NCBI GenBank assembly: GCA_030737835.1
Contig: CM060857.1
Coordinates: forward strand, 10,070,797 to 10,134,796
DNA: 64,000 nt
Direction: 5' to 3'
Origin: Acorus gramineus
Taxonomy: Eukaryota; Streptophyta; Magnoliopsida; Acorales; Acoraceae
Positions 1 through 64,000 of this stretch are shown in pieces. Below the pieces are notes generated by a model, which worked only from the letters and a program-made list of their open reading frames with translations, made no database searches and was not told the DNA's origin. The first letter of the stretch is position 1; every line of letters begins with the position of its first letter. A program made the translations under genes and the position numbers.

Positions 1-1334
1 ATGGGTTTAGAGACTAGATGTTCTTATTGTTGCAAGATTCAAGGTCCAATCTTATTCATCATTTATTTTTAAACTCATGCAACCAATCTTAGCACATAGT
101 TTACTTCTTATAAATAATTGGTCTCTTGTTCTATTCCCAACTTGATATGATCTGTGTAGTGGGAAAAAAAAAGTCTGCTGGTGTAACTAAAAAATACAAT
201 ATACATAAATCATGGATGTTTAACTGGCATGCTTTTTACATGGAATAATATTCTAACAAGTCTTATTTTTAATTCTATTTTTATGATTAATGACGCATAT
301 ACCTTGTTTGGAGGGTATATGAATTATATACCTCGGAAATGAATATAGATGTCTCAGGGCCTAATGGTCAGTTTGTTGTTCATCCTCATTTTCTTTCATT
401 TTCTTTTTATTAGAGAATATGCGGTAAATAGAGTTTGACATCCTCTAGTTTGTGTAATTTCTGGGAATCCAGAAAATTATATTCATTCCTCATTCCTCTA
501 AATTCACCAAAATTAGATTCTTAGAGAATGGTGAATTCTCATTTTGCACCAAAATTATCAAACTGAATATGTGATTGGTTCTTGGAATACTATTTTTATG
601 AGGGAAATAATTTTATTTCACACACTTTTACAATTAATTCATATATCCACTGGGGGCTAAAAGAAGAATTACATGAATACCTGGTTGTTTGTCAATCCAA
701 GAACTCATCACACAGAGGGTCCATGTCACAAGACAAAATCAATCATTCACTTTCTATTTCTATTTCAGGGTCCCCCCATCAAGAAAAATTAGGGACCATG
801 GAATTAATCAGACATTAATTCAGTAGTACAATAGCATCAATTCTGTATCTCCAATTTAAGCCCCATTTGGAAACGGTTTGAGTATGAGCTTTTCCTACAA
901 GGTTGGATTCAAAACCTAGTTTCTAAGAAACTGCCTCTCTATAAATTTTAGAAAAGCTATCTTTTAGTAAATTTTATTAGTAAAATTTAATATCTACAGC
1001 TTTTAATTAAGCTACAACTTTTTTTTTTTTTTTGACAACGAGGCTGAGAAACTCAGTGTTCCTACAACCCTAGCAAATTCAATACTCAAAAGCTATAGCT
1101 CAAACAATACAAACTGAGAATTCTCAAGTGGGACCTCTCCATGTGCTGGCCAATCGACCCCCTCATCTGTGTTCTCTCCTCTTTCATATTTTTCTTTGCA
1201 CTGTTCACATATTATATAGTAATTCCATGTATGCGCGAGCGCATGTATATATAATGAAATAAAAAGGAAGTAAAAGCAAACACCCAAAGAACTTTGTGAG
1301 CTTAGTAGCTCCACCACCACCACCACCACCACCA
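1..1334. other. Upstream region of the first CSLA gene
   Basis: No coding region is recognised here. The DNA is AT-rich with short homopolymers. A TATA-like stretch (ttatatag) lies near 1210-1217 and a CCA-repeat run abuts the proposed start codon at about 1310-1334. This is probably the promoter and 5' leader of the following gene, but no transcription start can be fixed from sequence. Confidence 0.5.
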
Positions 1335-4300
1335 ATGAAGACCAATGTGTTTCAATTTATACTACTCTTAGCTTCAGTTGCCACCACTTCTGCTGATCAA
1401 ATCACCCACACTTCTTCAGGTAACACAAAAAAGGCCAGCACAAGTCTGCTTTGCTTTACTAAGGCTAAGACACTAATCACATCCATTGTAGATACTCCTC
1501 CTCCATTGCGCGCCTTCGAATTCTACTTCGATGAAGTTCGGACCGCCTTGCGATGGTTTGGTTCAACGTGGAGGACCGTTAGAGTGAAAGCGGTGGTTCC
1601 GGTGTTCGAGATCACAATATGGGTGTGCCTACTGATGTCTGTGATGATCTTGGGTGAGAAACTCATGGTGGGTGGTGTGAGTCTCTTTGTGAAGGTGTTG
1701 GGGCTCAGGCCTGAGAAGAGGTATAAGTGGGAGCCTATCAGTGGTGGGGATGCTGAGATTGGTCACTCCGCTTATCCAATGGTGCTTGTTCAGATCCCAA
1801 TGTACAATGAAAAAGAGGTCCTCTTCAATTCAACCTCTCACACACTCTGTAATTCTCTCTGTTTTTGATGATTTGATGAAGAGTTTTTGTTTGTGTGATC
1901 TGAATTAGGTGTACAAGCTGTCCATTGGAGCGGCTTGCGGGCTCTCGTGGCCGTCCGATCGGATGATTATACAGGTGCTCGATGATTCAACGGACCCCGT
2001 TGTGAAGGTTTGTTTCAGAACCTTTTTTTCTTAATTGCGCGACTAAAGTCCTGTTTGGAGCCAATTGTCATAATTAGCCTGATCTTTTTAACAGGTCTTT
2101 CGTAATACATATAAAAATCAAAATGTAAAACAATAAACTTAAGTTTATAAATATAACTTCATTTGGAACGGATTGTTTTTGCAAAAGCTTTGACAATCAA
2201 TTCCTGTTATATATGACAACATGAAACCTAGTGAACAAACACAGTATAGCTAGTCCCACCAAAGCTCATGTCTTGGTAGCAGCAATTGATTAAAACCATT
2301 GGCCAGAGATGTCTATTTGTTCGTCCCCAACAAAGCTCACAGGAACCACATTTGTTGTCCAGGACTGTTAGCACGTGATGAAGAGCTGGACCTCACTCTC
2401 TCTCTCTCTCATTTCATGTTTCATCATTTGTTTTGTGTTATGTGTTTCAACTTGGTCTCTCATCATCACATGCATTGGACAGGGTGTGGGGTTCTTATTT
2501 GATCGACAATATTGACTTATTAGTTTTAGGTGGTGTATAATGTGATGTTATACTGTGGCTATCTAGGCTCCCTTTTGATCCGGGGAGTTGTTTTTTTTAT
2601 TTCATTGACAAGGTTGAACGTGTTGAGTGTTGACAAATCCAAGACATGAAAACATTGAATATTTAAGATCCGATACCGAAACAGTACTAACTGAGTCAGA
2701 GATTGACAGCTTGGTTGTTACTTTGTTGTTTTACTATTTGTTCATTTTATATGATTATATTGGGGCTACAACTTGGGTCGGGTTGAATCTGAACCCGACG
2801 GGTTGAATCCGATTTTTACATGGGTTGGATTGACCAAATCGGGTTCGGGTTGATCAATTCGGGTTGACTCACAAATCGGATTGGATTCGGATTGGCCTTA
2901 CTCACAACCCGATCCAACCCAAACCCGTAAACTAATAGTTAAAAAAAAAATCATGGCCGTTCATTCTGTGCCTTCTAATCTGGGTAGTTCAAATTTTAGG
3001 TAAACCTAGCTAATCTTACGGGTTGGATCGGGTTGGTCCAATTCGGGTTAGGTCGGGTTGGTTTATTTAATTACGGGTTGGGTTCGGGTTGGTCCAATTC
3101 GGGTTGAAAATCGGATTGGGTCGGGTTAAGGTTGAGTAGTTTAGAATTTGAGTTAGGTTCGGATTGAAGTCAACCCGAACCTAACCTGCTTGAGTTGCAA
3201 CCCTAAATTATATGGACAATTAACCTGTCCAACTTTTTATACAGTTATTATGAGCCAAACAAAACCAAGCAGACCGAGCCATCTCATTATGAATAATAAG
3301 AATGAAAGGGTTTTACACTTTTACTGTACATGTTTGAGGGTCAGTCAATGCCCGGACCTATTTAAGCCAATGAATAATAATACTTTAATTAAATTCCATA
3401 CATGCGCATAATCTGACTCTACCTTAATTTCTCCAACACATTTCAATAAAATTTCTATAAAATTTGCATAATGAAGGTTTTGGCTTATAAACATATGCCA
3501 GGAAATGGTGGAGAGTGAAGTCACAAGGTGGTCTAGAAAAGGCATGAACATAAATTACGAGGTCCGGGACAACCGCAAAGGTTACAAGGCCGGGGCCCTC
3601 CGGGAGGGCATGAAGCACGAATACGTCAGACTGTGCGACTACGTCGCCATCTTCGACGCCGACTTCCAGCCCGAACCGGACTTCCTCATTCGGATGATTC
3701 CGTTCCTTGTATACAACTCCGACGTCGCTCTCGTTCAAGCCCGGTGGAAGTTTGGTGAGAGACTTAAATCACTGATTTAGTACTACTGATTCATATAGTT
3801 TGGTAACAAAGGAGAATTTCATTTTTGTGTGGACATCTGAGCAGTGAATGCCAATGAGTGTTTGATGACGAGGATTCAAGAGATGTCTTTGGATTACCAC
3901 TTCAAGGTGGAGCAGGAAGCGGGGTCGTCGACCTTCGCCTTCTTCGGTTTCAATGGTGAGTTGCTCTTTCGATATTTGATTAAAGAAGAAATTCTCATAT
4001 AAATACATATGACTTCAAACAAAAGGTGAAGACTAACATTTCCTTATATGAATTAGTATTATTACAATTTACGACGAAGATCATGGTCTCAGGGACTGCT
4101 GGGGTATGGCGCATTGTGGCCCTCAATGAAGCCGGCGGTTGGAAGGACCGGACTACGGTAGAAGACATGGATCTTGCAGTCCGAGCTAGCCTTGGAGGAT
4201 GGAAGTTCGTCTACGTCGGAGATGTCATGGTCAAGAGCGAACTTCCAAGCACATTCAAGGCCTACCGATTCCAACAACACCGATGGTCTTGCGGTCCTGC

Positions 4301-5270
4301 AAATCTGTTCAAGAAAATGGCGATGGAGATCGTAAAAGCCGGAGTAAGTAGCGCTTCATTTACAGGACCATCAACTGCAACATGAACACTAAAAACACAC
4401 TTTCTGGTCATGTGTTTGAGCCTCAGCATTTATTTAATTAAAAAATTACATTTCTTGGTCCTTTTGTCTGCAGAAAGTGAGCATATGGAAGAAGCTCTAC
4501 ATGATCTACAGCTTCTTCTTCGTGGGGAAGATCGCTGCACACACGGTCACTTTCACATTTTACTGCGTGTTAATCCCCGCATCCGTTTGGATTCCGGAGG
4601 TCGAAATCCCGCAGTGGGGAGTCGTTTATGTCCCATTAGCCATCACTCTCTGCAAAGCGGTCGGGACGCCAAGGTAGAGATATCGTCCTTTTCCACAATC
4701 AATCTTTTCATAATGAAAATGTTACGTTCAATCATTTTTACAATCTTATTTGCAGCTCACACATATTTTAATTTTTTATTTTTTGAAGTATGTATTTTTT
4801 TGTTATGCATTAGACGATTTTATACACTGATGAATTACTGCAGTTCCATCCACTTGATCGTGTTTTGGATCCTCTTCGAGAACGTGATGTCGCTGCATCG
4901 GATCAAAGCAGCGATAATCGGATTGTTGGAGGTGGGGAGGGTGAACGAGTGGATCGTAACCGAGAAGCTCGGCGACACATTGAAATCGAAGACCGAGAAC
5001 ACAGTGGAAGAGGTGAAGATCAGCATTTCAGGAGACACCGACATCGCAAAGCCGCTCATCGACGGATCAGCCAAGGAAGTAACAAAGAAGCCTCAGAATG
5101 GGTGGTGGTCGAGGCTCAATTTCTGGGAGCTCTGCGTGGGATTCTTCATAATGTGTTGTGGATTATACGACGTTCTCTACGTGAAGAAGGGGTACTATGT
5201 GTACCTCTTCTTACAATCCACTGCTTTTCTTGTTGCGGGTGTCGGATACGTCGGCACGTTCGTTGCATGA
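1335..5270 (+). CDS. CSLA: Cellulose synthase-like A (glucomannan 4-beta-mannosyltransferase), copy 1
   Basis: This is a family GT2 mannan synthase, which makes the beta-1,4-mannan/glucomannan backbone from GDP-mannose (and GDP-glucose) in the Golgi. Exons: 1335-1419, 1492-1817, 1909-2007, 3502-3754, 3845-3955, 4093-4343, 4474-4673, 4844-5270. They sum to 1752 nt (583 aa) with every phase matching. Visible GT2 landmarks are DDSTD (from residue 162), DADFQ (222-226), TVED (313-316) and QQHRW (352-356). Hydrophobic segments flank the catalytic region near residue 70 and after residue 375. The start was chosen because the next upstream in-frame codons only encode a CCA-derived proline run. The N-terminus (residues 1-20) resembles a signal peptide, which is unusual for a multi-pass synthase. 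Compared with copy 2, two introns are absent (after the GDV/GDL motif and before the C-terminal membrane segment), and a roughly 30-residue polar insert precedes the last membrane segments. CSLA identity is very secure; substrate preference is inferred from the family. Confidence 0.95.
1420..1491 (+). other. Intron 1 of CSLA copy 1, in frame and stop-free
   Basis: This 72-nt intron has GT-AG ends (cag|gtaaca ... gtag|atac). Its length is a multiple of three and it has no stop in the reading frame, so retention would add 24 residues instead of breaking the protein. The equivalent intron in copy 2 is 88 nt and would shift the frame. Confidence 0.75.
2762..3204. repeat. GGGTTGG-rich MITE-like element in CSLA intron 3
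   Basis: This block of degenerate GGGTTGG/GGGTTCGGG motifs has related inverted ends (GGGGCTACAACTTGGG at the left; TGAGTTGCAACCCT at the right). A second copy lies in opposite orientation at 58092-58563, sharing the unusual core (catggccgttcatt ... taggtaaacctagct). No clear target-site duplication is seen here. It is probably a non-autonomous DNA transposon. Confidence 0.65.
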
Positions 5271-5395
5271 AAGCGTTTGATTTGATTTAGATGTTCTGAT
5301 TTATAACACATGTATATCAGTCATTTCCCAATCTAGATGTATATGCGATTTTTTTGTTATCTCCTGTACTGGTGGGGGAACTTGAATTTGACAAG

Positions 5396-5401
5396 AATAA
5401 A
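5396..5401 (+). terminator. Putative polyadenylation signal of CSLA copy 1
   Basis: A canonical AATAAA lies 126 nt downstream of the stop codon, in AT-rich DNA and with no competing gene nearby. Confidence 0.5.
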
Positions 5402-5501
5402 ACAGAACAAAACAGAGGAAAAGGAGGGAGATGATTCTTTGCATTTGGATTTCTTTTCAATTGATGTTGGGATTTGTTTTTTCAGGAATTAAAAAAAAAA
5501 G

Positions 5502-6143
5502 GATTTTGTCATATATACCCCTGTTAAATTCAATATTGTGAAAAGACCCCTGTTAAATCCCACAGTATAAAAATATCCTTCAAAAACCTTTAAGTTGTGC
5601 AACCGTGCCCCTGGTTTAAAATTCCGTCAACTCTACTCGATTTTCATCGTTTGCTCAACGATAGTAGACAGGAAACTACTCTTTTACCTTTTTTTTTTAG
5701 TAGATTTTAACATCTCAAACACCTCCTCTTCAAAACCTCTATTCTTCTTCTTCTTCTCTATCATTTCATCCCTCTCCAAAACCTCTCAAACACATTGTAT
5801 ACTCATTTTTCAAATCCCTCATCCTCTTCTTCCCAAAAGGTCCAACAATGAGCATCTCTTCACAAATCCCTCATCATCTTCTTCCTAAAAAGTTCAAATG
5901 AAAGTTAGGGTTTGTGATGAAATAGAGTTAGTTTTTCTTTCTTTACATTAGTTAAGGTATTTAGGTCATTTCTTATGTTAGGTTAGGATTTCTAACCATA
6001 GGTAAACTAGGGTTCTTAACGGTGCGGCGATAGGGGCACGGTTGCACAACTTAAAGGTTTTTGAAAGGTATTTTTGCACTGTGGGATTTAATAGGAGTAT
6101 TTTCATAATATTAAGTTTTAACAGGGGTATATATGAAAAAATC
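5502..6143. mobile_element. Foldback/MITE element with arms of about 110 bp
   Basis: The left arm (5502-5613) and right arm (about 6025-6143) are near-perfect inverted copies. Both contain the reverse-complement pair around catatatacccctgtt, then the motif ttaagttgtgcaaccgtgcccc. The centre is CT-rich (runs of ttcttc) and encodes only an unconvincing open frame. Long arms and a short non-coding centre fit a foldback or Mutator-type non-autonomous element. Flanking poly-A obscures any target-site duplication. Confidence 0.75.
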
Positions 6144-6234
6144 TCTAAAAAAAAGGTTATTTATGAACAACACCAGGGGTTTTACTTTGTTTGATCTTGG
6201 TGGAGTTTGCACATGCAAAAGAAGAAAAAAAAGG

Positions 6235-7590
6235 GGTGAATTGTTCTAATACCCCTTGACAAGGGTCTAATTATTTTTCTACCCCTTGACTTTTTTTATT
6301 TTTTATTTACCCCTAAAATCTGGTATTTTTATAGTACCCGAACTATCCCTTACAGACAATTACAAAAGTACAGAAATATAATATAATACATACAGAAATC
6401 ATACACATAGTTATAAATATTTAATAGTTATTTACAACAATTATTAACGTACACAGATGTTTAAACACAAAATAGTTATATATACATTTTCAGTGTCATT
6501 ATAATGCATTCATGAACTGTAATTCATTTCAATATCATCTGTAAGTGCATTTAATGTACACAAAATTGTTATAGATATAATCCCAAAGTTTCGTTAAAAT
6601 AGATACATCAATTGTTTAAATTATAACGTTTTTTTCTTATTCTAATAAAATCAATTGTTGTCTCACCCTTAATTCTCTTGATGTTCTCTTAGGTGAAATG
6701 AAATCCATTGAAAGACCGTCGAACTAGACATTCAACGTACTTCATAACAAAGAACGTGCTATCCAAACTACATAAAAAATTCAACAACAGGTCAAACACT
6801 TAAATAAATTTTAATTTAGCATTATGAAATTAGTAATACTATAAATCCAAACTGGAAATATATGAACAACTATAATATTTTCATTGAAGTATTTCTTGAT
6901 ACATGCACAACAATTACATAAACTAAAATATTACATAACCAATTACAATAAGTGTCATTATAATTAATCTAAGGAGATATAATTTTACAGAAATGTAATA
7001 ACTAATTACAGTAATTTAATATCAATTTACATATATGTAAATGACTCATTACATAAATTTTATAAACAATTACAAAATGTAATAAATGATTTACATAAAT
7101 CATTAACATAACAATAATGCAAGAGAAACTACATAATTACATAATGTATACTAATGTAACAACTACAACATAACAATTACCAATGTAATATTCAATTACA
7201 ACAGAAACTATCATTAACATAACAACTACAACAAAAATGACCAATGTAATGCCCAATAACATAAACTACCATTTACAAAACAGAAATATAATATCATCTA
7301 TCATTCTTATAACAATTACAACAAAAATTACAAAAATTATAATTTACATAACATATATGTAATATCATATATGGAACTAAATTAAGGGCATACAAATTAT
7401 AGAAATGTATTGACCACTTACAGAAATGTAACAATCAATTATAGAAGTATAATATCAATTTACAGATAGAGATAGTTTAGGTATAAAAAATGAGGTGACA
7501 CGGGTAAGGGGCAAAAAAAAAAATAGAATCAGATTTCAGGGATACAGAATTTTTGTATGAGTATTTTGGTCATTTCCCATACCTCTATTT
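6235..7590. repeat. AT-rich block saturated with TTACA/ATAACA motifs
   Basis: Dozens of variants of attacataac, acaattaca and aaatgtaat occur on both strands, bounded by C-rich edges (accccttgac on the left, ggtcatttccc on the right). There is no coding region. The layout resembles the motif-filled interiors of the elements at 11171-12945 and 43224-49721, but I could not align its edges with theirs. Confidence 0.5.
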
Positions 7591-9180
7591 ATATACTCTT
7601 CCTTGTTACGGTTAAAATAGATAAATTTGATAAGAGACAATCATGTACATAGTTTCTTTTAGAGAAATTGGCACTGGTGAAGAGAGGAGAGACTGAAAGA
7701 CTAATAATCTGATTACTTAGTATAGTTCCTCCTCTCTTCCGTGGATGTAAGCAAGTTTTGTTAAATCACTTAAATGCATCACTGTGTCAACATAAGCATA
7801 TTGCAATTACTCAAAAATTATGATTGGGGTGAGGAGTTTGACCAATATACTATTCCAGTCACTTGAGGGTGTTTTCATTAACTATTCATTCAATGACATT
7901 ATGAAATCAGTTTTGCAGATGACCAATATTGGGGAAGAGAAAAAAAAACTGTCATTGTATGCTCAATGAAATATGGAAATGTAGAACAGTTGGAAACCAC
8001 AGTTATATATCAAAACTCTTCAAATGCTTGTCCACCACAAAGAAACAAACTTCTCCTGGACCAACCTATGAGCTATACTTTTTTTCTCTGTTTTTTTTTT
8101 CACTTAAATCTTTTTTTAAAATTTTTCTCCTAGCTAAATTTCCTTATATTAGCGTGCGTATGTACGGAAGACTCAAACTTGAGACTCCTCAATAAAGAGG
8201 GGATAACTCTACCAACTTGTCAAGAGAGAATTCAATAAGTATATGTAACTCAATAAAACAACCTCCATGAGAAGTTGAACTAAAGAGAATGAAATCCATG
8301 TTTGGCCCTTTCTTAGACATCTTGAAGGGTTTGAATAAAAAATGAAGGAAATGTGAAACAAACGACAAAGAAATGTTGAAAAAGATGTTGTGAATAGGAT
8401 CGAGACTTCAATGGAACCTTCGAGTCGCGTTATTGTGTCACTCTCTTTAAGACAATATTTGCCTCCACCAATAGTGTGCATAAGGTACATCGAATCTGTC
8501 TCCAAGATAACTCAAAGTTAGCAATTCCACCAACATTTGCACAAACGACGGTGGGACAGAACACTGACGAATGAATCCAAATGAATCAAAACCCCAATAT
8601 TAAATTTTGCAGAAACTTAATACTAGAACTAACTTTAGGGAAAAAGAGAAAAGTTTTTATGATTTCAAAGTGGATTCAATGTTTAGTTGGAATCAATGCT
8701 TATTTAAAGGCACTGGAATACCCTTTCAAGGCATCCCAAGAGGCCCAATCGCCCCCAATCTAGACCGTTGGATCTTCAGTTATAAGATCGACAGTCCAGA
8801 TCGATCACCATCAATTATACCCCTTCCAATGGCACACTTTGATCACTGCAACTGTCACTTGATCAATCCTATGTTGCATCTGATGTCTCCACTATTTAGA
8901 AGGTTCATATTACATTTGATGAAAACAATATTCACTGTCTGATTAGCCACAAAAAAAGTGTCAGGTGTGCCCATCGCACATGCACGCATGCGGTGCTTAA
9001 GCACCGTGTGAATAACACATTACCATTTATAAAGCAGACATTACTTTATACACACTACATTTTATATAGTACACAATACTTTTCTCTTTAATCGATATAG
9101 GACTAAAACCCAATACACAATGTTACAAACATAAAACACAAAATTACAAGACAAATAAAATTACATTTTACAATTTAAAA
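7591..9180. other. Intergenic DNA, nothing recognised
   Basis: Short open frames occur on both strands, but none resembles a known protein or shows splice-consistent extension. Confidence 0.5.
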
Positions 9181-9181
9181 A

Positions 9182-9815
9182 TCACTAATCCTATACCCAA
9201 ACTCTTACTCAAACTTAAATTTGAGTAAAAATCACCAAAAACCCTCTCAAACCACCATACCTATACTAAATGAAGCTTTTACTCAAAACTTTATCCAAAT
9301 CAAGGGAGACTCAAATCTTTACCCAAATTTCAACATATCTTTTTTTCCTTTTATCTCCATATTTTCTTCCAATGTAACATTTTTTTCTCTTCAATTCCAC
9401 CTTTAATTTAATTATATTATATGTTTTCCCCCCCCCCCCCTCCCAAATTTTCACCATCTCTTGAAAAAAAAAAAAAAGTAGTCTCATTTCTTAAGTCTTC
9501 ATCTTTTGTTTTTTAACTTCTTATTTTTACTCTAATAAAAAAATATTACTTTTACCCTTTTTTAAAAAAATTGAATGATAATAATTTTTAAATTTAAATA
9601 TTTTGAAAGAAAGAAAAATTGATTAGTAAAAATGTTTGAGGAAATGACTTTGAAAATGTTTATTAGAAATAATTAGAAGAAGATGTGAAATTTTTAAAAG
9701 ATTTGAGTAAAACACAAAGTGATGATTAGAGACACATCATATCAAATCAAGCTTTTACTCAAATTTTAAGTAAAATTTGAATATAGGTTTGAGTAAAGGC
9801 TGAAGATGGCCTAAC
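9182..9815. repeat. MITE-like inverted-repeat element
   Basis: The left edge has ctcttactcaaacttaaattt. The right edge, read in reverse complement, has cctttactcaaacctatatt, so the two edges are inverted copies around an AT-rich, non-coding centre with a C11 run near 9428-9440. No target-site duplication was established. Confidence 0.5.
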
Positions 9816-11170
9816 AAGAAACACCACCAATTAATATGCAAAATCCATGACTTCCCATTGAATTATTGGACTCAAATTTAAAGTGTTTATTCAATCTTAA
9901 ATGAGAATTTCCAAATGAATACCAATGCTCTACCTACTGCACCTCATTGTCGGTTGTCCCTTCAAATAAGAACAGACCAACAACCCATTCAGAGATGGCC
10001 AATATTCCATTGTGATAATTGTGGAGATCACCAAAACAAACCCGTATTCTGATTCAGTGGTCAAGTTATTCTGGTATTAGGGCTTCTTCATGCATGTGAA
10101 TTTTGTCCGAATATCTATGATTGGAAGACCCCTCACGTGGTGCTGTTGCCACGGACAATCAGATGTGTGTGTGTGTGGACAGGTTTTACATCCCAAAGGG
10201 AATATCATTCACCTATGATTGTATGGTGTTGATGCTTTCCTTGGCTATATCTTTCTTTAACTTATTTTTGTAGTTCATGATCATGTCACACAACATGAAT
10301 GAGAATCAATTTATAAACAGGTTTTTTTTCATTTTTCATCATGGTTTTGTCATTGAAAATCAATTTGATTTACATTTTCAGAATTCATGTAAACATGAAA
10401 AATGTTAGATAGATTCATTCATTTTTCCGTCCATTTTAACACCCTAGCATGTTTTGAAATTTTGTTATGTAAGTATATAGTTGCAAAAGGCACTGCAAGA
10501 ACAATTATGTGTATCAGCGTTTATATATTAGGTTAAAAAAAAAAAAAATCAAATGGGGACCAAAATTAAAGGTATAAATTGAATTATTTCCTCACTTAGT
10601 CCGTTCTCAAAACATTGATTAGAATTTAATTAAGAAACACAACAACTCAAGAAGTAATTTGTCTTCTGGTGGCGGCCTAACAGAGCAGTCGACATTTTGT
10701 GGACCTTGTTCTGTAGTTTTTCTTTGTAACGTTGCTTAATTTGCTCTCTTTCTCCCCCTTGTTCTTCTACCTCCCCTCATATTTTCTACCTCCCCTTTTG
10801 TAGACATTCTCTGTTTACCTTTATATGAAAAATAGAATATAATTGATCAAATTTTTTCAAATAAATAAATAAATTATTTAGGTCACATAATTGATTCTGA
10901 TGTAGCACGAGGGCTGTGTCCAGTAGTAGTTGTCGCACTGAAATGTGATTACTAGAGAAACAAAAGCAATTTTTTTTGTGTAAGACTTAAAAGAGCATCT
11001 TCAACCCAACTCTTTGTTTTCTTTCGTTATAATAGGGAGAAAAAAATCACTCTCATTTCACTCCTGGTTTTCTAATGGGCTCTCCAATTATCATCCCTTG
11101 ATTTTCCTTCCTTGAAATCAACCGACATAAAGACTCAGTTCAAAAAGTCAAAAGATATTAAAAAGGGTTT
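9816..11170. other. Intergenic DNA with a solitary MITE edge
   Basis: No gene is seen. A short (GT)n run lies near 10163-10178. At about 10992 the sequence agagcatcttcaaccc resembles the common terminal motif of plant MITEs, but its partner end was not located. Confidence 0.4.
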
Positions 11171-12945
11171 TGCTATACAGCCCCAGCATATAGGCTCCTT
11201 CCACATACCTCTTGATGTGTCAATATTTTATTAGTTGTGTAGTTACTTTTTACAAAAATGTAAAAAAACTAAATATCAAAATACCCCTAATTAACACCCA
11301 CCCTCTTTTCACGTTTTTCTCTTTTTTTTTTCTTTTTTTTTCCATTGACAACCACTCCAGCATTTATTGGTTTTCAAATATCAAATTTGAATTGAAAATA
11401 TCAGTGAAAAAAAAATCCTCTTATATAAAATATCGAAAAAGACCTATTATATCATTGAAGAATCGATTTGAAACAAAACATTTCATCCGAAGATTCTTCT
11501 ACAGCCAAAAAATGGGTACGAAACATTTTTTGGTATTTCACAAAACGTGTCTATTGTATTTGATAACGGTGTTGATTACATTTTTTAGGGTTTTTTTTTT
11601 TAATATTAACAAAAGTAACTTTTTTTTTTACAGAAATATGAAATGTATGATTAAATTTTTTTTTATATTTGTTATTGAAATGTAGCAGACAAAATCAGAT
11701 GAGTGTTTTCGGATTTCATCAGCAACATGTATTTTGATCTTTCTTAACAATACTGTTGTGCGTAATGTGACCTTATAGTAAATGTAACTAACTATAAGTT
11801 GTTACTGGTGTATATAAATGTTCAGCAAATATAACTAATTATTACAGTGTACTGGAAAATGTAATTTTATTTGAAATGTAACTAACTATTATTAGAAAGA
11901 ATTTAACTAACTAGTAGAAAGAATTATGTTTATTGAGTTGTATAATGATAATGACATCCTAAATGTAACTTGATTGACAATGTGACATTATCCTCTACAT
12001 TTTGTTCAGTTTGTGCATATCTATCTCGTGATTTATATTTCCTTAATCATTACGTGTTTGTTGTTGTTGTTGTTAAGCAAATGTAACTAACTTATATACT
12101 ATGTAACTATTTTATGTTACAAAGGAAATATCTTTGTAATCGTTTGTATCTAACTATTCAAAAATGTCATTCCAACATTTAGAGTAAATGCTTCTACACA
12201 TTGCTTCTCAACTTCAATAATGAAATCTTTTTGCGCATTGTCATCCGCAGAAAATGTAACTGATTCTACAGTATTTCCTATATTGAAATGCAAATAATTA
12301 TCAAATAAAATTAATGTATTGTCATAATCACTAGAAATCAGATAGACATAAAAATTTAAAAAACTAATAATAAGACTCATAGTTCCACTCAAGATCATAT
12401 TAAGAGTCCATATTTTGAAATGCAGCTTTGTTTTACAAAAACGTTGTTCTAAAAGTTAGTTACATTGTTAATTTAACTAGTTTTATTTACATTAAAAAAC
12501 ATTTAATAAGTTAGTTACATTTTAAAAAAAGGGTATCCAAAATAAAAATAACTGAAGAGAAAAGATCAAAAAAGAGATATATATGTAACTGACATTCAAC
12601 AAATTAAACAACAGATGTACCATGTTCAAAAACACATTTAACATAAACAAAACCATAATTAACATATAAAACTGATAAAATTCAAATATTTGAAAAAAAA
12701 ACAAAAAAAATGCACCAAACCTGAATCGGTTATGAATTGACGATTCAAAAGTTGAAATTCAAAAAAGAAAAAAAAACAGAATTCAATACCCCAGCGTGAT
12801 TTCTCGTAATTAATTACCATCCCTTTTTTTCTAACCGCCTCATTAATTACAGTCAACACTAACAAAACACTCTAGAGGTATTTATGGTATTCCAAACCAT
12901 GCCATGTCATGAGGCTTACGAGTGGCCTACGAATTGGGGCTTGTC
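11171..12945. mobile_element. Motif-saturated DNA transposon, relative of the 43-49 kb complex
   Basis: The edges are cagccccagcatataggctcc (left) and gaggcttacgagtggcctacgaattggggct (right); in reverse complement the right edge resembles the left. They match the AAGCCCCATGAGGTGTCA-type edges at 43224-49721. The interior holds many AATGTAACTAACTA motifs. On the minus strand an open frame around 12150-12398 contains ESVTFS followed by FIIEVE, recalling peptides in the elements at 43224-44549 and 48277-49721. No intact transposase is present. Confidence 0.6.
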
Positions 12946-13045
12946 AATCATTTTCCTATTAAAAAGGTGATGCACCATCTCTTTCATGTTTGAAATGGGA
13001 AAATTTAAAAAGGTGGATACCACCATTTGAAAAACAGTCATGTTA

Positions 13046-13165
13046 CCGAGACCCCAGTATTTAGGTCTTACTCACAAGCCCCTCCATTAGGTGGTGTTTT
13101 TTCATTAGTTGTCTGTTTGAAATTTTCAAAAAGTTAAAAAAAAAAAATACAATATTACCCACCAC
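13046..13165. mobile_element. Solitary end of the same transposon family
   Basis: The order gagaccccagtattta, ctcacaagcccc, attaggtggtgt, ttttcattagttg, tttgaaattttcaaaaag is the same order of motifs as the left edge of the element at 43224. No matching right end was found before 14 kb, so this is probably a truncated copy. Confidence 0.55.
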
Positions 13166-14338
13166 TTAATACCCCCACATTTTCATCCTCGGCAACACAT
13201 GCCAAAAATTTCTAAGCGTTTCTTTTATACACATCTGCCACTTAAAAAAATCATTACGGCCGACTTGCTAATCTCCGATGACCGGCGTCACCACTCATGG
13301 ATTCTTCTTGCCGCCCTCTATCATATAAGAAGTGGTTGGACTACCTTTCCAGTCCTCATTCGGACTTCACCTTTTCTGACATTTACATCCACCTTTTGAT
13401 GAATGCAATTGACTTTTGACAAATCACGAAGATAAGATAATAAGTCAATTACATTGCCAGAATGTAATTTAGTTTCAAAAAAGTTCAGTTGCTTTTTAAA
13501 TAGGTCTTCTTATTGGGTTGTATTATCAACTTTGATGGTCTCCCTCGATGAGCCCATTTAGTGCAATGTCCTTATTCTATTCTGATTAATTCATGTATCT
13601 TTATTTCTTGTTTGGATACGTTCAGATTTAGTCCTCTACACTCACCGTTATAAGATCCTAAAAATTTTTATAAGATGCTTTGAACATGGATGTTTCATGA
13701 TTACATTTTATGTTGTCTATGGTTTTTTCGACCAGCAATAGCTCTTACATGTAGGTGTGTATGTCATTGTGGCACTCTGAGTAGAAGTAGATGGTACAGC
13801 TTCAGTGATCCCTTAACATAGTTGCAGAGTCTCTTGTTTCCAAAAAATTTATGAAAAATATTACATGCATGTATATATTTTAATTTTTTTTTAAATAGTA
13901 TATGCATCTAATGAGATGTAATTTTATAAAATTATAATGTTTATGTTTTAATGAATTGCATAAATCTGCCTATGAGAAATAATTCTAATGATGTATATAT
14001 ATACTTCATTAATATGAGTATATTGCACTAACAAGATATATGAGAATGGAACTGTTGATGAAAAATAAAAACTATAAATGATAGCGCTCAACATTTATTC
14101 ATGAACATTATATGGTCCCTAGCAACGAAAACTTTTTTTTTTAAGGTAGATGTTTACTACCGGATTTCATTGTTAAAATCGATTTACAAACTTTGAATGG
14201 ATGAATATTAGAAAGTGAAAAACAACGAAAAAAAATAGAAAATAGCAAGAATTGGGCATCGCACATTGATAATCTCTCGGTTAAAAGAGGCATCTAACCA
14301 AAGGAGAGTGTCCATCCACACTTATCCCACAATCCTCA

Positions 14339-14527
14339 TCATCCCATCTCTGAAGAAGACCTCTTCGGCCTTTGCAAAGCAACCCAGTCCCGAGTGAATC
14401 CCCGAAACATATCCCACATGTTTTCTCGATAAACCCACTCTCTTCTAAAGACAATCTCGTTTCGAGTACTCCAAATCCAGCAAGAAAAACTTTGTTGAGA
14501 TTGCTTTTTCAAGTTTTGCTCAGCCAA
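14339..14527 (-). pseudogene. Possible LINE (non-LTR retrotransposon) reverse-transcriptase remnant
   Basis: The reverse-strand open frame reads in part CWIWSTRNEIVFRREW and later MFRGFTRDWVALQ. The W-x-W-x3-RN-x-x-F pattern is typical of the region near the C-terminus of plant non-LTR reverse transcriptases. It is only 62 residues and isolated, so it would be a decayed fragment. The similarity is judged by eye. Confidence 0.4.
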
Positions 14528-14680
14528 TTATGACTTTATGATCCAACGATCCAGACACAATGACAAATGCAACCTTAGTATGAGATGAGAACGATGAGTT
14601 ATTTATTTATTGAATTAGCTAGAGTGTATAGTAAACTTGTCAATTATCTAAAACAAAAAAAATCCACATGATGTATACTT

Positions 14681-14905
14681 TGCATTTGGTTGCATAATTG
14701 CGCAGCGTTTGCTATTGCAAGAAGTTTCGTTTGCAATCGTGCAACCAAACAGTTTTACTGTAGCAGCTTTCTGCACACAGATTTTAGGCAAATAGTATCC
14801 AAAAGCTGCGATTTCAAAAAGCTGAGGGAGGTGAGCTTCCTGCAGAATCAGTTTTAAAACCCAGATTCCTGCAGAATCAGTTTTGCAATCGCGCAACCAA
14901 ACGCA
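14681..14905. mobile_element. MITE, TGCGTTTGGTTGCG family, copy 1
   Basis: The inverted ends are TGCATTTGGTTGCATAATTG at the left and the reverse complement of GGGTGCGTTTGGTTGCGCG at the right. The internal motif cctgcagaatcagtttt is shared with the two copies at 20038-20502. It is non-coding and about 225 bp. Confidence 0.7.
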
Positions 14906-15232
14906 CCCATGTGGTATGTATATATACATCCCAACATATTCATATATGTATTCAAATATCATATATATTACATCCCAACATATTCATATATGTATATATA
15001 TGGAGTGGAGTCAAATTTTTATTTTAGGGTGGGCTGAATTTAATTTTTTTTTACAAAATTAGACTCAAAAGTAAATATTATTCAATGAAGAAAGTGGATG
15101 AAACAAAGTATTTCATGCAGACACGCATTATTGGCCAAGAAGAGGATAAGATAATCCCTAATTTAATTCATATCAGATATCCCTTGATTCCAAATATAAT
15201 ATCATAGAATAATATACAAATTAGTAATCTTA

Positions 15233-15453
15233 GGCAGTGTTTAGATCTACAGTGGGATGGATTCTGGGGCAAGCAATACCGTGTAACGCCACTGCGGATT
15301 CAAAATTCAAAACGTTTTTTCTCACGTCCGCAGTGGGAAAGGTAAATGGTTCATTTTCGCCCATGACAAAGAAGCTGCAAAAACAATGCTTCTCTACTAC
15401 TACAGGCAGCTTTCTCTATCGCGAGCATCCACGCCTCGATCCCAAACACGGCC
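15233..15453. mobile_element. Tourist-like MITE
   Basis: The ends GGCAGTGTTTAG and CCAAACACGGCC are near-perfect 12-bp inverted repeats. The left flank is TTA and the right flank TTG, close to the 3-bp TWA duplication of PIF/Harbinger elements. The ends also resemble those of the large element at 35813-37742 (GGCGGTGTTTGG). Confidence 0.6.
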
Positions 15454-17022
15454 TTGGTATGTTATCAGTTAAAGAAAGTTAACTTCCTCTAATACACGAT
15501 TGAAACACTAAACAAAGAACAACAAGATGAGGATATCATACAAATTGCCACTCCCTCCCGGCTTATCTGCATTTAAACTAATTTGAATCATAGTGACAAA
15601 GTTCGTGTACGGTAAAATATTTGATAAGTGTCATGTTTGATATAGTACATGTACATTCGTAGATCATACGGGATAAATACAGAAAAATACAGATATAATT
15701 AAACTATTTTCTAGATAATTCAAGTATTAATATGTATTAATGAATTTTACATGCGATATTATGTTCGGTAAAGATATCTATTCAGAGTACTTTAATGAAT
15801 ATTCGTAAAAATACATAATACTTTATTACTTTGATTAGAATTACAATTCAATAAACCATAACATCATTCATGCAAGCTACTTAATCACATTTCATCGGCC
15901 ATCGATTGGTCATTTAATAAAATAAAAATCATTTTGTGCAAACTTGCTTTTCAAATAATAATTTTATGAAAGAAGATTTAATAACTGTGGTTATGACCAT
16001 CAATCCTGTGCACAAACTGGCGTGAATTAGTAATAAAATGACAATCAACTCTCTGAAAAACAGTAGAATGACATTTTTTTTTCTCATTGATCGAAAATCG
16101 GTTTGGATTATCAAATTAGTAATTTTTATCACTAGATCAGAACTTTAACATGTTAATATGTTGTTCTTTCATTAGGGGCATCAATTATGGAAGTAGCTTT
16201 TAATTTTCAAGGAAGTAGAAATGACAAAATTTGAAGATAGAAAAATGAAAAAAAAATAATAATAATCTAATTGACTAATCATAAAAAAATAATTGAAGTA
16301 TTAAATTTGTATCAATTATGTGTGTCATAGATTCAAGGTTGATTCATTAAAGTGCCCATAGAAGATACCACCTTCTAAACTGACTCAATTTAATTGTTCT
16401 TAAGGCCAGACCAATCCCATCTAATAAATCTAATTAATCTGACCTACTTAGAAACAGAAATCCACCCAATATTAGATAGAAATTCAGTGAAATCAATTTT
16501 GTTGGTCAAGTGGACCAGTTAATTTGCTCAACCTTTTTTCTTCATTATAACTGGCTTGGCATGCTTGTGCATCCAGCATAGCTGTTTAAATTAGCCTAGA
16601 TTACTGATACCATAAAATTCAGTTAAATGGAATTATAAGGTCCATTTGGGTTGTATTAGGTAAGGTGCATTGCCTACTGGTTGAATAAATTTTTAAAAAA
16701 ATGTGAGGGATAATCATTTCTCATATTTTTACAAACGAAAAAATAAAGTATTGTAGTGATTGACTACATGCTTTTTATATTTTCACAAAACCTATATTAT
16801 ACTAGTATACAGTATAATAAGATGAAATGAAGGCTGTTATAAAGGATGCATTAATGACTTAGCACCCTAAATTAATTACGCCTGCAATTAGCAACATAAA
16901 ACATTTTTGTACCCTACCAACCCCTTGTATTTTGATTGTGTGAATTTATAACTCCATGAACCCTATTTGAAAGTATGAAAGTGGACATGTGGATGGAATA
17001 TGTCGTTCGTAGTTGTATATAT
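15454..17022. other. Intergenic DNA, nothing recognised
   Basis: AT-rich sequence with no supportable gene, RNA or element boundary. Confidence 0.5.
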
Positions 17023-17508
17023 AAGCCTGTCAATCGGACGGATACAGATCGGATATGGCAGTATCCATATTCTAATTTTCGGATTCGGATACGGATATTA
17101 ATTTTTGGATTCGAATCCCTTCGGATACTAATCGGATACGGATATTTTTCGGATAATTGACATGTTTGAATATTAACATTAATTTGGATAATCAAGTGAT
17201 ATTTTAGAAAGATGTCAAAATTAAAATTAAGATTTTAAGGCTTATTATCTCTTTCATATATTATACATTGAAAATTTAATAGTATTATAATATATTATCA
17301 TTCTGATTAATCATACAAGATAACAATATGGGCAATATATAATACAAATATATATACTTTTATAATATATGTCGGATACGGATATTTTTCGAATCGGATA
17401 GACTGATATCCATATCCGCACTCCGGATCTTCGAATATCGGATATTTCTGATTTTTCAGATACAGATTCAGATCGGATTCGGATTTTTTTCGGATAATTG
17501 ACATGCTT
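17023..17508. mobile_element. GCCTGTCAA-ended inverted-repeat element with CGGATA motifs
   Basis: It starts AAGCCTGTCAATCGG and ends, in reverse complement, AAGCATGTCAATTATCCG. Both ends carry clusters of CGGATA/TATCCG. A third terminus-like sequence (cggataattgacatg) lies at about 17150, so this may be a short element nested in, or duplicated within, a longer one. Related GCCTGTCAA ends occur near 41697, 42657 and 49893. Confidence 0.6.
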
Positions 17509-18625
17509 CTATATATGCACACATAAATAGACAACATTGTTTGGAGGTAGGTGTTATATTAATGATCACCGTAGAATTATCTCCTGCAAATATCTCCCTA
17601 GGCAATGATGATTATACCATGATCTTATCACAACTTTATATTAATAGAATTAAATCATAAAACGTTTTAAAGTGAAGTACACATGTTAAATGGGCTGACT
17701 GTATCAACATTCATCTCTAGAATAAATATAAAAAATAATAGCAGCACCTTAAACTCTCCTTTAGGTACCAACAAAGTTTTATTTGACATAAATTTGTATT
17801 ATAGATTTATATCTAACAATGTAATATTAATTTGATTGTATCTTTTATTATTATTATTTCATCTTTGTTTAAAAGAAAATGTTTTTTAAACTCTAAATAT
17901 AGACCCTGTTAGAAGCCTCATAAGGTGTCACGTAGAAAATCCATTTTACCTCTTAATTGCATAAAATATTTTTTTTGGTAATGGCTTCCCTTAATCCGAG
18001 GATTCGGTGTGAGGACGTGATCAGTGGCGGCGGCCTCATATGTTGGGTCAATATGGATCCTGAGATGGTGAGCAAGAAGTTATTGACAGCGGCGGCAGCT
18101 CTCGCGTTTGGATCGGGAGGATCTAGTTTAGGGAGATTGGTTGGTTTTTCTTAATGCATGATATGAATTTCTATAATTTCTTTTTTGTTTTCAATTGAAT
18201 TCGTATGTAAAAAAATCAAATAATGAAAAAATGACATATAATGAAAATAAACCTTGGGTCCAATAGCAAAACACTGGTTCATAATCTAGAGGGATGTCCA
18301 ACTCTCCGTATAAACATAACTATAAATTCTTATTAACTGTAAAAAATTTATTCACAGTGTGAAAGTGAATGCCTGTACAACTTGTCACATGAGATGTGTA
18401 GTAGACCCCACCAACTTTAATAAATTAAATAACTTTCCATTCATGTTGATTATGTAACTATTATATATCACTTAACCTGTTATCATCACATTAATTTCTC
18501 ACAAACAAATAAAAAAAAGGACCCCAAACCAAGGCCCACCAAAACCACCTTTACTCTTCATATACCAACACCCCCTCCCTTCAATCTCCCAAAAGCAACA
18601 AAAACAATCAAAACAATCCCAGACC
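17509..18625. other. Region upstream of the second CSLA gene
   Basis: No spliced gene could be built. An isolated island at about 17981-18154 (+) has coding-like composition (residues ending LAFGSGGSSLGRLVGFS) but no recognised relative. A TATA-like stretch, ttatatatca, sits near 18461-18470, about 160 nt before the next start codon. Confidence 0.4.
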
Positions 18626-21600
18626 ATGAGAGTCCTCATGTTCTTCTTCTCCCTCCTCCTCACATCGGCTTCCGCACTCAACATCACCAGAGACACTCCA
18701 CTCACCAAAACCTGTAAGAACCACCAAACCCACCCCAACCTTTTGTTTTCATCACTGTCACTCGCTAACGTGCCTCTGCTTTCCTCTTCTTCCTTGTGCA
18801 GTCTCTCAAGTGCTCGATGTGATACTCTCTCAAGACAAGGTTTTGCTGGTTTGGGTCGAAGTGAGAGCAAAAGTGGTGGCACCCCTAATGAGGGTGGTGG
18901 TGTGGGTGTGTCTGGCCATGTCTGTGATGATGTTTGTGGAGGCTCTGTTCATGGGTCTGGTCAGTCTTGTAGTGAAGGTTCTCAAGATGAGGCCTGAGAA
19001 GAGGTACAGATGGGAGGCCATGAGAGGTGATGATGATGATGCTGAGATGGGTCACTGTGAGTTTCCTATGGTTCTCATTCAGATCCCCATGTACAATGAA
19101 AAAGAGGTTCCACTTACCATCTTTGGCTTCTTCTCTCTGTTTTGTGTTTACTTTTTTTTTTTTTTTTAATGGTCTCTGTTGCTTTAACTCAAAGTGGGGG
19201 ATGGTTGTGTGGTTGTTTTTGTGGTGAAATTGAAAGGTGTACAAGCTATCAATAGGAGCCGCTTGTGGTCTTTCATGGCCGTCTGATAGGATGATCGTAC
19301 AAGTGCTTGATGACTCGACTGACCTTACTGTGAAGGTACGTGTTTAATTATGGACATCTTTTGATTCTAGTCAATAATGTGTGCAATTTTCTTTAAAGAG
19401 GATGTTATATGTGGTCCTTTTTATTAGAGTTTTCACACCCTCATTTTGTTTGATAAAACATATAATTATTTTTTTTATGTCTTTTTTTTATATAAATGAG
19501 TGTACTAATCAAATATATGTTTTAAAAAAGGGTTTTTTAATTTTAAGTTTTTATAAATTATATGTTTCAGTGATCGATCTCTCACTTTTTCGTATTATAT
19601 TTAAGTTCTTAGATTTAAATAATACGTTCTTTTTTAATCCCTCACATGAATTAATAAGAAAATCAAATAATTTAATTATAGGTCTCTCATAGAGATTAAT
19701 AAATAACATACCTTTTAAATCTAAAGACTTAAACTATAATATAAAAAAAATGAGGGATTGATCACTCTATCGCATGTTTTAGGAGGACTGAAAAATAAAA
19801 ATCCCTTTAAAAGATAAATCATAAAATGTGTATACTGCAGACGTTAACGTTAGCCCTTTTGGACTATAGTTTTTGAGGAAACTGATGTGCAATTGTGCAC
19901 CATTAAAATAAGAATAGAAAAAAAAATGCTATATCACACTTCTTTTGATCCTAATTCTCACCCTAAAGTTGTTTTTCCAGAGAGTACATGAAGACAATTT
20001 TTTTTTGTTTTTTTTGTTGAGGAGGTATGGCCACGTAGCGTTTGATTATGCGATTAAACATCTTTTATGTTTGTAGAAAATTAATTCTATAATCGTACAA
20101 TCAAATTGTTTTACAATCACAGTTTCCTGTAGATATATTTAAAGTAAATAGTGTCTAAAAGGTGCTATTAGAGAAAGCTGGGGAGGCAGCTTCCTGCAGA
20201 ATCAGTTTTAAACCCAGCCTTTACAAAAAATCAGTTTTGTAATCCCGTTATCAAGCGTTGGGTGCGTGTTTGGTTACGCAATTACAAAACTGATTATATA
20301 GGAATCTGAGTTTTAAAACTGAATCTGCATGAAACTCACGCCTCCCCCCCCCCCCTCCAGCTTTTCAAAATCGCATTTTTTAGAAACTAATTGCTTGAAA
20401 TCTATATATAAGAAACTACTATAGTAAAATTACTTAGTTACACGATTACAAAAGCAGTTTTTTACCATCACAAAAACTGTGCAATCGCAAAATCAAACGC
20501 ATCAAAATAGTGCTGAGAAACAAAATTAGGGTTCAAAATGGCACGTGAAAGAACACATGTTTAGTGAGATGGCTTAGTCAGCGTTGGTGCTTTTTTGGAA
20601 TTAAGTAGGTGTATGCTGTAATTTTTGGATTAAAAAAAGTAGGTATGATTGTACTACAAATCACAAATAAACACATGTAAAAGCAGTGGTAAAAAAAAAT
20701 CAGAGGCTTGAACATTAATGAGTTTCAGTTGGTCCCACGTGAGAGCTTTTTTTGTTTGCTATGGTTGTTGAGGTTTGAACATTATTTAGGTATGTCGATG
20801 TACTCTTAAAATTCAATGACATAATGTCAATGTTAAAAAATCTTTGCTCATCCATTGAGCCAACGGTTTTTGAGAACCAACTGAATATTTATTAAAATAT
20901 ATTAAATCTAATAAAAAATTTAAATTATATATAATAAGATCACTGTTCAATCTAGCTAACCCGTTTATGTTCGTTTTTCCATTCAATTAATAACACTTGG
21001 TTTTAGGTTGCCCCACGTGCATGTATATGTATATATTATGTATGATTCTATAGAAGGTTTTAGGTCTTAGGTTGCATGTACATGAATATTCTTATGATGC
21101 AACATTAGGGTTACGGATGGTTACATGTCAGGGTAGATGGGACATGTGGTCTGAATCTGGTCATCATTTGTCTGTCGTTGAATAAGCAGCTTTTATTTTA
21201 TTTTATTTTGCGGATCTTTAGATATAGATCCTTGAAAAATGGAATTTTAGGATTTGGTCCTCGTGATGAGAATATTCAAGAAGGTTAGTCTTTGTCCTTG
21301 CAATTACACGGTTCACAAATTGCCACAATAGTAGATTTGAGTTTAAATCTTGATTATGAATGAAAGTGACCTCCTTGTCCTAGTATTAAAAAAAAAAATG
21401 GCAATTGCTTCTATTTTTTTTAATCACAGGTAACATTATTGGTAAAGATAATCTTATATGCAATTTTCTAGTATTTTTACAAAAAAAAAAAATACTACAA
21501 TGAATTTTATATATATTCTCTTATGTATTAAAAAAAAATTCACATGTTCATTCTAACAAAACATATACAATGCACGTGAATTGAGGGACTAAATCCTAGA

Positions 21601-24600
21601 TCTTCGAATTTTCATAGACCTAATAATCAGAGTTTAAAAAGAAGCAAAAAAGAGAAGAAAAGGAAGCTTTGTTAACATGGCCTCTAATCTGTAGAGGCTA
21701 CAATGGACAAGTTCATATAATTAAATTAAACTCTTTTGACCTTGCAGCATCGGATTGAACAATAAAGCTATAATAACCATATGAACGATATAAAACAATG
21801 AAAAATCTTGAAAATAGCACATCATATTTTAGTATTTTGTTTCCCTCCTTTGGAAGTCTTTGTTTAATGACAGTATTTAATTAATTTCAGCTTTGCATGC
21901 CTTGCGCCATATTAAGCTCCTTGCTTTTCCCAATAAACAATTGGCTCTGATAAAATAAATTTATAAAATAATAAAATGAAAATTTATTCAAACATGTGGA
22001 GTCACTCAGAAACAGTATGATTTAAAAAAAAAAAAATGGATATAATAGTTAATATATTTAATGGACAAGGGCAGCCAGAAGCAATAGTTATTCAGATCCA
22101 ATAACCAAAATGTTAACCATTTTAGTGAGCTAAACTGACCTGTATCAATCATAAAAATTATGGTATCTGTACCTAAAAGTGATTGAATGGCACGTCGTTT
22201 TGTAACAAGTCCTTGTCACCAAATTGGTTTAAGTTTTTTTATCAACAGATCATAAAACATCTGTAACCATATCTAATGGGACAAACACAATCAAACATGT
22301 TTCTTTTCCCAAGATATAACCTATTACTCCAGTATCCCATTTTACAAAGAAGGGGAAATAATGTGAATGCAATAAGATTCATAGAGTTGTAATTCTGTGA
22401 GGCCGTGCCTAACTATGCATAAGTGGAAAACATACAATTTTAGGTGAGTGAATGATTACCCATATTAAGAAATTCAGGAATGTGTGAGGATTCTAAAATC
22501 TTGGTGTCCCCTTTTATTTTTCTTGGATTGTAGGAATTGGTGGAATTGGAATGCAAGATATGGGCTAGCAAAGGCATGAACATAAACTATGAAGTCAGAG
22601 ACAACAGGAAAGGATACAAAGGGGGAGCATTAAGAGAAGGGATGGAGCACCCTTACGTGCAACAATGTGATTTCGTCGCCATCTTTGATGCAGATTTCCA
22701 GCCTGAAGCGGACTTCTTGATGCGAACCATACCTTTCCTGAAATACAACTCAGAGATAGCCCTGGTTCAAGCTCGATGGGAGTTCGGTGAGCTCACTTAG
22801 CCATTCCTGAATTGAACTTCATTGCATTACTGATGTAGTGCTGACAAAGTAAATAGAAGGAGAAAAACATCATCACATACAATTCTTTTCAGTTGGTTAC
22901 TACTGATACAGATGTTAGTTCACACTAATTTAAATATTTTCATATGAAATAGAGTGAGCCAGAAATCAAGCTTCCATTCTAATTAAAAAGGAAAAAACTA
23001 AGGTGCATGGACATGTGTATGATGCACCAGCTGAGTTCCATCCATGCATATTTCAGTTTTTATTTCATTCTGAATTTTGTCTATTTTTTGTCCCTCCTAT
23101 TTGACAGGGAGTTGTTGATGTGGAATGAATTTGCCGGGCGGTTTTGCAGTGAATTCGAAAAAATGCATGATGACAAGGGTGCAGAAGATGTCCTTAGATT
23201 ACCACTTCAAAGTTGAGCAGGAAGCCGGGTCGTCCACTTTCGCTTTCTTTGGTTTCAATGGTACAGCTTTTCTCCATCATAATAACTGCGCTTGAAAACA
23301 AGAAATGGTTTATTGAAGTAAAGAATTGTTTTACAGAAGGTAGTAATTGTGAATCAGATGGTGCTATATAGTTTTTTCTTATTCAATGGTTAGGTACTGC
23401 TGGTGTTTGGCGAATATCAGCTCTTAATGAAGTTGGAGGTTGGATGGATAGAACCACGGTGGAGGACATGGATTTGGCGGTTCGAGCGAGTCTGAAAGGT
23501 TGGAATTTTGTCTATGTTGGTGATCTCAAGGTACCTCATCTATCAATACATGGAGGATAAAATGTCTCTGCCTTAGAACAGGATGATCCTCGTATATAAT
23601 TGCTCAAAACAAGTATTTTGGAAGGGCAAGAGGATTATAAAATTTCACCCAGTCTGATTATCAGCATAGGTTCAATGGGCAATTCTTTTTTCAATGTAGG
23701 TGAAAAGTGAATTGCCAAGCACTTTTAAGGCTTATCGATACCAGCAGCACCGCTGGACTTGTGGAGCTGCGAATTTGTTCAGAAAAATGGCTGTAGAAAT
23801 AGTGAAGGCCAAGGTAAGAATTTCCCAAAAAATATGGATATTCATATACAAAATCAGAATTGGTAACTTTTATATGATGTCTTGCTGTAGAGCAGGAAGT
23901 ATCACTGTGGAAGAAGTTTTATGTGCTGTATAGTTTCTTCCTTGTCAGGAAGGTTGTAGCGCACATTGTCACCTTTTTTTTCTACTGCATCGTAATTCCA
24001 ACATCCGTTCTGATTCCTGAAGTCAAGATTCCAGTATGGGGTGTTGTTCATATACCCACCACTATCACCCTTCTTAATGCCATCAGAAATCCAAGGTTTG
24101 GGTCCTCTATCACAATTATCCTCTCTCTACACCTTTTCATTTTTGGTTACTATGCCTAATTAGAATTTATACATAAGTAGCTATGTAAATTTATTCTAAT
24201 CATGTCACTACTCTGCCTTCAAAGGTGACATTGAACTTTTGATATCTGTTTATGTCTAAAGAGTAAAGGATACTAGTCACTGCACGCAGAGTTGCTGATA
24301 TAGCTTTGCGTGCATAGATTATCCAGATAAATAGGTTAAGCTGTTATAGCCGCACGCACGCACAAGCCTTACCCATTGTCTCAGTCGATAAACAAAGAAA
24401 AAAAATGTCATTGATACCAACAACTGGCTGGCCTACTTTCCTTTCTACCTTCTTTGACGTGGAACTAAAAATTTCCTATACTTGCTCAATGAAATGGGGG
24501 ATCTGTGTCTATCGCAGTTCAATACATCTATTGGTCTTCTGGGTGGTATTTGAAAATGTCATGTCGATGCACCGGATGAAGGCGACTCTGATTGGGCTGT

Positions 24601-25135
24601 TTGAAGCAGGGGGAGTTGACGAATGGGTAGTCACTGAAAAGCTGGGAGATGCTCTATTAGCTAAATCTGAAACTGGTTTGCTCCCTGAGAAACCTCCAAT
24701 CAGACTTCGGGACAGGTAAAATTTTCATTTTACAATTCCATTGAGCTTCCTAGGCCCAACATATCCATCGTTTCACACGCCAAATCCTGCCAAAAAATAA
24801 GACTTCTTCAAATAGCAGAATGGATGAAACCAAGTAGTTAAGTAAGACAATTTGGAAACATGAAAACATGAATCCACTCACATGGTAATTTGGCTATCGA
24901 ATTATGTCTATATGCTTTCATTCTGTCTGAGTCTCATTCAAGGTTTCCTCATGCATGGAACTCGCGAAGCAGACTCAACTTCTCTGAGCTTGCGTTGGGC
25001 ATCTTCCTTCTTTTATGTGCGAGCTATGATGTGGCCTATGGAAACAACTACTACTATGTATATATCTATCTCCAAGCCACTGCGTTTTTTATCATGGGCT
25101 TCGGCTATGTTGGCACTTCCGGTCCCAACTCTTAA
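18626..25135 (+). CDS. CSLA: Cellulose synthase-like A (glucomannan 4-beta-mannosyltransferase), copy 2
   Basis: Tandem paralogue of the gene at 1335-5270, with the same Golgi mannan-backbone role by family. Exons: 18626-18713, 18802-19106, 19237-19335, 22534-22786, 23150-23260, 23394-23530, 23700-23813, 23896-24095, 24518-24715, 24943-25135. They total 1698 nt (565 aa) with all phases consistent. GT2 residues are present: DDSTD (from 156), DADFQ (216-220), TVED (307-310) and QQHRW (346-350). The N-terminus ([17 protein letters not shown]) looks like a cleavable signal peptide, as in copy 1. The exon 8 acceptor is ambiguous between 23893 and 23896, a difference of one glutamine. The segment [13 protein letters not shown] carries lysines where copy 1 has glutamate ([13 protein letters not shown]). 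Intron 3 is 3.2 kb and contains a pair of head-to-head MITEs. The gene looks intact and functional. Confidence 0.95.
20038..20502. mobile_element. Two head-to-head MITEs forming a large inverted repeat
   Basis: Copy one (20038-20257) and copy two (20262-20502) belong to the TGCGTTTGGTTGCG family also seen at 14681-14905 and lie in opposite orientations, almost touching. Shared internal motifs (cctgcagaatcagttttaaac versus gttttaaaactgaatctgcat) show the inversion. The pair is inside intron 3 of CSLA copy 2 and would form a long hairpin in the pre-mRNA. A C-run lies at about 20344-20355. Confidence 0.7.
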
Positions 25136-26802
25136 CAATGTGAGACCTATCTAACGTTCACTGATATTCATTGCTTCTCAATATAATTGCATCTCCTATT
25201 CTGGGTTTCCTTCAGCCCTTCTTTTGATAAGGCAAGGAAGAAGAAACTCTTGATGGGTAGATCATCACGTGAATCAAAGGTAGATACCTTAGTTCAGGGA
25301 AGTAAAACGGCTAGAATTTTTGCAGCTGTCTTCACTTTTTCTTTCTGTCATTGTTGTTATCCTTGTTGTTTGTAAAGGGAACCACAGATATTTCATTTGG
25401 TGGAACTCTATATCTGGATGATTCTTCGGAATACATAAAGCACTCAAATGCCTCTTTTTCTCCTGAAGTGGTCGGAAAAGGCTAGGGACATCTCAAAATA
25501 TATGAGTGGATGAAGCAAAAGATAAGGTAGAATAACGTGGGAGGCAGACCTCTTTCATTTGCTCTTGCAGTTTGTCATCCAACAAAAACTGTAATGGCTT
25601 TTTATTTATGATTCATGAATTCTCTGTTTTTTGTATGTTTGTTATAATTTTGATGGCTTCTGGAATGTCCTTTATCGATGTAAAGTGTTGATCTCAGTGT
25701 AGTATTCCATGGAAACCATCCTTTCAGGACTTTCCATTTGATATGTTTTAGAACCATTATAGAAAGCAATAATTGACACATCCCCTCTCAGAAGAATATA
25801 GTTGTAACCATAAACATGGCAGTCTCAAAATAAATATAACTAAAACAACGGAAGTCACTGACTCACTTACTGATAAATGATTTTCCAATAACACTGTCTT
25901 AGGCTTTCAAGACATCCTGCAGAAGGATCAAGACTAGATGATTTGAATAATCTCTGATGCAGTGTTACAACAAGGACTGTCAACTCCATTGGTAGTATCT
26001 GCACAACATATACAATGTTAGGATTATTAAATTTATTGCCATAAAGTGCTAGATCAATCTACAAAGTCATCCCCAGAACATCAACCCATTGACCCACTAT
26101 ATATTCACCCAGGAAAACTATGTCTATGACCAGTGAATGCATAAACACAAATTAAACGCATATATTTACAGTTTCCTGCACTATAAGCAATAGCTGTTAT
26201 TAATCTCAACGGTTCCTCTCCCATTCAACTTTTGTATCTTCCTCGCCATAACAACTCCAGAGAAGTATTGCCTTGCTGTTTAAGAAAGCTTTGGATAAGT
26301 AGATATGGAGGTGCTGATTTAGGAATTTAGTGAAACAGATCCATTAAAGTGCAAATAAAAAAAGAGATGCCATGATAATCCAACCACTTGTATATTTTGA
26401 ATCACAATCAAGTATACAACATTATCCACCAGTTCACTAATGGAACAGAAGCAAAAGAATATGTATAAATGGTGGCACAATGCCACAAAAAATGATAAAA
26501 TTTGAAGCAGCAAGGGATCAGACATAAATGGCAGGACCCATGGATATAGAACCAGGCAAAAGCTTATCAAAACATGGTGCTCAGGGAATAAAATAATGCC
26601 CTATGCACTTCGCCTGCAAGTGAATAATCAATTCCATTGTATTTTGCTTTCTAAATCAACCAAGAAAAGCCTTTTGAAGAGAAGTTCCCATATATCTGAA
26701 GCCAATGGTGGACATCTGATCTTTGACCGCATAGCAGCATTGTTAAGGCAATACCAGGAAATGGGATCATTACCACATGATGATTTATTTAACATCCACC
26801 AC
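25136..26802. other. Convergent intergenic region between CSLA copy 2 and the AAR3-like gene
   Basis: The two genes converge here, so the region should hold both 3' UTRs. No coding exon is supported. A candidate AATAAA on the plus strand is at 25829-25834; others are too ambiguous to assign. Confidence 0.5.
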
Positions 26803-29800
26803 TCATGGACAGAGGGGCTCCAAACACGTCAATTCTCTGTTAGAATTGGGCCTGCTCTTCTTACAGGTCATGTCATGCTCTGGGGATGCTGAGCTTCCAA
26901 AGTTGGGAATGGATGCTTTGTCATCATGCGTATCAATATCCATTTCAAACTTCCTCTTTGAACCAGCAAACAATTTCAGCCCTGAAAAATCAGAAGTGAT
27001 TGCGATACAAATTAGATGTCAAGGATAAAACTTGTTTCATAGAAAAAGCATAACCAACTACCTTGAAGAGTGTTGGAAATGCTTGGTTCAGTCTCCGTGT
27101 CGCCACAACTACAACAGATTTCTTGAAGGGTGCAACCATTCAACTGTGTTGTTCTGCATCCAAATAAAAAATATTTTGATGAATAAAATGAGAGCAACCT
27201 AACCAGAAAGATAATAGACATGTATGATAATTTGGATCTTTTGAGAATGAACTTATGCATGGAAAAGATCATTTTTAACAAAGAAAAAAATTAAGCTCCG
27301 GATTAACAAAAATACAAAATAAGACAGGATTTATAATTAGATCAGAACAAGATAAAAAAATTATCATCTTAAGCCAGAAGGAATCTCTTTAAATGATATA
27401 ACCACTCAGTGGATGTGATTAATCTCGACTTTGTTTAATCTCTACTTTTTCTGGAAAAAAGAGTTAAATCTCTACTTAAAACATTCAAAAACCATATATG
27501 TTACAAAGAATCTAGAAAGACCTCAAATTAAGGGATCATGAGACTTCTAATTTGGGTTTCTAGATCACACACCTCTGGCCCAGAGCATGAATCTGTTCAT
27601 CCATAATAACAGCTCTCTTTCTGCTTCATCAATCAGATAGGGATGTGCAAGCTGAGAGCACAACCCTAGCTGAAAGTACACAGCTTACGTACAAAAAGGT
27701 CCTTATCCAAATTAAGCAAGTTCATCCAGAATAACAGCTCTCTTTCTGCTTCATCAATCAGATAGGGATATGCAAGCTGAGAGCACATCCCTAGCTGAAA
27801 GTACACAGCTTACGTACAAAAAGGTCCTTATCCAAATTAAGCAAGGTCATACTTAGCAATCTCCACATGGGAGAGTTGTCAGAAGAGTATTAAAGACAAT
27901 ACAGATACATAAGATGGATTCATACTAGACATCCAGAAACAATAGCGAAGGATCACATTACAATATATAACTTATTGGTAAATTGTAATTTCATGATCAG
28001 TAAGTTAATAGCTACACAACTTCCAAGGTAGAGTATTGAGAGTCACAGTTCCAACGTATTTCTAAGACATGGAGTGAACAGTTCAAGCATACATGATTAT
28101 ATCTTTAGATTAACGAAATGTTGTCAACTTCATGTTACTACACCTTTTACCAATACTACTTTCTGAGATCATTGAAAGGGAAAATGCAGTGCACAGGAAA
28201 ATTGACCTTAAATAAAGGATGATGTATTACACAAATCAGCATCTTGATATATGCATAGTGTAATTGTACTGTCTTCTGTACTTGAGCCTACTTTTTAGGT
28301 AGCCAGACAGTCTTGTGATCCAGACTATTTTAATTTATTTTGCTCTTCTATTCATACAGCCCCAAAATATATACCAAGAAAATGAAAGTCCACTACTATT
28401 AAATGAATCAAAGTTGACCTAAGGTCATTGTCAGTAAAATATTGACAAAAGATGAAAGTTAGACGTAAAATGCATTTCAACAATTGAGGCAAGAAATTAC
28501 AAACCTGTATATATGCTCAACAAAATCATCAATGAGAACAGGCCAAGCACCTTCAAGAAAAAATCATTGAAATTGAACATTTTCATCAAGTGAAAAAAAT
28601 ACCAGAAACTGACTACAATAGTTTTATGCATCATGAGACTAGATTCATTTAAGCTTGAAGAGCTTCAATGATGTAATGCATGTGCCACTGCCAACGTCTG
28701 ATATAACCCATGTAGCACTCAAGTCCTAACCAAATATTTGAGAAAACTTCACTGCTCGAGGTGATATTGGTAAAAAAAAAAATGGTTCTAGATATTCCAA
28801 TTAACTTGACTGCTGTTATGTTAAGTTAGTATTAGATGTATATAACAAAGACGTTAGTATTGGACACTGGGACACTGAAATGTGTCAATATTTGAGAAAA
28901 CTTCACTGCTCGAGGTGATATTGGTAAAAAAAAAAATTGGTTCTAGATATTCCTATTAACTTGACTGCTATTATGTTAAGTTAGTATTAGATGTACATAA
29001 CAAAGAGTATTGGACACTGGGACTCTGAAATGTGTCGTATTATTGTCGTACAATATATTCCTTCCACCTCCACTCATGCCAAAATGATATGCACTGATGC
29101 AATGCAAAAGAAAGAGATCAACTAGGCTCCAGACTGCCAAATCAGAGTTTCCAGCATTAAATTATTGACATATTTTGGGTTCAGGAGAATGTCTCGAGTC
29201 TCTCGGCTCTCGACTATGGTCCGTTTGTTTCCGTGTAAAAGCCCCCATATGCGTTAATTTTCAGGAAAAGTAGTTTCGGATGTGTGTTTGGAAAAAATCA
29301 AGTAAAATATTTTTTGTAACTACCTGATACTACCTCTAAAGATTTTGGCGTCCACCCAATACCTATGTAAACCATTTTCCGTGGAAAAAAAGATCCATAT
29401 CTTCGCAATCGCTTATCAAGGCTCTTTTTCATTTCTTGCTACCCTTCATTTGATTGATCTCTTGATATTTAACAATTCTAATAATTAAATATTTGATATT
29501 ACCAATTTATGCAAGATGAAAAATATTATTAAAATAAATATTTTGAAGTTATGGTTAGTGAAATACATTTATCCATTTTTATGAAAAATTTTGATTATTA
29601 TGAAATAATATAAAAAAATGATTCACGAAAAGAGTTTAACATTTTACTTACTAAAGGACCGGGTCAAATGCATTTTGAAGGCTGAGAACCATATCACTAT
29701 TTCTGAGGAGTGTTTCCGGGTGGAGTAAAGGCTTCTCAGAGCCGCTTTAGAGTGGTTCATTCCTTATGAACTACTCTCTGTTCTCTTCTTCCCTATGTTT

Positions 29801-32800
29801 TTTCTTTCTTTCCTCTTTTGTACCAAGTAGTCTATCAATTTTAATACAATTAGTGGACACCACCTTTGGTACAAATAAAAAAACTTCTCAATTGCAATTG
29901 AGTTAGATGTTTAATGCAAATTGAAATGCCTGTATTTACTTGAATATGCCATTTTGTTATAGAATTGCATGGTCCACCTTTTCTTAAGCAAAATTAAAGT
30001 CTAGAAGATGTTAAGGAAATTTAAATTCCTACCTATCACAAAGACAACATCCAGACATTCAACTTGGCCCAGGCGAAGAATGACTATGTGCTGGACCACG
30101 TTAGGTGACTAGGAAACCATCTTGCAATGTTGCGCAAGAAGTTGTCTTTGGAATACTAATTCCCAAACCCAATTTAGAACATAGAATTGATGGGACTCTT
30201 TTCAAAACTAAAAAGAAATTTGAAGTGTTCTACTTCAGTGCATACATAGGTACTCCATTAAAAACATCACAAGGCAGCCAATGGTGAAACACATTCATCA
30301 ATCCACATGGTGCAATCAGGGATGCAATTATGCAGTTTCATCAACTTAGTGAACATATATGAGAACATATATCAATCTATGAACCTCCCTCCTCTTCTAA
30401 TAGAGGGGAACAAATAATTTAGTGAAGAGCAAAAACTTACCAGTAGGATCATATCTTTCAAAATCTTCATGTACACAACGGGTAAAGGCTAGAAGTTGAT
30501 TCCAGGTATCCTCAGAGATACTGTGGCGATAATGATTCTGCATACAATTCATTGAATTAGTAACTTGAAGCTCAGAAGTACATAATATTTAAAATAGAAC
30601 ATATGATAATTTGTCACATAACAATTTGTTTAACAGATGTCAATAAGAAACAATTGTTCCCATGTGCAACACGTAAGACATCAGGAATAGAGGCCTGCCA
30701 TTTCTGTAGTTGAAGAATGGCTACATTTCATGGTGTATATTAATAATAAGCAGATAATATTTTAAGGGAAAAAGGAAAGTAACTACATTGGCATTCCGAA
30801 TTGGAATACCATAGTTGCTTGGGCACAATGAGCACTTAAACTTTGACTAAACAAGTCACTGCTTATCAAACTTGAATATTTAATTATTACATACCTCAAC
30901 AAAATCACACCACTCATTAAGCAATCGAAACCCAAAAAGCCCAGTCGTAACAAATATTGGCATTCCGAATTGGAATACCATAGTTGCTTGGGCACAATGA
31001 GCACTTAAATTTGACTAAACAAGTCACTGCTTATCAAACTTGGATATTTAATTATTACATACCTCAACAAAATCACACCACTCATTAAGCAATCGAAACC
31101 TTCCACTCAAAACAAGTTTCCAGGCAGCCACTGCACTGCTTACAGCTAAAAATCACACAGGGAAAATATTAAGATGAACAAAATAAAGCAATATAAAATC
31201 CAGTTAAGAAACTCAGATGAAAAAATTCACTTACAAATGTTTTTCTGACCATTATCACGGCAAATGAAAAACACAAATCCATAGAATCGGTTGAATTGAC
31301 TGGAATCAACCTACACAAATCATTGTAAGTAATAACAAAATGGAGGACATTCAAGTGAAGGATAATCTTATAAATAAAATTCACACCAAGAACCATTGAC
31401 CTAGAACTGATAATATATTACCGAGAAATCCATACGTGCCATAAGCTTCACAAGTTCATCAAAAATCATCTCCCTGCCAAGAGAAAACAAAACCTTTCAG
31501 ACAAAGTTGCTACAAAAAATATCACATTCAATTGACATTATTTTTTTCACTATCACACACATTGTCCGAATGATGGAATTGAAGTACATCTATACATAAA
31601 TAGAGTTTCCGAAAGAGAGAAATGACGGTATTAAACAGACCCAGCAACTTCTGAGAACCTGCTACTGACTTGAACCAATGCACATACTTTTCATTTCAAT
31701 ATCACAATGCTCAAGACTCTTACTTCATCATTACATCTGCTCAAGTATGCAGAATGCAGGGATATTGTCAGGGCAAAAGTGATTTTTCATCCAAGCATCA
31801 TTATTCTAGATCAATAGAAGACTACATGGAGCCTGGATGATTTTAGTCATGTATGATCATAATGCAGATTCAAATTATCAGTGAACCATGAATCTACTTT
31901 GTTTCTCCATCTAATGGGTGCTTATCTTCCTCTCCATATTGCTTCAAATGTAAAATTTTATGAGACAAGTGTAAGCTTCATTTATTATTGTAACATTTTG
32001 TTTTATTAGAGGAGTTTTGCACCAATGATGTAGATTAACAATCAGAAGAATTTATGAATTCAGCCATCATTCATACTGTTCCTTTAAAAAATGTGAGCAG
32101 CGTCTATATTTTTAATATGTTGAAGAATAAGGCACACGCTTAAAACCTGCTCCTAAAATATATGTTTATAGTGGGAATAAACCTCCGTTTAAAAATAAAT
32201 AAATGCAGGAAAAAATAGAGAAACTTAAAACTATAACTTTCATTATTTTTATTTTATTTTTAAAAAAAAAAGGAATAACTAGCGGCAACATTTCACCCCT
32301 CTCCATAAAGGATAGCCAGAAAACAATAAAAAGGAATAGGATTATGAAACCCTAATTCACCAAAGAAGATAGTGTTTTTTGCACAAATGATGATTAAATA
32401 ACCAGGGTTAAAAAAAAAACCACATGGAAAATTATATTACTGGTTGGCAGTTCCAATTGGCAATCAATATACAACCCCCACCCCCATTTAAAATCGAAAA
32501 CCTCCCTTAATCAAATCCGACCTCGAGACTCTCTTATACACCTAGTTTAACAGCTATTAAGAATACAAGTCAGAAAAGGATGGACAAATATTCCTTGCTG
32601 CATAATAAACTGAAACTGCTACATAGATACCTTCGCATCTCTCGCAAATCCAGTATTTTGGAGAGCACAAACATGTCCTGCTTGGCACTAATTTCATGTG
32701 CGCCCCTTGACATAATATCTAAATAAACAAATAAAAATCATAAGGATCAACATATAAATGAATCAAACGGTGCACTGATAATTCATTTAGAAAATCATTT

Positions 32801-34410
32801 CAAATGTACTGGATGGATGTATCCATTTGTCCTCATCAAACAGAATTTAACAATCATATGGGGAAGCATACAAGGTTTGAAGTGTTGGTAATAGGCTGGG
32901 TGTCCACACTGATAGTTTTCTGTTACCGCAGACCGATGGCATGGCTTTCAAAATTTTACAGCATTGATCATAGCAGGTAATACATACTAACTTTCAAGCT
33001 TACAAGCATGATCAGGAACCCTAGTATCTCACACACAGTAACCTCGAAATCAAATAAAGGTAAAAAAGAAAAGAATCCAAATTCAAACAACTACCCAAAA
33101 GCTCAATTACAGTCAATAAGGACAAGAAATCGATAATCATAGGTTAATGCATGGAGAGAAACTCAATGCGAAGCATAATGAACCAAATAAACCCAATTTT
33201 AAACAGAATATAATTTCAGTATCTTAGCTGAAATCAATCAATAGATCGAGCCAATATTCAAAGCTCCATGGGGATGGATGTTTAATCATCCTACAAACTT
33301 TAAGCATTAGACATGTATCTAAGGGATCATAAACAACCCTTTTGGAATCAATAAACTATCTCATAAAAAATCACCACCATTAGAATCAAGAAGGGACTTC
33401 AACATTTCAGGTTGACACAACACTGAGGAATGACCACAAAAAGTTTCTCATGAAGAACCCAGAGACCATTCCCCCTATCTTTTCTAAACGGAAGATCCTT
33501 TGTACCGGCAGGGTGGCACAAACAATGAAAATCTTCTAGTATTATCTTAAATGAGATATACTTAATTAAAGCATGTTGATCCATCTCCTAAATAAGCAGT
33601 CACTTTTTTCCGTTGCGAAGAACATTCAGGGTCACTTTCCAAATTGGCGTTTTAATTTGAATTTGTGGCCACCAAATTATGGAAACCTTTGTTATGAATG
33701 CTGACCGCTGAGGATGATAGATTGCAAGAGAATACCAAAGCAAGAAGAAAGAATGGAATCTTCGGGGAGTACAGATATGTTTCGTTCAGGTAGAAGATGC
33801 CAAAAAAGTAGCCATGTTCGTCACAATGGCATATAACCCTTAATTAAGATAGAATAAAAATATTATAAAAAGAAACCATCTTTCCAATTGCTAAAATCTT
33901 AAACATACCCTGGTTCCTGTTTTGGGCTCCTATTTTAATTTAAGGGTAGGAAGCATAACATCAATTTTTTAAAAAAAAATTCTTAAACATACAATACAAT
34001 CACTGGTAGATAATTGATAATCCCTTGCTATTGCCGCATAAGTCATCCATTAAAAGCTTCCCATATTAACTGTGTGCGATCATCATAGTGAGAAACGAAA
34101 AAAAGAAATAAAGATCACTATGAAACACTCGCAACATAGCAGCAGTTCAAGATTGTCGGTCGGTCAGTACAGAAAACACAAAGCAAAACGTAAAAAAATT
34201 CCTATATAAGAGAATCAAGAACAATTAAGAGAACAACACATTGAATTCATCTTTTTATGTATACTTATTCATATCTTACCAATTAAAAAACCAATCATCG
34301 GCATCAAAAGAGAGCAACAAAAGAACGGATTCAAAACCGAAAAAAGAAAATTAAAACACGAGACATAGGTGTTCACCGCAGTATCTCATGTAGATATCGA
34401 AAAGCTCCAT
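26803..34410 (-). CDS. AAR3: AAR3-like defective-in-cullin-neddylation (DCN1-like) protein
   Basis: Proteins with this potentiating-neddylation (DUF298) domain act as co-E3s that promote NEDD8 attachment to cullins; Arabidopsis AAR3 is linked to auxin-response sensitivity. Exons on the minus strand: 34377-34410, 32631-32718, 31422-31473, 31235-31310, 31063-31145, 30441-30537, 28505-28550, 27062-27153, 26803-26981. They total 747 nt (248 aa) with all phases closing. The protein starts MELFDIYMRYCDI. The domain core is visible in FYGFVFFICRDNGQKN, then AAWKLVLSGRFRLLNEWCDF, NHYRHSISEDTWNQLLAF and GAWPVLIDDFVEHIYR. A polar tail follows with a basic GSKRKFEMD segment, possibly a nuclear signal (inference). 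There is no UBA domain, and the short FDIYxRYC start favours the AAR3 subgroup over the UBA-type DCN1-like proteins; that subgroup call is from memory. The 3' part of exon 5 is duplicated at 30895-30932. Confidence 0.9.
27596..27845. repeat. Tandem duplication, two 125-bp units, in AAR3-like intron 7
   Basis: The unit containing aataacagctctctttctgc and acgtacaaaaaggtcc repeats at a 125-bp offset with only a few differences (for example gggatgtgc versus gggatatgc), so it is recent. Confidence 0.9.
28732..29037. repeat. Tandem duplication, two units of about 154 bp, in AAR3-like intron 6
   Basis: The unit beginning tatttgagaaaacttcactg and ending actctgaaatgtgtc repeats at a 154-bp offset. 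The second copy has a small deletion near the acaaagacgttagtattgg segment. Confidence 0.9.
29217..29420. repeat. MITE-like end in AAR3-like intron 6
   Basis: ggtccgtttgtttccgtg resembles the GGNCNGTTTGG ends of Tourist/hAT-type MITEs. No convincing partner end was found, so this is a possible truncated insertion. Confidence 0.3.
30788..31100 (-). repeat. Tandem duplication carrying the 3' part of AAR3-like exon 5
   Basis: The segments 30788-30932 and 30957-31100 are nearly identical (one base deleted in a ttaaactttgac/ttaaatttgac stretch). Each contains 38 nt of exon 5 (the part encoding the end of RLLNEWCDFVE) plus its GT donor and downstream intron. The distal copy (exon part 30895-30932) lacks the upstream half of the exon and shows no evident acceptor. 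It is therefore an exon fragment with a decoy donor. Confidence 0.9.
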
Positions 34411-35812
34411 CTGATGAATCACAGACTACACAACGATTTCAGATATATTTAGGTCAAAATTGAAAGCCCAAAAGTGATCGAGATCTCACTCTCCCTCTCT
34501 CTACGACTCTACCTCCACCGCTACCGGTGGAGAAAATGTAAACCAGAGAGAGAGAGAGAAGCGTTAAATCTGTCTTGCAAAATATAGCTCTCCGCGTCGA
34601 GAATTCGGGTCTATCCGGGCCGTGCCGTGTCGGGTTTATTTCGGGCCGAAACCCAGGCCCGTATCCGTTGACAAGTGTTTGATGAGGGCCAAATCAACTA
34701 GGATGATCGAGGGTATCTCTATTCGCATCCTTGATTTGTTTGCACACCCACTAACCCTTGTAGCCTTGTGTGGTAAAGGGATAAATATTTATGGATAATG
34801 TTACGTTCAGGCCCATTTTTAACCTCAATTCCAGACTTCATGCATTTTGATTTTTTTAAAAATAGTATACCTCATCTAATGAGGTACATGTTTTTATAAA
34901 AAAATGAAACATATACTCCAATGAATTACATAGATGCATTTATAAAAAATGTTAAAAAATTCTTTTGAAGAATATGTCTAGTTAACATAAGCATATGCGT
35001 CTTTAATTTTCTATCGACGCATGTAGGACTGGAATTGAGGCTGGAAACAGATCTGGGCGTAACAACGTCCAATATTTATTATCAGCTAGTCTAATTTACA
35101 AGGATAAAAAAATCATTATTTTATTCAGATTTACATTTAATAATGCATTTTTTAATCTTTTTTTATTTTATTTTTTTTATCCTTAACTTTACATTTGTAT
35201 CACATGATCTAAAATATGAGATAATTTAAAAAAAAAAACAAATTGAAAAATATCAGGTATACCCTTTCTAAAAATATAGGGCATTGATATTGTTGATTTT
35301 CATTTCATGAAGTTTTTGGTTTTTTATTTTCTCTGAATGGCAGTAATAAAAGTTGTTCATGTTTCACAAAATGCGGTTAAAAAATTTAGATATAATCTAT
35401 TACACTTTTTATCTATTTCAAAATATCTTAACTTTTTTTTTTAAATTATAAACAATTGTCCATGTTTTATCTTTTTTTTATTATACAATACGAGTTAACA
35501 CGTGATTTAACACAATTATTTTATAATTCCAATCCCTTATTTCAATACTAAATCAAGCTTACATGAATGAATAAGCGAACCCATGATTCATAAAAAAATT
35601 AGTTGGTTTGCACTTTTTTTTTTTATTTGTATGTCTGATATGATCTTTGTCTCCTCGCTACCCGCATCACTACCTCCACGGATCTGACTTTGAGATGGTA
35701 CCCCTCCTCCCTATCTCCAAGGATGACCTGCTCACTTGCTACATGATCTTCTCCCCTAATGTCTCATGATCTTCTTCGACGTCACTTAGTTCCATGACTT
35801 CTTCAACTTTTA
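34411..35812. other. Upstream region of the AAR3-like gene
   Basis: The probable 5' leader and promoter of the minus-strand gene lie at 34411-34620, including the GA/CT-rich tract near 34543-34559. Beyond that the sequence is AT-rich with no recognised gene. Confidence 0.45.
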
Positions 35813-37742
35813 GGCGGTGTTTGGTGCATCCACTATTAAGAGCTTATTTAGCTGAAACCGGATAATTTCCTGTTTAATGAGTATAAGCATGTTTGGTTGA
35901 TAGCACAAAATCAGAGCTTATCATTCCTCCATCCTCTAAATAAGCTCGAATAATTTCCTCCACATCCCGTCCACTTAATAATCCGCAGTCGCCTTTCCTC
36001 GTTTTTAAACCGAGGTGAAATGACCTCTGTACCCCTACAACTTAACCCAAATTACCAGAGGTATAAAAGGGGGAAACCAAACACACTCTCTCTCTCCACA
36101 CTCATTTCTCTTCGTCGAGTCCTTCGAATACCGCTGCTGAGGAGGAGCTCTCCCAAACCCTAGACGGTATGGGGTGACTTCGTCCCTCTCTTTAGCCCCA
36201 AATAAGCCCAAAAATGTGTTCCTAATCGAAGATCCAAACCTCTTTCAAGCTTTAGCGACGTGAAGACCACCGAATCTACTTCCTGTTCTGGCCACCCCTG
36301 ATCGCCGGACCTCCACCGATCCTCTCTGTTCTGGCCACCCCTGATCGCCGACCCTCCACCGATCCTCTCTGTTCTGGCCACCCCTGATCGCCTGACCTCC
36401 ACCGATCCTCTCTGTTCTGGCCACCCCTGATCGCCGGACCTCCACCACCTTCGCGGACAGGCATCTCCATCTCCGTCTCTGTCTTCATCTCTCGACCAGG
36501 CCGAGCTCGTGCCTTCCCTTCGGATTTCCTCCACATCTAACTAGCAAGGTAATAAATAAAATCTGTGTGGTAGGGTTTCATTTTTAAAGGAATGTAAAAC
36601 CCCATTTTCACCCAAGTTTTGTTTTTGATCTGCTTTGAAATATGTTTCCTACACTATGTTTGTATATATTGTTTGTATATATTTGTTTCCTACACTAGCT
36701 TGATAGACATGTTTAGGGATTGCTCATTGATAACCACTGTTTGGTGCTAACACAAGCTTGCTACTATTAAAATTTCAAGACCACAGCCAATGGGGTTCAG
36801 GACCAAACCTAAACAAGGTGGAGAAGGAAAGTTCAGGTCCACGGCCAATGGGGTTAATGATATTCGGATGTTGCGCATGCTTCTGTATCATGTTGTTGGT
36901 TTTTGTTATCTTTATCTTGCTTTTAATCTTAGCTATTAAGTGACTGTAGCACTTCCATTAATCTACGCTTGTCATTATATATTCAATGCCTATCAAAAAA
37001 TATATTAACAGCTGTAGGGATAATGATGTAACATTATTAGGACCTCTGGAGCAGTCAACATTGTAACGTATTCAGGATACGCGATGTTTCGAAGTGTTGA
37101 AATCCCCAAATCATGTTTTTTTTGCTCCTTATGTCGGACCAACTAATATATTAGCCTCTTTCTTGTCTATGTGGACTCTTCTTCTATGAGAAACTGGGTT
37201 ATAATGTGTATATTCATGGTAGTTTATGCAATATACCTTGTCCTAGCAATGATGTAGTTTATTTTTTTGCTCTCCCTGTTATTCAACAATGGCATTTGAA
37301 AATTTTTGTGCTCCATATTATTCTTTGCAATCTCCACAGATAGATGGAAATTTATAATTATCAAAGTTTAATGTACAGTTTGATAAAAAATTATTTGTTT
37401 TTCATGTGTAGCCCAATCCACAAAAATATTTAATTGTATAATATAGGGCATTTGTGGTTGATGTATTTAATGGAAAAAAGCATTAATATTTAATATCTCA
37501 AAGCATGTTTTCAACCAAACATCAAAATAACATTCAGCACTTATAAAATAGACTGAAATACCCTCCTAATAAGCACATATGTTAAATCGTCAACCAAACA
37601 CACTTATCTAAATAACTGCATAATATTTTCTGCTGAACCAAACACTTTTTTTTCTGAACTCTTAAAGATTATCAGCATAACCTCTTTCTGCACTTATTAA
37701 TCAGTACTTAAAATCCGCATTCCGCTGCTGCCAAACACCGCC
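35813..37742. mobile_element. PIF/Harbinger-like non-autonomous element (1.93 kb)
   Basis: It has perfect 12-bp terminal inverted repeats, GGCGGTGTTTGG and CCAAACACCGCC, flanked on both sides by TTA (35810-35812 and 37743-37745), the 3-bp target-site duplication typical of PIF/Harbinger. There is no transposase. The interior has a GC-rich portion with a TATA box (tataaaag, 36062-36069), a CT-rich leader-like stretch, a 43-bp minisatellite and a possible splice donor (gcaag|gtaata, near 36549). This suggests capture of a host gene 5' end. Confidence 0.8.
36284..36455. repeat. 43-bp minisatellite, four units
   Basis: The unit containing tgttctggccacccctgatc recurs at 36284, 36327, 36370 and 36413 with a few substitutions. 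As 43 is not a multiple of three, all three minus frames stay open and read the same RSGVARTERIGG peptide in turn. Those overlapping open frames are therefore artefacts. Confidence 0.95.
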
Positions 37743-38792
37743 TTAGTCCCAAACAAAGTAATAAGATGTCATTTTTTTATGCATGAATGAGATATAGGGA
37801 GGTGTGTACATAATAAATAATTTCTTTTAAAAAATAAGTGTCTTCATACATAATCTTTTTTATCGTCTTAAATGTCATTTCATATATCTCATGAATAATC
37901 CAACTAAAATACATATCTCGTTATTTTATTTTTTTACACAAATAGATCATTCATATACATTTTTATAATATATATATATATATATATATCATTAAACAAA
38001 ATTTACTATTTTTAAAAAATTAGCACATATGCAGACTATTTATAGGACTCTTATTTGAAACTGTGCGTAACATTATCCTTAAAAAAAAATACATGTGGCT
38101 ATACATTACATTTTGATATGGTTGGTTCGTAACGCTACGGCATTCAAAGGTGAACAGACGTATGTCAAGAGCATGTGGGAGATCCTGGTGTAGCTACTCC
38201 GAGATTGGGCGCGCGAATTAGTCAACGCAAGGGGGGTGCGCTTCAATGGGGGCACACAAGACTGTGCATGGCCAGTGGCGAGTTGACACCTGGTTCACCC
38301 CCGAGACACTTATGTATCATTTTATTATTTTATCTTTTTGATTTATTCGATATCTTCTTATCCCCAGTTCAGAATTGTACTAACTCATTTTTATATGAAA
38401 TTGGTTGGTAGCTAGATTTTATTTTTTTCCGAAAAAAAAAATACATGAGACATTTAAATTATTCCATAATAAATGAGGTAGTGCAAATAAATGGGGGTGG
38501 ATGCACATTGAAGCGGTGCAAATAGAGGCCCCCAACGGTCCAAATTCCTCCCGTTCCACTGCAAGACCATAAGTCGGCTTTAAATCAACGGTCGATGATG
38601 AAGGTGACGTCACTAGGATCAGCCTGCCTCGTCGGTTACAGTGGACCCACCGAACACGACAAATACACCGAACTCCACGACGGGTGAGAACAAGAGCGGC
38701 TTCTAGACTCTTCCACAACCTTCTCAACTTCGGCGATCACATCTTATAATCTCTCCTTCTCTTCAATCTCTCTCTCTCTCTCTCTCTAATTC
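37743..38792. other. Region upstream of the RING-H2 gene
   Basis: No gene is recognised. A (TA)n tract lies at about 37969-37989. From 38500 the composition turns GC-richer, and a CT-dinucleotide tract (about 38768-38787) directly precedes the RING gene start, as in many plant 5' leaders. Confidence 0.5.
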
Positions 38793-39326
38793 ATGGATCA
38801 ACAGACGGAATCCGGCGTCCGAGGCTTCTCGATCGTCTTCCCTGTTGTACTGAACCTCTCGGCGACGGTTCCCCCCGGCGAGCCCCACCGCGGCCTCCTC
38901 GTCATCAACCTACAAGGCGGCGGTCCCGATGAGGGCGGCGGGGACGGGGCGGCGCAGATGATGTCGCTGGAGGACCTCTTCACGCGGCTCGCGGAGGCGG
39001 CGTCGATGGCGGAGACGGGGCGGAAGGGACCGCCTCCGGCGTCGAAGGCGTCGATCGCGGCGATGGAGGAGGTGGAGGCGGCGGCCGTGGCTGAGGGGGA
39101 GGAGTGTCCCGTGTGCCTCGAGGGGCTCGCGGAGGAGGAGGCGCCGGCGAGGGCGATGCCTTGTAAGCATAGGTTCCACGGGGAGTGTATAAGGAAGTGG
39201 TTGGAGATGCACGGGTCTTGTCCAGTGTGTAGGTTTCAGATGCCGGCGGAGGAGGAGAAGGAGGGGACGAAGAAGGCGGCGGAGGAGGCGGTGTCGGAGG
39301 GGGATCGAGGCGCCGATGAGAGTTAG
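38793..39326 (+). CDS. RING-H2 E3 ubiquitin ligase, MPSR1-like
   Basis: Single-exon 177-aa protein. The RING-H2 zinc ligands are all present: C105, C108, C124, H126, H129, C132, C143 and C146, with the conserved tryptophan W136 that typically contacts E2 enzymes. By family it transfers ubiquitin from an E2 to substrates. The segment PPASKASIAAMEEV just before the RING is characteristic of plant cytosolic RING proteins of the MPSR1/RING1-like type (subgroup is inference). There is no signal peptide or membrane segment. The C-terminal tail is acidic and lysine/glutamate-rich. The start follows a CT-rich leader with no in-frame ATG closer. The gene is strikingly GC-rich, with G/C at most third positions, against AT-rich surroundings. 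Substrate is unknown. Confidence 0.93.
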   Translation: MDQQTESGVRGFSIVFPVVLNLSATVPPGEPHRGLLVINLQGGGPDEGGGDGAAQMMSLEDLFTRLAEAASMAETGRKGPPPASKASIAAMEEVEAAAVAEGEECPVCLEGLAEEEAPARAMPCKHRFHGECIRKWLEMHGSCPVCRFQMPAEEEKEGTKKAAEEAVSEGDRGADES

Positions 39327-39664
39327 TGTTTCTTTTTGGGGTTGGTTTCTTGTGTTTAAGAGAATTGTTTATAAGTAGGTTGAACAGAAATGCATAGGGT
39401 TTCTTTTTTTGTTCTTTCTGCGATTGATTTTTTGGGATGTGATGGAAATAAGGAACGATTGTTGAGGTGTATATGGTGTGATTCAATATGGGATTATTGA
39501 ATTTACGTGATTGATTTGATATATCCTATAGAGTTCTTGTTCCAGATTTCTGTTCTTGAAACGTCAATTTTGGGCGTTTTATGTCGTGTTTGGGTAATCC
39601 AGTAAATAAAAGGACAAGCAGAATAATGTATTTGTTGTGTTAGGACACCAAGCTTCCTTTCTAT

Positions 39665-40014
39665 CTAAGGGTCCCTTTGAAAACATAGATTGAAAAATAG
39701 CTTTTATAATAAAGCTGTTTTTTAAGATGATTTTAGACGTTGACTTTTTTAGAATGCTTTTTTTAAAATCAGGAATCAATATTTGAAAGGAGTTTAATGT
39801 TTGGCAGAGAAAGTTGCTTTTCAATTCAAAAAATCGATTTCAATCAAAAAGCGTTGTTTCTGAGTTTTTTAAAACACAGATTTCGAGGAAAAAATTAAAA
39901 GGAATTCAGCTTCCGATTCTGCAAAAAGCTGTCCCGTTTGGCTGCACGATTTTAGCTTTTCAACTTTTCAAAAAGCAAAAGCGCGTTCAAACGCGCAATC
40001 AAACGGGACTTAGA
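39665..40014. mobile_element. MITE with TCTAAG-TCCC ends
   Basis: The left end TCTAAGGGTCCCTTTGA and the reverse-complemented right end CTCTAAGTCCCGTTTGA are similar inverted repeats around an AT-rich, non-coding centre. The superfamily is not assigned. Confidence 0.55.
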
Positions 40015-40083
40015 GGAACATTTATCCCCACCAACTTAATTTGGACAGGTAGAGAGAGAGGGAGAGGAGAGAGAGGCTAGTTT

Positions 40084-40357
40084 TAGTGATAACCCAATCT
40101 GACGCTAGTGGGGCCGGTTTAGATTTGAGTGGCTCTATTTAAGCCCCTGAAATTGTAAATAAGTTCTTTCTTCACATTTTTATAAATTAATTTAAAATTT
40201 TTTTATATGCTAATTTTATATTTAAACAATAAATAAGCCTCTCTCATATCAAACCCTATCTCTTATCCTTCGGCGACTCCTTTAAAAATTTGATCTCTTT
40301 CACAAATTTGACTTCTCCACGTACAAAAATGGATTTTTTTAATTTATATTTAGCCAG

Positions 40358-40412
<55 letters not shown>

Positions 40413-40805
40413 GAAAATTAAAATAAACAATTATAAAAAAATTTACATTAACCATATAAAAAAAAAATTGAAATCCACATTTATATATATCTATTCAATT
40501 TCAATTTGAGACCATATTGATGCTCAAGTATAATTCGTCTCTTTTATAAATAAATATATAAATACATAAATTTAAATGAGATGGGTGTTATGCTTATTAA
40601 AAGAATCTTAACTAAATATTTTATCAAAAAATTAGGTGAACTTACTTATTGGAGAGTGTACTTATTAGAAAAATCTAAATAGATCTTTGACAATAAAATT
40701 CATTTAAGAGGGGTTTACTTACAATTTTAAAGAATTCAAATAGAGTCAACCCTTAGGCCTTAGTGATAACCCAATCTGATGCTATTGGGGCGGGTTTAGA
40801 TTTCA
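40084..40805. repeat. Direct repeat of about 43 bp flanking an AT-rich insertion
   Basis: tagtgataacccaatctgac at 40085 and tagtgataacccaatctgat at 40763 start near-identical segments ending at gtttagattt. Between them lies an AT-rich block with inverted edges (gtggctctatttaa, and ttcaaatagagtcaac) and a (TA)24 microsatellite at 40361-40409. Confidence 0.6.
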
Positions 40806-41056
40806 TGTCTTTCGAATACTTCTCAAGCAAACCCGATCCGTTTAATATATGAGTTGGTTTTGGATTTTGTAAACACCCTTACAAAAACGTTGTTCAATAT
40901 CTCTCTTCTTTTTTCTCTCCCCATTCATTTTATTCATCTTTCTATCACACAAGAAAATTCTTGTCTACATACAGAAAGCTCTTTTAAAAGATTTTCTTTT
41001 CCCTTTTCCTTGTAACAAATTAAACTTATTTATTGGGTACTACTTGAGTAGATGAA

Positions 41057-42975
41057 TTATTTATGCTATATATTTTGAGATGTTTCCAAGAATTTTGGAA
41101 TGATTTATACAAGGTGTCATGAACTAGTTATATTTTGTGTATTTGAATTTTAATATATTTATGTTAGAACAATTGTAATTTTTTTTATTACGAATGTAAT
41201 TTACATGCATGTTGTTATATAATTTTTTTATTATATTATATATAGGGATTAACTCTATTAGACTTGTGGGTATGGATTTCAAAATTCAATCCCAAAAGAT
41301 ATATAGAGTCACTTATTGTGAAGCTAAAGACGGTTTGGATTATGTCAAATACGACTCCAACCAACCCCGTTATCATCCCTGAGGATGGCTTGTAGGGGGA
41401 GAGAGAGAGGAGAAAGAAAGGTCAGGAGAGAATGAGAGAAGTGAGAAAGAGAGGTAGGAGAGGGGGACGGCCTCCTCTGTCCAGGCTTGTAAATTGAACT
41501 ATATTGTTTGTTCAGTTTTAGGTATCAATAACAGACCAGGTCGACCTACCCTCAAAAAATGAGACCCAAGCCGGGCCCAGGATTCTGGGCTTTTCTCACC
41601 AACAGGCTCAGGTTGGGTTTCCCCCTAGACAAACGCAGACCCGGGGCCCACCTTGAGCATCGGGCCTGAACGGGCTTGGGTATTGGGCCTGCGGGTAGGC
41701 CTGTCAACGGGTCAGATCCAGACTTGGACCCGACCCGACCGAGACCTGATTACACCGATTCGATTTGGAGCAGACCCGGTGAACCCGAATATACAAACGA
41801 GTTGGGTCCGAGTCCACCCCGCCTCGATCCGTTGGATCCGAAACCCGATTGTTTTATTAATATATGCTTACATATTAGAAGACTGTTAGTATTAGTTGAT
41901 CCATAATTTTGTTTCTTATTTATCAAGTTGCAAGTATATGTTTTAACTTCATTTTTGTATCCATAAGTCCATAATCAAACTCATAAATCATAATCCATAA
42001 CCAACCAAACACATCCGTTAACTTATTAGCCTTATTTATGCTATATATTTTGAGATGTTTCCAAGAATTTTGGAATGATTTATGCAAGGTGTCATGAACT
42101 AGTTATGTTTTGTGTATTTGAATTTTAATATATTTATGTTAGAACAATTGTAATTTTTTTTTATTAAGAATGTAATTTACATGCATGCTGTTATATAATT
42201 TTTTTATTATATTATATATACTTGTGGGTATGGATTTCAAAATTCAATCCCAAAAGATATATAGAGTCACTTATTGTGAAATTAAAGACGGTTTGGATTA
42301 TGTCAAATTTGATTCCAACCAACCCCGTTATCATCCCTGAGGATGGCTTGTAGGGGGAGAGAGAGAGGAGAAAGAAAGGTCAGGACAGAATGAGAGGAGT
42401 GAGAAAGAGAGGTAGGAGAGGCGGACGGCCTCCTCTGTCCAGGCTTGTAAATTGAACTATACTGTTTGTTCAGTTTTAGGTATCAATAACAGACCAGGTC
42501 GGCCTACCCTCAGAAAATGAGACCCAAGCCTGGCCCAGGATTCTGGGCTTTTCTCACCGACAGGCTCAGGTTGGGTTTCCCCCTTAGACAAACCCAGACC
42601 CGGGGCCCACCTTGAGCATCGGGCCTGAACGGGCTTGGGTATTGGGCCTGCGGGTAGGCCTGTTAACGGATCAGATCTAGACCTCGACTCGATTACACCG
42701 ATTCGATTTGGAGCAAACCCGGTGAACCCGAATATACAAACGAGTTGGGTCCGAGTCCACCCCGCCTCGATCCGTTGGATCCGAGACCCGACTGTTTTAT
42801 TAATATATGCTTATATATTACAAGACTGTTAGTATTAGTTGATCAATAATTTTGTTTCTTATTTATCAAGTTGCAAGTATATGTTTTAACTTCATTTTTG
42901 TATTCATAAGTCCATAATCAAACCTATAAATCATAATCCATAACCAACCAAACCCATCCGTTAGCTTATTAGCTT
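41057..42975. repeat. Large tandem duplication, two units of about 975 bp
   Basis: Unit one (41057 to about 42030) and unit two (42032 to about 42975) match along their length at an offset near 975 bp, for example ctatatattttgagatg and gtaagtagtt-type flanks through ccataaccaaccaaac. Unit two lacks an 18-bp segment near 42219 and about 16 bp in its GGGTCCG-rich part. Each unit contains a GA-rich tract and a GCCTGTCAA-started, GGGTC-rich stretch. Non-coding. Confidence 0.9.
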
Positions 42976-43223
42976 TTCAATTTATATAATTAATTGGTTT
43001 ATTGCATGATTTATGTTTATTGTTTTAAATTAATATGTAGTGTTTATTATTTTGAATGTTGTTTAGTAATTCATTTACTTATTTTGAATTGCACAAAAAT
43101 ATGTTCAAACATAGTGTTTAGTAATTCATTCACTTATTTTGAATTGTACAAAAATATATTCAATAATAACTAATTCTTTATACAAATTTTTTTTAATAGA
43201 ATGATAAGACAAACATATGAGTC

Positions 43224-44549
43224 ATGATACCCAGACCCCATAATATAAGCCCCACTCACAAGCCCCATGAGGTGTCATCATTTCATTGGTTGGTTTGTTT
43301 GGTTTGTTGACTTTTTCAAAAAATGGTAAAATGACAAAATACAAATTTGCCCTTCATTAAAAATTTGTCTTATTAACCCAAATCCCCCCATTTTCTCTAT
43401 TTGGTTATGACTCTTCCATGTAAATCTTAAAATCCATTTACCTATTTCAAATTTTAAATTTTGAAATCATTACCTAAATTATAATTGAACCTAGATTACA
43501 CCAAAAATTACCGAAATTGTTTTCATTAAAATCCTTCAAACGGCTCATTTTCTCTAGGTAGTTATTGTATTCAAATTTAAATAAAAAAACACATATAGTT
43601 AACATATGAAACAGTTACATTTTATATTGGTAGTTACAAATACATTTCTTAAATGTTTACATCTCTCACAACGATTTGTTACATTTATATAAAAACTGTT
43701 ACATTTATATAGATGGAACAAACAATTATATTACCTAAATGTCAAACAGTTACATTTACTATTTAAAATTATCTATTTCAATTTCTAGTGCACTGCCTTT
43801 CAAAGAAAATGTATCAGAATCCTCTGTAAAAGTATGTACTTCACTGTTACATTTATACGTCATTTCTATTTGCATTGTTAAAAGAAATGCACAACATGAG
43901 ATAATGTTACATTTCAGAGTGTTTATATTTATGAATGTAACAAAATTATGTAAATAAATATCCGAGTTCGAGAGTCTAATATAAACATCACACGAACCAG
44001 TAACAATTAAATGTAACAATATCAAAATTACATTTATGAAATTATAACGAAACAAATATAAAAAAAGTGTGAAATAGTGATCAAAACATAAAAAAAAATT
44101 CATTTTTTGAATTGAAACATGTAACATAGATTGAATATTTGATCATCAAAAATTTAATTTTAAATTCGATGTGACTTTCATTCAATAAGATAAAAAAAAA
44201 TAAAAAAAACAATTGACAAACCTGATCCGGAAGAGAGATCCAACTCGATAAAGAACAAATCAGTTTTTCAAACTTCTTCATATTAAAATTTCAGGATTGC
44301 TACGAATATGTTCATCGTAAATTATTAGGTTATTGTTACCTACATAAAATAGGGATTAATGATTTTACACAATGCAAGGAAGAAGAAATACAGTAATTAA
44401 TGAAATCTCCACAATCCTAGGAATAAATCAAACCGTTTTCCTTGTTTAGAGGTGGTTATCAATTAGAGGGTATAATAGGTAATGTCCTATTGCCACATCA
44501 TGGGGCCTGTGATGGGGCCTGGAAAGTTGGGGTCTAGGAATCATTATTG
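43224..44549. mobile_element. Inverted-repeat transposon, left member of the complex (element A)
   Basis: It starts ATGATACCCAGACCCC and ends, in reverse complement, CAATAATGATTCCTAGACCCC, with AAGCCCCATGAGGTGTCA-type subterminal sequence at both ends. It is a near-complete inverted copy of 48277-49721. The interior contains many TGTTACATTT/AAATGTAACA motifs and a degenerate minus-strand open frame ending in a stretch with DTFSLKGSALEIEID. No transposase is present. Confidence 0.75.
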
Positions 44550-45597
44550 CTATATCAATAATGATTTTTGGGCCCCAATTAGTAGACCCCATCATAAGCC
44601 CCATGAGGTGGCAAGTTTGAATTACCCATATTACCCCCCCTAACTAATCTCACCGTTTTTTTCCATAACCGGTCCAATAAATGTTGAGGCAGTTACGATT
44701 TGGCTGATTGTTTCCCTTTTTGAAGATACCAATTCAATTGCACGTTCAAAAAAATAAAAAATCATGGGTTTCCTCTTTTTTTATACCGATTGATCTGTCG
44801 TAACGAAAATAAACAACAATTTTATTTTTCAATCAGATCTGATCGGCGGAGAAGAGAAGATTTCAACGTTTTTTTTTTTTTTGTGCGATTTGATTGTGGT
44901 GCAAACATCCAGGTTAGGCCTTTTTGGACCCCAAAAAATCACGATTTGTAATGTTTAGATCCAGATTGATCGGTGTAAATGAAAACAAATTTTGAAATCA
45001 TTTTTTTTCAGTTTGATCGATGGAGAATATAAGAATTACACGATTCATTTATTTTGTTTGCGACCTGATTGTGGTGCAAACAATGGCGATTCATTCAGGT
45101 TAGGCCTTTTCGATCTCAATAAAATATGTTGATCTGATTTTTCGTCATTCCTTTGAATCATCATATACATGTATTGAATCTGAATTTAATTTAAATTCAG
45201 ATACATGGTCTGTATCTTGATTTATATGCTTATTTGTGTACTAAGTATGATATGTACAATCGTTTATGTTTGTATGTTTGTGAATAATTATGCATATTGT
45301 ATCATTCACCATATTTTTTAGCTTTGTATCAGCATTATTCGACTCATTCAGATTCAAAATTTTTCAATAGTTAGTTGAACTTTGCATGATAAAGTGCACA
45401 TTCACTGGTATGGAATGTGTTTTTGTTAAATTCAGATACATGTTGTGTATCTGAATTTAGATGCATTTTTGTGTTTTATGTACGATCTGTATAATCGGTA
45501 TTTAGTGGTGTGTATGTGTATATTTATGCATATTGAGTCATTCAGCATATTTTTTAGCTTTGAATGATCATTATTGAACTCATCAGAATCAATATTC

Positions 45598-47212
45598 AGT
45601 AGTATCGAATGTGTAGTTGTTAATTGAAATTCCAGAGACACGTGTATCTTGAATTTGTTTTCCAGCCCAATTTTAAGTTTGATATTTTATTTCTATAGAT
45701 TTGATTAATGTGTATCCGATAAATATTTAATTGCTTATTGCCGTATATATATAAAGACTTGAAAGACTTTTATTGAAAATCTATGCACTGCTCATTAGCA
45801 TGTAGACCATAAATTGTTTGTTTGGATTTAAGATACAGTACTGTATCTTAATTATATAACATGTGGCAACGTTTCTTATTTTTTCAGCATGCAGTAATGA
45901 TGATTTTATGGATGACACATGCGAAGAATCAATCTATTTGGAAGACATCAATGATTCATGTGCTCTGGAAACCAGACTGATCAGCAAAATGTAGATGAGA
46001 TTGTAGCATGCGCAGAACAGTCTATTCCATATATTGGGATGTGTTTTCATTCTGAAGATGTGGTGCGGTTATTTTATAATAATTTTGCTCACAAGGTTGG
46101 ATTTGGCATCGCCAAAATTCATGGGAAAAATGATGAAAATGGAAGGCAAAAGTTGATGTTTGGATACGAAATTCTGTATTCAAAGTATTGTTGATGTTTG
46201 ATGAACAACTGATTGGTTTTTGGTTCTGTGTTTAAGATCATATATGATACAATTCAGATGTACTTGAATTTGAAAGTGTATCTGAAAGTTTTATTAGACA
46301 TCTATATAAATTACAAATACAATGTCTATTGTGTGTGGAATGTATTTGCTTATTGTGAGGTGTTTATAAAAAAAAAACAGGTTTTCTGATTTACTTTCAT
46401 CTGAGAAGATGAATTGTATCTTACAATGTGATGAGCATGTGAACTGTACCTGGTATATATGATGTGCATTAGAAGTGAAACATGTAGCTTGTTCTCTATA
46501 CTTAACAAAATCTTGGACTTTTTATTAAGTGTATCTTAATTCGAAATGAATCATATAAGATTGGCTATATCTGTCACATAGTAAATAATTGGTACTACCT
46601 GAAAACCTGTCAAAGTAAATTTGTAGTGTATCTGAATTTGAAATGTGTATCTGAAAACCTGTATAATTTGCATAACAAAAGGTGATTCATATCTGAAATT
46701 GTGATGTGTTTTGACTTTGTTATGTGTATCTGCAAAATTGTAATGGATGTAGAAAATGAACCACGTATATCTGATAACAGCAAACATTATGACAATGTAA
46801 AATGAAGTTCACAAACACATTGACATAACACATTATAACATCAAATGTGTTGAACAAACAGCCCTCTGCAATATTCGGTAGTATCAAATATGTAGATGTT
46901 AATTCCAATTCCAGATACATGTGTATCTTGATGTTGTTTCCAGCCCAATTGAAGTTTGATTTATTATTTATATGGATTTGATTGATGCCTATCTGATTAA
47001 TATTTAATTGCTTATTGTCGTATTTATATAAAGGCTTGAATGACTTTCATTGAAAATCTATGTGTGTTTTGCTAATTAGCTTGTAGACCATGAAATTGTT
47101 TTTTTTTTTTGTTAAGATACAGTACTGTATCTTAATTATATAACATGTGACAACTTCCTAATTTTTCAGCAGGCAGTGATGACGATTGTATGGATGATAC
47201 ATGTGAAGACTC
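45598..47212. repeat. Internal direct duplication of element B, spacing about 1.28 kb
   Basis: 45598-45930 and 46870-47212 share order and sequence: the agatacagtactgtatctta palindrome, then ttaattatataacatgtg, a tttttcag acceptor-like site and an acidic coding start (gatgacgattttatggat-like). Only the first copy continues into the FAR1-type fragment; the second stops in frame soon after. Confidence 0.75.
45884..46194 (+). pseudogene. FAR1-type DNA-binding domain fragment
   Basis: After a tttttcag acceptor-like site the reading contains PYIGMCFHSEDVVRLFYNNF and then AHKVGFGIAKIHGKNDENGR, the N-terminal part of the FAR1 DNA-binding (WRKY-GCM1-like) domain found in FHY3/FAR1 proteins and related MULE transposases. 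The remaining zinc-ligand part, the MULE catalytic domain and the SWIM domain are absent. The frame ends at 46194, so this is a truncated remnant and not a working protein. Confidence 0.7.
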
Positions 47213-48276
47213 ATAAATCAGCAGTTCACAAACAAAATGCAGAGGTTTATATTTCTGATACATGCATAACAGTGACATTCCACACCAATAAATGATGTTT
47301 GTTATTTCAGATACAGCTTAGGCTTCACATATGCATAACATTTCTAGATACACTGGGTATCAGACTCATGTATCTGAAAGACAGATACACTAAATTCAAT
47401 TTCAGATTGTGGGTGCCCCATGTTAACCTTATCCATTGCGTCACATTTTCAGATACACTACTTGTTTGGATAACAGAATCATGTATCTGAAAGTTAGATT
47501 TGTTTGTATTACTACAGAATAAAAATTAATTCCAGATACACTATTTTGTTTGATTTTCAGATTCACTAATTGGAAATACAAAATTGTTTATATTGCTAAA
47601 AAATAAAATTAATTCCACATTCACTATATGTTTGGTTTTCAGATTCATGTATCTGAAATACTAATTTGTTCATATTGCTAAAAAAATTTCAGATTCATGT
47701 ATCTGAAATACTGATTTGTTTTAAAAAAATCCAGATAAACTAATTTGTTCGGATTTCTGATTCATGTATCTGGAATTGCGTCGTCTCATATTTTGATCAT
47801 GAAAATCAGAGATTTTTCGTATAAGATGTGGAATAAATCCATCCGATCGTCATGTTTTTTATAGAAAAAAAAAAACGTCGACAAGGAAGAGTTGATTGTG
47901 GGAAGAAATCTAACTTTTATTCTTGCCATTGTCGACGATTAGGTTGGGGAAGAGAACGGATTATATTGTCTCTTGAAAACTGATTTTTTTTTTTTTTTGG
48001 TGGTGTTCGAATGTTTTCTCCCAATTCTGAAACCCTAACTTTTTAATTTTTTTGAAATATGATTATTCGGTGGAGATGATTGCAGTTCCTTTGGTCGCGT
48101 GATTTTTGGGATTCCAAAACGAGCATTAATGGCGGTATTAATTGGAGCCAATTTTGAAATTGCTCATGAGGGTATTCTAGTAATTGTCTTTTTTATGGTT
48201 TGAAAAAGTCAATCAGGCAACCAATAGGATTGTGCCACCTAATGGGGCTTCAAACATATTTATGAGTTTTTTTTTT

Positions 48277-49721
48277 CAATAATGATTCTCATGCCCCAAC
48301 TTCCCACGCCCCATGATGTGGCAAGTGTACATTGTCTATTATACCCTTAAGCCTATTTGGGAAACATTGCGGTTATGATTTTCTTCCGTTTTGTATGGAG
48401 TTTCAACAATTCATGTGATTCCTCAAATCGTGGAGTATCATCAATGCCGATCATCTTTGGATTAAACTATCAAAATTATTTTTGCACCAATTTTAATCAA
48501 TCTTTCATCTTCGGAACCAAATTATATATGATGAACACATTGTAGCAAATATGAAATTTTAATTTTGAGAAGTTGGAAGACACTGATTTGTTCTTATTCG
48601 AGTTGGATCTCCTATCAATGTCTTTTGGATCAGGTTTGACAATTGTTTTTTTATCATATTATGATCTTATTGGAATGCAAGTCATATCCGAAATTAAAAT
48701 TAATCCGAAATTAAAATTAACCTTTTTTTGATCATATATTCAATCAATGTTACATGTTTTAAATTTAGAACACGATTTTTTTTTATGTATTGATCGTCAT
48801 ATTACACTTTTTTATTTTGTTTCGTTTTAATTTCATAAATGTAACACTCGATATTGTTACATTTAATTTTTATACGGTTTGTATAATGTTAGTATTACAT
48901 TTCTGACGTCAAAATATACATATTTATTTTTTGATACATTCATAAAATGTAACAGTCTGAAATGTAACATTCATTCCTGTATTGCATTTCTTACAATGCA
49001 AATAGTAATTTATATTTGTTACATTTATAAATGTAACAGTCAATTACATACTTTTGTGGGGGAATCTGTTACATTTTCTTTGGAATGCATTGCACTAAAA
49101 ATTGAAATAGATTATTTCGAAGAGTAAATGTAACTGTTAGACATTTAGGTAAATGTAATTGTTTGTTCCATCAATGTAAATGTAACAGTTTTTATGTAAA
49201 TGTAATAAATCGTTGTGAAAGATGTAAATATTAATGAAATGTATTTGTACCTACCAATATAAAATGTAACTGCTTCATATGGTAACTATATGTGTTTTTT
49301 ATTTAAATTTGAAAACAATAAATATCTAACTTTTTTAATATTCAGTTAATAACATTCTTAAAAAAAATTAATGTGTATAATAAAGAATGTAAGTTTGAAA
49401 AAACAAATCTAGGCCGTTTGAAGGATTTTGATGAAAATAATTTATGTAATTTTTGGTGTAATCTAAATTCCATTATAATTTAGGTAAGGATTTCAAAATT
49501 CAAAATTTGAAATAGGTAAATAGATTTTAAGATTCACATGGAAGAGTCATAACCGAATAGAGAAAATGGGGGGATTTTGTTAAGGGGACATATTTTTAAT
49601 GAAGGGCAAATTTGTATTTTGCCATATTACCCTTTTTGAAAAGTCAATAAGTCAACCAATGAAATGATGACACCTCATGAGACTTATGAGTGAGGCTTAT
49701 ATTTTGGGGCCTGGGTATCAT
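48277..49721. mobile_element. Inverted-repeat transposon, right member of the complex (element C)
   Basis: It runs from CAATAATGATTCTCATGCCCC to GGGGCCTGGGTATCAT and matches element A in reverse complement along nearly its full length (for example ggccgtttgaaggattttga against its complement at about 43530). Many AATGTAAC motifs occur. A plus-strand open frame (48879-49127) has GESVTFSLECIALKIEIDYF, related to peptides in A and in the element at 11171-12945. Confidence 0.75.
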
Positions 49722-49737
49722 AACTGCTTTTTTTATT

Positions 49738-49905
49738 AACCATATTCGGGTCTGGTTGGATCCGGGTCTTGGGTTGGATCCGGGTCCACATTTTCAAGGA
49801 CCCGCCGGGTCTTGGGTTGGACCCGGATCCACCAAGTCTTGCCACGGGTCGGGTCCGGGGCCACCCTGACCCGGCCCGGACTCGACCTGTTGACAGGCCT
49901 ACCTG
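49738..49905. repeat. GGGTCCGGGT-rich block with GCCTGTCAAC end
   Basis: Degenerate GGGTCC/GGACCC motifs end in cctgttgacaggcctacc, the reverse complement of the GGCCTGTCAACGGG start seen in both 975-bp units (about 41697 and 42657). It is probably the outer end of an element of that family. Confidence 0.55.
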
Positions 49906-51999
49906 CGGGACCATATTAAAAAAATTGTAATTGGCTAGGGCGTTGTTACACTCAGTTTTTTTACAGTCCTATTTACCTCGTTAGAAATTCAATGAAACAT
50001 CTCGTCTAACAATGTATGTACCTCGTTAAAGTTTTTTTACACTTATTAAAATTGAGTTTATTCAATTTAAAATGAAACGATATATATTTTTTATCAAAGC
50101 ATATACTTCATTATATGATGTTAACTATTTTTAAAAAAATGAAAACATCTCTGAGTTTAAAATTTTCCATTTGGCTTGCCACTCCCTGTGTGCGCGCGTG
50201 TGTGTGTGTGTGTGTGTGTGTGTGGGAGGGGGGGGGGACCTCCCATGTGAGTCAGGCCCCAACCTTTGAGGATGATTTGACAAGGGGATAAGTGATCGAA
50301 TAAGGGATAATTATAGGAATAAGTGAGTGGGAGGACAGTTTATCCCCATGTGTGATAAAAAAATAATAAGGATAAACTGCGAACAGTTGTTCCAATTTTG
50401 AAATAAAAATGGAGATATTTTGTTCTACCTAAGGCTGTGATAGCATTTATCCCCACTTTTTGTTGGCTTTAGACCAGATAGTGATGCTTAGTTTTGGTTG
50501 GCTTTTAATTGTAAAAAAAAAAAAAATTGTAATTCTATATTCAGTCATTGATTTTGCAATTTGTTAAACAAGAGAACCATATAGGTCCTCTAGTTAAACC
50601 TACATTTTTTATTTTATTTTTGTAGATAAATGTTAGGACCTGAACTTATGACCTCTTGATTGTAAATTCTCTTATCAACAATGGTTGAACCTACAATCAT
50701 TATGTTCCTTTATTTATTGGAAAATTCACTTACTTAGTGTTTCCTTATCCGTTCATCCCAGCATCACCTCTATCAAATAAATGAAAGTTGTTACATACAT
50801 ATAACAACGCTCTTTAGAGAAAGCACAAATTTATGACAGCCACCAAAATTACTTAATTGTCTCTGAACACCTTTTGTACATTAGTTGAGTAGTTGTTAAT
50901 CCCTAAATTATTCAAATGATAAGATTTGGCAATCAAAACCAACTGACCCTTATTAATTTATTTTGATTGAGGCCTTTAGTCAATCTGATAGGGTTGGAAA
51001 AAAGAGACTTGAGTTTGGAACCTGGAAGTGAAAACCACGTCAACCCCACTCAACTGAAAAAAATAAAATAAGATGCTGTTATCTTTATCTTTACAAAGTT
51101 CTGGAGTTGTTCAACTATTCATCATTTGTTCTATAGTTCATGCACTTCAACTATAATGTCGATGTAATATGATTTTGTATACAAAGTAATATATAAATCA
51201 GCCAATCTGGCTTTACCAAAAAAAAAAAAAAAAAACCTTCTCTTGGATAATTTTCTTTTTATAGTTTTGGTCATTCCCAATAATTAATCCAACATGTCAT
51301 ATCAAGATTTTTTTGCGATTATATTGATTTAAGTGAAGACCTAACTTCAAGTGTATTTATTGAACTATCTTTTAGCAGGTTGGTAGAAGTACTCTCTCTC
51401 TCTACCAAGGGATCTCCTGATAGGAGAAGATTTGATCAGAAAATAAAATTACCAAGAAAAAAAAATTCACTGTGTACTTTAAATCAGATTTATTTGAATT
51501 TGTGAATGTAAAAAATGCACACACACATATATAATATTATTCTGTGTATGGCATAAATCAATCATCAAGAAAGTTTCTCTACTTTGTTTTCTTTAATATG
51601 ATGTCACAAACACAACTTTCTCAAACTTTAGGGATGTATTCTATTGACTTCACACTGGTTCCAAGCTCATCTAATATTCCAGTCCACTATTGAATAAGCA
51701 AGATCATCCCAAGGTTTTCATACAGGATTCAATGGTGATTTCTCATCATCTTCCATTATGAGCAAACGCACAGTCATTTTACAAATACAATGCAATGACA
51801 GTATGACACCCATTTGTAGAAGAGCAAGTAGTGAAGCTTTGGAAGCTCTTCCATATTGACACCCATTTGTAGAAGAGCAAGTAGTGAAGCTTTGGAAGCT
51901 CTTCCATATAACCATAGCAATATCATCGATTCTTGATTCTGTTAAAAAAAAATCACTTTTGTTCTCAAACTATGAAGTCAGAGAAAACCAGATGAGGCC
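49906..51999. other. Intergenic DNA with a GT/G-run microsatellite
   Basis: No gene is recognised. A (GT)n tract followed by a G-run lies at about 50195-50238, and A-runs near 50514 and 51220. A 53-bp tandem duplication (51805-51910; unit containing acacccatttgtagaagagc) lies just downstream of the peptide gene, possibly in its 3' UTR. Confidence 0.5.
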
Positions 52000-52622
52000 T
52001 CATGTTCTTCCTGGTGGCTTGGGCGTGTGACGATCATTAGCGATGGTTCCTTCATAATCAGAGCTCCCCAAGTCAATCCTTGCATCCATATATTCTTCTC
52101 CAACTGTGGCCTCCTATGTGACCACACCATTTCATTGCATAAATAATCACAAATAGAAGTTGATGAGTAGACCAAGGCACATATAAATATGAACATTCAT
52201 TAACTGAATTCATTCTATTCAGTGCACTACGGTAAAATTTTTTATGCAACTCGGCCTAGTTGTTGTGTTTTGGCTTGTATAAGATTAGCATTTTCAATAA
52301 TTGCAGTCCAATATTATCATATGAAAGTAAAATATATGTTATATATATGTATGTATGTATATATAAGCACTTGTACCTGGTTGATATCACTAGAAGCAGA
52401 AAATATTTGAGTTCTCTGAAAAAGATCTCGCGTTCCTGTAAACACCAAAAGAGATTTTGGATGTCAAAGAATGAAAATAAATATCAATTATTAGTAACGA
52501 GTTCATAACTCCTTGTTTAACAGAGAATTACTTGTTAAAGGAATCGCATCGGAGGAGAAGAAATGAGAGAAGAACAGAAAGATCACTAGTAGCTGAGAGA
52601 AGACCTTCCCATGTTTATGCAT
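52000..52622 (-). CDS. Small secreted peptide precursor, PSY-like (tyrosine-sulfated peptide type)
   Basis: Three exons on the minus strand: 52532-52622, 52377-52435 and 52000-52113, totalling 264 nt (87 aa), with phases 1 and 0 closing and GT-AG borders throughout. Residues 1 to about 26 form a signal peptide: a basic start (MHKHGK), a hydrophobic core (LLVIFLFFSHFF) and a likely cut after SSDA. The middle is variable and hydrophilic. The C-terminus reads DYEGTIANDRHTPKPPGRT (residues 69-87). Its DY-x4-AN-x2-H-x-P pattern has exactly the spacing of PSY1 peptides, in which the tyrosine after an aspartate is sulfated and the peptide signals through leucine-rich-repeat receptor kinases to promote cell expansion. 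A TATAAAG box lies 62 nt upstream. The gene model is strong; family membership rests on this short motif, and a different DY-type peptide family is possible. Confidence 0.8.
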
Positions 52623-52683
52623 CTCCAAAGTCTAGTGCCTCTTCCACTTGTGGTTTCCCCCTGACAAGAAGCCACTGGCCTCA

Positions 52684-52690
52684 CTTTATA
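52684..52690 (-). promoter_or_regulatory. TATA box of the PSY-like gene
   Basis: TATAAAG on the minus strand, 62 nt before the start codon, implies a short leader of roughly 30 nt. Confidence 0.6.
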
Positions 52691-55600
52691 CTTTTTAACA
52701 TATGGACTCTCATTTTGAAGTTTTTTTTTTTTTGTTAGGTAAACGATAGAAACATTTATGATATATGGTTGTAAATTCTCTTGTCAAAAGATGTTGGGGT
52801 TGGGTAGATCTTCCATTTCATCAAGTAAATAAAACTGAAAATAACATTGAGTCCTTGTGACAATTTTCCTCATTGCTATTTTTGTGATGCATTGAGGTTG
52901 TAAAAATATGTCTACAAGATATGATTGGAAATGCTGTCTAATCTGTGGTGTGGACAAACAGACTGAATATATTAATTTAAATTATATTATAAGTCTGCCA
53001 AGAACTAGTATAGTGTTATTATTTTGATGAAAAAAGAGGTGCAATTTAGTGTACCGGTGCATCGGAAATGTTGCGGTTTTTGTGTAGGAAGAACAAACAG
53101 AAGGGGATGAGATGTTTTCTATCTTTTGGACCACATCTCTCTTTGGTTTGTTATTAACATAACATAGAAATGGATATGATCCCCTATTTATAGACCCATA
53201 TGCACCCCTTAATGGAACCAATTCAATGGTGTAACTATCAATTCAATTTGGAAAACCTTCCAACATCTTTGGCATTGAAACTCACATACAAGCATGTTTA
53301 TGGTCCATTTGTCCAAACAAAAAAAATTCTTGTTAGTTGAAGTGGAAAACTTTAATGGGCTGGATTCCAAAACTGAAGCAAATCTACCTTCACAGAAGTT
53401 TCACAGTGAATGTGGAGGATATCATGACTAATAGAGAGAGACATCTGAGGATAAGAGTAGTCTTCATTGAAGCTTCCCAGTAGAGACAACTCACTAGTTC
53501 AAAATTCCACTTACAGAAGTGGAATTGTGATATGGCCCATGATACAGAAAAACACTTCTACCAAAGATGCTACACAAGTTATAAAAAAAAAACCTTCAAA
53601 TGCAATGTCATCACAAGTTGTTTCCAATTGAATGGTGTGTGGGGGAGTGCATCAATAAATGGATCTCCACTACAGCACCATAGACAAAGAAAGGAAGATT
53701 TTGAGAAAGTCATGCGCGGCATTTTATCGTTTGTGTGGTCTCAATTCCAGGCTATCCAAGCTAAAACCATTGTATGAAAGATCTTTTCTTCTGTTTGTTT
53801 GTTTTCACTTTGTTTGATATCGTATTTTTTACGATGAGGCCATGAATAATCAATGTACTGTTAACATGTGATACGATCATTATCTGTAAATGATTTGGTT
53901 CTCTCTCTAACCTCTGTTTTTAAAATGTTCAAGCTTCAGAAGGAAATGAAAAGAAAAGAAATACTAGCTTTATGCAATTGCAATACAGATGGCATATATA
54001 GGTACTTATTAGAGAGAACATTCATAAGATCTTTCGGTTTCTTTTTTCTTCAGTGTGCTTGAGCAGTGGTTTTATTTTCCTTCATCAGTGCAGTACTAGA
54101 TAGTGTTATTTCTAAATACCTTTCACACGGTCTGTGATGCATTTTCTAAAGTATAAACTTCATTGGTACTTAATATGAAAACCAACCATCCAATAAAGTT
54201 TTTGAAATGGATTGCTAGGAAGCCATATATTGAGTTTTGCATGGATTGCAATGCAAACCAACATCAAGCAAACACATCAGATCATACCATATACGCATAT
54301 ACCATCCTCCTCCATTAGATAATTTAAGGCTAAACCACCTCCTTAATGAGTCACATGTTCAGTACATAGTAAACACAATCTGATACCAAATGCATGACTC
54401 AGGCATATTAACCTTTACCATTATATGACGCATCTTGGTGTATAAAAGCTGTGCTCATCATCCCCCCACCAGTTGATGTGGGAGTAAATATACAATAGTT
54501 CGAACTCTCACTCACCCCTCACCCCCATACCCCACACAGGTTTATCAGGATCTTGGCTAGCCCAGTCTGTACACGTATCATAAACATTATCTGAACTTTA
54601 TCTCTGTCTCTCATTTTCTTTCATCTTTTTATTATTCGCACATCACCTACAATATCATGTCAGCTGGCCTTTCAGATGTAGCCTCATCTTTCGGAGCACG
54701 CCTACTGAAAATCTTATGCTTATTTTGGGAAGCAGATAGTATAGCTTAGCTGGATACAGTGAATTGAACCAAGAACAGTACTGTACAGTGTTCCAAACGC
54801 GCCTCAAGTTGATTGAAGGTGCGCCCCTTAAAAACACTCCGATAGGCTGTGCACTTGCTCATACCCACTATCTTTGATGAAGAAAGAATTCAAGGATACC
54901 TTTTCTTTGGAGAATACCACCAAACATAAGGAGACAGTGGAAGTGCTAAAACATTGGAGGGGGGACCCAAAACTATATCCATTCAAAGAATTGAGAGTTG
55001 CAGTTGTAAACTCTGTTTGTGTCTCTTGTTTGTATTGTTATGTCTAGTGAAAATTGAACAGCACTTTGTGATTTTTTTTTTACTTGTTTACCTAATCAGC
55101 AGAAAAAAAAATTGGTTAGTAACTATATTTAAATGCACCCATTATCAAGTCTTTGTACAGTTGCTTTGCGTTTAAGCTTTACTAAGAAGGTGATGTGTAT
55201 CAGTGTATATGGTCTCCCCTAGAAAAATAATAAACTATATATATACAAAGTTCAACATAAATTGTACAGCTAATTGCCTGTTATGTTGATTAATGTATCA
55301 TCAATACCTGTGCTGCAGTTGTTGGAAAGGATAATCTCATAAAAAAACAACTAAATTAAGAAAGGCATTAAAAAGCACTCTTAAAGATCAACATATCCTT
55401 CAAAAAAGGTTTCAGTTGAACTCTTCAGACCTGGAGTGGATTGAAAGTATTGAAATTCAGAAAGAGTCCAGTAGAATTTCTTGTTTAGATTCTATGATAA
55501 AATATTCTGTTTAAAGGTTGAGGACTTTGTCTCCAAGTTTAACACAGATATTGATTACTTATCCTATTACGGGTTCGTAGTTTTCAAAATGCATATGAAT

Positions 55601-56446
55601 GTTAAGAGTTATGCTCACATATAAGAATATAATATACTTTGTCGCTACTAATTCAATAAGTAGCGAGTAATCTCTCCTATGAAATGTAGCATTTGATACC
55701 AAATGTAAGGTCACAGGTTTATACTTTGCTTTTCTCAACAAAATTCCATTGTTGGTGATGGATATCTCTTTGCCTGGATTGGACTGAGATAAGGTCAATA
55801 TCACAATTTACTTTCACATTTCACAATAGAAAAAAAAAAAAAAATAGCATTTGTATATGAAAGTTTTGTACATAGACAAGCGCGTTTATAAGTCATTAGT
55901 CTAATAGACAAACAAATAATGCTTTTGTATGTAAGCTGCTTCATAGTAATGGAAGATAACAGTAAACCTAATGGATAAGATAGACAGTTTCTTTCATTAT
56001 ATGATGTAAGTATGAGACATTACAAACAGTAAATTCAAAGCAATTCTTTACGCTGGTGCATAAAAAAAGAAGGTATAATCCTGCTATTTGAGTTAAAAAT
56101 AGTAGTGATTGATGTGGTCCAACATAACATGATGTGTCACTTGTTATATATATAGTATAAAATATGTTTTGTGTTAAGTTTAAATGATTTGCCAACACAT
56201 AAAGAACACCTCCACATCAAAACAAACAAAAATTACTACCACAAATACAACTCAAGAAGACAAAGTCTTAATTAATTGACTTCCAAATCCCAAATCAACT
56301 AGTGACATGTTTGCTTAAAGGAATATATTCGGCAACAATCAAATGTGTAATTATTTTTGTAGTCTCTAACAATATTAGGAATATGAAAAAAAAATGTTAC
56401 ACACAATTTTATTTACATCCCCGCGTATATCTCATATTTTAGCTCT

Positions 56447-56486
<40 letters not shown>

Positions 56487-56900
56487 TATTAAACAAAATG
56501 TGCATACATTTTATTTTGTGAAAATATATGTTTTGTTATATAAAATGCATAGATCTTAAAGCATTTGAAGACTATATATAATAAAGCTTTTCATGGAATT
56601 GTTCTTAATATATAATTCACTCTATGATAAAATCATTTTTTGAATAATTAATTTTAAATGATATTTTACACTTTAGTTTTAAGTTTTTAATTTTATTTTA
56701 TGTAAAAAGATATTAAAAAAATAGTTTTTATTAAAAAACTGATTGGAAATACATTTTTTTAAATCGGTTCCAGCACTTTAGTCAAAAACACATTGTTTTT
56801 ACAAAAAAAGTGAAATATTAAAATGTTGGTTTAACAACCCACAAGAATTTTTTTTATTTTTTTAATTCCCACAGATCCCAATCATCATGCAGTCTTGGCG
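52691..56900. other. Intergenic DNA, no recognised gene
   Basis: Several short open frames exist (for example 53532-53777 plus strand, ending in a stretch with RKEDFEKVMRGILSF) but none is recognised or extended by splicing. A (TA)n microsatellite lies at about 56449-56483. Confidence 0.45.
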
Positions 56901-56917
56901 TCTTGCTTCACTTTATT

Positions 56918-57150
56918 GTCACGTGACGGGTCCCACGTGCACCCGCCAAGTTGTTGTTCTGCCTATTCTCCCTATCCGTTAAGATATAAACACGTGTCCC
57001 ATTCCAGGATCTTTTCCTCCTCTTCGGTGCACGCCACGTGTAAAACGAAGCACCCTAAGAGCCACTAGTTTCTCCGTGTTTTTAAGTCGATGTACACGTG
57101 TCAGACGACAAGGTTGGTGGTGATAGATTGGCGAGGTCCATGCGAACGTG
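56918..57150. promoter_or_regulatory. Cluster of CACGTG G-boxes
   Basis: Five palindromic CACGTG hexamers lie at 56920, 56934, 56991, 57035 and 57095, with a related AACGTG at 57145, all within 231 bp of GC-richer DNA. G-box/ABRE sites bind bZIP and bHLH factors and are typical of stress- or light-regulated promoters. No coding exon was recognised on either side, so the target is unknown. Confidence 0.6.
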
Positions 57151-58091
57151 TACTTTCGTGTCGGGTTCAATAAATCGGTGAAAAACTCGGCGGTTCGAAA
57201 TCTGTGGGCGTTCCCCGCAGTTTTTTAATTGTCTGGTTCGTAGTACCACTTTTTGTGATCCTTTACTACGGTAACGAATATCGTACGTCTGATGTTCACT
57301 TGTTGGTTTGATATTATTGTTTTTTTCTTCTTCCGAATAGACCTCACAAAGTGATTTCATATGAAAGAGTTTAATAAATAGCCTTTTAAAATATAATTAT
57401 ATAAACGATTTGATACATCCAATTATAAGTTTAATTAAAAAAATAACATTTAGTTTTTTTTTTATAAGTTAAAAACTAAAAACTGTTATCAAACAGGTCA
57501 GTTTAAATGTATCATCATTATTTGATTTTGTCTCTGACACGCAATGTCATGAAATCTACGTGTCATCATCATTACACCCTTAAAAAATTTACATAAAACA
57601 TTTAAAAGATAAGAGTTATTTTTCAAACTGTGTTTCTAAATACACCCTAAGAATTATGTCTTTATCATATATACTTATTTTGATGTTATATCCATTTTAA
57701 AATTTTAAAAGAAAAATCGGTCAAAGCATACATTACATTAAACAAAGAGTACATGATGTATTAGGATGATTTTTAAGATGAGATGTATCGATTCTTTTAT
57801 ATAAATCTAAACTTGTTCACGCAAGTTTTCACATATACAACAACCGATGACATTTAATTTTGATAAATATCATTTGTGTATACTTTTTTGAAAATATTGT
57901 TGACACATCATAATACCCTAATTTTTATTAAATTGAAGAATGTCTAATTACAAAAAAATAAGAACTAAGAAAAATGCCCAAAATGATCACACTGGCCTAG
58001 GATGTAGTAGAAGAGGCATCTATCCACATACAAAACCACCAATCTACATAGAAAAACAAATAAATTAGTCATTGATCATAATTGGACCCTA
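57151..58091. other. Intergenic DNA, nothing recognised
   Basis: AT-rich after 57360. Minus-strand open frames overlap the G-box cluster but have no recognised homology. MITE-like fragments (caaacaggtcagttt near 57493) are present without resolved borders. Confidence 0.4.
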
Positions 58092-58563
58092 GGGTTGTAA
58101 CTCGGACGAGTTGGATTCAGGTTGACCCCAACCCAAACCCAACCTGAATTCTAAACTACTCAACCTTAACCTGACCCAACCCGATTTTTAATCCGGATTG
58201 GACTAACCCGAACCGAACCCGTAATTAAATAAATCAACCCGACCCAACCCGATTTTCTAACATGATGTGCAAATTAAATAAATCAACCCGATCTAACCCG
58301 TAAGATTAATTAGGTTTACCTAAAATTTAGACTGCCCAAATTAGAAACTACATAATGAACGACCATGATTTTTTTTAACTATTAATTTACGGGTTCGGGT
58401 TGGGTCAGGTTGGGAGTGAGCCAACCCGAACTCAACCCGTCCGATTTGTGAGTCAACCCGAATTGGCCAACCCAAACCTGAACCCAATTTGGCCAACTCA
58501 ACCCATGTAAAAATCAGGTTCAACCAGTCGAGTTCGGGTTCAACGCGACCTAAGTTGCAGCCC
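58092..58563. mobile_element. GGGTTGG-rich MITE-like element, inverted copy
   Basis: It begins GGGTTGTAACTCGG and ends, in reverse complement, GGGCTGCAACTTAGG, flanked by TA on both sides. It is the reverse-complement relative of 2762-3204 and is filled with AACCCGA-type motifs. Confidence 0.7.
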
Positions 58564-58633
58564 TAGACCCCCTACATTACAGAACAAATTATACATAGCT
58601 CTTAATGTAAAGGCTGCAATTGAACTCGATTTA

Positions 58634-58868
58634 AGCATCCGTTTGAAAACACGTTTGAAAAATAAGGTTTTGAATAAAGTGGCTTGAATAGGCTTTGAGT
58701 TCTGAAAAACACATTTTCTGCGTTTTTTAAAAAACAACATATTTGCATTAAAAACTGTAAGTAACTTTTTAATTAAGCATGTTTCTTGAAATCCGTTTGA
58801 TAACACGTATGATCTTTCTGCTTAATTAAAAAGTAAAATTACCCCCAATCGTGTTACCAAACAGGCCA
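58634..58868. mobile_element. MITE-like element with GTTTG(A/G)-AACACG ends
   Basis: The left end catccgtttgaaaacacg and reverse-complemented right end ggcctgtttggtaacacg are similar inverted repeats. The interior is AT-rich and non-coding. Confidence 0.5.
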
Positions 58869-60290
58869 TGATGAATAAAATTAAAGAAATATAAATACAC
58901 GCCATGATGAAATTGATGTTTTTTTTTACATTTACTTCTATAATAATCCGATATATATACATTATATTGTGTAATAATACAATTGTGAAAAATGAACTCT
59001 TGTAGAGAATTTTTCATGTATTCAGGATATTAAAAGATTTCCTATAAATTATAGCTACTTTAACGTAAAGTGTTTGCTACGTTGTTCAATGAATGTCAAA
59101 AGTGAAGAGCGCCCACCACCAGTGGTATGTGTTAATGGGTAATTCTTAGTATCGAGTCTTAATATTGACTTATATCCATGTGTATTTGTGTGGATTTTGA
59201 GGTACACAGGTAAATGTATTCAGCTCGATTGTCAAGCCAGCTAGGGGGAGTCTTTCCATTATAAAAAATAAAAAATAAAAAATGTAGAGCCGTCGCACTA
59301 GAAAGTAATGCAAAATGTTATGACACTTCTGGTGAAATAAATACAAACCCAGTTCTATTATAGCCAAGTTAGTTATAAAAGAACAGAGAAAGAAGGATTT
59401 TTAAGCCATATAAATTAATATGCTTATAAGTTATAACTAATTAGGTTTAGGATTCTTAAAGGTTAAAATGTAGAACCCGTTTATAAATAATGCAACTTTC
59501 AAAAGATTTAAAAAGAGACTAAACAGATGTTTTTCGAACAAGTAGTACTGATGTAACACCATATCAATATTCATTGAATGTAGAAGATTTCTACTTTTTA
59601 TTGAACTTGATTGGTGGTTGTGGTGGTGCCACGTAACCTCTACAATGAAAACAATTTAAACATAAAAAAGTGTTTAGCTATTAAAATATATACACTTACC
59701 TGAAAGTGTGAAATTAATGAATGTTGACATGTTGTGGTGATGACGACATCAATAGGTTAATTCCTATTGCAATATAAATAAAAAATAAAATATTTTCTAT
59801 TTAATTACCTTTTAATTACTATCCGTTGAAAAATATAATAATAAATTTTTGTTATTTGTTTAACAATGTACAACTTGTAAATAAAAAATAATAAAATATA
59901 AATAAAATTATATAAAGAATAAAATAATTATTTGACATATGAATCTCTTTATTTTATAAGAGATGGTAATAAATAATTTAACATATATATCTTATAATTT
60001 AAGAATAGATGAAATAACATGTACAATTCTAAAAATATCTAAAATACCAATGCTAGCTTACTATTCTGACATATCTATCCACTGCGACATATTAACAAAG
60101 ACACATTTCCACTACCCGATCACGAGCTAAGGATTTTCCTTTCACAAAAGTAACTATCCATTGCAATGAAACCACATAAATCTATAAGAAGAAGATGTTC
60201 ATTAATTATTTTGAACATCATGATATATTCAAATTCTCTTTTTTTGTTTTATCAAATAAATTATGTGGGCGCATTTACTAATTTTGTGTG

Positions 60291-60334
<44 letters not shown>

Positions 60335-60421
60335 ACATCATACCCCCTTTTAATATGCGGTCACCTTCTAATCACCATACAAAAAGGGTGCATTTAATCA
60401 AATAGTGAGAAAATGGTCTAT

Positions 60422-60469
<48 letters not shown>

Positions 60470-62866
60470 TTAAGAGCCCGTCTGAGATCAAAATCAGCAC
60501 CACGAGAAGTGTTACTTGACAGGAGACACATGCATATTATTCATGTGGTTTGGTATTTGGTGCAATTAATCTACCTCGTATTAATTAATTAATTGACTGT
60601 TATATAAGTATGAAAGTACACGAATTAAAATGATGAAAGGGGAGTTCCTAGGATAACCCTTGTTAGTTGTTACGTATTTATATCCATTTTTTTATCCGAT
60701 GGAAAACAATGTTTTTCTAATCATTGAAATCCAAGGTACAAACTTTGATACAACAATACATAATGAAGTGTCCCCCATTTCGAAAAGAAAATGGAAATTA
60801 ATTATAATTTTAGGATAGAATTGTATATAAGTATCTACTTCATGTAAAAAATAAATATTTTCATAAAATGATATATATACTTTAATATATAAATGAACAC
60901 ATTTATAGAAAAAAATAGAAAACTATGTGTTTTAATTTATCAAACGAAACATATATTTCATTAGAGTCATGCGACTGCAACGATGTTATAAATAAAAACT
61001 AATTGTGTGTGACAATGTATATATCATGTTATCACTATGTCAATTTTACTTCAACTAGATAACCACTTGTTACTTGACTTTAAACATCATTATATTATAT
61101 ATGGTTAATTTTACTTCAACTAGATAACCACTTGTTACTTGACTTTAAACATCATTATATTATATATGGTTAATTTAATCCCATTCGAAGCGTCCCTTTT
61201 GCAAATATGCAGGTCAAAGCTATCCAACAAACGTTACTTTTTCCAAACAATATATTATTTTCCTGATCACTTTAAACTAGAATTAATTTTATATAGAAAT
61301 GTGTTGGTTGCCTCTGTGCATGTCTTTATCTTTCAATGATATAGAATACCTTTATCATTATCCACTAATTATAGCCCACGAACTCATAATCTATTACACC
61401 CTTTTTTTATTAACAATCCGTTAGACTAATAATTATAAACAACTCAAAGTCTGTATGACCATCACATTAATGTACATTTCAAAACCAGTTAATTAGTGTG
61501 GGCAACTGGATTGGCATTTATACTTGTTAGTCTAATCTTGCAGTCGTATGTGAGGGTGAGGGTTGGCCTTTGATGAGACCAATACCCATGGAAGTAAAGG
61601 ATAGGCATGGATTTAAGAATATTTGTATATATATGCATAGGTGCATAAACATTGGTGGAGTTATTGAGTGAATTCTAGGTGCTTAGTTTCATATATACGT
61701 GGTACATAAAACATATTATCTTTTATTATAAGGTCCCTATTTGAATCTACGGTGGGCAGCTTCCACAGTGAGAAATGCCGCATAATGTATTTGCGAAGTG
61801 TAAAGTAGGAAGATATAATTATATTTGCCACCGACTAGATATGAGAGGTCATCTTCAAAAAAATAAAATTAATCAAGATCTAGAAAAGAAAAAAAAACAT
61901 GTACAAAATGTCATGGTTTTTGGAACACATTATAAGTTAATGAAATTTACATGAATTTGTGTTAGATTTTGTCAATAAAATTATATTAAAGAGTTTATTC
62001 TATCATCTTTTTATCTTTTCAACAGGTATCCCACTCATTTTAATCCAAATTACACATATAAGAAACTTTTTTATATTATAAAAAAAAACTTGCCACATGA
62101 CAAACGCACATGGTCTCTTTAACTTTGATAATGGGTGATTTTTGGTACAAAATCCTACACAATCCTCATGCAATGAAAACAAACTATTTAGTACTAGATA
62201 TATATGGGGTATGGGGTCATTGACCCTAGATATATTCCACTAGAATGCTTGTCAATAGGGTTGTGAAACATTTTCCACACCTACATGCCGCAAGGATCTC
62301 TAGATTCACTTCCCACACCACTCACCCTAACCCCCTATTTGAATGGGAGAAGGGGAGGAATAGAGAAATATAAGATAGATTTTAGGTAATAAAGGGTTAT
62401 ATCTCTGCCAAAACAAGTGAATAAACTGGGTATTGATATTTTACGCCCCCCCCCCCCCCCCCCTCCCTTCCTGTTGTATTATTTTACTCAATCTATTCCA
62501 CTAGTATAAAAGGACCCACATATCAAATCATCTGTCATTATCTTTATTAAATTAGATGGCTCACTGTAAATTTTCATAAATTTTATTCATTTTTTATCCA
62601 TAACTTATTTAATTATCAATTAAACAATAAAAAATTATTATTATAATTTTAAATTTTTAATGGTAGCAAGCCAAAAGGGCCTTTTTTTTTTTTTTTTTTT
62701 TAAGGCCACGAGAGAATAAGAGGTGGTTTGAAATAACAGAATTTGTAACTACAAAGCACTGTTTCATGTATATCCATCTAATAAAAAAAATCTAAAAAAA
62801 AAAAAAAAAAACTCTACTCGTGGAGAAAGGGGGGTGACAATATCAAATCCCCCGTGACCTGGCGGT
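58869..62866. other. AT-rich intergenic DNA with microsatellites
   Basis: No gene is recognised. (TA)n tracts lie at about 60293-60332 and 60425-60466, a C18 run at 62446-62463, and long T- and A-runs near 62682-62701 and 62796-62811. A 65-bp perfect-looking tandem duplication covers 61042-61171. Confidence 0.5.
61042..61171. repeat. 65-bp tandem duplication
   Basis: Two adjacent copies begin aattttacttcaactagata at 61042 and 61107 and end in atatatggtt. No difference between the copies was noticed, suggesting a very recent event. Confidence 0.9.
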
Positions 62867-62986
62867 TATGGATTTGGACCTCGCCCAGCCAGCGAGGAGT
62901 GACGAGTTATTGGGCGATGACTCGGAAGGTGGGCCCCACCCTCCCATTTCACCTTTTAATCGGGGGTGGAGGGTGGGATACGTGTT

Positions 62987-62993
62987 TATAAAA
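62987..62993 (+). promoter_or_regulatory. TATA box of the Dof gene
   Basis: TATAAAA in a GC-rich promoter. A transcription start about 30 nt downstream would fall after the ATG at 63004, which excludes that codon and supports the start at 63232. Confidence 0.6.
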
Positions 62994-63231
62994 ACCCGGC
63001 CCATTGGACTGCAAAATAATATTCAATCGAAAAGTGGGACGAAATCAAAATACGCCAACTTTGCGAGTGAGAGAAGTCCCCACAAAATTCATAACTTGTG
63101 GCTCTCATTCTCCCTCCCCTGCTGACGTGTCACCCCCCAACCTCCCCTTCTTCAACCCCCCCCCTCCCCCTCCTCACCATCCACCAACACCACCACCATT
63201 GAAGAAACAACAGCAACAAGAACAAGAAGAG

Positions 63232-64000
63232 ATGTTGGAGTGTAAGAGAGATCCAGGTTTCAAACTCTTTGGGAAGACCATTGTCATGCCTCTCCATGAA
63301 GTGGACATCCAAGGAGAGGCAGCAGAACAAGAAGAATTAGAAGAGAAGGTACTGATGGATGCCCAGTCTGTTTTTCTTGTTTAGTTTCATTGGCTCATTA
63401 GATTCTCTTACATTTCTCTGCTCAAATTGGGTTCTCTTGCTTGAATTCTACCTGTTTTGATTTGCTCTGTCATACCCAAAAGCAGGAACCTTTGAAAGAG
63501 AACACCAATGGATATAAAGATGATGAAGAACAAGGAGAACAATCATCACCATCTTCGACCGAGAAGGATGAGCGGAGCAAGGCGACCGTCTCCGGTGGAG
63601 AGAAGCCCGTGCTGAAGAAGCCCGACAAGATCCTCCCCTGCCCGCGCTGTAACAGCATGGACACCAAGTTCTGCTACTACAACAACTACAACGTCAACCA
63701 GCCCCGCCACTTCTGTAAGAACTGTCAGAGGTACTGGACCGCTGGGGGGACGATGAGGAACGTCCCCGTCGGGGCTGGACGTCGCAAGAACAAGAGCTCT
63801 TCCTCGAACCCGCACTTCCACCGCCACATAACCCTCCCTGAAGTGATCCAATCGGCCGCCCCGATCGACCTTTCAGACCCAACCAATCTGCCTCCCTTGC
63901 AGCCCAACACAACCGTCCTCAGCTTTGGCTCTGGCCTGCAAGAACGAGAGCGCTCGAACTCCACTGAGGAGTTCAATGGGACTGCTTGGGCTGCTGCTTA
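63232..64000 (+). CDS. Dof-type zinc-finger transcription factor, CDF (cycling Dof factor) class, 5' part
   Basis: Dof proteins bind AAAG sites in the nucleus; CDF members repress flowering and photoperiod genes under clock control. Exon 1 is 63232-63348 and exon 2 starts at 63486 and runs off the window. About 210 residues are visible. The N-terminus [17 protein letters not shown] is the conserved KLFGKTI motif of CDFs, which fixes the start. The Dof finger has C91, C94, C116 and C119 (C-x2-C-x21-C-x2-C) followed by [20 protein letters not shown]. An acidic, serine-rich linker precedes it. The expected C-terminal motifs that bind GI/FKF1 lie outside the window. The intron acceptor is a tandem AAGCAG, so one extra glutamine is possible. 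The leader from 63020 is proline/CT-rich. Confidence 0.93.

Follow-up and report, generated by a model that had tools for sequence, protein, structure and literature searches.

The window, i.e., the whole stretch of Acorus gramineus DNA that was analyzed (64,000 nucleotides, C11:10070797-10134796), carries on its minus strand a small gene at 52622-52000, hereafter the C11 gene, which consists of three coding exons separated by two GT-AG introns, the first in phase 1 and the second in phase 0. The coding part of exon 1 (52622-52532, 91 nt) starts with the ATG at 52622, encodes a signal-peptide-like N-terminus and ends in AIPLT plus the first base of the next codon (phase 1). Intron 1 (52436-52531, 96 nt, GTAATT..TTTACAG) is followed by exon 2 (52435-52377, 59 nt), encoding a variable pro-region and ending in phase 0, and by intron 2 (52114-52376, 263 nt, GTACAA..CACATAG). 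The coding part of exon 3 (52113-52000, 114 nt including the TGA) contains 36 codons from junction to stop plus E51 and is translated as EATVGEEYMDARIDLGSSDYEGTIANDRHTPKPPGRT. The resulting CDS of 264 nt encodes 87 amino acids without an internal stop, MHKHGKVFSQLLVIFLFFSHFFSSDAIPLTRTRDLFQRTQIFSASSDINQEATVGEEYMDARIDLGSSDYEGTIANDRHTPKPPGRT, with the C-terminal peptide DYEGTIANDRHTPKPPGRT. An earlier sequence-only reading of this DNA had proposed three exons joining in phase, and its coordinates and phase were borne out.

Residues 1-26 (MHKHGKVFSQLLVIFLFFSHFFSSDA; 52545-52622, minus strand) constitute a predicted signal peptide based on hydropathy, with the cleavage placed after SDA according to the -3/-1 rule. 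The hydropathy peak covers residues 7-17 (11-residue Kyte-Doolittle mean 2.58), and beyond residue 28 the highest 11-residue stretch reaches only 0.17. The motif of the plant PSY peptides, DYEGTIANDRHTP (52021-52059, minus strand), occupies residues 69-81, which agrees with the earlier numbering of its tyrosine as residue 70; Y70 is the candidate sulfation site and is directly preceded by the acidic D69. Upstream of the start codon, a TATA-like TATAAAG (52684-52690, minus strand) lies in a stretch that is conserved with a sister copy and may represent the core promoter. A perfect 53 bp tandem duplication with two identical copies was found at 51804-51909; it lies approximately 90 bp past the TGA of the gene, whose 3' UTR may include it.

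A Dof zinc-finger gene begins on the plus strand at 63402, 10.8 kb to the right of the C11 gene, and runs from there to 63998 and past the end of the window (Pfam PF02701, E 6.6e-34), its full ORF being found in the sequence beyond (L002). From its C-terminus we take it to be of the CDF type. Further to the left, two similar glycosyltransferase-like genes are present in pieces at 1263-5290 and 18630-25150, with a Pfam Glyco_trans_2_3 match at 3984-4382 and a Glycos_transf_2 match just below the cut-off at 22534-22797; judged by eye, they are presumably CSLA-like. A single-exon gene for a RING-H2 finger protein (zf-RING_2) was located at 38790-39323 on the plus strand, within a GC-rich island (38-40 kb, GC content 0.456). 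Repeated stretches at 41629-41903, 42460-42829 and 49687-49968 contain near-identical ORF pieces (TGLGIGPAGRPVNGSD...) and are probably copies of a mobile element, while the minus-strand stretch 36248-36536 is repeat-coding, its overlapping frames containing short units of the type RSGVARTERIGGG. Outside the window (L003, 378-2834 and 6056-9348), we observed a long ORF of 819 codons that resembles a transposase, apparently of the hAT type, together with pieces of copia-like retroelements.

PSY motif and family criteria

The criteria given for PSY precursors by Tost et al. 2021 (PMC7913133) include the motif DYXXXX[AP]NXXHXP, a length of 60-200 aa and a motif position in the second half of the protein, and further an N-terminal signal peptide and similarity to the PSY1 precursor in BLAST at an E value of 20 or lower. 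The C11 product carries this motif including the Asp-Tyr start, and with 87 aa and the motif at residues 69-81 it agrees in length and placement as well. The earlier proposal that three exons encode a secreted PSY-like peptide is thus supported by the motif that the literature uses for PSY membership; at its N-terminus, the C11 product has a strongly hydrophobic core as a putative signal peptide.

Across the six frames of the window, DY....[AP]N..H.P has a single match, where 0.0004 matches are expected by amino-acid composition; for the whole genome of 398.6 Mb the corresponding expectation is approximately 2.5, so that the motif by itself is no proof of a gene. Exon chains are likewise cheap, since 44 alternative one-intron chains into DYEGT could be drawn from ATGs within 53200-51990, and 11 of these begin with hydrophobic residues. 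Given both the chance motifs expected genome-wide and the ease of drawing such chains, the case for the C11 gene rests on its relatives.

Sister loci and the duplicated block

A search of the genome with the last exon of the C11 gene yielded four scored candidates, all of which are PSY-like last exons: C11 itself (E 2.9e-19) and copies on C7 (9.5e-5), C2 (0.0024) and C1 (0.0029). This genome therefore contains at least four PSY genes. All three sister copies carry the exact PSY motif. Their gene models, which were set by hand with the C11 gene as guide, encode 89 (C7), 88 (C2) and 90 (C1) residues without a stop, contain a phase-1 and a phase-0 intron, both GT-AG, and repeat the layout of a leader exon with AIP[LI][TS] at its end, an exon 2 of 53-59 nt and a DY exon. 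The acceptor of intron 2 in C11 (CACATAG) is placed differently from that in the C7 hand model. Homologues keeping DY and H-x-P, on which the sequence-only reading had made its assignment depend, are thus present at three other loci of the same genome as well as in other plants.

Residue identity to the C11 product amounts to 48/83 for C7, 31/83 for C2 and 30/80 for C1, and the C2 and C1 products are identical at 65 of 86 residues and share the peptide DYPGSGANNRHDP. The dS values of 0.46 for C11/C7 and 0.49 for C2/C1, with saturation between the two pairs, suggest that each pair arose from one late duplication and that the pairs split in an older one. Judged by these sequences, C11 and C7 form a pair apart from C2/C1, that is, a sub-branch inside PSY and no new hormone group.

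We also compared the neighboring genes, looking for Dof relatives in sequence stretches around the PSY copies. Such relatives were located near two of the sisters, at a distance of approximately 21 kb for C7 and 6.5 kb for C2; none was found in four stretches of 10 kb each surrounding the C1 copy. On the other side from Dof, a MYB-CC gene together with an unnamed MVDxR gene is common to the C7, C2 and C1 copies (L008, L013, L019), and relatives of neither were detected in the window or in the further C11 stretches that were searched. Because they share Dof and/or MYB-CC neighbors, the four PSY loci are overlapping pieces of one duplicated block. Published locus numbers suggest the same PSY-Dof linkage in Arabidopsis, where AtPSY8 (AT3G47510) and CDF3 (At3g47500) are numbered consecutively.

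A chance assembly, in which unrelated exon-like pieces happen to spell a PSY motif, would draw on the genome-wide expectation and on the alternative exon chains described above, but it is at odds with the small expectation within the window and is contradicted by three other loci with the same layout and neighbors; we regard its probability as negligible. Based on the motif, the three sister loci with matching layout and motif, and the shared neighbors, the C11 gene is very probably a small three-exon plant gene for the precursor of a secreted growth peptide of the known PSY family.

Start codon shift and selection

In the nucleotide alignment of C11 with C7, the ATG that corresponds to the C7 start codon (52610-52612, minus strand) stands in a strong context, yet it opens only MGRSSLSY-stop, a frame of eight codons, and one base is missing in C11 after it. 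This gap may be an assembly error. The ATG at 52622, 10 bases upstream of ATG 52612, is in frame with the leader and lies inside a stretch that C7 lacks, and exon 1 of C11 is out of register with C7 for the first residues. Counted on the proteins, the alanine of AIP falls at position 26 in C11 but at 23, 22 and 22 in C7, C2 and C1, so the start-codon shift looks derived in the C11 copy.

The dN/dS ratio of C11 versus C7 was 0.64 over 83 codons and 0.54 over residues 11-87; by part, it was 0.57 for the leader (residues 11-30), 0.94 for exon 2 and 0.37 for exon 3 (36 aligned codons). For C2 versus C1 the ratio was 0.32. Estimated from few sites, protein constraint on the C11 copy appears moderate, which may reflect relaxed selection.

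It is conceivable that the C11 gene is a decaying copy, which after duplication lost the base behind its start codon, changed positions 6 and 9 of the peptide, and is now weakly expressed or untranslated. The one-base gap, the short frame opened by the strong-context ATG and the overall dN/dS ratios with C7 are in line with such a fate. On the other hand, the in-frame upstream ATG restores the leader, the 87 codons run without a stop, GT-AG is kept at both introns, the DY...H.P residues are retained, exon 3 shows the low ratio given above, and the TATA-like box with the stretch that follows it is well conserved between C11 and C7. We therefore consider decay quite unlikely.

Comparison with published PSY peptides

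The C11 peptide was compared with 20 published PSY-type peptides, of which 16 have the strict motif and which include near-identical pairs. Among those described are AtPSY6 (DYPGSGANNRHTPH), GmPSY-XSP1 (DYPPSAANGRHTPKPPY) and GmXAP1 (DYEGTGANKDHDPKSPGGA); GmXAP1/2 and GmPSY-XSP1 are reported as detected in sulfated form in soybean xylem sap (PMC11534595, PMC9369194, PMC9028419). The nearest of the 20 were GmXAP1/2, GmPSY-XSP2, AtPSY6 and one tomato peptide, each equal to the C11 peptide at 9 of 13 positions. Its DY-x4-AN-x2-H-x-P spacing, which had been described as equal to that of PSY1, is indeed identical to AtPSY1, with 6/13 positions shared. AtPSY1 (AT5G58650) differs in its tail and in other residues, and the places of the glycosylated prolines reported for PSY1 have no match in C11.

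The sequence-only reading had further suggested a distinct branch of sulfated peptides, given DRHTP in place of PKHDP. This suggestion could not be upheld: AtPSY6 has NRHTP, GmPSY-XSP1 has GRHTPKPP, GmXAP1/2 start with DYEGTGAN, and positions 9-13 vary widely among the published peptides, position 9 being P, N, T, G, K or A and position 12 being D, T, N or L. Only I6 and D9 of the C11 peptide are without precedent among the 20, and on this comparison T12, R10 and the KPPG tail are ordinary for PSY.

As mature peptides, GmXAP1/2 resemble that of C11 in the DYEGT-x-AN start, in HxPK and in PG near the end, with 12 of 19 positions equal, but differ in G6, KD at positions 9-10, D12 and the end SPGGA/P, where C11 has I6, DR, T12 and KPPGRT; their own reported chemistry comprises sulfation at Y2 and hydroxylation at P16. 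AtPSY6 (AT1G74458) and AtPSY8 (AT3G47510) share with C11 the motif, A7-N8 and R10-H11, and PSY6 also T12-P13, amounting to 9/13 and 8/13 equal positions, respectively; P3, S5, G6 and N9 set the Arabidopsis peptides apart. The C2/C1 sisters are nearer to these two than the C11 gene is. Judged by its locus number, consecutive to that of CDF3, AtPSY8 would also resemble C11 in having a Dof neighbor. With regard to gene structure, the two coding introns of the C11 gene differ somewhat from the counts in print, i.e., three introns in eight of nine tobacco PSY genes and two exons or three introns in those of wheat.

Since RGF/GLV and CIF peptides likewise start with DY, membership in one of these other sulfated families was considered. 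The C11 peptide lacks their C-terminal signatures (RGF1, DYSNPGHHPPRHN; CIF-like, DYGRYDPSPSLSKPPFKLIPN), as compared with four peptides, RGF1-3 and a soybean CIF-like one. With each of these four it shares only 2/13 positions, the DY itself, versus 8-9 with PSY6/8-like peptides, which makes this assignment highly improbable.

Discussion

PSY peptides have been described from higher plants as well as from a moss; their precursors are reported to have predicted signal peptides, to be sulfated by TPST and to be probably processed by subtilases (PMC7913133). According to Nguyen and Kim 2023 (PMC10519359), the receptors PSYR1-3, as long as no PSY peptide occupies them, repress growth and favor stress responses. 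Gene structure and motif of the C11 gene are read from the DNA itself, and every step after translation we infer from the PSY family. The leader would direct the C11 precursor into the secretory pathway, where TPST would sulfate Y70 beside D69. Subtilases would cut back the pro-region, leaving a peptide with DY at its start, and some hydroxylation of the prolines in its tail (PKPPG, at the C-terminus) is possible. Outside the cell, the peptide would bind PSYR-type LRR receptor kinases and favor growth over stress responses; in its absence, such receptors would repress growth and keep stress responses on.

It is also possible, though unlikely, that C11 and C7 represent a diverging sub-branch of PSY ligands, marked by I6/D9 and, in C7, by VVTQ-PN, with altered receptor preference or potency, and that the C11 copy survived the frame-breaking loss of a base by means of a new upstream start codon.

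The C11 gene is real and easily missed, yet of a known kind, an ordinary PSY gene, and it leaves the knowledge of sulfated peptide hormones unchanged. Its recovery demonstrates that PSY genes, in which each exon is shorter than 120 nt, can be found in raw plant DNA. The two gene pairs with their shared neighbors provide a set for asking how far positions within DY-HxP can drift while recognition by PSYR is kept.
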